Source: Picocystis sp. L7 | Taxonomy: Eukaryota > Chlorophyta > Picocystophyceae > Picocystales > Picocystaceae | Direction: 5' to 3' | Assembly: GCA_020975725.1 (NCBI GenBank) | Contig: QXJR01000006.1 | Span: forward strand, 186,001 to 250,000 | Length of the DNA: 64,000 nucleotides | Part shown: positions 1-64,000 of the stretch, one piece after another | How the letters are laid out: every line of letters begins with the position of its first letter | Position numbering within the stretch: the stretch's first letter is position 1 | Translations under genes and position numbers: made by a program | Notes under the pieces: model-generated | Database searches by the model: none | What the model was told of the DNA's origin: nothing | The model's input: the letters and a program-made list of their open reading frames with translations, nothing else

Positions 1-254
1 AATTTGCCCTTCTCTTGCACTTCCACCTTCGGCACAGAATGCACACTGAAGGTGCAGAATGGGCCCTGGACTATCTTCAGTCTGACAGAGGGGATTCTTT
101 AGTGCAGTGGTTGCCGTACGGATTGCTAGAAATGCTTCTTTCCAATCTCGAAGTAGAAAAGAAGCAGGGAGGCACAGCAAAATCTGTCACCCTCTTCCCT
201 CTCTTGGCGAGCGAGCTTTCCCGCTGCATTGAAAAATCCAGAGCAAAAGGTTGA
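1..254 (+). CDS. possible 3' terminal exon, product not recognised
   Basis: An open frame enters from the left edge and stops at 252-254. Splice-acceptor-like CAG triplets lie near positions 27 and 54, so this could be the last exon of a gene whose body lies outside the window. The peptide (about 60-80 residues, with segments such as ALDYLQSDRGDSL and PLLASELSRCIEK) looks helical and has no motif I recognise. It could equally be a chance open frame. Confidence 0.25.
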   Translation, partial: FALLLHFHLRHRMHTEGAEWALDYLQSDRGDSLVQWLPYGLLEMLLSNLEVEKKQGGTAKSVTLFPLLASELSRCIEKSRAKG

Positions 255-764
255 TGCGCAGATAGTACATTCATTGCTTGCTTCTTAACTTGATTTGCAG
301 ACAGACGGCTTGTAATGTTTTCACTCTCTCATTGGCAGTGCAAGCTGACATAAACAGCTTCCAGCTTGCATAAATAAAATTGTTGGGATTTCAACATCGT
401 TTAGCATGTCCAGATATTTCTGACTTTCATGTTGAGGCTCTATCATGGTGAGGAAAAATCCTGTGGCATTTCGCTCTTCAGCACTTTAGAAGGAAATGGC
501 AAAATGCCCAGAGATGCGCCAGTAAATTTGCGCCTTGAAAGGTGTTCGCGAACGCTTGGTCGCCTACCAAGCCACCAGGCACAAAATGGAAAGGAAGTAT
601 TCCTGAGATAAGCGAGCAAGGAAGACCAAAGGCATCCAAATGGCGAAACAACAGGAACCTTCCTATGGCAAACATCATGCACTTGATCTCAACATAAACA
701 TGCAACATCATCTGTCTTTAAGATCAGACAACATCGTTCCTGCCACAACCACGCTCTCGTCATT
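255..764. other. intergenic, nothing recognised
   Basis: About 510 bp between the left-edge frame and the 3' end of the MEX1-like gene. Only short, unconvincing open frames are present. No RNA gene or repeat was seen. Confidence 0.5.
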
Positions 765-1940
765 CTAGCCTGTAGTCGGCTCTGGCCTCTTCCGTCGCTG
801 CATAGCAAAAATTGTGATGAGGTAGGTTCCATACACTGCTGTGGAAAAGAGAAAGATTTCCAGAGGAAGTCCAACGGCCTTATTCAACTTTTGGACCAAC
901 GCATCCTCTACAGACTTGTTCATAACTATGTTAGCACGTGTCATGGCAAGTCCTTGGCACCAGCCGAAAACGGTCGCACCCCATGCACTTCCTGCCACCC
1001 AAACTAGGTCTCTTGTGGCCAATGCGCGTGGCAACATCAAAGCATTGCCCACCCACCCCAAGAACACCGTAGGCATCGCAATTCCCTCAACAGTCCATGG
1101 TTCTGCAAAACTCTTGGCCACCTGTGCAACTGGCATCAACATAAAGAGCAAAGTCGCAGACCAGGAAGAGATTGCTTCCCATCTTCTTTCCCATAGCTCC
1201 TCCAAATTTGGAGGGTCTTCCGATTCATGAGAGCGCACCGTCTTCTTATACTGGGCATCTTCCCACACGAGTGCTGCTGTCCATGCACAGGTTGAAAAGG
1301 CAGCAACCAGCCAGGCGTCGATTCGGGTGACAGCAGCCCATACTTGTCCTAGGCTGAGACATCCAACCAATGCCAGTGCTCGGTCCCACCATTTCCACTG
1401 CGATCCTTCGTGATTTCTTAGGATGCGCCACACTGCTGTTCCTGTGGCTACCACGGCAAAAGTTCCGGCCAAGACAGCCATCCATGCTTTCAGATGTCCT
1501 GCTGCAGCGATTTGGGCAAGCAGAATCGACCCTGAGCACGTTCCGAAGGCTTGCACGCGTACTGCTGCTGCTTCTCCCCTCCTGGCAAAGTGATGCATCA
1601 AGATGGCGTTTCCCACCAGGCTGCAGGCCACTCCTGGGACGGACAGGGCTCTCATCTCTGCCAGTGCTCCTTGCTGCAGCATCCAGGTGTGTCTTGCCAT
1701 TTGGGGCACTTGCATGATGGCAAAGCAACCAGCTGAAAGGTCCACCATCCTTCCTGTCCATCTGTCCCATCCATCTTCCTCTTCCTTCCCATCTCCTCCT
1801 TGGGAGTGTTCCTGGGAGCTGGCGCGCCTCTTCCATCCCCTTCTCCTGGTCTTCAGGTCCGTTCCATTCCTCTCCCCTCGTCGCTCGCACTTTCGTACAC
1901 GCGCGGATGGCTGCAAGTGGACGCGCGTGCACGTGCGCAT
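765..1940 (-). CDS. MEX1: chloroplast maltose exporter, MEX1-like
   Basis: Predicted plastid inner-envelope permease that exports maltose made by starch breakdown. About 391 residues from the ATG at 1940, against about 415 for Arabidopsis MEX1. The conserved core is uninterrupted. Around 'AIMQVPQM' it matches the start of the MEX1 membrane domain. The C-terminal half carries the family signature in order: 'SSWSATLLFMLMPVAQ', then 'GWVGNALMLPRALATRDL', then 'GSAWGATVFGW'. Several hydrophobic segments fit a polytopic membrane protein, and the tail is short and basic. The start is uncertain. The same frame stays open to an ATG at 2372 in a good context, which would give 535 residues. The 1940 start gives an Arg-rich leader compatible with a transit peptide but also acidic stretches before the core. 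No intron is needed. Family assignment is by remembered similarity; maltose as substrate is inferred from the family. Confidence 0.85.
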   Translation of the reverse strand: MRTCTRVHLQPSARVRKCERRGERNGTDLKTRRRGWKRRASSQEHSQGGDGKEEEDGWDRWTGRMVDLSAGCFAIMQVPQMARHTWMLQQGALAEMRALSVPGVACSLVGNAILMHHFARRGEAAAVRVQAFGTCSGSILLAQIAAAGHLKAWMAVLAGTFAVVATGTAVWRILRNHEGSQWKWWDRALALVGCLSLGQVWAAVTRIDAWLVAAFSTCAWTAALVWEDAQYKKTVRSHESEDPPNLEELWERRWEAISSWSATLLFMLMPVAQVAKSFAEPWTVEGIAMPTVFLGWVGNALMLPRALATRDLVWVAGSAWGATVFGWCQGLAMTRANIVMNKSVEDALVQKLNKAVGLPLEIFLFSTAVYGTYLITIFAMQRRKRPEPTTG

Positions 1941-2908
1941 GTCGCCACGAAGCACCGAAAACTGCGGTGGGAAACGGGAAAGAGAACTCGAACCATTCTC
2001 ATCCGCGAAACCCCCATCCCCTCCTGATACAGGGGCGGAAGCAGGGGGGATGACCAGGGGATGGACCACACCAAACACATAACCTGTGTTTGCCTGTGCT
2101 TGAAGCGTGTGGTGGTGTGTGTCCTTGTTCCTTTGTGATTGATCCTGGGATGGGAGAGCGGACGGAGGGACACGGAACCAATCCCGAGGAAAGAGTGAGA
2201 GAAGGAATCGGACGTGCAACGTCAAAGACAGATCGGACGGGATGAAGGTGGCACCAGGTCGTCCAAGGCCGTGGAAACCGGTGCCAAACCTAACAAGGGC
2301 GACAAGGAGGGTGCAGGACAACATCCCAATGAACCAGGCCAGGGGTGAGTTGCTACTCAACCACAAAGCCATGGTTGAAGTGCAGCAGGATACCTACGAG
2401 TAAGAATTCTGAAGACCCCCTGCACCCCCAGACCCGCGATGCGCCAAAGACGATACTGCCACCGCGAACGCCTAGGGTGACATGCAGGACTACACAGCCA
2501 AGGAGGAGAGCGTTGCGGTACATTGGCACCTGCGCCTTCCGAGCTGGACTGGCCATGCACGTGGCTGTCAGGCCAAAGTGAAAAAAAGGCATATTCGCCG
2601 CAAGGGAGGACAGGTTGGTTCCTGGACAATGTTCGGTCGAGACTTTCCCGTCACCCGAAAAAAACAAAGCTCATCGAGGTCTGTCGCTTGTCGGACCACC
2701 GCGCATCGAAATTTGCGGAGAGAATGGTTCACGTGCACTGGCTGTCGAGGCATACGAGTGGGGTTCCGAGTCCTGAATTCGAATCGAAGTAGGAAAGGGA
2801 CCCCGTCTTTCCGCATGGAGGAGCAGCGGTTCTGCACGTCTGAGTCTCATTCAATAAATGGTGTTCAAAGAATGCCTTTGTTGTTGGATGTTTGTTGGAC
2901 GCGGTGGC
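1941..2908. other. intergenic between MEX1-like and ERdj3-like genes
   Basis: Upstream of MEX1 and downstream of ERdj3, both on the minus strand. Nothing beyond the possible N-terminal extension of MEX1 (to 2372) was recognised. Confidence 0.5.
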
Positions 2909-4187
2909 TTATTCCTTGAGGATATCCTTGATCGAAGCCTTCTGTTGGTCGGAGAGTTGGTTGGGAAAGTCCACCACATACGTCACGTACAGGTTTCCAA
3001 ACTTGTTCCCCTGTTCGAATACCGGCATCCCTTCTCCTTCGATGCGTACTTTTTGCCCAGGTTTCACTACGGACGCGGATTCGAGCTGCACCGCGTGTCC
3101 ATCCAGGTGTTGTATGGTCTTCTCGAAGCCCACAAGGGCTTCCCTCAGGGTGATGTGTGCGGTGTACAGGAGGTCGTCTCCTCTCCGTTTGAAGAGCGGA
3201 TGTTTTTTGGCTCGGATCACAAATCTCAGTCCGCCTGGATCTCCATCGACCACGTGTTCTCCTTGTTCGAAGAAGAGGATGTCCTGTCCATCGGCCATGC
3301 CGGGCACCACTTCCACGGTGAGGTCGTCTTGTTCGCGTACGGGCACGACGTTGGGGCATTGTTCGCATTGTTCGGTGGTGTATTGCTGGTACATCCCGGG
3401 TCCCATCTGTCGCGTGACCACTTTGTGTTTGCAATTGCACTTGCGCGTTCCTTTTCCGGTCTGGAAGACGTCTTTGTCTCGTTTCACTTGCATCACTTTT
3501 CCCAGGTAGAGGTCTTCGAGCGTGCATTCGAGTTCCACTTCCACATCGTCTCCGGTGGGTGTTTGGGGTTCTTCGGAGGCTCGACCGAATCCGAACCCGC
3601 TGAAGAAGGAAGAGAAGATGTCTTGTGCACCTCCTGGATCTTCTCCTTGTTGGTGTTGTTTGAGTCCTTCTTCACCGTATTGATCGTAGACCTTCCTCTT
3701 TTCGGAGCTGGAGAGCACCTCGTAGGCGTTGTTGATCTCCGCGAACTTCTTGTTGGCTTGTTCGTTCCCTGGGTTCTTGTCTGGATGGTATTGCAGGGCC
3801 AGCTTGCGATAGGCTTTTTTGATCTCGGCGTCGGTGGCGGTCTTTCCCAGTCCCAGGGTGCGGTAGTAATCCGTCCTGCATCCACGATTGCACGCATTCC
3901 CTCGTCGATCAGCTTCGATCCACGGACGATCGCGATCACGCCTCTCGCTCCTCCTTCGTCTCCATCGATCCCGTGTTGTGGTTCGTCTCTCCATCCCAGA
4001 GATCGTTTTCCCATCCAACCAAGACGTCGTTGCCTCTCCTATCCCGCGCGAGCGAGCGTGTTGGTGGGTTGGAGTTCGTGTGTGTGTTTGGTTTCACGCG
4101 TGGGACCTACCCTCTTGCCGTGGTGCTGTGCAAGGCGAAGCAGAGCAGGAGGAAGACGCACGTCCACACCTTGCGGTGGATCGCCAT
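2909..4187 (-). CDS. ERDJ3: ER-lumen DnaJ co-chaperone, ERdj3/DNAJB11-like
   Basis: J-domain partner of the ER Hsp70 BiP. Two exons: 4187-4111 (77 nt) and 3875-2909. The 235-nt intron starts GTAGGT and ends GCAG. Splicing in phase 2 gives 347 residues, the usual family size (346-358). Exon 1 encodes almost exactly a signal peptide (basic start, then '[15 protein letters not shown]'). The J domain spans about 28-93 with the HPD motif at 56-58, followed by a Gly/Phe linker at 115-123. The ERdj3-specific Cys insert has C172, C174, C196 and C199 ('CNC' and 'CEQC'). The C-terminal substrate domain includes '[11 protein letters not shown]' and '[10 protein letters not shown]'. The protein ends in KDILKE with no KDEL-type signal, as is usual for ERdj3. 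The start codon lies about 30 bp downstream (coding strand) of a large purine minisatellite. Confidence 0.93.
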
Positions 4188-4215
4188 CGGGCCACGTCCG
4201 TCCTTCACGCGATCC

Positions 4216-5040
4216 AATCTGTCCCCCCTCCTTTCTTCCCTTCTTCTGGGTTCCCTTCTCTTCCCTTCTTCTGGGTTCCCTTCTCTTCCCTTCTTCTGGG
4301 TTCCCTTCTCTTCCCTTCTTCTGGGTTCCCTTCTTTCTTCCCTTCTTCTGGGTTCCCTTCTTTCTTCCCTTCTTCTGGGTTCCCTTCTCTTCCCTTCTTC
4401 TGGGTTCCCTTCTCTTCCCTTCTTCTGGGTTCCCTTCTCTTCCCTTCTTCTGGGTTCCCTTCTCTTCCCTTCTTCTGGGTTCCCTTCTCTTCCCTTCTTC
4501 TGGGTTCCCTTCTCTTCCCTTCTTCTGGGTTCCCTTCTCTTCCCTTCTTCTGGGTTCCCTTCTCTTCCCTTCTTCTGGGTTCCCTTCTCTTCCCTTCTTC
4601 TGGGTTCCCTTCTCTTCCCTTCTTCTGGGTTCCCTTCTCTTCCCTTCTTCTGGGTTCCCTTCTCTTCCCTTCTTCTGGGTTCCCTTCTCTTCCCTTCTTC
4701 TGGGTTCCCTTCTCTTCCCTTCTTCTGGGTTCCCTTCTCTTCCCTTCTTCTGGGTTCCCTTCTCTTCCCTTCTTCTGGGTTCCCTTCTCTTCCCTTCTTC
4801 TGGGTTCCCTTCTCTTCCCTTCTTCTGGGTTCCCTTCTCTTCCCTTCTTCTGGGTTCCCTTCTCTTCCCTTCTTCTGGGTTCCCTTCTCTTCCCTTCTTC
4901 TGGGTTCCCTTCTCTTCCCTTCTTCTGGGTTCCCTTCTCTTCCCTTCTTCTGGGTTCCCTTCTCTTCCCTTCTTCTGGGTTCCCTTCTCTTCCCTTCTTC
5001 TGGGTTCCCTTCTCTTCCCTTCTTCTGGATTCCCTTCCCT
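4216..5040. repeat. 25-bp minisatellite, about 32 copies
   Basis: Tandem array of a 25-bp unit made of TTCCCTTCTTCTGGG plus TTCCCTTCTC, almost perfectly homogeneous. Two early copies carry a 2-bp insertion. The plus strand is pyrimidine-rich, so the coding strand of the flanking ERdj3 gene is purine-rich. Because 25 is not a multiple of 3 and the unit lacks stops, all three plus frames and a minus frame stay open. The long open frames over the array (up to 836 residues) are artefacts of the repeat. Confidence 0.97.
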
Positions 5041-5215
5041 TCTGGGTTCCCTCCTCTTCTCTTCCCTTTCCTTGGTTCCCTTCCCTTCTGGATTCCCTTC
5101 TCTTCTGGGTTCCCTTCCCTTCTGGGTTCCCTACTCTTCCTTTCCTTGGTTCACTTCTTCTCTTCCCTTCTGGGTTCCCTTCTCTTCCCTTCCTTTCTGG
5201 ATTCCCTTCTGGGTT
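5041..5215. repeat. degenerate edge of the 25-bp minisatellite
   Basis: Shortened and mutated copies built from TTCCCTTCTGGG and GGTTCCCTTCTCTTCC. This is the usual picture of an array edge that escapes homogenisation. Confidence 0.85.
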
Positions 5216-6398
5216 CCCATTGGGATGGGGTTGGGGGGGATGGGAGACATCCCTTTGGATCCGGTTCTGGCAGACCCGTCCCTCGATGGGTTCCTTTCCT
5301 TCTTCCCTTCCCCCTTCCATCCCATCCGATCCCCATGCCCTTGTTGGAAGGAATGCCCTTTCCAGTAAGAAACAGCCCCGTACAGAACCAAGCCCAAAGA
5401 GGGACGCGCCCAAACAGAAAGTCCCAGCAAGTCGAGACGGAAGAACCGACAAAGACGAACAGGACGCAGAAGCCCCTGAGCTCACGTGACGAATCAAGTC
5501 GCACGTGACAAGAGGATGGTCATCTTGCGGAGGATACGAGACAACCAACTCCTCGACAATCTCGCTAGAGCGCAGTGTTTAAAGCGCTCGTGATTGTACC
5601 CGGAATTAGTTTTTGCATTACCATACGACACCGGCGATCTGCCTTCGACCAACGTGCGTGCACCTCCAACGACGTGCCTCTCGTGTGGATCGCTACCATA
5701 GAGAAGAAAAACCCTCGCAGTGACGAAGCCCACGAATCAGCCTTACAACGTGAACCAAATTGTCAAACACAGAAGGACCCTGATCAAGTCATTCTAACCG
5801 TCCTTTCCTTGTCGGTGGGAACGACGTGGACTACCCGCCATCCCACTTGGAGGGAGGGAGGGCAGGGGTGGAGGGAATGGACAACCACGAGGGATGTCCA
5901 CCACAGTTAGGGAAGGGCATCCACCACGAGAACAAGGCAAGATCCCTCCTTCCACCCCTCCAGGACCCCCAACACCACCCCTGCGTCCAACCCCAAAGGA
6001 CGAGGCGAACCAAGGAACCCAGGTACTATACAGACGAAGAAGGGAGAACGGATCTCCGCTTCATGGCCTCGATCTGGCACCAGAGAGAGACAGAGGGAGA
6101 GAGACAGAGATCGAGAGAGGGAGAAAGGGAGAGAGGGAGTGACAGAGGGAGGCAGAGATTGAGAGAGACAAGGAGGGAGAGGATTGGAAAGTGACGATTC
6201 GCACGAACAGGAGTAAGTTCGTCCTTCATCCAATCCGTGTCGGACGCGCCAAAAGCAAGAGGATCGAACGGGAACGCAACACGAACCACCCGTCCGAACC
6301 CATGGGCACGTCCGTCCTCCCTCGGACGTGAACAGAAGGAGCAAGGACGAAGAACTTAGGCGGTGGAAACGACAGGAAGGAAGAAGACGCGCGTGCCC
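5216..6398. other. intergenic with a purine-rich tract
   Basis: No gene recognised. Positions about 6081-6192 are a GA-rich imperfect microsatellite (GAGAGACAGAGGGAGAG-like). It lies just beyond the 3' end of the ClpR2-like gene. Confidence 0.6.
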
Positions 6399-7507
6399 TT
6401 ACAGTCCCAGCAGGGCCGAACGACGTGGATAAATCACCTGATCCACGATGCCGTATTCCACGGCTTCTTCGGGGGTGAAGTAACGATCCCTGGAAAAGGA
6501 AGCGGTGGTCTCTTCTTCGGTACGATCGGTGTTCTTCCCGATCACCTGCATCAAGTACCGTCTCACCCGCAAGAGCTCCCTGGCCTCGTTTTCGATGTCG
6601 CTGGCCTGTCCACGGGCAGCGCCCGAAGGCGAATGGAGCATGATCTTGGTGTGCGGCAAGCAATAACGCTTCCCTTTGGCACCGCTGGACAGGAGGAATC
6701 CACCCATGGCCAATGCACCCCCGAATCCCACGGTGCCGACGTCGCTTCGGCAGTGCTTCATGGTGTCGTGTATGGACAAGGAAGGGACCACGTCGCCCCC
6801 CGGACAATTGACGTACACGTTCATGTCTTTGTTGTTCTCCGAGTCCAAGTACAGCATGGTCCCCACGATCTGGTTCCCAAACTCCTCGTCGATGTTTTGT
6901 CCCAAGAAGATGATCCTCTCACGATACAACACGTTCCATATGTCCACCCATTGGTACCCGCCTTCACCTGGCGTACGATAGGGCACCTTGGGCACACCTG
7001 TGCGATCACGTCCGACGCACAGCCAATCGTCAGCCAACCCCGGCGACGGGCGTCCCACGCATTCGCCTCGTATCGATGCGATGCACGCACCCACGGCCTT
7101 GGCGGTCACGCTTCGTGGGCGATGCTTGGTCGTCCGAGGATGGATCCCACGTGGGAGTCCTGGGTGCGTCGCACCGTCCGGTTCAAGGGTCAGCGTTGGT
7201 ACGTGCGTCCTATCCCATCGCGACGGAAAGGGAGACGTCCTCGAATCCATCAGGCACTCGTCCCCTCTCTCCTCCTCCTCTTTCTTTCTGCCTTGGGTTC
7301 TCGTCTTCGTGGCCTTCGTTTCTTCCCTCCCGTGGTGGTGGTACACCGCCAGGTCTGGACAACCGACCCACGCACGCGTCGATTCTCCAACACGTTCCCC
7401 TGGTTCTCCACCTCCATCTCCCTTCCTCGTGACGCGAGATCCTCACCTCCTCGTCCGGATTGGACGCAATGCGCGTGTGCGCCGTGTGCGCCGTTCCACG
7501 TGGCCAT
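6399..7507 (-). CDS. CLPR2: plastid Clp protease core subunit, non-catalytic, ClpR2-like
   Basis: Structural subunit of the plastid ClpPR protease ring. Two exons: 7507-7447 and 6997-6399. The 449-nt intron starts GTGAGG after GAGGAG and ends CACAG. Phase-1 joining gives 219 residues. The segment 'YRTPGEGGYQWVDIWN' followed by 'GQNIDEEFGNQI' and 'GAARGQASDIENEA' is diagnostic of ClpR2 in my recollection. Two catalytic residues are missing. The nucleophile motif reads GGALAMGG, with Ala117 where ClpP has Ser, and Ser187 stands at the catalytic Asp position. His142 remains (MLHSP). Losing the triad is normal for ClpR proteins. The leader before the conserved part is only about 21 residues and His/Ala/Gly-rich, short for a transit peptide, so exon 1 could be wrong. 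A frame open to 7346 offers an unspliced alternative start. A purine-rich array begins about 20 bp upstream. Confidence 0.85.
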
Positions 7508-7520
7508 GGCCAACTAGCCA

Positions 7521-7900
7521 ACCCCCCACTCCCTCTCCCCCTCCCTCCCTCTCTCAACCTCCCTCTCCTTCCCTCTCTCTCTCAACCTCTCTGTCTCTCA
7601 ACCTCCCTCTCCTTCCCTCTCTCTCTCAACCTCTCTGTCTCTCAACCTCCCTCTCCTTCCCTCTCTCTCTCAACCTCTCTGTCTCTCAACCTCCCTCTCC
7701 TTCCCTCTCTCTCTCAACCTCTCTGTCTCTCAACCTCCCTCTCCTTCCCTCTCTCTCTCAACCTCTCTGTCTCTCAACCTCCCTCTCCTTCCCTCTCTCT
7801 CTCAACCTCTCTGTCTCTCAACCTCCCTCTCCCTTCCTATCTGTGCCAATCCCACTCTGTGCCAATCCCACTCTGTGCCAATCTCTCACTGGGTCTGTCT
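7521..7900. repeat. 44-bp minisatellite, six perfect copies, plus short 16-bp repeats
   Basis: Six identical 44-bp units run from 7565 to 7828 (CTCCTTCCCTCTC..., with TCTCTCAACC and TCTGTCTCTCAACC blocks), flanked by partial units. Right after them, GTGCCAATCCCACTCT is repeated about 2.5 times (7846-7885). The array is pyrimidine-rich on plus and purine-rich on the coding strand of ClpR2, whose inferred start codon lies next to it. Open frames through it are repeat artefacts. Confidence 0.95.
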
Positions 7901-10287
7901 CCGCCCGTCCACGGCGATGCCTACCCCATCCTCTCGACTTTCCCATGGTGCAAAGGCTTGGATGGGACAAGGGAGAGGGAACACGAGGGTGGAATGGAGA
8001 CTGCTCCATCGCATCCCCATCATCCTCACGAACAAGAACAAGAAGAGGGTAGTCAGAGACTGTCGAGAGCAACCATGCGGTTCAACCTTGGCGAGAATAT
8101 TCTCCAGTGGGGATTGGACGATTGGCCGGCCGATTCCAATCAGACCGTCTGTGACGCGTCAAAGGTAGTCCGTGTTGCGCACTTGCCGGCTTGTCCCCTT
8201 GGAACGAAAGGCGATGCGGGGGGGGGGGGGGTGTTCAAGAGGCTGATGCTCCGTAATAGAATTAGTGTGGTTGCGAAGAACGCTTGTTGCCCGGTGTCGA
8301 ATCCGCACTGGGAGGACCGAAAACAACGAGAGGAGAAAGACACACGATGGACGCGGAGAATCGGAGGCATTGACGTTGGCAAGGACGAATGGAGTGTCGT
8401 AACTGAAGAAGCTCTTGTTCGTGAACAGATCACACACACACTAGGAACTCCGAGGGTTCGAAGTTATTTGGTCAAGAAGGGGGACGACCCCGTAGAGGAA
8501 GGATGAATCGATCAACTCAAATACACCGACACAAACATAGGATAAGTACCTACCTTCCGTCCCTCCTTCCTATCGTCCGTCCACTCAAAGACGGACACTT
8601 GAACATGTGGATCCAGCATTAGATGGAAAGGCACGCAAGCTTGTAGAGACGAACTGTTGGATTGCAAAAACAAGAAGTGGCAAAAAGAGGGGATTGTTAA
8701 ACACAAACTCATCAAAACAAAAAGGAACAGAAGCAATGGCATGCACACACCTCGAACTCCCATCATTCTGTTTGTTTCCATCGGTCTATACATCTACCTC
8801 CCGAAACACCTTGCGATTGAATCTTCCATCTCCATCCCATCCATCCTTGCACACGGTCCTCCACCAAGGTAGAACGATCGGGTGAAGAATGTGTCCATCC
8901 CCATATTTCCCTTCCTGAACTGCGTCCCTCGAAAAGGGAAAAGGAAAACGTTAGGGGCAGCACTACACTGCCACTTGGGGGAGCATGAGCCCTCGGGCTT
9001 TTTCTTCGCACCAAGCCAGTCCCTTCTTCCTCCTCGTCGCCATCCATAGTGATTGGAAGAGATGAATCCGAGTCTGGGCTTCCTTGGTCCTAAATCGTTC
9101 GTCTTCCTGGTGGACTCGAAGTGGCTAGCTTGGGGGGTTATTAAAATTCACCCTTTTTTGGGCTTTTTGGCCAAGGGATTGCCCATGCGCTGCATGACAC
9201 CAGTGGCATCGTTTATTGATCTGATTTTTCTCATGAACGTGTGTCGGCCTCGTACTAGACTGTCCCGCGTGTTTGGCGTACCGGTTCCCAAGGGCGCTCG
9301 GCTGCCCTTTGGGATGTACCCGAAAAGAGGTGTCGTTTGGGGTCACCACTTGCTGGCAGTTTTCTCCTCTAGAAGGCGCGGGGGGGGGGGGGGGGGGGGG
9401 AGATTTTGGCTAGTTTCGGACCACCATTCAGAAGAACACGCCGAGATCTATCCAACGCTTCATCGTTTGCTCGATTTGAACCGGTATTGGAAGAGATGCA
9501 CGCGTCGAAAGGAAGGAGCAGTCGGTAGGGGAAACGTGGCCGCATCCAGTCCCGAGAAACCCCGGGACGTGCGTGGAGCTCCAAGCTCATGCACGAATCG
9601 AACCAGGCCGGGGTACCTCGATTGAAGACGTTTCAAACAGACTGCTTTGCAACTTCGATTGGAGCAGGAACGTCCGTGGAGGACCTCCCGAGGATCGACG
9701 GCTCTAGCAGTCGCACCCACTCGACCTTGTTGACGAGAAAGTGGCACCGGGGTGGGTGGGGGCGTCTTGGATCGAAACCGGAAGGATTGGTTCGTCTGTT
9801 TCGAGACCCCCGAGACCCCAGGGAAACGTCCGAGCTCCACCCGTCTATCCATCCATCCGGAAAGGGAAGGACCATCCTTTCTATTTTAGAGTTCCAACTC
9901 CATCGAAGCGACCCCAAGGCACACGTAAGGAACCACGAAATCGGAACACACGGGATCAGCTGGCAAAGGCGCGATCGCAACCTACGTCGCAAGGGAAGCG
10001 ATCCAACGCCAAGACTCTCGCATCCAACAGCGAAAGGAAGGTAGCACCCACACAAACGCTTCGAAACACGCACACACATCCACACACACTGTTGGGAAAG
10101 GACAGGTCCAAAAAACAGGCGAAAACGTGGAAAGGGAAAGAGTGATCGCGAACACCTGGACGCGTGATAGTACGCGCAACGAACGGCGTCCACGCCCACA
10201 GCAGACTTTCGAGGTCGCAGTCGGAGGGACCCACGTGCAAGACCGGAGAAAAACGCATCCATCCATCAGGTGCCAATCGATCCCTCC
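7901..10287. other. intergenic, two long G runs, no gene recognised
   Basis: About 2.4 kb with only small unconvincing frames. It contains homopolymer runs of 14 G (8218-8231) and 21 G (9380-9400). A purine-rich stretch around 10125-10145 and a CACACAC-rich stretch around 10068-10092 precede the next gene. Confidence 0.55.
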
Positions 10288-10998
10288 ATGGCGTGCGCCA
10301 TGGATCCGCGGAAGAAAAGAAACAGACCGATCTGGTCCTACGGGGTCGTCATCGCCCTCCTACGGTGCGTGGCGAGTGTGCAGCCCATGGAATGCGGCGA
10401 ACAGACAGGTCCGGCGCCAGCAATGCCCATGCATGCAAGCAAGTTCGACATCAAACTCTTCACCAGTGTGGTGACCAATCCCTCCTCGAAAAAATACCTG
10501 GAATTCGGATGCGGTGGAAGCACCGAAATCGTGGCCAGCAAGACCAAGCTGCAAATCGTGTCCGTGGACAGTTCCACAGAGTGGCTGTGCAAAGTCAGGC
10601 ACAGGGTCCAATCCTTGGGGCGACAAAACAACTTCACGGCCGTACACGTCAACATCGGACAGCTCAAGAACTGGGGACATCCGAAGGACAAACAGTTCGT
10701 TCATGCTTGGCCGGATTACTCGTCCGTCTCCAAGAACCACACCGATGCAGATGTCGTGTTCGTGGATGGACGATTCCGGGTGGCCTGTATTCTTCAAACA
10801 ATACTCCACGCTAGGAACGACCCCACCATCGTCGTCCATGATTTCTGGGAAAGATCGGGGTACCATGAAGCTCTCGAGTTCTTGCACGTGGTGAACAAGG
10901 GAGATTCACTCATGACAGCGACCATCAAACCAAACTTCGATCGCCAGGCATGCCGAAAACTCCTGGCCAAGCACATGCTGAATCCAAATCGGATGTAA
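10288..10998 (+). CDS. membrane-anchored SAM-methyltransferase-fold protein, unknown substrate
   Basis: Single-exon gene of 236 residues starting at the first real ATG (10288). A basic N terminus is followed by a hydrophobic segment at about 15-32 ('IWSYGVVIALLRCVASV'), either a signal anchor or a cleaved signal peptide. The rest has a Rossmann layout: a nucleotide-loop motif 'YLEFGCGGST' (70-79), an acidic strand end 'VDSS' (93-96), then 'DVVFVDGRFR' (155-164) and 'VVHDFWERS' (182-190). I recall similar uncharacterised proteins in algae and bacteria, often near glycan genes, with the same GCGGST and VDGRFR signatures. Methyl transfer is inferred from the fold; the substrate is unknown. The location is probably secretory pathway or membrane. 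Confidence 0.7.
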   Translation: MACAMDPRKKRNRPIWSYGVVIALLRCVASVQPMECGEQTGPAPAMPMHASKFDIKLFTSVVTNPSSKKYLEFGCGGSTEIVASKTKLQIVSVDSSTEWLCKVRHRVQSLGRQNNFTAVHVNIGQLKNWGHPKDKQFVHAWPDYSSVSKNHTDADVVFVDGRFRVACILQTILHARNDPTIVVHDFWERSGYHEALEFLHVVNKGDSLMTATIKPNFDRQACRKLLAKHMLNPNRM

Positions 10999-13206
10999 TA
11001 AGCTCGCCATGCTTTGTGCATCGCAAGACGCAGAATTGTACCGTTTCCCTTTTTTTTGCCTGGAACGCCACTGATGCTATGCTCAGACGGGGTTGCAAAG
11101 CTGCAGCGAAGGCCCCTCGCCGCCACGCTGGACGGGCGCCATTCTGGGCTTGGTATCCTAAGGTACTGATTTTCCTCCCCGAAGTGCTAGGGTTCATCGC
11201 ATTCAAGTCTCAGATCCGATGACCCTGTTTCGCTCGTCGTCCAGGTGCATTGTTTTGGCCGGAGGAGCGGCAATCTCGATGCGTGCCCGTCTCTAGGGTG
11301 GGGTGGGGGTGGGAGGCAATGGGGCAGGCGGTCACAAGCAGACCGTGCTGCGTGGATGGCACTTTAGCTCCATCAGTTTTTCTTCTTGCATTCCCCTTTT
11401 CACATTCATCTTCCCTTCCGCCAAGTATGGTGGTTCGCTTCTTCTTGGGTCTTCGGCTACCTCCGGGTCGGTTGGATGTGAACGGTGTCGTTCGGGGTCT
11501 CTTCCACCCGGAGTCGGTTTTCCTTGCTCTTCTACTAATGCAAGAATGGGAATGTTTTTGCTAGCAACGGCGTACTATTTGACGATAAACGACTAGGTAG
11601 GGTCGACGTTGCGCGGCTTGTTCGGTAACAACTCGCCTTTGGAGAGTGACTGGCTTTGTAAGCGGGGACCATCCAAACGATGAAAACGCAAGTGTTCGCA
11701 TATGCAAGGCTTGGAGTGTCACGCCATCCATCGTCGCACGGCTCCTGCCTGAAAGCGTGCTAGGCTATCCGAATCGAAGATAGTGAAGCGTTGTGAAGCC
11801 CGTCCACCAAGCGAGTGGCAAGCATGTTGGACGTCCGGACAAGGTCCCCATGAGCCCATCCTCAAGATCTTCTCTCGACTTTGGGGAAAGAAAGAAAAGG
11901 ACAAGGAAAGTTCAAAAGAGTGTCGGAAGGAAGGTAAGAAGTAGTGTTGTAAACGTGCCAAACATATAAAAGCTTACACGTGAGAGCCCATCTATGGCGT
12001 ATAATCATGGAAATGAAGCATGGGCAAATGGGTGACTCCAACATGAGATGACGGGGGAGATCATCTTTCATTCTAAGGAATATCTTCAAATGGAAGGCTT
12101 AGAAGTGGCATGGTCTTCATTCGGCAGATGAATACTAGTACTGCGGGCTTCATGAGGGAAAATAGACCTTGAAGCTTGGACTTACTATCGAGAAATCAAC
12201 CCAAGTCCTATGGTGGTGCACTTTCATCCTCCATTGATTGCGGATGAATAATTATGTGAGAACTTGGAGTGGTTGCGGTACGTGTTGAAGTTTGAGATTG
12301 ATGCGGAGTACATGAAAGAAAAAAATACTTGGTTACATCACAACATGGAGGTGCACGACTAACAGTGATATACTGGAGTCACTATGAAAGGCCCATTTGG
12401 TTGTTGCCTCTTGCTTTTGACGTGGATAAAATTCGATTTCTGCACTAGTCGAACTTCTAGTCGATTCCCCTTTTTCTTAAAAGCATTGTCACATTCATTA
12501 TAGTTCTTGTCACAACAAGAAGATGCGTCTGGCAAATCTAAAACCTCGTAGTGGCGTTGTTCACGATTTGAACCTTCTTCGGCCAATGTCAAACCGATTC
12601 CGTAAAGAGGCTCGCAAGGTAACATTCCTTGTGATGTTGGAACTCAATGTTTCACATGAGGAGTCTTCACTGGATGGGGTTTTGCATGATTTTTGAAAGC
12701 AGATGGTCCACACTCGATGCATAGCGCGTAATGGAAGAGCTGCAAATCCGTTCAACAACGCCTCCCTCGTCATCTTTCGTCCACCCTCTACTTGCGAACG
12801 TTCTTCAAATGCATGTCGGTAAGCTATCACGCTTGTACCATTTCCATCCACATTGCAAGGCGGCAAGGGATGGCGTGCAATCCACGAAATGGAATGTTCA
12901 CATGAGCATCAAGTTGCGAGACGAACCAAGCCAGATGTTGTGAACAAAGTGGTGTTTCCTCGGTGGAAAGGGGCAAATCTCACGAGCTGACCATGAAATC
13001 GCACTGGTTTCGACCGAAGCTTGTCTTGTGCCCTACTTTTCCCATCAAGACCTCCTCCAAGCGTCCGCAAGCCCATGAAGGGATGCCCATGTTTGTTTTT
13101 CCCGGTCCCAGTCGGGAGGTGGAGAAGGAGACGGTGCAGGTCTGAAAGGTGGGTTCGAAAGGAAGGTCTGAAAGGAAGGAGACAGGTCTATGGTGGTGTC
13201 GGTGCG
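10999..13206. other. intergenic, no gene recognised
   Basis: About 2.2 kb, becoming AT-richer in the middle. No convincing open frame, RNA gene or transposon. The last 90 bp (about 13115-13195) are purine-rich with a short direct repeat (GGTCTGAAAGG..., GGTCTGAAAGGAAGG) just before the SBP2-like start codon. Confidence 0.5.
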
Positions 13207-14439
13207 ATGTCCTTGAAACACGCGACACGTGGTGCATCCCATGCCACCACCTCGAGCGCGAAAGAGAGTGGCGATGATGGGACACGTGGGACGGACGGAA
13301 ACGTGACAGGACAAGGCGTGCGAGGTGGATCGAACAAGACCAAACGAACCGCCGTCAAACGAGACATCCTGGCCCACCGGAAGCGAAGGGAAAAGGACAG
13401 GATCCAAGACCAATGGAACGTGTCCTTGGTCGCGTTACTCGCAGCCAGGAACGTCATGATCGCCTTGAACCGCACGAAAGAGGTGCCAAAGAGGACCGCC
13501 CGACAAGCCGCCATCCTGCACCAACAAAAAGCAACGCAGTACGTGGCCTCCTGCACACGTTGGCTGGACCATTGGGAAGGAACCGGTCCGTGCGACGATG
13601 TGTCCGAGGAGAAAGCACGTCGAACGACGTGCTCATGGCCGTCCTGTGTCCCGAGTACGTCCCATACAGGCGTTCGAGACGCACCGTTGATGTTGAGGTG
13701 GAACGATCCCGTGCGAGTGGAACTGGTGGTGGATGGTTGGGAATGCCGTTGTCACCTGCAATGCACAGGAGATCTAGTGCCGGAACTGGTCCTTCTTCGA
13801 CCTTCCCCTCCTCTCCACCAGCTCGCATGCCTGGATCGACATGCAGTGATGCAGCTCTGCAAAGCTGAAGGTCCACAGCAGAACGGACAACCGAAAGAAG
13901 GAGGGCGTCAGAAGAAAAAGGACAGCGAAAAGCTGGTGAGAAGGTTGGTCCAGGCCGAGACACAGAGATTGAATCCGTACGTTGGCGGACCGACCAAGCG
14001 CGACGATGCCAAGATGGAGCTGGGAGTGACCTTTCCGCGAGAGCAAGAGACGATGGTGGCCGATCTGATCTCGACCTTGCTGCATTTCCAGATACGAGCC
14101 TACAAAAAGGACCCTTACAAAGCAAAGAAAACACGACGACTTGTTCTGGGATTACGCGAGGTCACCAAAGCGGTCAGGCTGAAGAAGGCCAAGCTGGTGA
14201 TTCTGGCTAGAAATCTAGAAGTCTTCGAAGAAGAGGACGGCCTCGGCAACCAAGTGTCCACCTTGGTCGGGGAGGCTCGGGCGAACGGGATCTTCGTGGT
14301 GCTTGCGTTGACGCGTGCCGGCCTTGGGAAGATCCTCCGCGGCGGCATACAGATGGGGGCGGTGGCCGTCGTGGATTTCAGCGGTGCGGAGGAAAAGTTC
14401 CGCACGGTGATGAGCATGGCTCGCGGGGACGGGGCGTAA
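13207..14439 (+). CDS. SECISBP2: SECIS-binding protein 2-like (L7Ae-type RNA-binding domain)
   Basis: Likely binds the SECIS hairpin in selenoprotein mRNAs so that UGA is read as selenocysteine. 410 residues from the ATG at 13207; the frame is open further upstream without a better start. The C-terminal third matches the SBP2 module: 'FQIRAYKKDPYKAKKTRR' (294-311), then 'LVLGLREVTKAVRLKKAK' (312-329), then the L7Ae core through 'VVLALTRAGLGKILRG' to 'AVAVVDFSGAEEKF'. The LGLREV box and the run of basic residues are typical of SBP2 rather than of ribosomal or snoRNP L7Ae proteins. The N-terminal half is basic and not conserved, as in SBP2 generally. The middle (about 140-235) is unlike the family; a retained intron cannot be excluded. 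The protein is much shorter than vertebrate SBP2 (about 850), but the C-terminal half is the active part. Confidence 0.8.
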   Translation: MSLKHATRGASHATTSSAKESGDDGTRGTDGNVTGQGVRGGSNKTKRTAVKRDILAHRKRREKDRIQDQWNVSLVALLAARNVMIALNRTKEVPKRTARQAAILHQQKATQYVASCTRWLDHWEGTGPCDDVSEEKARRTTCSWPSCVPSTSHTGVRDAPLMLRWNDPVRVELVVDGWECRCHLQCTGDLVPELVLLRPSPPLHQLACLDRHAVMQLCKAEGPQQNGQPKEGGRQKKKDSEKLVRRLVQAETQRLNPYVGGPTKRDDAKMELGVTFPREQETMVADLISTLLHFQIRAYKKDPYKAKKTRRLVLGLREVTKAVRLKKAKLVILARNLEVFEEEDGLGNQVSTLVGEARANGIFVVLALTRAGLGKILRGGIQMGAVAVVDFSGAEEKFRTVMSMARGDGA

Positions 14440-15492
14440 GGATCTGTGCATGCGGATCGTGCTTTGCCATCCACGACGTCTTGGGTACAGTCAGGATGCT
14501 CTTCTCAGCATCGCTGGAGCATCCTTGTGCACGTTCCCCTGTGGTTTTGTTGCATCGGATCGAGTGGGTGCACGAGTGGCGACAGCACGATCCAGGGAGC
14601 ATGGAGATTCGACGGGCGCCTTGAATAAGGGAGAGACGTCCGATTCCGTGGCTCTTTCCTGGCCGGTGTCCTGTTCAGGGCGTTGATATGATCGTGGCTT
14701 GCGTTCCTTTGGCCCAGCGATTGGTTCATCTACGATCACTCGCGGGTGTTCGTTGGTTTTGGGATCATTTCCTGTTTGGGCGTGGGTACAGGATCGCACA
14801 GATGGGCCTTGTATGGTCCACCTTGAAATGCTTCGGTGCCCTCCATCGCATGGCCGGACGGACGCGTTCGTCGCGGTCGCCTGCGCGCGTGCTCGTTCCT
14901 CCGTTCCCATCCATCGCCAGATCCATCCGATGTTCTGTATCTCCGATTCCCCTCCGTCCTCCTTCCTGGTACAATTTCTTTTCCTTTGGCATGGTTCGAG
15001 CTGATTCGTGGGATCGCTCCTTCGTCGGTGAGATATACCCCCCTCCCCTGGGTGTGGATCCTCTGTCCCATCGGTCTGGTGGTGGGATGGGGGCATCGAG
15101 ATGGGTTCGATGGAGGGATATGAGAACGGGCCACCCGGGTTCCTTTCCCTCCCCGTTCGGACCCCCCCTCCTTCTCGGACTGGATGGGGGTTCCCCCTTC
15201 CCTCCCTCCTTCCCCCTTCCCGCCCATCCCTTTCGAATTCCACCCCGGGACAGAAACGGTGGGGGATGAGGAAGCACCGTCCCTTCTCTTCCCTCGGGAT
15301 CCATCGATCCCAACAAAAGGGGGAGGGGGGAAAGTGGATGGGAAAGGGTTCCTACCTGCCTTCATCACCTCCCTTTCGAAAAGGGAACGGAGGTGGGGAG
15401 TGGTGGTAGGTCTTCTCAATCCCAAAGACCCGAGGGAAGGGAAGGGAAGGGAAGGGTGCCACCACGTGCGACTTGCGTCATCCGTCGCAGGC
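14440..15492. other. intergenic between SBP2-like gene and separase
   Basis: No gene recognised. It is pyrimidine-rich around 15160-15240. A (GGGAA)n purine tract at about 15431-15457 lies 35-60 bp before the separase ATG. The bases just before the ATG (CGTCGCAG) look like a splice acceptor, so a 5' UTR intron is possible. Confidence 0.5.
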
Positions 15493-18400
15493 ATGGAAGA
15501 AGGATACCGAGAGATGCGAAGGAAACAGGAGGAAGGGAAGCACGAAAGGGTCGTGGACGTGTTCCAAACCCACGTGGACGCATGGGAGAGATGGTTCGAG
15601 GATCCGAACCCGAAACCGCACAGGAGGAAAGGGACGCCAGGACACGACCAAGCCTGGACGAAAAGCACGGCCATGGCCACGGGAATGGCCGTCACCGCGC
15701 TCCAAAGCGCCGTGCAAGCCGAGGACAACGGACTCGTACGCATAGGATGCGAAGCCGTCGAAGCGATGCTCAGGTGGCTCCAAACCCAAGGACGCGGAAC
15801 CGACGGAGAAGGGAAGAAACGAACGTCGAAGATGTACGACGTGGCCTTCAAATACGCGTTCAAAGCCGCCAAGATCTACCTGGATCGAAAAGACGCCGTG
15901 TACGATCCGTGGGGGACGAAGCTGTGCCGACTCTGCGTCCAATGCGGCGCCAACGTGATGGAACGAGAACCAGACGCGTTCCGAGCCGGACTGGAGCTGT
16001 GCAAATCCATCCCGGAAGACATCCGCCTCAAGGTGCACCTGGACCTGATCCAATTGGCCTCGCAGCTCCCTTCCCACGTCGCCGTCCCCGCACAGATCCT
16101 CGTCAGGACCATGGACGGGATGATCCGTTGCGGCCGAGACCACGTCCTGCCCGCGGAATGCATGCCAGCCCTGAGGATCCTGCATCGATCCTGCACCGCA
16201 CGCGTGGAAGACGGCTGCGCGTTGCCCGTATACTGCGCCACCGTCGGGATCCGATGCATGGCGGGGATGGACAGGCCCAAGGTCGAGGACACGCACCTAC
16301 TGATCGAAGCACTCCAATTCACCACCACGCACCTCGAACGGACCACGCAGGCCTGGAAGGAAAACCGGGACAAGGGAGCGAGCCAGAGTTCGGACGACGA
16401 CGACGACGACAAGGGGACGGATGCCGTCTCCCTGCTGCTGCGCGGGATGCTGCTTTACAACGAGACGTACCGCGGCGAGGGATTCCTGCGGACACGGGAG
16501 AAATGGGAACGATCCACCACCAAGCACCGCAAGAGCGCCGCCAACGAGGCCGCGTCCTTGCATCGGACGATCGTCCGGTCCGCCATGGTCCTGTGCGGAT
16601 CCTATATCCATCCGGGGGTCCCACCAGGGACGCTCGAGCCCGGCGCCTCCGAGGCCTGTTCGGGGCACGTCAACGAAGCGATCCTGGTGATACTGAAAGG
16701 CATGGAACGGGAAGGGCGGGAGACGGGTGGGACACACGGGCTGGCCGATGGCCTGTCGAATTTGGACCTCGACGCGTCCGTGGCTCCCGAGCCTTCCGGA
16801 GACGATTTCTTTCGACGCTTTTTGGAGGAGAACGGGCACAAGCTCTTGGATGCCAGCACCCGGAAGCACCTTTTCGAGTTTCTGCTCTTCCGAGCTTCCG
16901 AGGTCAAGGGCGATGGCGGGAGCGGAGACCCTGTCACCTGGCTCGTCCGAGCGCTGAAAGTATGCGCGGCGCTGCCCTCTCCGCTTTCAATGGACCGGGC
17001 GATCGACCTGGTGGCTCATCTGTCGGAAGCCGTTTCGAAAGCAGCCTCTCCGATGCAGCAGTGGCAGCGCGTCCTGCTGGAGACGCACGAGGAGCTGGAG
17101 AACACCGAAGCCGCCCGCATCCTCATGGACGCGGCCATCTCCACGTTGGTTCAGACGTGCAAGGACCCTTCGTTGCTCGTGCGGGAGATGCATGCGAGCA
17201 GGATTCCAGACGAGCTGTCCTTCTCGCTCCTTCTGGCCCACGTCGTACGGGCGGCCAATTCGACCGCCAATCGCCTGGACCTTCCGGAGGAGACGCGACA
17301 GGACGCGACCAGGGAACTGGCTTCGCTTCCTCGATCCGAAGCCTCCGGTCCGAAAAGGTTGAACGTGGCGATGCATCGTGCCTTGCCCCTCCTCGGCACG
17401 AGCGCCGGCACCGGCCTCGTCGATCGGGTTCGGCAGGAGATCGAAAGCGAGGGACAAAACAGCATCGAGGCAGCGCTCGTTCTTTGCTGCAAAGCGGTTT
17501 TCTTGCACGAGGAATCGCATCCAAGCTTCGCCGAGACGGCCGCGCGAGCGCTGGACGCCTGCGAGCCCTTCCTGATGCAAGGGCGGCCTCACCCGTCCGA
17601 GCGTGTCCAGGTCGGATCCGTGCCTCCTGGTGCGAACCGATCCATCCTCCATCCTCCCAGAGTGGCACAGGATTTCGTGTGGGCGACCACGGCCCTCGTG
17701 GCGGTGATCCTGTCATCCGGAAACGACGCGCTCTGGGACCGCCCGGAGCCTTTCTGGCAAAAGTGGATGCGTTGGTGGTCGGGCCACGCGAGCGACGGGC
17801 ACGGATACACGCGTTTGCCGACGGCACGTCACTTTTTCTGCGTGAGCAACGCCGCGCAGGACGTCGGGGTCCTCGACCCACCGTTGGGGCAGGCGATGAA
17901 GGACCTCGGCGACCCCGCCCTCCAATTGCTGGCTATGCAGACCTTATGCTACGAGATAGACGGGTCTATGGAGGCGGGCCGCGTGGTCCGGGCCACGAGG
18001 ACGGCTTTGGATGCAATGGGAACGTTGGAAACGTGTGTGAGGAGGAACGCATGCACGTTCCTCCCTTTGCTCGACCTCTGCAGGTTCGTTTCCGGACGCC
18101 TGGCATTGAGCATCGCGACGCTCCTGGCCGGGAAGTCGTGCACGCTGGGGGGCATGAGCAAGGAGGGCGAACAACTCTTGAAGCAGTCGTTGTCTCTCAG
18201 CAAGGAAGCGAAAGCCACGTGGCTTGAGCGACGCTGCACCGTGCTCATTGCATCCCTGTACAGAAGGAAGGGACTTCTCGATCTTTCTCTGGAGACCCTG
18301 AAAGGTTTGAAAGCTCCGCACGACCACGCGTCCAACGGGCGTCTATGCAAGACCTGCTGCGATTGGATCTCCGTCCATTGCTCAATCATCGAGGCAGATG

Positions 18401-20520
18401 TCCTTAGAAACAAGGGACGTTTCGACCGGTCCTTGGACCGGTACCAACTTGCTTATCAGGCTGCGAAGAGCAACGACTTCCAGCAACTTTCCATCTCGTG
18501 CCTGCTCGGTAGAGCCAAGTGCTTGATGAGCGGTGTGGAAGGTGACGATGATCCATGTTGCGAGACCGCTTGCGACCAGCACGAGGAAAGATGCAAGCGG
18601 GCATTGTTGTTGGTAGAAGAAGGCCTTGCCGAAGCTTCGGAGGAACCAAGGTTTTGCCTGCTCAGGGCGTGCTTGGTGGTGGTCGCATGCGTGTGCAGAA
18701 TTCGTCTTGGCCAGCCCAGCAGGATGACGAGGCCAGAGAGAGAAGAAAGAGTACGCTTCTGGGGAAGCCATTCCGGCCGCGCGTGTCTCCTGTCAGATAC
18801 GGAAAAAGAGGAGTTGATATCGGATCTTCTGGTTGCGTATCGTCTCGCAAAGGAAGCGCCATTGATCCACCGCAAAGCGTGCGGGCTCTTGAGCTACGTC
18901 TTTGGATGCTTTGTTGGTGACGCAGCTACCTCGACTTTTTTCTTGCACTTGGCTGTGGGTGCCTCTTTTCGGTGCAGCCTTCTCCTCCAACTTCAACCGG
19001 GCGGCTGTCTACATCCGGATGCTCGGAGCGGAATGTTCGCGAGGGTGGATCCGAAGCACGACCGGGAATCACTTCTTTTCGGTGCTACGATGGAAGATGC
19101 GCTCCGCGGACCCGAGATCCGCGGACGTCTTGATGCCCAACAGGTCGCGCAGAGGCATCTCGTTGCTTTGGGGAGCCACTGCTTGAATCATCCGATCGTT
19201 GTCTGTGCTATATTCAGCGACGAAGGAGTTTTGATGCAAGAAGGCAGCGCGTTCCCAGTGAACTCTTCAAAGGCGCGCTTGCTTTTGTCTCGCGTCGACT
19301 CGGACAATGCGCCGATTCTGGCTGAAACCAGCGTTCACGTTTCCCAAGTCAAAGCAGACGGATCCCCGGGTGCTTCGATACCAATCAGAGAAACTCTCCG
19401 TGCCATACTTGCAGAGAGCGCAGAATCCTTGTTTTTCGACGAAGCAGAACCAACGGCGCGCTCCAAACTTGAATGGTGGAAGAAGCGGCTGGAGGTGGAG
19501 AGCAAAATGGAACGTCTTTTGCGAAGAATGGATCAGGAGTGGCTTGGGGTGACAAGCTGTCTGTTTGCAGACGCCGCGAAAGCCCCAGATGTTTCTCGGA
19601 TTGGGAAGCATGCTCCAGGAATACCGGGGCGCTTTCTCTCCCTGCTCGCTTGTCACGCTCCAGTTCTTGAGAAGAGATCGGTCATCGAATTCCTCGAAGA
19701 TTACTCAGGAAGCAGCTGCGCTGCCGAAGACCTCTTTCGTCGTATGACTTTTCTTGCGGAAGCCAATGGTACGGTCGAGCATGCTCCAGTTGCTTTCGTT
19801 CCTGACACCTCCATCCAAGGGCTTCCCTGGGAATCTCTTCCAAGCATGATTGAGTTTCCTGTGGTCAGGTCGCCTTCAGTCTCCTTGAACTTGATTGTTT
19901 CCGCACTGCTTTCTAAAGAGACGTTCAATTTGGACTTTTGCAAAGCATTCTATCTACTTGATCCTGAAGGCAACTTGCCAACGACATCCAAGACTTTCGG
20001 CCACTTTTTGATGGAAATGGAAACCGAACATGGATGGACCGGGATATCTGGGCAAAGGCTGCCTCCCAAGGAGTTGCACAAGGCAATCTCGAAGGAGGAC
20101 TTTTTTGTTTACATTGGACATGGAGCACCCAAGAAGTATCTACCTTACTCACCTCTGAAGCCTCTTGGTAGCACGGCTGCAGCAGTTTTGATGGGCTGCA
20201 GTAGCGCACGTCTGTTTCAGCATGGCTGCTTCGAAGCAAGTGGTTACATCCTGACCCTCCTTTTGATGGGGTGTCCATTTGTGATGGGTAATCTTTGGGA
20301 TGTGACGGACCGTGACATTGACAAGTTTAGCATCAACTTGTTCAGATGCTGGCTTTCAAAATCAACAGTGCTGCCAAAGAATGAAGAAAACGAGGTTCGA
20401 TCCAGGGCTTCTTACCTTGAAGGGATGTCCGGATGTCGAAAATGTTGCAAGTTGCCATATCTGAATGGTGCAGCCCCGGTATGTTATGGAGTACCATGTG
20501 CTTTGAACATGTCATCCTAA
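15493..20520 (+). CDS. ESP1: separase (cysteine protease of clan CD, peptidase family C50)
   Basis: Cleaves the cohesin kleisin subunit at anaphase onset. One uninterrupted 5,028-nt frame encodes 1,675 residues from the ATG at 15493, within the range of known separases (1.6-2.2 thousand). The catalytic dyad is clear: His1543 in 'YIGHGAPKKYL' and Cys1569 in 'AVLMGCSSARL'. The conserved tail follows: 'LLMGCPFVMGNLWDVTDRDI' and, near the end, 'LNGAAPVCYGVP'. The family-typical 'QGLPWES' lies about 100 residues before the dyad. The long N-terminal part is helical with no motif I recognise, as expected for the poorly conserved alpha-solenoid. It includes an Asp run at about residues 302-307. The first two thirds are distinctly GC-rich and the last kilobase drifts towards lower GC. 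Securin is not in the window. Confidence 0.94.
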   Translation: MEEGYREMRRKQEEGKHERVVDVFQTHVDAWERWFEDPNPKPHRRKGTPGHDQAWTKSTAMATGMAVTALQSAVQAEDNGLVRIGCEAVEAMLRWLQTQGRGTDGEGKKRTSKMYDVAFKYAFKAAKIYLDRKDAVYDPWGTKLCRLCVQCGANVMEREPDAFRAGLELCKSIPEDIRLKVHLDLIQLASQLPSHVAVPAQILVRTMDGMIRCGRDHVLPAECMPALRILHRSCTARVEDGCALPVYCATVGIRCMAGMDRPKVEDTHLLIEALQFTTTHLERTTQAWKENRDKGASQSSDDDDDDKGTDAVSLLLRGMLLYNETYRGEGFLRTREKWERSTTKHRKSAANEAASLHRTIVRSAMVLCGSYIHPGVPPGTLEPGASEACSGHVNEAILVILKGMEREGRETGGTHGLADGLSNLDLDASVAPEPSGDDFFRRFLEENGHKLLDASTRKHLFEFLLFRASEVKGDGGSGDPVTWLVRALKVCAALPSPLSMDRAIDLVAHLSEAVSKAASPMQQWQRVLLETHEELENTEAARILMDAAISTLVQTCKDPSLLVREMHASRIPDELSFSLLLAHVVRAANSTANRLDLPEETRQDATRELASLPRSEASGPKRLNVAMHRALPLLGTSAGTGLVDRVRQEIESEGQNSIEAALVLCCKAVFLHEESHPSFAETAARALDACEPFLMQGRPHPSERVQVGSVPPGANRSILHPPRVAQDFVWATTALVAVILSSGNDALWDRPEPFWQKWMRWWSGHASDGHGYTRLPTARHFFCVSNAAQDVGVLDPPLGQAMKDLGDPALQLLAMQTLCYEIDGSMEAGRVVRATRTALDAMGTLETCVRRNACTFLPLLDLCRFVSGRLALSIATLLAGKSCTLGGMSKEGEQLLKQSLSLSKEAKATWLERRCTVLIASLYRRKGLLDLSLETLKGLKAPHDHASNGRLCKTCCDWISVHCSIIEADVLRNKGRFDRSLDRYQLAYQAAKSNDFQQLSISCLLGRAKCLMSGVEGDDDPCCETACDQHEERCKRALLLVEEGLAEASEEPRFCLLRACLVVVACVCRIRLGQPSRMTRPEREERVRFWGSHSGRACLLSDTEKEELISDLLVAYRLAKEAPLIHRKACGLLSYVFGCFVGDAATSTFFLHLAVGASFRCSLLLQLQPGGCLHPDARSGMFARVDPKHDRESLLFGATMEDALRGPEIRGRLDAQQVAQRHLVALGSHCLNHPIVVCAIFSDEGVLMQEGSAFPVNSSKARLLLSRVDSDNAPILAETSVHVSQVKADGSPGASIPIRETLRAILAESAESLFFDEAEPTARSKLEWWKKRLEVESKMERLLRRMDQEWLGVTSCLFADAAKAPDVSRIGKHAPGIPGRFLSLLACHAPVLEKRSVIEFLEDYSGSSCAAEDLFRRMTFLAEANGTVEHAPVAFVPDTSIQGLPWESLPSMIEFPVVRSPSVSLNLIVSALLSKETFNLDFCKAFYLLDPEGNLPTTSKTFGHFLMEMETEHGWTGISGQRLPPKELHKAISKEDFFVYIGHGAPKKYLPYSPLKPLGSTAAAVLMGCSSARLFQHGCFEASGYILTLLLMGCPFVMGNLWDVTDRDIDKFSINLFRCWLSKSTVLPKNEENEVRSRASYLEGMSGCRKCCKLPYLNGAAPVCYGVPCALNMSS

Positions 20521-20534
20521 CACGCAGCTGCAAG

Positions 20535-21900
20535 TTAATGCTGCCAATGTCCGGTTTCGCTCTGTGTGCAGGCTACTTCAACTTGTCTGCATCTGGCTGT
20601 GATGTTGACGACGCCACTCTGTCCTGAGTGATGTTTGTTTTCTGCTTTCAAGTAGAAGTAAATGGCTGCTCTCTGCTTCACCTTCGCCTCGATCAGCACC
20701 CAGCCGCCAGTAGCAGGAATAAAGACAATCAGATACGCAGAAATGGGTGGAAGATGCACTACTGCACAGAAAACAGCGTAGCCAGATTCAGAAGACGTAG
20801 AATCTGTTCGGTGCTGCCGCAAACGCAAGAGGTGTGAGCCGTGGCCGGTTACTGTTGCCCTTCATGCAGTGTTTTCCTGTGACAACAAGCACAAATTTCA
20901 GCCTCAACGAGGCTGCTGCACCATTTTCCTGCAATCGGCAGATTCCTGTACACGAGCAGAGGACGTATTTTCCTCTTTTTGAATGAGCGTACGGTAAAGA
21001 AAACGATTGTGCAGCATATGGGGTGGCATGTCAAATGTCGCACCTTACTTCCACCACGACACACATGTTTGCAATCAACTTCTCCTGGTACATGCATGGT
21101 ACTTTGCTGGAGAGCCCATCATCCCATCCGCTGTGATGATCGGAAGTCTGCACTCTGTTGATGTCAAGTGGTTCGCAACGGTAGATTCGCAAGTCCCGCT
21201 TTTTTGCCTGAGCAACAGGTAAGCTGTGTGCGCAAGCTTCACCGGTTTTTGGAGTTCTTGCAGCCCAAGGCGAACTGCCTTGAAATTTAAAATGGAACGC
21301 GCAAGTATCGTTGACGCACCGTCAGGGAATTCACAATGGAGCAGTGCATGCTCAAAGGTGTCGGTAACCTCACGAGGGGTGGGAACCATATGTTTGGCCA
21401 TGTTCCAACGTCACCACAAATTGGAAATTCAGAAATATTTGAACTTCCGTCTGTGCAGAAGCTGCAGCATACCTGCACAAATGGCATGCTCTTTGGTGCC
21501 TACATTGAGAGTGATGCCATTTCGGATGCTTGCTCTGCTAATCGTGATTGTTTCAGAAATCTCGGTTGAGTGCACATAGCATGCATGAGGTTGGGCACAC
21601 AATCAATGCACGACGTTGATACTTACACGCCCCCCTTTGGTCCAAGGGAGGACTGGCGACAGGTGTGTCAATCTTGTTTTCTTCGATGCATCCCACATGG
21701 GATCACCCTTACATGCATGTCTCGTGGAATTTTAGGAGCCAAATACATGATATCCACTTACTTTTCGAGCCACGTGGATGGGTGTAGAAGCTTTGACGAT
21801 GGTGAAGTTAAAACCAAACAGGGTGTGCGACACCGGTGGTGCTGTTTTCAATTCTCATCTTCGAATAATTTTGTGACCTAGATGCAGAAGACAAGCGTCG
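20535..21900 (-). other. possible intron-dense gene, product not recognised
   Basis: Several short coding-like blocks on the minus strand are bounded by splice consensus. One (about 21835-21770) ends before a GTAAGT donor and reads 'HTLFGFNFTIVKASTPIHV'. Another (about 21457-21381) reads 'VQIFLNFQFVVTLEHGQTYG'. The best is 21207-21049, exactly 53 codons between a CAG acceptor and a GTAAGG donor ('KKRDLRIYRCEPLDINR'). A last block (20762-20535) has a hydrophobic stretch 'ISAYLIVFIPATGGWVLI' and a stop. Exon order and phases are not all consistent, and one implied intron would be only 35 nt. I cannot name a family. The plus strand also stays open over parts of this region, so the coding strand is not certain. 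Confidence 0.3.
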
Positions 21901-24060
21901 CCTCAAAAGCCTAGTCTTAAAAGTGCAGTTTGCGGGTATTGATCCGTTGCACTCCAACCATTAGCTCTCTTGCCATTGCCAAGAGTGTACTCACTAATTG
22001 TAATAACACGAACAGTCGATTTCGTCTCGATATGGTAGCAAATAGGTAACAGAGCGTTTATGCACACCAAATTGAACAGGTGACAGAAAGGGCAATTCGT
22101 AGGAAACCGACCACTTCTTCCAGAATAACTGCCTGCACCGCCGGTGTGGATACTGCCGAAGATCTGGTCCCACGTACGGTGATTACCGGTGGACTGTGAA
22201 TTGAACTGGTGACGGTTCCAGATGAGGACGGCAAGCCAGATCATGTCCTCGAACACATAGCCTCTTCCTGGCGGTTGACGTCATCTGTGAGGTGTGACAT
22301 TTCCAACTAGTCATCTTCTGCGGTACATGGTACGTCTAGTTGCCGATGCTCATCGTGAAGCACTTCCAAGTGCAATCCACAAGAACGAATCCAACAACCA
22401 ACGAAAACCTCAAACTAAAATGCGCCGCATCGCACATCCCATCGGTGACGATGTAAACCATGTGGTAGTAAAGATTAACTAATGAAAATAGAGTAGCAAG
22501 AACGAAAAAGAAGTCGCATGAATGCATGTGTAATTGCAGATGGAGTGAAATTCTATTGATTAACATAAACGAAGTCACCTATCCGGAAAGGCAGATGAAA
22601 ATCCTACTCATCAAAGACGGAAACTGAGACAGTCTTACGAACAAGATTACTGATAATTCAAAAGAGGCCCTTTTTGTCGTGTGCTTGTGCATCGCTGATA
22701 AAGTTAGAACATTTTGTTCATGCACTTTCTACGCATGGTATCTGAAACATGATCAGTAACATCGTTACTGTTCACATTCCCACACGGTGCTCGCATCTAT
22801 TTAAGGCGCAAACAGAAATTGCTAGAGCAGAAATGTCATTGAAATCCATTCACACACGTTGAAAACGTATTTCAGCTGCTCGCATACAATAGATAAATCA
22901 ACGATGGATGCCGATCTCATCAACGTGATCCGGTCAGTTTTGCAAGTGGTATGTTCAAAAAAGAGGAAATATCGAGCAACAGGGGCTAACGAAACATGTT
23001 GAGGCTTCAGTGCCTATTGCTTCAGGCAGAGGAGTTCACATACTAGAGCAGAGCTAGTCTAAGGATCAGTGGCATTTGCAACTCTTTTCCATCGTTGAAT
23101 TGTAAAAGCTATCCACTTCTGCGAAAGTTCCTATACATGTGAGAATTAGTGGAAGTGGATTAAAAGTACTCCACCTTTCTAGAAACAATCCAAGTATGGC
23201 ACAGAGCAGAAGAGAAAGTGACATTGAGAATTATAACCTTAGATGATGGAAAACAAGACATCTAGATTGATTAGGAATAGCAAAAGAATTGAAATCCTTC
23301 ATACTGGTCCACAGCATGCTTCATTATTGACTCTCCGCAAAATTTGACATAACGATTGAGCATGTTGGAAATAGGATATTGGTGCATTCTTGACGATTCA
23401 AAAGCGTTTTCTCTACTCAACCAATGCAAACGCAGGACGTGCTCTTGGTACCTTACCTAAACGTAACCTTTGCTTACTTAAGCTCATTGCAAGTGATTGC
23501 GACCGTAAATTTGCAAGTGCATGAATTGATTGTCAAAAGGTAGTAGAAAATGATTATGCGTGGTAGAGTTAAACGATCCATACAATGTCGAGCGTGAGGC
23601 TGCTCGGTGTCTCGTCGATGGACAGTCCCAGAAAATCGATTGAATAGGTCAGAACAGATGAAAAGCTGGATACAATGTTCTTTTTATCTATCATCCGCAG
23701 ATAAATAGGACAAATTGTGAAACCTAATATTGAGCAACCTAGTTAGTATCAGATGTCACCAAACTTAGGTACAATTGAAACGCACAAGAAAGGAATTCCT
23801 TCGTTCGGATGGGACTTAGCACGTAATATTCACTAGAAAGACCAAGAAAAACATATTCTATGTTTTATGCAACATATAGCTACAGCTATGAGTCCCTAAT
23901 CAAGTGTATCGCAATCGTAAGTGGAAAATGATCAAAACGGATACACACTGCCGAAAGTAGCTAGAAATATTGCGTGCACAAATGCGGCTTACCGATTGTA
24001 TCATTTTCCTGCAGTTTCAATTAGAAGCTTTTTCAATGTTGGTCAGCACATATCAAGACT
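21901..24060. other. AT-rich intergenic region with an old dispersed repeat
   Basis: No gene recognised. Two blocks, about 22150-22235 and 22320-22450, are clearly similar to blocks at about 36070-36150 and 37000-37110 (see the dispersed-repeat entries). The rest, 22500-24060, is AT-rich and featureless. Confidence 0.55.
22150..22450. repeat. dispersed repeat, copy 1 (unclassified, decayed)
   Basis: Shares two colinear blocks with 36070-37110. The first holds CTGGTCCCA, GGTGATT and TGGTGAC..TTCCAG. The second holds TTGCCGATG and TTCCAAGTGCAA followed by an AA-rich tail and CATC(G). Spacing between the blocks differs (about 90 bp here, about 850 bp there), so an insertion or deletion separates the copies. 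The start of the second copy merges with a copia-like LTR beginning, suggesting a relative of that family. Confidence 0.5.
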
Positions 24061-24065
24061 ATAGA

Positions 24066-24359
24066 TGTTGAGGCTGCTCAAGCCCTGGTCCCTGGGAGGT
24101 CGAATCCCTTAGGGACCACGACCGAGTTTCGGTCGAGTACCTTCGAGGAGTATGGGGCCCCTGTGGGTCCTCGAAGGGCGATGCCCATTCCTGCAGTGTT
24201 CGATACCGACGAGGAGGGATCCCGGTTACTGAGAGGTCCTCTGCGGTCGATGAAGCCGCCATTGAGTGGGGATACTCACCACTCATTCTTGCATGTAATA
24301 CACAACTACGAAGGTGGCAACCCACGAACGTATCCAAAGTCAACACCCTGCTTCTTACA
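24066..24359 (+). repeat. copia copy A, left LTR
   Basis: 294 bp. It belongs to the same LTR subtype as the solo LTR at 34441, sharing the GTTCGATACC and GAGTGGGGAT variants, and differs from the three other full LTRs of the pair. It contains a stable hairpin (CCTTCGAGGA / TCCTCGAAGG). Confidence 0.93.
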
Positions 24360-27300
24360 TGGTATCGGAGCCCGTTTGAAGCAGAAGAAAACAGAAAACA
24401 AACTGAAAAACTAAACAGAAAGAAAACGCAAAAAAAAAAAAAAAAAAGAGAACAGAGAAAAACAAAAACAAAATGGAAGGAGTGAACTTCGAGAAACTGA
24501 ACTCCGAAAACTTCCCGATATGGAAACATCGGATGAAAGCTTTGCTGGTCACCAAGGGAGTTGGAGAAGCCATCTTAAACAAAGACAGTGAACACTCTGA
24601 AAAGGCATTGGCACTCATGTGCTTGTGTGTGAGCAATGAGTATGTGGATTTGGTGGCGAACTCTGAATCTGCGCAGCATGCGTGGACGATGCTCGAGGAC
24701 ATGCATGCGGGACAAACCGCCGCACGCCGTCTCACCCTGCGCAAGGAGTTAACAGGACTTACCAAGAAACCGGAGGAAAGCATGATGAGCTTCATCATGC
24801 GTGGAAAGCAGATCTGCACCAACCTGCGCGCGATCGATGGGTCGGTGACCGACATCCATCTGATCGATGCGATCCTATCTGGCCTGCCGGAGGAATATGC
24901 CAACAAGGTAGAGATGCTGACTACCTTGGGAGAGACAGACATGCTCAAAATTCAGAATCAGCTTCTCCAGGCAGAAAGTGCCATCACCGTGCGAGAGACA
25001 TCTAGAGGCCAGGTTGCTTTCGCTACACAGAACCGACGCCCGAAGTTTACCTGCAGCTATTGTGGCAGAAGTGGACATGGCCGTGAAAAATGCTGGTACC
25101 TGAACGGATTGCCTCCACATCTGCAGAAACAACCCAGAAACGATAGGGAGACGGATGAAAAGGTTGCACTGGTCTCTTACGCTTTGGAATGTGGAAATGC
25201 AAACTGTTTGGAAAATATCTGGATCGTGGACAGCGGCGCCACCGCTCATGTTTGCGCTCAACCAGAGATGTTTACATCTATGACACAAGAAGCATCGCCG
25301 CAATCGATCTTGGTTGGAAATGGAGAAGTAGTGCACGCCAAGCAATCTGGAACCGTTGCTCTTGCTGAAAACGTGGAATTGCAGAAGGTGCTGTTTTGCC
25401 CGGAACTACGGGTGAACTTAATCTCGGTTCCAAAACTGATGGAACGTGGATGCAACGTGTACTTTGAAAATGGGGAATGTGCGATTTGGAAAGGAAAGCA
25501 GAAAGTCCTCAGTGCGGTGCAGAAAAATGGTCTTTACGTGATCTGTGGAAAAATGGAAAACGTTTTCTCAGCCATGGAGTGGCACAGAAAATTGGCTCAT
25601 TTTGGCCAGATGGAAAAGCTGCACGACACCGTGGTAGGTGTACCAGACAATCTAAAGTGGACCAAAATCAGTTGTGAAACGTGCATCCAAGCCAAACAAG
25701 CCAGATCTGCTATTCCCAAAGGAAATGAAGAAAATCAAGCAAATGTCGGAGAATTGTTGCATATGGATTTGATGGGACCCATCACGCCTGCTGGAAAGAA
25801 CGGAGAAAAATACATTGTCAGCATTCTGGACGAGAAAAGCAAACTGGGGGTTGCAAAACCTATTTGCAACAAATCACAAGCAGCAGCTGTCATTAAAACG
25901 GTGATTCGGCTGATGGAGAAGCAAACTGGAAATGCTGTGAAGTTTGTGCGTTCGGATCGTGGAACCGAATTTCTCAATGCAGAGTTACAAAACTTTCTGC
26001 AAGAAAACGGCATCCAGCAACAGACGAGTGCACCATACACTCCACAACAAAATGGAAACGCAGAACGATATAACAGGACGATTCTGGAAAAAGTGCGCGC
26101 AGTGCTCTTGGATGGTGGTCTGGACAAACGTTTTTAGAACTTTGCCGTGGAATATTGTGCTCTTGTCAGAAACCGTGTTCCTTGCAAACCTCATGGCCGT
26201 ACACCCTACGAAGCAGTTTTTGGTCACAAACCGGATGTTTCCAATATGCACATATTTGGTGAAACTTGTTATGTGCTGAAGAATCCAACTGAGACCACTG
26301 GAAAGCTGGATGCAAAAAGTAAGCCAGGTCATTTCGTTGGATTCGAGCCTGGAACAAAAGACACGTACCGTATTTGGTGTGGTGAAAAATTGGTACTGTC
26401 CAGAAACGTCACTTTTCTTGGTGTGGCAGAGAAACCTACAACATCGCCAGATGACACTCAGGAAGACATAACGCCTATGCCTACCGCGTCAGAAACATTG
26501 GAAACTGTTTCGTTGGGGGAGAGGCAGAACAGTACAATTGAAAATGTGGAATTACCAGAGCACGAAACAACCGAGGGAATGGAAAATTCAGAAAATATCA
26601 GCAATACCGCTGCTGAAGAAAGGCGCTACCCACTTCGTGAACGTCGTCCACCACCGCCATATTGGACTGCAAATGTTTGCTTGACCGATCCTTTGACTTT
26701 GGAAGAGGCTTTAGGTAGCCCCCAGCACGATGATTGGAAACTGGCCTTGCAGGAAGAAGTATCCAGTTTGAGCGAGCAGGATGTTTTTGATGTGGTGGAC
26801 CGAACGCCTCAGATGAAGACTCTGCCTTGCAAGTGGGTCTTCAAGGTGAAGTACGACCAAGATGGGAACATCCAACGCTTCAAGGCTCGTCTGGTTGCCA
26901 AAGGATTCAAACAGGTGGCTGGAATTGATTTTGGTGAAACGTTTGCACCGGTGGCAAAACAAAGCACTTTGCGTTTGTTGTGGACCTTGGCTGCTAAACG
27001 AGACTGGGAAGTCGAAAACATTGACATCAAAACGGCTTTCCTCAACGGTGATCTCGACGAAGAAATCTACATGGATATGCCACCTGGTTTTCAACTGGAT
27101 GGCAAAGTTTGGAAATTGAAAAAGACCCTGTATGGTCTTAAACAAGCCCCACGTGCGTGGCACATCAAACTCACGGATGTTTTGGAAAAGCTTGGATTCA
27201 GATGCTCAACTGCAGATCCGGGCTTATACGTGGGTGAAGACATGCTGCTGATGGTCTACGTGGATGACCTGTTGCTTTGTGGAAATGGCAGATCAAAAGT

Positions 27301-28222
27301 GGAAAATGTCAAGCAATCCTTGCTGACCACCTTTGAAGGCAGAGACCTCGGGCCCACGGATCACTTTCTGGGAATTAAAATGGAACGTGATCGAACTGGA
27401 AAAACGGTTTTCCTCAGTCAAGAGACCTACGTGAACAACGTGCTGGAAAGGTTCAGAATGGCAGATTGCTACAGTGTCTCTACGCCATTGGAACCTGGAA
27501 CAAAATGGACCTCAGATGCATCAGCGACAGAATCCAACTTTCCATACCAGGAATTGGTTGGGTGCCTGATGTACTTGGCAGTGTCCACAAGACCAGACAT
27601 AGCTTATGTGACCAATCGTCTGGCCCGCTATGTCTCTGCACCAACTAGCAATCACGTGGCCGTGGCCAAGAGGGTCCTGAAATATCTGCATGGCACAAAG
27701 GCAGTTGGTATCTTGCTGGGTGACAGCTCCCCAAGTTTGCTGGAAGGCTAATGTGATGCCAATTACGGAGGCTGTGAAGAAACCAGACGTAGCACAACTG
27801 GCTACGTGTTCACTTTGCATGGCAGTTTGGTTTCCTGGCAGACAAAATTGCAGAAAACAGTTGCCGTGTCCACGACGGAGGCCGAGTATATGGCTGCTGC
27901 CTCTGCAGCAAAAGAAGCGTTGTACCTGAGAAAGGTGTTGAATGATATTGGATTTGGGGCCCAATGTATCACCATTCATTGTGACAATCAAGGTGCTGTG
28001 AATTTGACGAAGAACGCGCTGACCGTGTCCCGTACGAAACACGTCGATATCGCACATCATTTTGTGCGGAACCGCGTGAGTCGAGGAGAGCTGAAATTCC
28101 AGTACATCAGCACAAATGACCAGCTGGCAGATTTCCTGACCAAGGCCCTGGGGCCCACCAAGTTGCAAGCTGCATTGAAGACATTGGGCTTGTTGGAATA
28201 CCAGGCCATGAGCAGGGGAGAG

Positions 28223-28518
28223 TGTTGAGGCTGCTCAAGCCCTGGTCCCTGGGAGGTCGAATCCCTTAGGGACCACGACCGAGTTTCGGTCGAGTACCTT
28301 CGAGGAGTATGGGGCCCCCCTGGGGGTCCTCGAAGGGCGATGCCCATTCCTGCAGTGAACGAGACCGACGAGGAGGGATCCCGGTTACTGAGAGGTCCTC
28401 TGCGGTCGATGAAGCCGCCATTGCGTAGGGATACTCACCACTCATTCTTGCATGTAATACACAACTACGAAGGTGGCAACCCACGAACGTATCCAAAGTC
28501 AACACCCTGCTTCTTACA
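28223..28518 (+). repeat. copia copy A, right LTR
   Basis: 296 bp. Nearly identical to the inner LTR of copy B (29116-29411), with the GAACGAGACC and GCGTAGGGAT variants. Confidence 0.93.
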
Positions 28519-29115
28519 CATTCAGACAGTGGGTATATCTTCGCCCAGCTTTGGAACAGCCCGATACATTTGACGATTCGGAATTGTTCCCATTTTCACA
28601 TTTAAAGCTTTCACACAACATCGAGAATTTGCTGCAAGTGGGCGACTCTGATATGTATTCTACTATTCTTATTGAAGTTGTACTTCATTGACTTAGTTGC
28701 ATCTTTTCCTCGAATTGTAAATTTCCATCTGTTAATACAACAAATGTCAAGTTGTAACAGATCTAGAATTCCAATTTACAGTAGCTTACACTCTTCAAAT
28801 GACAGCTTCAATTACTATTACGAAGTGTGCTTCCACTTGACATCATTGGCGATCCAATTCCTTTAAACTCCGAATAAAACAAGCTACATCAAACATATTT
28901 CTCGTGGAACATGTATGTCTCTTATTTTCATTTGTTCAGAAGATAAACGGATGTAAATTTCGACATTAAGCTATTTTGGAGCGTTGCAGAGAATCAGAAG
29001 GACCAACCAAAACTTCGTCTGCGCTTCAATCACTGATACTGAAGAACAATTGTAAAATATTGAAGCTTTTTATCGCCTCGAATTATATTTGCGCTATGGA
29101 AATCAAGTTCTCTAT
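28519..29115. other. 597-bp spacer between the two copia copies, apparently inverted
   Basis: AT-rich sequence with no gene. It begins CATTC and ends TCTAT. Each end matches, as reverse complement, the far flank of the opposite element: GAATG at 33565-33569 and ATAGA at 24061-24065. Confidence 0.8.
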
Positions 29116-29411
29116 TGTAAGAAGCAGGGTGTTGACTTTGGATACGTTCGTGGGTTGCCACCTTCGTAGTTGTGTATTACATGCAAGAATGAGTGGTGAG
29201 TATCCCTACGCAATGGCGGCTTCATCGACCGCAGAGGACCTCTCAGTAACCGGGATCCCTCCTCGTCGGTCTCGTTCACTGCAGGAATGGGCATCGCCCT
29301 TCGAGGACCCCCAGGGGGGCCCCATACTCCTCGAAGGTACTCGACCGAAACTCGGTCGTGGTCCCTAAGGGATTCGACCTCCCAGGGACCAGGGCTTGAG
29401 CAGCCTCAACA
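29116..29411 (-). repeat. copia copy B, 3' LTR
   Basis: 296 bp, TG...CA ended. Matches the right LTR of copy A. Confidence 0.93.
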
Positions 29412-32400
29412 CTCTCCCCTGCTCATGGCCTGGTATTCCAACAAGCCCAATGTCTTCAATGCAGCTTGCAACTTGGTGGGCCCCAGGGCCTTGGTCAGGA
29501 AATCTGCCAGCTGATCATTTGTGCTGTTGTACTGGAATTTCAGCTCTCCCCGACTCACGCGGTTCCGCACAAAATGATGTGCGATGTCGACGTGTTTCGT
29601 ACGGGACACCGTCAGCGCGTTCTTCGTCAAGTTCACAGCACCTTGATTGTCACAATGAATGGTGATGCATTGGGCCCCAAATCCAATATCATTCAACACC
29701 TTTCTCAGGTACAACGCTTCTTTTGCTGCAGAAGCAGCAGCCATATACTCGGCCTCCGTCGTGGACACGGCAACTGTTTTCTGCAATTTTGTCTGCCAGG
29801 AAACCAAACTGCCGTGCAAAGTGAACACGTAGCCAGTTGTGCTACGTCTGGTTTCTTCACAGCCTCCGTAATTGGCATCACAATAGCCTTCCAGCAAACT
29901 TGGGGAGCTGTCACCCAGCAAGATACCAACTGCCTTTGTGCCATGCAGATATTTCAGGACCCTCTTGGCCACGGCCACGTGATTGCTAGTTGGTGCAGAG
30001 ACATAGCGGGCCAGACGATTGGTCACATAAGCTATGTCTGGTCTTGTGGACACTGCCAAGTACATCAGGCACCCAACCAATTCCTGGTATGGAAAGTTGG
30101 ATTCTGTCGCTGATGCATCTGAGGTCCATTTTGTTCCAGGTTCCAATGGCGTAGAGACACTGTAGCAATCTGCCATTCTGAACCTTTCCAGCACGTTGTT
30201 CACGTAGGTCTCTTGACTGAGGAAAACCGTTTTTCCAGTTCGATCACGTTCCATTTTAATTCCCAGAAAGTGATCCGTGGGCCCGAGGTCTCTGCCTTCA
30301 AAGGTGGTCAGCAAGGATTGCTTGACATTTTCCACTTTTGATCTGCCATTTCCACAAAGCAACAGGTCATCCACGTAGACCATCAGCAGCATGTCTTCAC
30401 CCACGTATAAGCCCGGATCTGCAGTTGAGCATCTGAATCCAAGCTTTTCCAAAACATCCGTGAGTTTGATGTGCCACGCACGTGGGGCTTGTTTAAGACC
30501 ATACAGGGTCTTTTTCAATTTCCAAACTTTGCCATCCAGTTGAAAACCAGGTGGCATATCCATGTAGATTTCTTCGTCGAGATCACCGTTGAGGAAAGCC
30601 GTTTTGATGTCAATGTTTTCGACTTCCCAGTCTCGTTTAGCAGCCAAGGTCCACAACAAACGCAAAGTGCTTTGTTTTGCCACCGGTGCAAACGTTTCAC
30701 CAAAATCAATTCCAGCCACCTGTTTGAATCCTTTGGCAACCAGACGAGCCTTGAAGCGTTGGATGTTCCCATCTTGGTCGTACTTCACCTTGAAGACCCA
30801 CTTGCAAGGCAGAGTCTTCATCTGAGGCGTTCGGTCCACCACATCAAAAACATCCTGCTCGCTCAAACTGGATACTTCTTCCTGCAAGGCCAGTTTCCAA
30901 TCATCGTGCTGGGGGCTACCTAAAGCCTCTTCCAAAGTCAAAGGATCGGTCAAGCAAACATTTGCAGTCCAATATGGCGGTGGTGGACGACGTTCACGAA
31001 GTGGGTAGCGCCTTTCTTCAGCAGCGGTATTGCTGATATTTTCTGAATTTTCCATTCCCTCGGTTGTTTCGTGCTCTGGTAATTCCACATTTTCAATTGT
31101 ACTGTTCTGCCTCTCCCCCAACGAAACAGTTTCCAATGTTTCTGACGCGGTAGGCATAGGCGTTATGTCTTCCTGAGTGTCATCTGGCGATGTTGTAGGT
31201 TTCTCTGCCACACCAAGAAAAGTGACGTTTCTGGACAGTACCAATTTTTCACCACACCAAATACGGTACGTGTCTTTTGTTCCAGGCTCGAATCCAACGA
31301 AATGACCTGGCTTACTTTTTGCATCCAGCTTTCCAGTGGTCTCAGTTGGATTCTTCAGCACATAACAAGTTTCACCAAATATGTGCATATTGGAAACATC
31401 CGGTTTGTGACCAAAAACTGCTTCGTAGGGTGTACGGCCATGAGGTTTGCAAGGAACACGGTTTCTGACAAGAGCACAATATTCCACGGCAAAGTTCTAA
31501 AAACGTTTGTCCAGACCACCATCCAAGAGCACTGCGCGCACTTTTTCCAGAATCGTCCTGTTATATCGTTCTGCGTTTCCATTTTGTTGTGGAGTGTATG
31601 GTGCACTCGTCTGTTGCTGGATGCCGTTTTCTTGCAGAAAGTTTTGTAACTCTGCATTGAGAAATTCGGTTCCACGATCCGAACGCACAAACTTCACAGC
31701 ATTTCCAGTTTGCTTCTCCATCAGCCGAATCACCGTTTTAATGACAGCTGCTGCTTGTGATTTGTTGCAAATAGGTTTTGCAACCCCCAGTTTGCTTTTC
31801 TCGTCCAGAATGCTGACAATGTATTTTTCTCCGTTCTTTCCAGCAGGCGTGATGGGTCCCATCAAATCCATATGCAACAATTCTCCGACATTTGCTTGAT
31901 TTTCTTCATTTCCTTTGGGAATAGCAGATCTGGCTTGTTTGGCTTGGATGCACGTTTCACAACTGATTTTGGTCCACTTTAGATTGTCTGGTACACCTAC
32001 CACGGTGTCGTGCAGCTTTTCCATCTGGCCAAAATGAGCCAATTTTCTGTGCCACTCCATGGCTGAGAAAACGTTTTCCATTTTTCCACAGATCACGTAA
32101 AGACCATTTTTCTGCACCGCACTGAGGACTTTCTGCTTTCCTTTCCAAATCGCACATTCCCCATTTTCAAAGTACACGTTGCATCCACGTTCCATCAGTT
32201 TTGGAACCGAGATTAAGTTCACCCGTAACTCCGGACAAAACAGCACCTTCTGCAATTCCACGTTTTCAGCAAGAGCAACGGTTCCAGATTGCTTAGCGTG
32301 CACTACTTCTCCATTTCCAACCAAGATCGATTGCGGCGATGCTTCTTGTGTCATAGATGTAAACATCTCTGGTTGAGCGCAAACATGAGCGGTGGCGCCG

Positions 32401-33267
32401 CTGTCCACGATCCAGATATTTTCCAAACAGTTTGCATTTCCACATTCCAAAGCGTAAGAGACCAGTGCAACCTTTTCATCCGTCTCCCTATCGTTTCTGG
32501 GTTGTTTCTGCAGATGTGGAGGCAATCCGTTCAGGTACCAGCATTTTTCACGGCCATGTCCACTTCTGCCACAATAGCTGCAGGTAAACTTCGGGCGTCG
32601 GTTCTGTGTAGCGAAAGCAACCTGGCCTCTAGATGTCTCTCGCACGGTGATGGCACTTTCTGCCTGGAGAAGCTGATTCTGAATTTTGAGCATGTCTGTC
32701 TCTCCCAAGGTAGTCAGCATCTCTACCTTGTTGGCATATTCCTCCGGCAGGCCAGATAGGATCGCATCGATCAGATGGATGTCGGTCACCGACCCATCGA
32801 TCGCGCGCAGGTTGGTGCAGATCTGCTTTCCACGCATGATGAAGCTCATCATGCTTTCCTCCGGTTTCTTGGTAAGTCCTGTTAACTCCTTGCGCAGGGT
32901 GAGACGGCGTGCGGCGGTTTGTCCCGCATGCATGTCCTCGAGCATCGTCCACGCATGCTGCGCAGATTCAGAGTTCGCCACCAAATCCACATACTCATTG
33001 CTCACACACAAGCACATGAGTGCCAATGCCTTTTCAGAGTGTTCACTGTCTTTGTTTAAGATGGCTTCTCCAACTCCCTTGGTGACCAGCAAAGCTTTCA
33101 TCCGATGTTTCCATATCGGGAAGTTTTCGGAGTTCAGTTTTTCGAAGTTCACTCCTTCCATTTTGTTTTTGCTTTTCTCTGTTTTCCTTTTTTTTTGCGT
33201 TTTCTTTCTGTTTAGTTTTTCAGTTTTTTTTCTTTTTTGCTTCTGCTTCAAACGGGCTCCGATACCA

Positions 33268-33564
33268 TGTAAGAAGCAGGGTGTTGACTTTGGATACGTT
33301 CGTGGGTTGCCACCTTCGTAGTTGTGTATTACATGCAAGAATGAGTGGTGAGTATCCCTACGCAATGGCGGCTTCATCGACCGCAGAGGACCTCTCAGTA
33401 AACCGGGATCGGTCCTCGTCGGTCTCGTTCACTGCAGGATTGGGCATCGCCCTTCGAGGACCCCCAGGGGGGCCCCATACTCCTCGAAGGTACTCGACCG
33501 AAACTCGGTCGTGGTCCCTAAGGGATTCGACCTCCCAGGGACCAGGGCTTGAGCAGCCTCAACA
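33268..33564 (-). repeat. copia copy B, 5' LTR
   Basis: 297 bp, differing from its partner at about four positions. Confidence 0.93.
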
Positions 33565-33569
33565 GAATG

Positions 33570-34435
33570 CCTTTGACCGAAATCAACTTCAACCTCAAAC
33601 CCATTATTGCTTGATCCCAAAGAAATTGAAATCATCTTAAAGTCTTTAAATTGTACGATGGCTTCTGGCATTGTCATTGAAAAGTGTCAGTCTATCTGAG
33701 CAGCAAATTTTTGACCTAGACGATGAGATAGCAACGCATACAACTATTCCTTTATAGTCAAGCTTTCATTGGGAATTATGAGCAAGGTGGTAGCGTGCGA
33801 ACTTTCATGTCCACTTAGTCGCGTAAGGGTACCAGCCAGCGTGGGGAAGAGACTTCGAAGAACAAAAAGCTCCTGCTTCAAAGTTACGCACTGAGTGTTA
33901 CTCATTACCATTCCTACTTATAGATATAAAACGATTGATAACCATGATACGAAGATTGATGGCCTTTAGAAGCATAGAGTTCGAAGACTTCTGCACAGAT
34001 AAGAAGAGATATTCCCGTTTGTATAGCAAAGTTCTTAAATTTATATATCATTGTATGCTCTATAGCACGGACCACATGCTTTGCACTCGAAGCTGCTAGA
34101 CTTTCTCAAGAATCCGTTGTTTAAATGATCGATTGCAGATTATATTAATTCGTTGTACAATCCATACTGTTGACTGGTCAAGTCCACGAATTGTAGGCTT
34201 TTATGAGCGTTTAGTGAATGCCGAATTAGGAAATGCCGCACTTATCGCTCATATTTATGGGACGAGACTAAGGACGTGAGGATGACTGTTTGGGTAAGAA
34301 TGTGAAACTTGACCGTCACGAAAATAGCCCACACTTTATAAAAACTCAACTTTGTAAAGATTGTGCTCATTGAGTACAGGATGGAAGACATCTAAAATAT
34401 ACTTACTTCTATAAAACGTGGAACCAAGTGAGCAG
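33570..34435. other. AT-rich intergenic, nothing recognised
   Basis: Low-GC sequence between copia copy B and the solo LTR. No convincing open frame or RNA gene. Confidence 0.5.
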
Positions 34436-34440
34436 GAGAC

Positions 34441-34736
34441 TGTTGAGGCTGCTCAAGCCCTGGTCCTTGGGAGGTCGAATCCCTTAGGGACCACGACCGA
34501 GTTTCGGTCGAGTACCTTCGAGGAGTATGGGGCCCCTGTGGGTCCTCGAAGGGCGATGCCCATTCCTGCAGTGTTCGATACCGACGAGGAGGGATCCCGG
34601 TTTACTGAGAGGTCCTCTGCGGTCGATGAAGCCGCCATTGAGTGGGGATACTCACCACTCATTCTTGCATGTAATACACAACTACGAATGTGGCAACCCA
34701 CGAACGTATCCGAAGTTAACACTCTGCTTTCTTTCA
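34441..34736 (+). repeat. solo LTR of the same copia family
   Basis: 296 bp, starting TGTTGAGG and ending TTTCA, flanked by a perfect 5-bp target-site duplication GAGAC (34436-34440 and 34737-34741). No internal sequence follows. This is the usual product of LTR-LTR recombination. It shares the variant set of the left LTR of copy A and carries some private changes near its 3' end. Confidence 0.93.
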
Positions 34737-35019
34737 GAGACCAAAAACTTTAGGTGGTCAGCTATTCTCTGTGCGAACTAATAGGCTGGCTACTACATAT
34801 GAATAAGTTAAAAAGATTCCATAAGTTGCAAATGATCGTTAGTTTTGATCGGATACGTGAAATCTTACTCTGGAACCCATGTAGATGTACGATGTTGGGT
34901 AATTGTATCGTTGGCGTTCCTAGTTTACCCCCCTTACACTTCTTTATTTCGCTTGAGAACGAATTGTCAAGATGAACTCCATGTGCATCGTCGTCTATCG
35001 AAGGGTATCTCACAATAGA

Positions 35020-35175
35020 CTACAAGTGATGTTCCTTGGTAAGGGTCATTGCGAATTTGCCATTGACTTTGAGGAACAGATAAGGCTCCATACTCATCGA
35101 TGGAAACCGACCAAGCGTTGGTCGTAGTCTTTTTGGGATTCATACCCAAGACGCGAGGACTTGAGCAGCATCGAC
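35020..35175 (-). repeat. decayed copia LTR fragment (minus orientation)
   Basis: Read on the minus strand it begins TGTCGATGCTGCTCAAG and follows the copia LTR for about 150 bp with many differences, including a recognisable GACCAACG...CGATGAGTATGG stretch. This is an old copy. Confidence 0.65.
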
Positions 35176-35334
35176 AGTAGCTATTGCGATATACATTCTA
35201 ATTTCTGTGCCAAGAACCGGACGCCATAGTATCATACTGATATTTATGAATGATAGACTGCTACATATCACCATGCTGTGTATGTTGAAAGTACTCCTAC
35301 CGTTGAGATCAAGAAGGTCGAGTTCCTATTGGTC

Positions 35335-35592
35335 ATTGACCAAATCCTATCCGATACCCTTCGAGGAATGAGGGAACCTTTACGGTCCTCGAAGGTACAT
35401 GCCATCAAAAATGCAGTGAAGTTACCGTCGAGGATTGCAGGGAGATAGAGCTACCATCCTTTGCGGCGGATGGAAACTCTAATCCAGGGAATTTCCTGCC
35501 ATCCATTTCGTTTGTTGAAATAGAAGTACGAAGGTGAAGACCCACGAGCGTCTCTCTCTCTCTCTCTCACGAACGAGCGCCTTCTTACAGTA
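35335..35592 (+). repeat. decayed copia LTR fragment (plus orientation)
   Basis: Aligns with the second half of the copia LTR: CCTTCGAGGA...TCCTCGAAGG, then GCAGTGAA..ACCGTCGAGGA, TACGAAGGTG..GACCCACGAGCGT and CTTCTTACA. A CT microsatellite (about 35553-35568) has expanded inside it. Confidence 0.7.
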
Positions 35593-36057
35593 TAGAATGG
35601 TGGTTGTGAAATGACATAAGAATCCACATTTTAAATTTTCTAATGTGGTTGGTAGATCAATGGATTGGTCGACAAACTTGCAAAAATGAATGGCATCATC
35701 GCTGGAGAGGTCGACTGTAAGGTCTCTACTCATGGATACGCTAGTGGGAAAACTCTTTATGTTTGGAAGAAAACACACGAGGGCGGAGTTGAAGCGCAAT
35801 CTATCACTATTGCTCGTAACAATCGAGGTGTAGTGAATATGTTAGAAATGATTCCGAATATTTTTCGTGCGAAGCAACTAGATGGTGCATACAATTTTTT
35901 GCGAAATCGTGTGAATAAGGGAGTGCTAAATTCCAAGAGCCATCAATGCACACAATCGACCGGCTATTTTCAATGCAACGAGCAAATGTCATCCAAGATG
36001 AAACTAAATTTCAAAACACTTGGTTGGTGGGAATATGTGGTCATGTGCTAGTAAAGT
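35593..36057 (+). pseudogene. old copia remnant (RNase H / 3' end of pol)
   Basis: A stretch around 35790-36045 reads like the tail of the copia polyprotein ('NNRGVVNM', 'FLRNRVNKGVLNSK', 'FKTLGWWEYV' against [20 protein letters not shown] and [10 protein letters not shown] of the young copies). It is heavily decayed and much older than copies A and B. It is followed directly by an LTR-like start (TGTTGAGATTGCCCAAGCCC, 36058). Confidence 0.7.
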
Positions 36058-37160
36058 GTTGAGATTGCCCAAGCCCTGGTCCCACCTATGGTGATTCGCC
36101 AAGGGATTGTAGATTAAATTGGTGACATTTCCAGCCCAGAACAATAGGGTCCAACCGTTCCTTAAACGTATTTGCCCTTCCTAGCGATGGACGCCAACAA
36201 TGAGTGATACTGCTTCGTAAGGATCATTTGCGAAGGATGTGTGGCGCTTGGGCGCCCACCTCTTTTTCCCGTGGCGAGCCTGCGGCGCTGGTAGTGGCGT
36301 CGGCATGCGTTCGCGCTCGTTTGCTCGTGCGTCCGTGTTGCCGCGGTGCTCGAGACCATTGGGCGGAACGTTGAGGAAAGTTGTTCTTGTTGTTCTCGTT
36401 CCCCTCCGCCGCAAATAATATTACATCTTAACTCCATTGGGGAATCCGCCCGTGGCTAAGCCACGTATTTATCCGGTTCATCGGCCACAGAGCCCTTATT
36501 AGAAAGGGGGACAAACCGGTCCCTATTCGGGTTAGTCCCGGCCCTGCATCCGCCTAGGGACATGGCCGAGGAGGACGTCCCAGTGAGGGGAAGGCAAGGG
36601 CCTTCCTCGGGAATCCGAGGATATTCCCTCATGCCTCCCTAGTACCTTCTGGTAGGTAGCGAGATGCTGAAAGCGAGGGAACCAGGGAGCCTTTGGCCAA
36701 TGCGGAGTGATCATGGTCACAAAGGTCCTAGTTTCGGCCTCCAGCTTGCCTATCACGGAGTCAATGAGGCATTAGGGTGGGTGTGCCCATAGGTTGCCAA
36801 GACTAGCCCATTCTCGGGCGAAAGCATTGGTCTCCCGTGTAAACAAGGCCGGACATTGGGCATGGTTTGGCGAGGCAAACAAGTCCCAGTAAATGGCCCG
36901 AGTATAATTGAGAACCTCTCAAAAGCCTTGCGATTGAGTGCATATTCCTCATCGTCGAAGGACAACCTCGGCAAGACAGGTGCCTCGAGTGGGTTGGGCG
37001 CAACAGATGGTACCTCAAGTTGCCGATGACAGTTGTCACGCAGTTCCAAGTGCAACCCGAAAGAATGAAGCTGACAACCTTCGAAAGTTTCGGACAATAG
37101 CACCCATCGCTTTTGCCCCTCGCAACTCTTGTTTGGTACTTGGTGGACTTGGCATCTCAT
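36058..37160. repeat. dispersed repeat, copy 2, fused to a copia-like LTR start
   Basis: Begins as a diverged copia LTR (TGTTGAGATTGCC...CCTGGTCCC), then departs from it. Blocks at about 36075-36150 and 37000-37110 match copy 1 at 22150-22450. The intervening 0.85 kb has a different, GC-rich composition and a short palindrome CGTGGCTAAGCCACG (about 36452-36466), so it may be a separate insertion. No coding sequence recognised. Confidence 0.5.
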
Positions 37161-38250
37161 AAACTTGCTTTTAAGAAAGAATCCTCATTACAATTTGAAT
37201 ATGGACACCATATGTTTTTGTTCCGTGAGAAATGTTCCGCATTTGTATTTAGCGTGAAATTGAAAATTGGACATTTCAGAATCGCCATCCCATGGATTCG
37301 CACCTCCACTGCTTTCACTCCGCCATCTTTAGATCTAAACTTGAACATCAAATGTTTGCGCATAGTTCCACTTTATGATTGATGATTGATATTAATTCCT
37401 TGGTCAATATTTTCGATCATTTGCTCAATCTTATTCATATGGTGATGTATCATTTCATATTTGTCCTTTCGTAAGCGAATGCGTTTCCTTTGCCAAAGTG
37501 CTTCTCGCACAAGTGAATATGGGATGTAGTGAATGATATCGTTGAGCAAAGACATGGATGCGCGATTGCATTTGTAAATTATATAAATTGTCTTTTCTAC
37601 TCAAAACTTAACATTGATGAGCGTCATTTTCTTAGCTACACTCTTTGGAATTCTTCCTCAAGTTAAGAGTCTTCATGAGCTTCCATTCACGTATTATTCA
37701 ATGACAAAACCTTTTGCCGATATAAACTACTCTTCCTAGCACTTCGATTCGTTTTCATTTTCATAGTGTACAAGGAAGACATTATACATTGTCTTCTAAT
37801 TCGTGGCAATAAGCACTCGAAGGTATGTTCACACATAGTACGCTTGCATAATCCCGCAATACATCGATTGCTCAACTATTGCTCCATATATCCATAAAGA
37901 TGAAGCGCGCTTCTTCCTACATGGATCCGAGGAATAGAATTTCATGCCACTATGGAAGAGGTAAAGACAACCTATTGGCTTATGGTTGGAACCATCTTCC
38001 GAGGTCAAATATATTCTTTTATTGATTTTGTCACCGGTCACAAGCGTTTCAACACTTTGATATTGTGTAGAAAAAATGAACAAGTGACCTCCTCCAAGCC
38101 GCGTATCAAGATGATACGCATATTCAGAATTACCGTACAAGGAAATTGACTTTCATTCGTCATTAATTTTCGATTTAAAGGCTTAGACATACAAGCAAGC
38201 CGAGAAAACGATTTTGAATTGTACGCATGCCTCGAGACATTTCATCATCG
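37161..38250. other. AT-rich intergenic, nothing recognised
   Basis: About 1.1 kb, with only chance open frames, up to the gypsy insertion site. Confidence 0.5.
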
Positions 38251-38255
38251 CGTCA

Positions 38256-38984
38256 TGTTGCAAAAGCGTCCGTGAGTTTTGGACACTCACACACGTGCCT
38301 TGGAGGAGAGCGTGTGACGGGAAGGAGCCGGTGCACCGGTCTTGGGCGAGGGTCCTCGCACTCGCGGACAAAGTCCCCTTCTAGCCGGCTCGAGGCGTGG
38401 TGCCTAGCGAGGTCGACCTCCTGGTGGTTGGGCAAGCGCGTAGGCCTCAGCAAGTCGTCGAGAGAGGACGGAAGGAGGCGCGCTGGTGGTTGGCAAAGTC
38501 AAATTCTATCACAAAGCAAAGAGGGACGATAGGTCTACCTCTCTCACCGCCTCTCACTGGCGGTTGGAATTGGAGCAAAGGGGTTGTCTTATCCGCCTTC
38601 GTCCTCCTCTAAGTCACACCTGACCGTCCATTTTGCTCGCCCCGGGGCGACTGTGAGCTGTCACTTGCTCGACACCGTTCAGCCCCCTCAGGCCCACCCC
38701 TCACAATTGTGGACTGGGACGGGGTCGGCGGGTTCCCTTCGGTCTGTCTCGATCAAAGTCCCCGGTTCCCCTTACAAGAAGCCCGTTCTGATCGGGGGCG
38801 ACCGTGCTTCAATGCGACCGGGGGAAACTGGTTCTGGTTCCGGAACGGTACTGTCGTTGTATTCCAAAGGGATATCAGATCCCGTACTCGATGGGTAGCC
38901 TCGATGGTTCGGACCCGTAAGCCAGGGTCTCGACGGACCCTGGTGGGCCTCGTTCACAGGAGGAGGTCACTGCCTTATGCAACA
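38256..38984 (-). repeat. gypsy 3' LTR
   Basis: 729 bp. Apparently identical to 45281-46009. Confidence 0.95.
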
Positions 38985-39012
38985 CTCTCCCGGCTCCCTG
39001 GGACGAACCCGG

Positions 39013-42000
39013 CTATACCTGAAAGTCATAGATGTATGCTATGGGGTCATACAACATTGATCTGATCTGGTCTGCAAGATAGTAGTCTTTCTTGCCATCT
39101 GTCCATAGCACCTCAAAGAGCCCATTGTCTTCATCTGTCACCAACCCCTGATAATAAGCTGACTTGTCCTGCCCCTCATGGAAAAGCTCCTGCACAACTG
39201 CGCCGGTTAGGTCGGTCCGTTGCGGCTTGCGTGGCCGCTGTCTGGTCTGAAAAGGTAGCTTGGTGAATGGCCAGGTGTTGATCATAATTGGGCTGGGTGA
39301 CTGCAAGTAGGTAGTTTTCTTATGCGTCTGAACTGCTTCATAGTTAGCATCTGTGATACCCTGTTCTGGAATACACCCATTGTGTTCTTCCAGTGGTAAA
39401 AAGTCATCCAACAAAGCTGCTGTTTCATCCACCCAGAAGTAGCGTTGCGAAGGATCTGACAGATTGCTTTCCACCCAATAGCGTACTGGCCTCGCTGGGA
39501 ACGCGGAGAAATCGCGCAGCAGGTAGCGTCGTATCCGGTACAGCTTTGACTCGGTGCGCATAGCATCTGTGTCCGGCAGCGGAGACGCTTGCAGTTGTCG
39601 CTCTTCGTCCATCGGAAATAGCGTGAGGTCTGAATCTGTCCAGTGTTCAAGGCGATCAGCGTGGATTCGTTCTGAAAATGCAGAGCCAGGTGGTAAGTCC
39701 AGTTCGTAACAGCCGTTCCTCAGCGCCCGTTTAATGACATAAGGGCCAACAAAGTATGGGTCCAGCTTATGTTTGTCAGCAGGCCCCTTGAGACCATACT
39801 GCACCTTCACCTTGTCCCCAGCTTCAAATGTTTTCTTCGGTCGATGCGCGGCAGCGGCGGCCATGCGCTCCGCAGCTTTACGCAAATTGGCCTGGACAGT
39901 ATCGTAGACCGATCGGTGCTGTTTTAATAAACTGGTTACCCGGCGGTCGAATGTCGTTACGATGTCTGATTGATTAGTGCCCTCTATGGTTGGAATCTGC
40001 AAATGCCAGGGCAGTCTGGATGGACATCCAAATAATAGCTGAAAGGGTGAGAAGTTAGTAGCTGTATGCACCGAATCGTTGTATGCGTGAGCTGCTGCTT
40101 GTAAGAACAGATCCCATTGGTGCTTATCAGAGCATGTTGTTCTCAGCGTTTGCAGGAGCGTGCGATGCTGTCGCTCTGCTCCTCCCTGCGATTGAGAATG
40201 ATATGGAGTGCCAGTAACATGGCGGACTCCCAAAGCTGCACAGAAAGCTTGAAACAACGATCGGTAGGCGGGCCCGTTGTCGGTATGTATATGAACTGGG
40301 GTGTGATACTTGTACACCAGGTTATCCATTAAGCACTGAGCCTGACGATGCGCACTCCATGTGGAGTGGATCGGTATATAGATAGCGAACTTCGTGAAGC
40401 GGTCCACCACTGTCAAGACAGCATTATGGCCAAGAGCAGTGAGCAGTAGATTTTCAACCACATCTATCACAACAGTATGGAAAGGATATGGAAAGAACCT
40501 GAACTCTGGGCAAAGCTGACTGTGTCGGGACCGGTTACTGGGCTTCTGCAGTTGGCACACAGGGCAGCGTGCGACGAAGAGTTCGACGTGTCTCTTCAGG
40601 TCCTTCCACGTGAAGTGTCTTGAGGCATCTGCATAAGTTCTCGCTGAACCAAAGTGTCGCTGATCATGAACCATGTGTAGCAGCTCCTGTCTGAGGCTAT
40701 TGTCTGCAGGCACCACCAGTACTGGCTGTGCATTGTCACTGGTTGTAAAAAGAAGGCTGTTCTTGACAATATGGTCTTCAGTTGGAGAATGAAGAAGTTC
40801 CTGGTAACTGGCATCATTGTCGGCAGCGATGCGTATACGCTCCAGTAGAGTAGGTGGCTCCCCTTGCGTAGCGCAGAGCATTGAGCGCACCGATCGTGGC
40901 GTAGTAATTGACGCGATCGATCCACACACAGTCCCTGCTGGACTGCGGCATGCTAGCGGTCTAAGCGTCCGTGTGTGAATTTGCCAACGCAGCAGCATGT
41001 GGGCAATCCATCCAACTGGAAATGCATTACCACACATGCGCTGCCGGCTCGCATCGCTTACGTTCGCTGCAGCAGTATCACCAGGCTGCATCCCAACCAA
41101 TCGCTCTCGTTCGTTAACGCTCAGCGGGCGAAGTTCGCCTCCTTCATCATGGACCCAGGTGGTTTTCGCACGATCGCTGTGCGACCGTGAGCTGGCCATC
41201 AAAGTTGGACATTTCAAGCGAGGTCGATTCAGAGCATCGCGTTGGACGGTTGCACCAGCATCCAAGCACTCCTGCCAGGTAAGAGGTATTGGTCCCATCG
41301 AGAGCTGAGGTTCCTGCAGGGGGGGGTAGTGAGGTCCAGCATAACCTTGTACGAGCCTGCGCCCCATACTGTGACAGGTCCTCAACTACTGGGGATCCAA
41401 ACCATTCAGCAATCGTGTCCAGGTGAGATTCCAGGTGAGTAGCAAATGGGGTGCACTCTAATATAAAGTCCGGACTGTTCAAGCGCTTGTGTATATTAGC
41501 AACTGCAGTGAACAGCTCTCGTTGGTCAAACAGTCCCAGGGGAGGTTTGCCTTGGTCTGTGTTCGCTCGCGAAAAGGGCTGGCAGGGTACTCCTGCTATA
41601 AGTAAGTGTACCTTGGGGAGTTTTCGCCGCTGCCCTAATATGGTCACATCATTGCCGTAACGGAATATGTCTTTGCGCGTAAACAGCCCTGGACGGGCGA
41701 GTCGTACTTGATTGAACACCCTCTGTATGACGCTGCGGCAATCTGGGTCCCTTTCGACGGCAATGTAATCGATCGTAATATCTGTGGATGGAGGCAGAGC
41801 AATTTCCAAAGCGCGTAGCGCTGTACCCATACCAGCACACAGATCCAGTATGCAGTAGACTGATCCGCTGTCCACCTTAGCCGAATGGCGCGATAAGTAG
41901 TCTGCCCCAGTATTTTCTGATCCTGGTCTATACTCAACAGTGAAGGGGGCAAAGTAGGCTAATTTCTCAATCCATCGCATCTCGCGCGGAGACAGCTGCT

Positions 42001-44035
42001 CTGTAGACTTGGTGTTGAGGAAATGGCTGGCTTTGTTATCCGTAAGTACGCTGAAGTGCTGACCAAACAACAAGTGTCTCCAGTGCTGCAGAGCATACAG
42101 GATGGCACAGGTTTCCTTCTCTGCTGGATGATAATTCTGTTGGGCTTGATTCAGCTTCTTTGACCAATATTCAACTGGGTGCCACTCCCCTTGCTCATCC
42201 TGCTGCATCAGAACTGCTCCCATGCCGATGTCCGAAGCATCCGTCTCGACTCGGATCGGTCGGTCCTCATCGAAGAGTGCCAGGACGGGTGGGTTCGTGA
42301 GTGCTGCAACCAGTTTGTTATAAGCTTCTTCTTGTGGGCCTTTCCAGTAGGATGTGAACCCATGTTTCATCGATGCCTGGTTCAACTCAGTCAATGGGGC
42401 TGTAAGTTCAGCATAATGCGGGACGAATCGCATATAGAATTGGCACAGCCCAAGGAAGGCCATATTATCGCGTTGCGACTGCGGTCGTGGGAACTGCTGG
42501 ATCTTGGTAAGTAGGTGGTTGGTACACGCCAACTGTCCATTACGTATCCGAAAGCCTACCCACTCCAGAGTACTTCTGAAAAAGTGACACTTCGATCGTT
42601 TCAGCCGGATGTCGGCCTGTTCGCAGGTAGCGAAGAATTCCTCAAGGTGTTGGAAATGCTGTTCTTTTGTTTCAGAATGCACCAATATGTCATCCATGTA
42701 CACCTTTAAGTAGAGCAGGTGACCAAATATTCTGTTCATCATGCGCTGAAACATCGCAGGCGCGTTGGCAGCACCCATGGGCATGACCTTCCACACATAG
42801 GATCCAAAGGGTGTGACCACTGCAGTTTTATGGATGTCGGCAGGATCCATCCTAACCTGGTGGAACCCATCCAAAGCATCCAGCGAGGAAAAGTATTTCG
42901 CACCTCTCAAGTTCTGCAGGTAGTCATCTATACGGGGCAGCGGATATCTGTCCTTGACAGTAACATTGTTAAGCAGGCGGTAGTCAAACACGACCCGCCA
43001 GCCCCCGTCTTTCTTCGGTACTAGGATTACTGGGGCTCCCCAGCTGGAGCCAGCACAAAGGTCCATTTTACCGGCATCGACGTATTCGCTGATTAACTCC
43101 TTTAGGGCAGCCTGCTGGTGAGGGGATAGCCGATAATAATTCCTGTACTGCGGGGTCGCATTTTCAGTGAGCTGTATTTTGAAGGCCTCTCCGCTAACAC
43201 GCTCTGGCGGTAGCTGCGTACGAGGCTCAAATAAGCCCTTATATCGGTGATTGATCAGTCGGTCCAGCCGGTACTGATCGCTGTGGTCCAGCTCCCATTC
43301 ATCGCTGACTTTTGTCCGCATGTGGTCAAGGTCTGCTTCTTCATCGATAATTTCTGGTCTGGGATCCAGAGGCTGTATCATAAGCAATAGACAGCCTGGG
43401 TCCTGTACCGCCTTCCGAGCTTCGCATCTGGGGACGATTAAGTCCAGCTTTCTGGATGCGATGAACTGGTGATCTCCATACACAGTGTGCTTTCTGCCAT
43501 TACTGTTCTTTAAGACCATTCGGTGGTTCTGCCAGTCTAGGGCCATCAGGTGTTTGTCACAGAAGGTCCCCCCTAATATGCAATCAAATGTCTCCAGTGG
43601 TGCAACTGCGAAGGGTACTTGACCACGGAAGCCATCGATCGTAACGGTGGCCTGAATTACTGGGGCTGTATGAACCTGCTGGCCTACGGCTACGGTGAAC
43701 TGCACGGCATCGCCAGTGTTCTTCCAGGTCACCCCTGCTGGGTCAGTGGACTGCAGTTCATGAAATAGTTTCTCGCTGATGAATGAGTAGCTTGCTAATG
43801 TATCAAGGTAGGCTTGTGTCCTGATTTTGTTCGTTTTCTTTCCAAAGTAAGTTTCTGCAGCTAGGAATTCCTGTCTAGGCCTTATATTACTCAATGAGTT
43901 CAGGCAGACAGGAGTCCTTTCATTGGTAACCGGGGCTGCTGCTGGTTTCGCTCCCGGCTCCGCTCCGGTAACCTGGGTCACCGGGCGGAGAGTACTCAGT
44001 TTTTTGGGGCACCCATAACAGATGCCATTTTGCAT
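39013..44035 (-). mobile_element. gypsy element pol region with embedded methyltransferase
   Basis: In order on the minus strand: aspartic-protease-like domain (about 43.9-43.5 kb), reverse transcriptase (about 43.2-42.6 kb; 'VYMDDILVH'), RNase H (about 42.3-41.9 kb; 'ETDASDIGMGAVL'), cytosine methyltransferase (41.87-40.98 kb), and integrase with a zinc-binding HHCC part and a DDE core (about 40.75-40.0 kb; '[10 protein letters not shown]', 'GGAERQHR'). The C-terminal part to 39013 has no chromodomain that I recognise. The region reads in two overlapping frames. Confidence 0.9.
40980..41870 (-). mobile_element. cytosine-5 DNA methyltransferase domain inside the gypsy element
   Basis: Carries the ordered motifs of C5-DNA methyltransferases: motif I 'ILDLCAGMGTALRALE', motif IV 'AGVPCQPFSRAN' with the catalytic-type PCQ, motif VI 'FILECTPF' in place of the common ENV, motif VIII 'QARTRLCW', motif IX '[15 protein letters not shown]' and motif X '[13 protein letters not shown]'. 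The PCQPFS form resembles bacterial and Dnmt2-like enzymes more than Dnmt3 (PCND), but subfamily placement needs a tree. Confidence 0.88.
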
Positions 44036-45234
44036 GAGGACTGATCATGGCCGTAACGACGGCAGCGTTGGCACAGCCCGTGCGCAAGGCACATGTTCTT
44101 CTCTTCCTGGGACAGCCTGGCTCCGAGCGGCTTGTTCGATAGCTGAGTCTGCACCTTTATGATAGCACTCTTCTGCCCTTCATCGAGATCGTCGAATCGC
44201 TTTCGCTCTCTCCTTGCGGAGCCGCTGTCCTGATTATCCTTCGATGGCGCCGGCATCGCAGCAGCTACTGGCCTTCGCATCGGTTCCAAACGGGGACGGT
44301 GATCGCTGTTGCGACGGGCAGTTGCGTAGCGGTTCGTCGATTGATCATCAGCTGTCTTGGTCTCTTTGCGGGGCTGTTCAGCAGCTTCCTTTTCTAGCTT
44401 GAATATGACTGATGCTAAGTTTCCTGGTTCCATGTCAGGAACTTTATCCACATCAATCAGGTGGTCCAGGTGCTTATACAATGCTCGCTGGAGGTAGGCT
44501 GGCAGTCCATGCTGCAGCCTTGCTGATATATCATTCTCCGTTAGCGTACGGCATACAGGAGACGTACTTGCGTTGACGACGAATGTCAATTGCACCAGCC
44601 GGTTCAGAAACTGTAAAGCATTTTCGCTCCTGCGCATACGGGTAGTATGAAATTCGCGCCATGCCTCAGGGCCTGGGTCTTGATTCTGGAACGTACGGCG
44701 GAGGTAAGTGTACAATTCTTCCACTGATTTGAGGGCGCCTGGATCGCGCATAATGAGATTCTGCACCATTGATTTTGCTGTGCCTCCCAAAGCTTGACTG
44801 ATCGCAAGTACCAACTGCTCTTTCGGACGGTCGAGAGCGTATGCTTGGCACCAACACACAACATCACGATACCAGTAAGTTAAAGCATATGGATTTTCAT
44901 CCAGCTCCAGTCTAGTAAATTTTTCAGGCTTCTCCAGGGAGACCTTTTGTATGTTCTTTGAGTCCTGGAGGGCTGTTCCATACAATGTGGTGAGATGAGG
45001 AAGTCCCTCTTCCTCGGAGGGCGCATGCGTCCCTCCTACGGTTGTCACTTGCTGATTTTCTTGGTTCTCATCGGTGATATTTTGTTCTTCGCCATCAGTT
45101 GGATTTGTTTGCAAGGCTTCAAGCTGACCTTCGAGCTCAGCAATGCGCTCTTGGAGCGTGCTTCGCATGGCTCGTTCTTCCTCCAAGTCCCTACGGAGCG
45201 AACCCATTCGAGTTGTGTGCTCCGGATCTTCCAT
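43996..45234 (-). mobile_element. gypsy element gag region
   Basis: About 412 residues. It opens with a coiled-coil-like stretch rich in Glu/Leu/Arg, continues with a retrotransposon gag core ('EKFTRLELDENPYALTYWYRD', partly 'WREFHTTRMRRSENALQFLNR'), and ends with a CCHC zinc knuckle 'CQRCRRYGHDQSSC'. Its end overlaps the start of the pol region in another frame, a common gag-pol arrangement in LTR elements. Confidence 0.88.
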
Positions 45235-45280
45235 TTACTTGAACGTACGGCAGTCTTCTCTCAAGTACAAGCTTAGACAG

Positions 45281-46009
45281 TGTTGCAAAAGCGTCCGTGA
45301 GTTTTGGACACTCACACACGTGCCTTGGAGGAGAGCGTGTGACGGGAAGGAGCCGGTGCACCGGTCTTGGGCGAGGGTCCTCGCACTCGCGGACAAAGTC
45401 CCCTTCTAGCCGGCTCGAGGCGTGGTGCCTAGCGAGGTCGACCTCCTGGTGGTTGGGCAAGCGCGTAGGCCTCAGCAAGTCGTCGAGAGAGGACGGAAGG
45501 AGGCGCGCTGGTGGTTGGCAAAGTCAAATTCTATCACAAAGCAAAGAGGGACGATAGGTCTACCTCTCTCACCGCCTCTCACTGGCGGTTGGAATTGGAG
45601 CAAAGGGGTTGTCTTATCCGCCTTCGTCCTCCTCTAAGTCACACCTGACCGTCCATTTTGCTCGCCCCGGGGCGACTGTGAGCTGTCACTTGCTCGACAC
45701 CGTTCAGCCCCCTCAGGCCCACCCCTCACAATTGTGGACTGGGACGGGGTCGGCGGGTTCCCTTCGGTCTGTCTCGATCAAAGTCCCCGGTTCCCCTTAC
45801 AAGAAGCCCGTTCTGATCGGGGGCGACCGTGCTTCAATGCGACCGGGGGAAACTGGTTCTGGTTCCGGAACGGTACTGTCGTTGTATTCCAAAGGGATAT
45901 CAGATCCCGTACTCGATGGGTAGCCTCGATGGTTCGGACCCGTAAGCCAGGGTCTCGACGGACCCTGGTGGGCCTCGTTCACAGGAGGAGGTCACTGCCT
46001 TATGCAACA
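45281..46009 (-). repeat. gypsy 5' LTR
   Basis: 729 bp. Apparently identical to 38256-38984. Confidence 0.95.
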
Positions 46010-46014
46010 CGTCA

Positions 46015-48041
46015 CCGAAATGATTTGTATCCGAATGTAAAACGCTCTCTTAACGTTGTGTTTCGTGTCGTTAAAACGCAAGAAAGCAAATTATGACACG
46101 CAAAATGTTGCCTTCGTCTGTGATTTCGAACAAAGAGCACCTTACTTTCCAAACTTGATGCTAAGGGCATGCCAAAACTGATTTTCACTATTCTAATGGC
46201 CTTATATAGGTATCTTTACCTCCCTTAATCATGGACGAAGATCTTTTGAGTCTTGAAAAGCATTCAAAGGAGGTAGATGTATCTACAGAATTCTTAAAGC
46301 GAACACGCAACACGACCGGAGGTTGAAGAATTTTTTCATGTATATCACCCAAATGCTTTGCGCGACGATGTACTTGATTGAGCAGAGGCTTGTACGCCAT
46401 ATCTACACCACGCACAAGTAAATCAAATTTTGTATGTGAGGAAACTTGCTCTACGATTCAAGAAATATAGCTCTTCTCGATCGTCTAGAAACCACCAACT
46501 AAATCAAGAAGGACGCACAATTGGACAAGAGAATGCACATAGTATTGCATGTGTATAGATCGGTTTCTTTCTTCGAGTTCTCTCTTTTTATGTCCTTGCC
46601 CAACAATACAACCGAATTTCTCGATTTTTGGACGAGGGATCCATCATGTGTAAGTTCCTAAGTTCGTGTATGTTTATTCTATTATGTGTGTGAAAGTTTG
46701 GGTTTCAATACCCTTCAAATCCAGGCCATAAAAAATCCACCCTATACGTGCTTGAGGGAATGACTGTCTTTGGATATGAGTGTTGTCAAATACATTTCAT
46801 GGCTTTCATAGTGACATTTCAAGACCTTCAAGCAACATGTGCACCGTATACCCTACACCGAGCATACGACAAAAATATTTGCACGCATGCACAGAAAAAG
46901 AGTGTTCACTTTGAAAGTTTTGCTCTTCTTCGATGGGTATAATGGACTCTTCAGGAGCACTTGCATTGTGTTGAATTGTGTCCCTCGTCAATGAAGTCTG
47001 ATTGCTGAATTTAGTGTTGTTTCTTCGCACCTGTACAAGAAGAAGCGGTGCTAACACAAGAGGCCGGTGATGGTAGCCCGTGGATCATTTGAGAATCCGT
47101 GACTACGACTTGGGCCATTTATCAACTTAGTTCTTGATGCGTTGGATGGACAATAATAATACAAATCCCGTGGTTGGTGTGGAAGAAGGACACTCGAGGG
47201 TGATGGTACACGATATTCATGAGTGTTTGTTGATCAATTTACACGAGCTTGAACCCAACACACACTTGATACAAAAAGGACGCAACACCGCGTTTTTCAT
47301 TCCGTTATTCCTTGTATCATAGGTCAAAAGGACAACGTATATTTTTTACATAAGTTCATGAAACTTGTAGTTCTCTACAATGGTGTAGCTTCCTTGATCA
47401 AGTGCTCTTTCATCGTCTCGCATTTGAAAACTCTAGTTTTTTCTCCTAGTCCACAATGCATCAAACGGTACACATTGCCCATGCATCTGCATGGAAATGG
47501 TGGATGCATTGACCTTCCAAGCCCTAGGAGTAGGCATTGAAAACCGTAGAGTGTTCGGATGTAGTAATTGCCACTCTTGAATTCTTCACTGGCGATGGTT
47601 TAGAAGTCCCAACGCTCCGGTTCCGGGAGTCGTGGAGATTCGGGAGGTCGCCGTGTTCTCCATACGGTCGGTTGCTGGACGCGGATGGTAGGTCCTGAAC
47701 GTCATTCGAGCATTCTATGCCTACGTTTCGATTTATACACAAGTTAAGTTGGTTGTCGTTTGGCGGCTCCTCGCCTCCGACGTCCAGATGTTGGGGCGGT
47801 GGGGGCTGGAAACCTCCCTCCTTCTGGGCCATCTTTCCTTTCCTTTCTTTTCCAGGCGTTTCCCTTCAACACATTCGGGTACAGATGGGTCGATCCTCCT
47901 TTTCCTACCTGGGGCGGGAACACGCTGCCACATCAGGACGAGGTGTTTTGGTGAAACTTCGTTCCTGGGTTCCCTTCGTCCACCTCTTCCGACAACAGCA
48001 GCAACAAGGAGGAGAAGACTCAGCCACCAAGGGCCCGAACA
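46015..48041. other. AT-rich intergenic, nothing recognised
   Basis: About 2 kb between the gypsy element and NOG2. GC rises in the last 400 bp before NOG2 (47640-48041). No gene recognised. Confidence 0.5.
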
Positions 48042-49658
48042 ATGGCTGGTAAACGTGGGAAAGGAAGCCTGCAATCAGGCGGTCCGAAACACAGCGGAGA
48101 TGCCAGGCGCACATCCGATGGAAAAGGGGGGGACCAATCGCAGAGGAAAGCGTCCACCGTGCGTCGGCTCAACATGTATCGGACCAGAGCCACCAGAGAT
48201 GCGAAAGGGAAAGTACTCTCCGAAGAACTGCAAAGCAAAGACCTTCCCAACTCTAGGGTGGCGCCAGACAGGAGATGGTTCGGGAACTCAAGGATCGTTA
48301 GCCAGAAACAGTTGGAAGCACTGCGAGTTGCCAACCAAAAGCAGAAGCTAGATCCTAGAACTGCTGTTCTGAGCGTGCAAAGGCTTCAGTGGGACAAGCT
48401 GCAAGCCAAGCAAGACAATCAAGCTATCGGTGCAGCGAATCTGGCCACAGGGAGGATAAAACGGGAGATGGAACCCAAAAATTGCCTACGTAGGAAAAAG
48501 CCAAGGCTCTCTGCTGAAACGCTGCAAAAGCTTGAGGGGGCCATCCCGCTCACCACGAACAGTGAAGGGGAAATGGATTTCCAAGTAGGAGAAGTAGAGG
48601 AAGATGTCACTGGGGGAAACGATATCCCCAGCAGCGTACAGAAGGGGCAGTCCAAGCGAATCTGGTCCGAACTCTTCAAGGTCATCGATAGCTCAGACGT
48701 GATCATAGAGGTCCTGGACGCAAGAGATCCCATGGGTACACGATGCAAACATTTAGAAAAAAAGGTGTCAGAAATTGGGAAGCAGAAACACATTGTACTA
48801 CTCTTGAACAAATGTGATCTGGTAAGCATTTCGCGCAAGCACGGACCCTTACTGGTATCTTAACTGCAGTGGTCTGGTACAACTCCTTGGCTGGACTCAT
48901 AAGTGCACGCTCGTAGAGCGTCACTGGAGATGCTGATTGAGTTGGAAACAGTCCACAGGTTGAGAAATCGTAAATCTGCTGTATCACATACTGACTGACT
49001 GTGTTTTTGCGCGTGGCAGATCCCTGCTTCTGTGACAAGAAAGTGGGTGCAATTTCTTTCAAAAGAGTATCCAACACTTGCCTTCCATGCAAGTGTTACC
49101 AACCCTTTCGGGAAAGGTGCTCTGTTTTCTTTGCTGAGACAACTTTCCCGCTTCAACAATAAGAAGCAGGTGACGTGTGTCGGGTTTGTTGGGTACCCCA
49201 ACGTAGGCAAGTCTTCTGTCATCAACACGCTCAAAGGTAAGAAAGCTTGCAGATCAGCACCAATTCCTGGGGAGACGAAAGTGTGGCAATACGTAACACT
49301 CACGAAAAAAATATACCTGATTGATTGCCCTGGTACTGTGCATCAGATTTCTTCTGGATCAGATACGGATAAAATATTGAGGGGAGTTCAACGCGTGGAG
49401 AAAATTACGGATGCCCCAGATCACATTCCTGGCATCCTTGAAAAGGCTGATCCCAAGCACCTAAGGAGGGCGTATAAATTGGAGTCATGGGATGATTCGG
49501 TCGATTTTCTTAGGCAGGTGGCAGTTGGTTATGGCAAAATGCTTCCACGTGGTGAACCTGACTTGGACACTGCAGCCAAGATGATCCTTATGGATTGGCA
49601 GCGAGGAAGAATACCATTTTTCGAGCATCCACCACCACATGAGACTGGTGATGAATAA
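48042..49658 (+). CDS. NOG2: nucleolar GTPase 2 (NOG2/NUG2/NGP1), 60S ribosome assembly
   Basis: Circularly permuted GTPase needed for late nucleolar and nuclear maturation of the 60S subunit. Two exons, 48042-48821 and 49020-49658, with a 198-nt intron (GTAAGC...GGCAG, phase 0). The product is 472 residues (yeast Nog2 is 486). The N-terminal NGP1 region has 'STVRRLNMYRTRATRD' and 'APDRRWFGNSRIVSQKQLE'. G motifs come in permuted order: G4 'LLNKCDL' (NKCD at 256-259, interrupted right after by the intron), then 'FHASVTNPFGKG', G1 'GYPNVGKSS' (318-326), the G2 region 'PIPGETKVWQ', and G3 'DCPG' (362-365). It ends 'QRGRIPFFEHPP', a family-typical tail. Without splicing the frame stops soon after G4, so the intron is required. 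Confidence 0.95.
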
Positions 49659-52079
49659 GCATTGCGAATTCTGCTGGATAGTCACTCAATGAAGTTGCTG
49701 GCTCGATCTAAGCATGTGCACAAAGCTGGCAATGTTTGGATGTAGATAATTCTACAAGGTTGTTTTCAAGCATGAGTGAATCCGATTTGACAGTTGCAAG
49801 CGATTTAACTTGTTGTTGCTCACTTTGTTTGGCAGTTTTTGCATTCGATAGCATGAAATTTCTGCATGTCTATGACGTGTAGATAGCATAGCTCAATAAG
49901 GTGTAGGTTGGAAAATAACAGTGATAATTAAGGATAACAGTTCGCTTGCAGCTCATTGGTTCAATTTGTACCTCGTGTATTGCCTTTCCACTGTGAGCAA
50001 CAGCCAGTCGCATGAGGCCCTCATCCAACCTTGTTCTTTTGGCACTCGTCTCCGACAAAAAATCCTGACGGAACTGCAGCCACAGACGAAACCATCACAG
50101 GATAGTTGGATACCGTTTTCTTTACAGTCAATGTGATGGAGCACTTCGTGGATGCGGCTTGGGTGGCTAGACAAAAACGCTTGTTATCCTTTCGACTGAT
50201 CTTCACCAAAACATCAACGGTCCACTGAATCGATTTTCAGCTGAACGTGGTGTTCCCTTGAATATTTGTTTATTCAGCTGCGAAAGATAGGCCCTGCAAC
50301 ATCTTGCGCATGGGAAAGACTTTTTGATTCATTCGTAGAAGGAACAGTGAGAATACTTTTACTTTGGCAGTAACAATGCTCAAGCACCATTGCTTTCCGT
50401 CATGCAGAGAAGAAGTCCATATTCTTTCTCTTTCTGCATCAAGAGCTGCCCTGTGCATTCCAGAGAATATCATTGCCTAGCTTGCACAGACCTTTTCACT
50501 TTTGGTGCACTGCATAGTACCAGACAAACTTGGTGCCAACTATTGCCCATTCTAAATTCAAGCTGTAATCAATCACCCAATGAGACACTGCTGTATAAGC
50601 TCCGAAATAGAAATGAGATGGATCGTACCGCTGGTACCATTTCGGGTGCTCGAGCTCACTTCTCCTATCCACGGAACAATCGCAAGTTTGGCTCTTACAC
50701 CTTCTGCCTGGTTTGTGTCACACGTTTCTCCACGTCTCGGCCACTACATCAGATAAATGCTGACGTCAACACACTCGAAACTATGTGTCGATGTAAATTG
50801 GTAGAAGGCCAGCCTCATTTTACCATGCGTCATCAACCCAGTCATTCAGGTGCACCCGCAGGAACTGATTCGACCAAGATCGGTTCTGGCACAAGGCTAA
50901 GCACAATGTACCCCAGGGCAAGTCCTCCTATATGCATGTCAAAACCACAAAACTTAAGAGGATCCACACTAAGTATCAAGCTGAGTATGTGCGGTGTTGG
51001 TAAGTCGTAGCTATCCCCTTCCTAGACCCTTCAGACCTCATGTAAGTTGTTTGCGTTGGTGGAGCTAAGGTAGACATATTTAGACTATTGTGGTGCATCG
51101 TCCTCTTGAAGAAGGACTGTACTATCTACAATGCATCATCAATCGACCGGGATCCTAGTTGAGGGAAGTGGGGGAAAGAGACCATTAGATTTTGCACCAG
51201 TGAACAAATGCGCAGAAGTTCATATCCAACAACCCAGGAAGGCCGATCGTTTTGGCTTTGTTGAGAGCTGGCTGGTCTCTGATCACCGAATTCAACAACT
51301 GTCAGTGGTTGAGGTTTCGAAAGTGATTTAGCCTTTAGGTAGTGCAAAGACTGGCAGCTTCTGGAAAATAATGTCTTTGGGAGCATTCCTCTTATTTGCC
51401 ACACGAAAGTCATTCATTCAATCAAGAACTGTCTGCCTCTGGCTCGACATGTGCACAGCATCTTTTTCTCCATCTACACACCAGGAAAGGAAGCTAGTTT
51501 GAATATAGATATGGGAAAATGCAGTAACACTTGGTTTCAACGATGAACACTTGAGAACCTTCAGGATACTGCTAATTTCATGAGTTTATCCAACCACGCC
51601 ATGCAAGATGTCCACATATATTTAATTTTCTTACTTTTGAACACAACAAAGATCACCAATGAAAATACGACTTGAGCACATAATGTCCCACTGATTTGTG
51701 GTTGCATGTCAGAGTTGCAGTGGCAACTCTTAACTTGATTTGGTGCACAAAGTCGCGTGTTGGGCCACAACTTCCAAATAGGCAAACACAATGGAGACCG
51801 TCTGACGGCAATCTTTCCACAAGTTGTACGCTGTGAGAACGAAGGAGACTGTGTAACAAGTTGCGGCAGAGTTGCCTACACGATCGTCGGACGGGGTCTT
51901 TCATGGCATGCGTTGGATTCAAAAACATGAAGCTAGCTTCTCCCGCTATCGTTCTTTCGGATACACAAGGCACACGAGCGCAAAGGTATGGTGATCATTA
52001 CTCTGACACAATGCAGTACACTTTCTTCCAGGATTGAACCAGTCCCGGGATCGTAGAAAAAATAAAATAAGAAACGTAT
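49659..52079. other. intergenic; weak coding signals only
   Basis: About 2.4 kb. Minus-strand stretches around 50855-51005 ('CGFDMHIGGLALGYIVLSL') and 51565-51690 look membrane-protein-like. No consistent gene model or family could be built. Confidence 0.4.
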
Positions 52080-52985
52080 TTAGGACCTTATTCCCAACAA
52101 ACTGTACCCGTCCCCGTGGAAATTCATGTTTGTCTTGTAGCGAGGTATAGGGGAACGGTCACTCTTTTGTCCGTTCACATCTGAGGCCATAGTCACGGGA
52201 AGTTCCAACCTTTCGATCTCTTCCTCGTCCTCCGGTCGTTGCAATGTCCATCGGCCATGCAGCGTCCAGAAAACCAGCGGGACCGTGTACCATGCAACTA
52301 GGACGTCCACAGTGTAGTGTTTCCTGGATGCAACAATGAGAAGTGAAAGGCAAAGTGCACTTGCCCAGACAATGGCTTTCATCAAACGCCTGCCCCCGTA
52401 CTCGGTGTATGTGAGCGCACCAACCAGGATGAAGGTTGTGTGGCTCGAAAAAATGAGATCTCCGCATCCGTTGGAGGCTGCACGCCCCACGTTCACCATG
52501 ATGAGTCCAACGGCAGACTTTGGCGGTTTTATTGTGGACAATTCTGCACCTTGTCTGCAGTGATAGTGTGGAGCAGGTAATTGGGTCACGGAGAACGAGG
52601 CTACTCGCAGGCATTGGCACACCACGAGGACGGTGAGCAGCCTGGCATACAGCACGGCCGTGTAGAACCTCCGTTGTGGTAGGAAGAATGGACTGAAGGA
52701 CCAGATCCCAAAGGCTGCAAACAGCATTCCAAAGATGGCTTCGCTCACCCACTTTCCTTCATCACCGATTTCCGGCAGCAGTTCGAATCCTATGTCATGC
52801 AAAGGTTTCGGTGCAGGTCTATGCATGAAGTGTGCGAGTTGCACGAACATGCCGTGCACGTATTGGAAGACCAGTCCAAGGGCGATGGTTTTCCATCTGG
52901 CCAGCAGCAGCGGTATTTCCAGTTTGAGTTCGAGGATCAATCTCCTTCTCACCTTGTACCAGTCTGGAAAGCAGCAGTTCACCAT
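52080..52985 (-). CDS. PAP2-superfamily phospholipid head-group transferase, sphingomyelin-synthase-like
   Basis: Multi-pass membrane enzyme expected to move a phospho-head group between lipids. 301 residues from the first ATG (52985), single exon. The catalytic triad of the sphingomyelin synthase / IPC synthase family is present with normal spacing: His182 in 'CGDLIFSSHT', and His223 and Asp227 in 'ASRKHYTVDVLVAWYTV'. About six hydrophobic segments are visible (for example 'TIALGLVFQYVHGMFVQL', 'IFGMLFAAFGIWSF', 'LLTVLVVCQCLRVASF', 'AIVWASALCLSLLIVA'). The C-terminal tail is hydrophilic with an acidic EDEEEIE run. Sequence alone cannot tell sphingomyelin synthase, inositol-phosphoceramide synthase and related diacylglycerol choline-phosphotransferases apart. 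CGD...SHT resembles SMS and kinetoplastid SLS. Location is probably ER/Golgi or plasma membrane. Confidence 0.82.
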   Translation of the reverse strand: MVNCCFPDWYKVRRRLILELKLEIPLLLARWKTIALGLVFQYVHGMFVQLAHFMHRPAPKPLHDIGFELLPEIGDEGKWVSEAIFGMLFAAFGIWSFSPFFLPQRRFYTAVLYARLLTVLVVCQCLRVASFSVTQLPAPHYHCRQGAELSTIKPPKSAVGLIMVNVGRAASNGCGDLIFSSHTTFILVGALTYTEYGGRRLMKAIVWASALCLSLLIVASRKHYTVDVLVAWYTVPLVFWTLHGRWTLQRPEDEEEIERLELPVTMASDVNGQKSDRSPIPRYKTNMNFHGDGYSLLGIRS

Positions 52986-55290
52986 GGCAGTTGGCGCACT
53001 CAGGTGTGGTTCACAGGATCCCTGTGTCACGGATCTGTCTTCTCAGCTCCTTGGATCTGCGTCGATGCACGCGTGCGGGTGGGGTTCGTGCGGCGTGCCT
53101 GTGTTCGTTGCACACTCCTTTGCCCTTGGAAGGAGGTGCGATCGCAGATTTTTCACGCGGATGTCCGAGGTTGTGCAGGCATGTCCTTGTCGCACTGCCA
53201 GCTGGAAGCAACGCGTCGTCGATGAGCCACTCCTTCGAACCAAACCACAGTGCGGGTGTCTTGTTCAGTCCTTTTCAGCCACGATCCTGGTGTCCCGTTG
53301 GGATGGATGCCCTGGATGGTGTTTCGAATGGATCCCTTCCCCTCCACCCAGGTACAAACGATGACAACCCCCATCACCACGTGGGTGGAACCCCACCACG
53401 CGAACCCGTGAAGAAAGGGACAGAAGGAAACGATCCCCCTCCCATCCCCACTCGTGGCTCGGGACCTAGCAGCCACCCGGCCGTCCACCACCAAGGGGTG
53501 GGACCAACCTCAGGCCAGGCCATGGACCATCCGACCCTGCGGCTCGAAACGAAGCAATGGGCACGCCCACCGGTACGCTAACCCTCCCAAAGATGGAGGG
53601 TAAAGAGACGAAGGCGAACGTGAGGTACCCACCTATCACACATCTGCAAAAGTCGAAGCCTACGAGTGGCTTTGAAGAAAAGAAAACAGGGCGTGTCGGA
53701 CGCGGCCCATCAATGATATAAAATGACGCCGCAAGCATCCACTTGTTGTCCCTCACATCCAATGAAACAGACGAACATTCAACCGGTGGCTCACTCGATG
53801 TCTCGCATGTGTGTGCCAAAGCGTTCCCTTGCAAATTTTGCGCCGACCATTTACCTTCTATGTGTAGGCATCTCCGAATAGCAAGCAATGAACAAGACCG
53901 CTTTGTTATTGCAATATTGGCATACTCGAGAAAGAATCGCGCACCAAACATGAAAGGTTGATCATCGTGTCATCCCTCAAGCCCCCCATGCAAGATCTAC
54001 TCGACTGGGTTATGTCAAGCCACCATCATTCTTTTCGTACTAATCTACTTTAATGCGAAACCAAACGAATTTGTCGATCCAAAACGAAGGAGCCCGATCC
54101 GAGAAGTTAGAACATGCACGCATCCTCCTTATATCGTACAAGCCATTTTGCAAAGAATGGCTCACGTACCTTTTTCTTTGACGTGTAAGCGTGCCACATC
54201 AATTTACATTAATACAAGCATAAATGATTTTGCTTCGTGGGCAAGGACACAAATGTTGTGCTCTTCCATTGCACTTTGAGGCCCGAAATGAATTGTTGTA
54301 CCAAATGCGCCTGGCAACATTGATGGAGACAAAAAATGCTATCAACAAACCCAACCGCATTTGCGGCTTGTGCCTCGAGAGCACATTTCAATTCCTACCG
54401 CATCTACACTTTTGCAATACATACATGTACTAGAATTATTTTGTCAAGAAGTCACGACCGTGAATTTCTACGTCATGCAGATAGAGACCCGAAGACAAGT
54501 CTTTTACAATTGCTTGCGTATTCTAAAAGAGAGTTCTTACTTGCTCGCAAGTTTTACAACGTGTTCGCGCGCTAGCTCTTGCACATGTACCAATGCATGC
54601 CTACAATATTTTAAAAGGAATTAAGAGGTATGTGGTCGAAACAAAAGCCATGATTTTTTGTCTAAGATTCTTGGGAACACGGAGTCGTGAAATCATTTAT
54701 CGCCCGTTCATCCGTGGACCCACAAAGAATTCAATACAACAAGAGATTCCATTGCGAAACCTGTTGGGTATGGCACATCTTTCGATTCACTAACCATCAC
54801 TATGGCTCGTGATGGACAAGGAGCTTCTTTGGGAGCTCATGGTCTAGGTTGTCCATTTAAAGCGCAGTTTGTCAAGTTTTTCCTTCCGAACTTTCTAATA
54901 ATCATCGAGGACTGAGTTATCGAAAACACCTCAAAATCTTTAGCAAAGAGTTCACCAAAAAATATGTAACTTTCATCCAAGTGCATTTCAATACATCGGA
55001 GTAAGAGTTGTCATGACGTTCCTTGGATATTGATCCGGTTGTCTCCATGAGGAGGGGTGATCGAGATTGGAAAATGGTGCTAAAATTTCCATGAATAGGT
55101 CGCTTCGTGCTTTCCTGGCGCTTCCACACAATTCAAGTTTTATGCTCTTGTTGACACTTGACCAAGCACTTGGTAGAAACCCTTGGCCGAACCCTAGTTC
55201 GAACATGAAGGGCGCTTTTGAGTGTTTATAGTTATAATAAGCGCAAAATTGGGAGATTTTAACTCATGTTAAGCCCATGGCGCCCTCATT
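52986..55290. other. intergenic, no gene recognised
   Basis: About 2.3 kb. GC-rich to about 53700, then AT-rich. Only chance open frames. Confidence 0.5.
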
Positions 55291-55299
55291 GGCGAAGGG

Positions 55300-55405
55300 A
55301 TCTGGGGATTGCGGGTTCGAGTCCCGTCATGGACGGATGCGATCGGGTCTGACTGCGCATCAGACTCAGTCCGTGTGGCCTAATGGATAAGGCACCAGAC
55401 TTCTA
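55300..55405 (+). tRNA. trnR-UCU: circularly permuted tRNA-Arg(UCU) gene
   Basis: The 3' half comes first (55300-55335) and the 5' half second (55369-55405), separated by 33 nt. Reading the 5' half and then the 3' half gives a perfect 73-nt cloverleaf. Acceptor stem: GTCCGTG with CATGGAC (one G-U). D stem: GCCT/AGGC with an 8-nt loop. Anticodon stem: CCAGA/TCTGG. Anticodon loop: CTTCTAA (anticodon UCU). Variable loop: 5 nt. T stem: GCGGG/CCCGT around TTCGAGT. Discriminator G; CCA is not encoded. The outer ends form a canonical bulge-helix-bulge: 3-nt bulge 55298-55300, 4-bp helix 55294-55297 with 55400-55403, 3-nt bulge 55404-55406, then pairing of 55291-55293 with 55407-55409. It is cut and joined at position 37/38. 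The B box (55314-55324) precedes the A box (55376-55386), the reverse of a normal gene. The 33-nt linker holds a hairpin GTCTGA/TCAGAC. Confidence 0.95.
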
Positions 55406-55446
55406 CGCTCGCGTCGATGCGAAAGGGCGTGCACAGGACCATCTTG

Positions 55447-55450
55447 TTTT
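55447..55450 (+). terminator. likely RNA polymerase III terminator (T4)
   Basis: A TTTT run 42 bp after the 5' half of the permuted tRNA gene is the first T4 on the coding strand beyond it, so the primary transcript should include both halves and the trailer needed for the bulge-helix-bulge. Confidence 0.55.
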
Positions 55451-55877
55451 GCTACTCACAGTAATGAACGCGATATAGGCATGGTTCGAGCATGTGCGCA
55501 GAGGCACCGAACCGATCTAATTTTTGCTTTGGAGCTGCGAGGGCTTTGCACTGTTGCAAATGATGCGTTTTAGACACCCGTTCTATTACTATCAACACCC
55601 CAAGCGGGCACATATGTCACAAAACAGCATGCATGCAAGTTCATAGGACAACAAGTCAGCAACCGATGTTGAGAACATCAATGTGCATTGGTGATGGGAT
55701 GTTGGGCGGTTCTCCCAACTCGAACATTCAACCATGAGAAGTTGCTGTTGGAGTTGGCAAAGGTTCGACTTCTTGGTGGAGCTGAATTTTCAAGCACACC
55801 GTGCTTCATGTTGCATGTGCCAGACCTGACATGTCACCCAATCTTTGCCTTCCCACTTCCAGGTTGGTTGGTGCTTT

Positions 55878-58789
<2,912 letters not shown>

Positions 58790-58995
58790 GGAAGGGATGG
58801 GTTGAGAAAGGAAGGAAAGGATGGGTTTAGAAAGGAAGGAAAGGATGGGTTGAGAAAGGTAGGAAAGGATGGGTTGAGAATGGTAGGCATGGGTTGAGAA
58901 AGGTAGGAAAGGATGGGTTGAGAAAGGTAGGGATGGGTTGAGAAGGGAAGGAAAGGATGGGTTGAGAAGGGAAGGAAAGGAAGGGATGGGTATGG
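58790..58995. repeat. purine-rich minisatellite upstream of V-ATPase A
   Basis: Imperfect tandem units of about 24 bp based on GGGTTGAGAAAGG plus AAGGAAAGGAT, eight or so copies with variable lengths (some shortened to about 17-20 bp). The plus (coding) strand is purine-rich. The array ends about 40 bp before the start codon at 59035. Confidence 0.93.
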
Positions 58996-59034
58996 TGTGT
59001 CTCACAGACGTGTGGTGTATCGGTTGCAGCGGCC

Positions 59035-61803
59035 ATGACGGAAGGACGCCATGACGAAGCACAGCAAGGGTACGTGGTTCGGATGGACCGATCGGAGGAG
59101 GAAAGCGGGAATGGTACAGGATGTACGCACGTCCAATTCGAGGACTTCGTGGTGGAACGAGACGCTCGTGGATCGCGGTGAAAGGGACGACAACACGTCG
59201 GTCCACGAGGCGAGCACGACACGATCCAACAAACGACGATGGACGGAGAGAGCGAGCGAAAGATACCCGTCTCTCACCTCGATCTGAAAGGCACAAGCAC
59301 ACGCGGAACCGAAACAAGCGTGCGATCATCCGTTGGACGACGTGGAAACAGGGATGTCGAAACACAGAAAACCAGGAGGAAAGGGAGACGAGGCTGACGG
59401 ACCACGACGGTGCCGCGCGTCCACGACGAACCTCGAAACTCGACGAAACAACGAACACGCACATGCACGATCGTCGCGCATGTGTTGGTCGGATCGATCG
59501 GAAAAACGGGAAACGATACCGACGATGGCGCGAATCCACGCGATGGACGGGCTCCAACCCACACGAACACGTCCTGGGTGGACCACAGGCGTGTGAAGAA
59601 GGTGTCTGGACCAGTGGTCATTGCAGAAGGGATGGGAGGATCCGCCATGTACGAACTCGTCCGTGTGGGACCGGAACAACTCATCGGAGAAATCATCCGC
59701 TTGGAAGGGGATGATGCCACACTGCAGGTGAGGACGGAGAGTGATTGGGCAATGTGGACGAACCTGGAAACAGCAATGGAGCGCGCAGGACAGAAAACTG
59801 ACACGTTCGCGGGCGTTTGGGAAAATCGTAACAGGTGTATGAGGAAACCTCGGGGTTGACTGTCGGAGATCCCGTGCAACGTACCTTCAAACCATTGAGC
59901 GTGGAATTGGGACCTGGCTTGCTGGGAGAGATCTTTGATGGAATTCAACGACCATTGAGAAGCATTGCCGCTGCTAGTGGTGACTGCTTCATACCAAGAG
60001 GGGTAAACATCCAGGCGCTCGACAAAGACAAACTCTGGGAGTACAAGCCTTGCGTGCAGGTCGGAGACCTTGTCTCCGGGGGCGACATTATTGGAATCGT
60101 GAAGGAAAACTCGTTGCTGGAGCACAAGGTAATGCTGCCTCCGGGCGCAAAGGGGCGAGTTACACACACTGCCATCCCTGGGGACTACACAGTCGAGGAA
60201 AGTATCATTGAAGTCGAGTTTGGAGGTGTGACATCGAAGCATCGCATGAGACAGTCCTGGCCAGTTCGCTCTCCCAGACCTACAGCACAGAAGCTGGTGG
60301 CAGACTACCCTCTGCTCACAGGGCAACGGGTCCTGGATGCGCTTTTCCCTTCAGTACGTGGAGGAACGTGTGCGATTCCTGGAGCCTTTGGCTGCGGAAA
60401 AACCGTGATCTCGCAGGTGAGTGCAGCACCCAGTTCCGCGTCGGTCGGATTCCTCCAATTTGCCTGGTATGCATAAGCACCTTGAACTGACTTGTTTGTT
60501 GTGGTTCGTTTCCTCCCACCTGTCAATGGAACAGGCACTGTCCAAATATTCAAACAGTGATGGGATTGTTTACGTGGGCTGCGGTGAACGAGGCAACGAA
60601 ATGGCAGAAGTCCTCATGGACTTTCCAGAGCTGACACTGACACTGCCGGACGGAAGGGAAGAGAGCATCATGAAACGCACAGTGTTGGTTGCAAACACTT
60701 CCAACATGCCAGTCGCTGCAAGAGAGGCGAGCATCTACACTGGGATTACCATTGCAGAGTACTTCAGAGATATGGGATACAACTTCTCCATGATGGGCGA
60801 TTCTACCTCCCGCTGGGCAGAAGCGCTTCGCGAAATCAGCGGTCGACTGGCTGAGATGCCGGCAGACAGCGGGTACCCGGCCTACCTCGGCGCGCGCCTG
60901 GCAAGTTTCTACGAAAGAGCCGGTAGGGTGAAGTGTTTGGGAAGCCCACAGAGGGAGGGCAGCGTGACGATTGTCGGTGCCGTTAGCCCTCCTGGTGGTG
61001 ACTTTTCGGACCCAGTCACTGCAGCAACGTTGAGCATCGTCCAGGTACGTGTTGTCTTCTCGCGCGGGGGTAGAAATTCCGCATGTCTCTCGCTGACTTG
61101 CGTTGTGTGCTCATCCCTGGGACAGGTGTTTTGGGGCTTGGACAAGAAGCTGGCTCAGCGAAAGCATTTTCCAAGCGTGAACTGGCTGCTCTCCTACTCG
61201 AAGTATGACAGGGCGCTGGAACCCTTCTACCAAAAGTTTGATCCAGAGTTCGTATCATTGCGAGCCGAAGCGAGAGAAGTGCTTCAACAGGAGGACGAGT
61301 TGAACGAGCTCGTGCAGCTCGTGGGCAAAGATGCACTCGCGGAGGGGGACAAGGTAAGGCCATCGCCTGCCGTATCGCGCGGTTGGATGCACAGGAGGCT
61401 TGTTGCAGCTCGCTGACCGGACGAGAGGATATCATCGCGCTGCGACCAGGTGACATTGGAGACCGCGCGCCTCCTGAAGGAGGACTTCTTGCAGCAGAAC
61501 AGCTTCACTCCCTACGATAAGTTCTGTCCTTTCTACAAGAGCGTGTGGATGCTCCGAAACATGTTGACGTTCCATCGATTGGCGAGAAAGGCCGTGGGTC
61601 GCTCCAGCGTGAGCGGCCGCCAGGACGAGTCTGTGCTCACGTTAGGGGTCATGAAGCAGCGTATGAGCGGTTTGTTGTACAAGCTGAGCGCTCAGAAGTT
61701 TGAGGATCCCGAAGCCGGCGAGGACGTTTTGAAGGGACGGTATGCGGAGCTCAATGAGTCGCTCGTTTCCGCTTTCCGGGCTTTGGAGGAGGAGTACCAA
61801 TAG
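59035..61803 (+). CDS. VHA-A: V-type proton ATPase catalytic subunit A
   Basis: ATP-hydrolysing subunit of the V1 sector that acidifies vacuoles and endomembranes. Six exons: 59035-59069, 59589-59727, 59835-60416, 60535-61044, 61126-61353 and 61450-61803. Introns are 519, 107, 118, 81 and 96 nt. The product is 615 residues, the normal family length. Exon 1 gives only '[11 protein letters not shown]' plus part of a Gly. Joining yields '[16 protein letters not shown]', the standard start of the barrel domain. The non-homologous region follows ('[13 protein letters not shown]'). The P-loop is '[12 protein letters not shown]' (241-252), with intron 3 falling exactly after it. 'GCGERGNEM' and '[14 protein letters not shown]' carry conserved nucleotide-site residues. 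The C-terminal helical domain ends 'FRALEEEYQ'. Intron boundaries are all GT-AG, four of five acceptors are followed by G-T or G-C, and frames join cleanly. Confidence 0.96.
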
Positions 61804-62970
61804 CTTGTTGGTCCGAGACGTGTATGGCCTCCACGGTGGACGAGCGTTGGTTCTTTCTCTTTGCGAAGTAACGCCGGTTCGTTCCGTTTCCCGTGTCCCA
61901 TAGGATGGCTTTTCTGTGAATTGTTCCCCTTGCTCCTGGATGCCGCAGGTGTCATGCATTGCACCGTTCGGTTCCGCCGGGATCGTTTTGTTTCCTACAT
62001 CCGTCACCAGGGCGGCCGTTTAGTGTGGCAATGTTTGATCGCTCTTCATGGGTTCTGGCATCTCGGTGTGGCCATCGATTCCTCCCCGGTGCCTCTCTCC
62101 ACATGGATGTGTCAAGTGTCCGCGGGGGGGGGGGGGGGTGTTTGGATGGACATACATCTGCCTTTGCTTGTTTCCCATGCCTCTTCATCCTCTTGTTTCA
62201 CGTGGGTTCTGGGATGGATCCATACCTCCTGGATGGAGAATTTCCATCCCGGTGCTTGTCGGTTGGGTGAAGGGTTCTGGTCTTCTTCCCACCATACTCC
62301 ATCCAACGCTCCTCTTCTCGGCTGGTCGACCTCTTGTGGGTTCCTTCCTTCCCTCTATCGGTCTGGGTTCGACCGTCGGTGTCTCCTTTCAACCCGGGTG
62401 GTTCTTCTGGATGTCCCCCTTTCTACCCTCCCCCCACGTCCTTTGGGGTGGGAACCCCCTGGACCTTCCCTCGAGGGGAAGGGAAGGAATCGATCCAGGT
62501 ACGGTCCTCCTTTCCCAAAAGGGGGGGGGGTCGAACCCAGACCCTGTCCCTTCTCCACCGATCCAACCGTCGGTTCGTCCTCGGGTTCAACCGGGGTGCT
62601 GAACCCGAAGAAAGGGAAGGTTCCCGACCTTCTGGATGGTTCCATCGTACCCTCCCCCCGAACCGGTGTCGGTTTCCCTCCTTCCCCTCGGGTTCGAAAG
62701 GGGAAGGCTCGCCCTTTCGAACCCGAGGGGAGAAGGAGCATCCGAAAGGGGGAAAGGGAAAGGGAGACAACACGTGTGTGGATTTCGCGTGCGCCGCCGA
62801 CACCTTTCACGTCGCACGAAACGCCATGGAAACGGCCAGGTGCGCGGACGGATGAGGAAGAGGAAGAGGCGAACGAGATCAAAAACGTGCACACAAGAGA
62901 TGGGAAGGAGAAGGAAGGGAATGGCTGACGGACGAGGACATCCGACGGGCGTGCGTGCAGGACCAAACCC
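61804..62970. other. intergenic between V-ATPase A and Cpn60
   Basis: No gene recognised. It holds a 15-G run (62124-62138), a 10-G run (62521-62530), a perfect inverted repeat (62684-62730), and purine-rich tracts at about 62735-62765 and 62900-62920 ahead of the Cpn60 start. Confidence 0.55.
62684..62730. repeat. 19-bp perfect inverted repeat with 9-nt loop
   Basis: The left arm is 62684-62702 (CCCCTCGGGTTCGAAAGGG) and the right arm is 62712-62730, its exact reverse complement. It lies about 240 bp upstream of the Cpn60 start codon. A shorter imperfect hairpin (CCTTCCC TCGA GGGGAAGG) lies at about 62465-62483. Confidence 0.9.
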
Positions 62971-64000
62971 ATGCGCTCCACCACCTCCATCGCCAGCTTC
63001 GGCATGCGTCCCTCGCGCGCAAGGACGAACAACAACGGACGCACGACGCGGTTGCAGGTGCGTGCAGGAGCCAAGGAACTCCACTTCAACGCCGACATGG
63101 CGGCCTTGAAGAAGATGCAAGTGGGCGCAGACAAGCTGGCGTCGGTGGTGGGCGTCACCTTGGGACCGAAAGGAAGGAACGTGGTGTTGGAATCCAAGTT
63201 CGGATCGCCCAAAATTGTCAACGATGGCGTCACGGTGGCCAGAGAAGTGGACCTGGAAGATCCGGTGGAAAACATCGGAGCCAAGCTGGTGCGACAGGCG
63301 GCGTCCCGAACCAACGACCTGGCAGGAGATGGCACCACCACCGCAACCGTGCTGGCGTCCGCACTCATTGGCGAAGGGATGAAAATCGTGTCGGCTGGAA
63401 CCAATCCCGTGCAGCTGGTGCGCGGCATGGAAAGGACCGTCACGTCCCTCGTCAAGGAACTGAAGGCGCTCTCCAAGGACGTGGAAGACAGCAACATCTC
63501 CGATGTGGCCACCGTGTCTGCGGGCGGGAACCGTGAGATCGGAGACATGATCAGCAAAGCCATGGACCGAGTGGGACGTGCAGGCGTGATCACCCTCGAA
63601 GAATCCAGGACGGCCGACAACAACCTCTACGTCGTCGAAGGAATGCAATTCGACCGTGGATACTTCTCGCCCTACTTCGTGACCGATCCTGAGAGGATGG
63701 TGTGCGAGTACGAAAACTGCAGGCTCTTCCTCGTGGACAAGAAAATTACCACCGCGAGAGACATCATCGGGATCCTGGAGGATGCTATCAAGGGACAATA
63801 CCCGCTTCTCATCATTGCCGAGGACATTGAACAGGAAGCCCTTGCGACCCTGGTGGTTAACAAGTTGAGGGGAACGTTGAAGGTGACGGCCTGCAAGGCC
63901 CCTGGGTTCGGCGAAAGGAAATCCCAGTACCTGGATGACATTGCGATCCTCACCGGTGCTACCGTGGTGAAGGATGAAGTTGGCATTTCCTTGGAATCCG
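62971..64000 (+). CDS. CPN60B: plastid chaperonin Cpn60, beta-type (5' part; runs off the window)
   Basis: Subunit of the plastid GroEL-like folding chamber. About 343 residues are visible and the gene continues past 64000. The ATG at 62971 opens a Ser/Thr/Arg-rich, acid-free leader (starts '[19 protein letters not shown]') typical of a transit peptide. The mature part starts near '[11 protein letters not shown]'. Equatorial-domain hallmarks are '[20 protein letters not shown]' and the ATP-site 'GDGTTTA' (120-126). Apical-domain landmarks are '[17 protein letters not shown]' and '[17 protein letters not shown]'. '[15 protein letters not shown]' favours the beta over the alpha plastid type. 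A CAG/GTGCGTGCAG stretch at 63055-63064 could also be a splice site, so a leader exon further upstream is possible. Confidence 0.93.

Follow-up and report, generated by a model that had tools for sequence, protein, structure and literature searches.

Can a stretch of DNA in which the 3' half of a tRNA stands ahead of its 5' half be a working gene, and what would such an arrangement say about the genome that keeps it? The question is raised by a locus in a window of 64 kb (the whole stretch of DNA that was analysed, 64,000 nucleotides), which lies within contig C4 of an assembly of 20.5 Mb in 30 contigs. We hold it very probable, at about 0.93, that a green alga has here, in its nuclear genome, a functional tRNA-Arg(UCU) gene in circularly permuted form, of the type II whose halves are split between tRNA positions 37 and 38. 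The basis directly in hand consists of the sequence, the cloverleaf, the bulge-helix-bulge (BHB) at the junction, the genes for the splicing endonuclease and for the ligase RtcB, and sister permuted genes in the same genome.

A tRNA-Arg(UCU) in two reordered halves

Re-reading of the sequence confirmed the coordinates of Table 1, with the 3' half ahead of the 5' half, the 33-nt linker between them and, by direct reading, the B box upstream of the A box, an order of elements that the earlier note had already described. Since the 3' half precedes the 5' half, an ordinary or intron-containing tRNA gene is ruled out. Once rejoined, the halves give a cloverleaf of 73 nt in which all stems are paired: 7 of 7 pairs in the acceptor stem (one G-U), 4 of 4 in the D stem, 5 of 5 in the anticodon stem, and 5 of 5 in the T stem (one G-U), with UCU as anticodon. 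The residues U8, G18G19, U33, and TTC, which are consensus in eukaryotic tRNAs, are present, position 73 is a G, and the CCA end is not encoded. ARAGORN calls the rejoined halves tRNA-Arg(tct), and the minimum free energy (MFE) of the cloverleaf fold is -27.4 kcal/mol.

Table 1. Features of the permuted tRNA-Arg(UCU) locus, in window coordinates, and places of the two sister genes
Feature	Position	Strand	Evidence or remarks
TATA-like AT-rich element TATAGTTATAATAA, possible Pol III promoter element (inferred)	55227-55240	+	sequence
GGC, upstream arm of inner BHB helix	55291-55293	+	pairs with GCT 55407-55409, one G-U
GAAG, upstream arm of 4-bp BHB helix	55294-55297	+	pairs with tRNA 32-35
3-nt bulge GG^A	55298-55300	+	predicted endonuclease cut 55299/55300
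3' half of tRNA-Arg(UCU), positions 38-73, 36 nt	55300-55335	+	sequence, ARAGORN, R1/R2 models
B box within 3' half, GGTTCGAGTCC	55314-55324	+	
Intervening linker between mature 3' and 5' ends, 33 nt	55336-55368	+	two competing hairpins
5' half of tRNA-Arg(UCU), positions 1-37, 37 nt, A box inside	55369-55405	+	sequence, ARAGORN, R1/R2 models
CTTC, tRNA 32-35, partner arm of 4-bp BHB helix	55400-55403	+	4/4 Watson-Crick
Anticodon TCT	55402-55404	+	
3-nt bulge TA^C	55404-55406	+	predicted endonuclease cut 55405/55406
GCT, downstream arm of inner BHB helix	55407-55409	+	
T4, possible Pol III terminator	55447-55450	+	41 nt past 5' half
Permuted tRNA-Ser(AGA)	C1 near 1333273 (L049:1370-1534)	-	linker 83 nt, BHB helix CTAG/CTAG
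Permuted tRNA-Ser(CGA)	C10 near 633475 (L100:209-334)	-	linker 44 nt, BHB helix CTCG/CGAG

In the native order, neither ARAGORN nor Rfam found a single tRNA in the 64-kb window. Such silence of the standard scanners would suit two unrelated tRNA-like fragments, or a chance fold, that form no gene unit; yet it is also what a permuted gene is expected to give, because these tools are built for the normal order of the halves. More telling is a covariance model (R2) that contains no permuted gene and was built from 14 ordinary tRNAs of the host's nuclear genome after rotation at 37/38; 20 ordinary tRNAs had been rotated, and six were left out of the alignments because their shorter variable loop was shifted there. 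On the 64-kb window, R2 finds positions 55300-55405 with 48.9 bits and an E-value of 3.5e-12 (E-values of this model are rough because its calibration was short), and the sole other match at E<=10 has 11.2 bits. A second model (R1), which contains all three permuted genes of the genome, gives 63.3 bits to the locus, itself part of the training set. Half matches at ordinary tRNA loci set the scale for these scores: they reach 33.4 bits with R2 (21 loci) and 33.2 bits with R1, most of these tRNAs being in the training set, so low scores are meaningless; an 18.5-bit match in locus L127 was discarded as a half match at an intron-bearing tRNA-Met. With 48.9 bits from a model blind to the locus, far over the best half match, a fortuitous fold has a next to negligible probability. 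The search of the rearranged halves with a tRNA model that the earlier note had proposed is thus answered alike by ARAGORN, R1, and R2.

The flanks of the halves provide the second line of evidence. They form a strict BHB of the 3-4-3 type, with a 4-bp helix that is Watson-Crick in all four pairs and an inner helix of 3 bp, and both predicted cuts fall between tRNA positions 37 and 38; together with the ARAGORN call and the R2 match, this bears out the reading of a circularly permuted tRNA-Arg(UCU) gene with a canonical BHB. Four-base complements to positions 32-35 occur at 430 of 67022 places in three host sequences (0.64%), which makes a complement at the exact BHB offset informative by itself. 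Without constraint, the MFE structure at the locus shifts to an adjacent register in which the bulges are smaller, and its energy is 5.9 kcal/mol lower than that of the BHB fold. The locus might instead be the silent relic of two tandem tRNA-Arg genes, the upstream one reduced by chance to its 3' half and the downstream one to its 5' half. The order and orientation of the halves fit this explanation, and tandem duplication followed by loss of the outer halves is indeed a published model for the origin of permuted genes (PMC3978253). In a silent relic, however, nothing would preserve the whole set of 12 pairs between the halves (7 in the acceptor stem and 5 in the anticodon stem), nor a Watson-Crick complement of positions 32-35, with its base rate of 0.64%, outside the tRNA at the exact BHB offset; the two sister genes carry such a complement as well. 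We regard a relic as highly improbable.

Host genome and proposed maturation of the permuted transcript

The host looks like a green alga, judging from its protein sequences, and the matches listed for them include no close relative that bears a name. We take contig C29 to be mitochondrial because we read cox1, cob, and nad in its translations, and C30 to be the plastid contig from the translations of psaA, psaB, and chlB, the names of chlB and psaA being backed by those of their matches; C30 also carries a plastid-type RNase P RNA. Among the best 120 matches of each protein, many of which are without names, the named ones for chlB come from green algae only, the closest being Interfilum terricola at 77%, those for DnaJ from land plants and green algae at about 52-56%, and those for psaA from green, red, and glaucophyte algae alike, full-length and at about 82-86%. 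No match named Ostreococcus or Micromonas appears for chlB, DnaJ, or psaA among these best 120 each. To our knowledge, chlB is absent from both Ostreococcus and Micromonas; the present host differs from O. tauri in retaining it in the plastid.

The genes for an endonuclease that cleaves BHB motifs and for an RNA ligase are both found in the same genome as the permuted tRNA. A profile search gave two tRNA_int_endo genes (PF01974), at C7:401468 and C1:672938, whose frames, from a reading of their translations, are presumably Sen34 and Sen2. An RtcB gene is located at C7:819885 (E 1.3e-163). The plant-type ligase PF09511 had no match in a search of the genome in which the control was silent too. 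ARAGORN also reports intron-bearing tRNAs, namely Leu(CAA) with an intron of 126 nt and Met(CAT) with one of 18 nt, and a His(GTG) with a 29-nt intron that is poorly paired and a doubtful call. A nuclear selenocysteine tRNA is found on C6 near 605783 (L067:1437-1522; Rfam tRNA-Sec, 76.2 bits).

We infer the transcription, the circle, the trimming, the aminoacylation, and the identity of the ligase from the family to which the gene belongs, and maturation would then proceed as follows: 1) the locus would be transcribed in the order leader, 3' half, linker, 5' half, trailer; 2) the flanks would fold onto the anticodon stem and form the BHB; 3) leader and trailer would be released by the tRNA-splicing endonuclease, with one cut after 55299 and the other after 55405; 4) a ligase, for which the RtcB type is the candidate, would join 55405 to 55300 into a circle of 106 nt that retains the linker; 5) RNase P and tRNase Z would excise the linker at the acceptor stem; and 6) CCA would be added, giving a mature tRNA that reads AGA codons. 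According to the 2014 review of permuted tRNAs, three forms have been detected for those of algae: a linear precursor, a circle with the linker still inside, and the mature tRNA ending in CCA. The review ascribes the cleavage to the splicing endonuclease and names RNase P and tRNase Z as possibly removing the linker (PMC3978253).

The halves might also be processed without any circle, as separate or trans-spliced half-tRNAs, in the manner of archaeal split tRNAs, which are joined through BHB motifs according to the same source (PMC3978253). Here they share one strand at a distance of 33 nt, predicted folds show the linker closed off by the acceptor stem, the linker contains no T4 run, and circles have been detected for the permuted tRNAs of algae (PMC3978253); all of this argues against separate half-tRNAs, which we hold to be very improbable. 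The linker of the permuted gene has been credited with a hairpin that could guide RNase P or tRNase Z. The palindrome is real (GTCTGA/TCAGAC, 55347-55352/55360-55365), and when the whole locus is folded it pairs as described; when the linker is folded alone, it loses to a competing hairpin, GATGCG/CGCATC (55336-55341/55356-55361). With two rival hairpins and nothing in its favour, the guiding role was set aside.

Possible signals for transcription can be pointed out on both sides of the gene. The T4 run that the earlier note saw downstream is present (Table 1), and runs of at least four T occur within 110 nt downstream of all three permuted genes and of 18 of the 21 ordinary nuclear tRNAs. Upstream, the element TATAGTTATAATAA may help the transcription of the Arg(UCU) gene; the shorter TATAGTTATAA within it has two matches in the window when at most one mismatch is allowed, one of them exact (55227-55237), against 0.11 expected, and the 14-mer TATAGTTATAATAA has no second genomic match with at most one mismatch. 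Of the 21 ordinary nuclear tRNAs, 6 have a TATA-like match within 100 nt upstream, as does one of the three permuted genes; the permuted Ser(AGA) and Ser(CGA) have none at that distance. A TATA-like promoter as a general rule was rejected on these counts. The present genome differs in this from Cyanidioschyzon merolae, where TATA-like elements are described upstream of most tRNA genes. An exact TATAGTTATAA is found upstream of the permuted Arg(UCU) gene (-73, 55227-55237) and of an ordinary Arg(UCG) gene (-100, L070), and at none of the other loci examined.

Sister permuted genes and the search for an ordinary tRNA-Arg(UCU)

Two further permuted genes, for tRNA-Ser(AGA) and tRNA-Ser(CGA), are encoded in the genome (Table 1). 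Both have their junction at 37/38, a 4-bp helix that is Watson-Crick in 4 of 4 pairs at the same offset as in Arg(UCU), and the GG^A bulge; their inner BHB helices have 1 and 0 pairs only. From their sequences, the two Ser junctions come closer to the relaxed hBH type reported from green algae (PMC3978253), and their unconstrained MFE and BHB folds differ by 10.5 and 8.1 kcal/mol. R1 recovers both, with 49.8 bits for Ser(AGA) and 55.5 bits for Ser(CGA), each being in its training set, and R2 recovers neither of these class II tRNAs with longer linkers. A blastn search of the genome with the joined Ser(CGA) (E<=1) returns only the two Ser loci and misses the 5' half of Ser(AGA). The B-box motif GGTTCGANTCC occurs at 177 places in the genome, of which 78 were read and three are within permuted tRNAs, so the count of three permuted genes is a lower bound; the places left aside include 15 of the 16 in an array on C15 (see below), three on C19, and four known tRNAs (C13:568874, C15:53812, C15:396492, and C16:27087). 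Two candidates proved false: in L069 the B box is part of an ordinary tRNA, and L114 is a short palindrome without tRNA arms and without a match to R1.

The AGA codon is in use: five conserved stretches, 885 codons in all, contain 41 codons for arginine, and 7 of these are AGA. Some gene must therefore supply tRNA-Arg(UCU). A blastn search with the 73-mer against the genome (E<=10) returns just the two halves of the permuted locus. Nor is there an Arg(UCU) among the 21 ordinary nuclear tRNAs that were read, a set that comprises 21 of 22 nuclear tRNA matches (C7:700872 was left out) and comes from a genome scan that scored 63 out of 710 candidates for tRNAs. The intronless anticodon arm GACTTCTAATC, a pattern that detects one form of the arm only, has three genomic places against three for the reversed control: in the nuclear genome both places have disrupted stems and gave neither a tRNA call nor a match to the model, and the plastid one is outside any called tRNA. 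Given the 63 of 710 candidates scored, and a blastn that can miss a 5' half, these searches could overlook an Arg(UCU) gene that has diverged or bears an intron. Within their scope, the permuted locus is apparently the only Arg(UCU) gene of the nuclear genome, and the partial blastn and arm-pattern searches found no ordinary copy that could replace it if it were a silent relic of tandem genes. The survey of the genome suggested in the earlier note has therefore yielded, at partial coverage, two more permuted genes and no ordinary Arg(UCU).

Permuted tRNAs of other algae and surroundings of the locus

Permuted tRNA genes are rare; by the 2014 count, 34 were known from six algal species and one archaeon (PMC3978253). 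For Ostreococcus tauri, Table 1 of that source has a type II permuted Arg(TCT) whose linker measures 11 nt (Maruyama et al. 2010, via PMC3978253); the same review gives a permuted Ser(CGA) for O. tauri, Ser(AGA) for Micromonas pusilla, and Ser(AGA) and Ser(CGA) for the nucleomorph of B. natans (PMC3978253). The nucleomorph of A. amoebiformis has permuted Ser(AGA) and Ser(CGA) as well (PMC4494063), and Auxenochlorella UTEX 250-A was added in 2025 (PMC12636532 / PMC12633428). The closest counterpart of our locus is the Arg(TCT) of O. tauri, which shares with it the isoacceptor, the type II junction at 37/38, the lack of an intron, and the nuclear location in a green alga, a likeness drawn from tabulated features (PMC3978253). 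The two differ in the linker, of 11 nt in O. tauri against 33 nt here, and the locus has a strict hBHBh' with an inner helix of 3 bp, whereas the form given for the junctions of green algae is hBH (PMC3978253).

Cyanidioschyzon merolae, in which 11 of 43 tRNA genes are permuted (PMC3978253), has in common with the Arg(UCU) gene a 3' half that comes first, a BHB at the junction, a T-stretch downstream, and no encoded CCA, and the 33-nt linker is inside its range of 7-74 nt (PMC3978253); it has several junction types, and its tabulated permuted genes include no Arg(TCT) (PMC3978253). The chlorarachniophyte nucleomorphs of B. natans and A. amoebiformis carry the same two permuted Ser isoacceptors as the present genome (PMC4494063). 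The junction of the B. natans Ser genes is likewise at 37/38, and their linkers are of 5 nt against 83 and 44 nt here (PMC3978253). In the green alga Auxenochlorella UTEX 250-A, the tRNA set from an ordinary scan was incomplete and permuted genes were then found (PMC12636532 / PMC12633428). A literature search of incomplete coverage returned no further green-algal cases. The Arg(UCU) locus is then a new example of an already known gene type, and its interest is mainly distributional; the suggestion that it may extend the known range of permuted genes is weaker than first stated, as far as these sources go, since green-algal cases were known, including Arg(TCT) in O. tauri and those of Auxenochlorella (2025).

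How old is the permuted state? Other greens likewise have these three isoacceptors permuted at 37/38, which is the reason for reading the likeness as shared ancestry: the permuted state may go back to an ancestor early in the green lineage, with repeated losses since, and with what is apparently the only Arg(UCU) gene kept in that form here. Against this counts the 2014 review, which finds no conservation of the permuted isoacceptors from one organism to another, describes their distribution as patchy, and favours separate origins (PMC3978253). That permuted Ser(AGA), Ser(CGA), and Arg(UCU) are an old trait common to green algae, and not a quirk of Mamiellales, is therefore a tentative idea that we think rather unlikely. 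The presence of at least three permuted genes with isoacceptors common to other greens bears on the choice between an ancient and a recent origin, and also on how a cell keeps the apparently sole copy of a tRNA in scrambled form. As at the Arg(UCU) locus, ordinary tRNA scanners overlook permuted genes.

Other features of the window and of the genome are of a different nature. The minus strand of the window holds frames of a Gypsy-type retroelement with reverse transcriptase, RNase H, and integrase domains (39013-44044), and inside its pol frame there is a match to the C-5 cytosine DNA methylase family PF00145 with 25.3 bits (cut-off 22). Two copia-like sets of frames are found in inverted orientation about 1.7 kb apart (24407-27751 on the plus strand and 29406-33428 on the minus strand), with translations near-identical by eye. 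A single open frame of 1798 aa (15124-20520, plus strand) has a separase domain (Peptidase_C50, E 3.9e-65), and at 4230-5210 a 25-bp unit is repeated in 39 tandem copies with several open frames on both strands. On C15, the motif GGTTCGACTCC occurs at 16 places between 484819 and 584890, mostly at a spacing of 4.7-4.8 kb with few larger gaps, on the plus strand first and then on the minus strand, which suggests a large inverted array; the one place in L115 has no Rfam match. Finally, contig C29 (96999 bases) has its mitochondrial tRNA and rRNA blocks repeated in direct and inverted copies, and several of its tRNAs appear a second time 80888 bases away, which looks like an overlap of the contig with itself.
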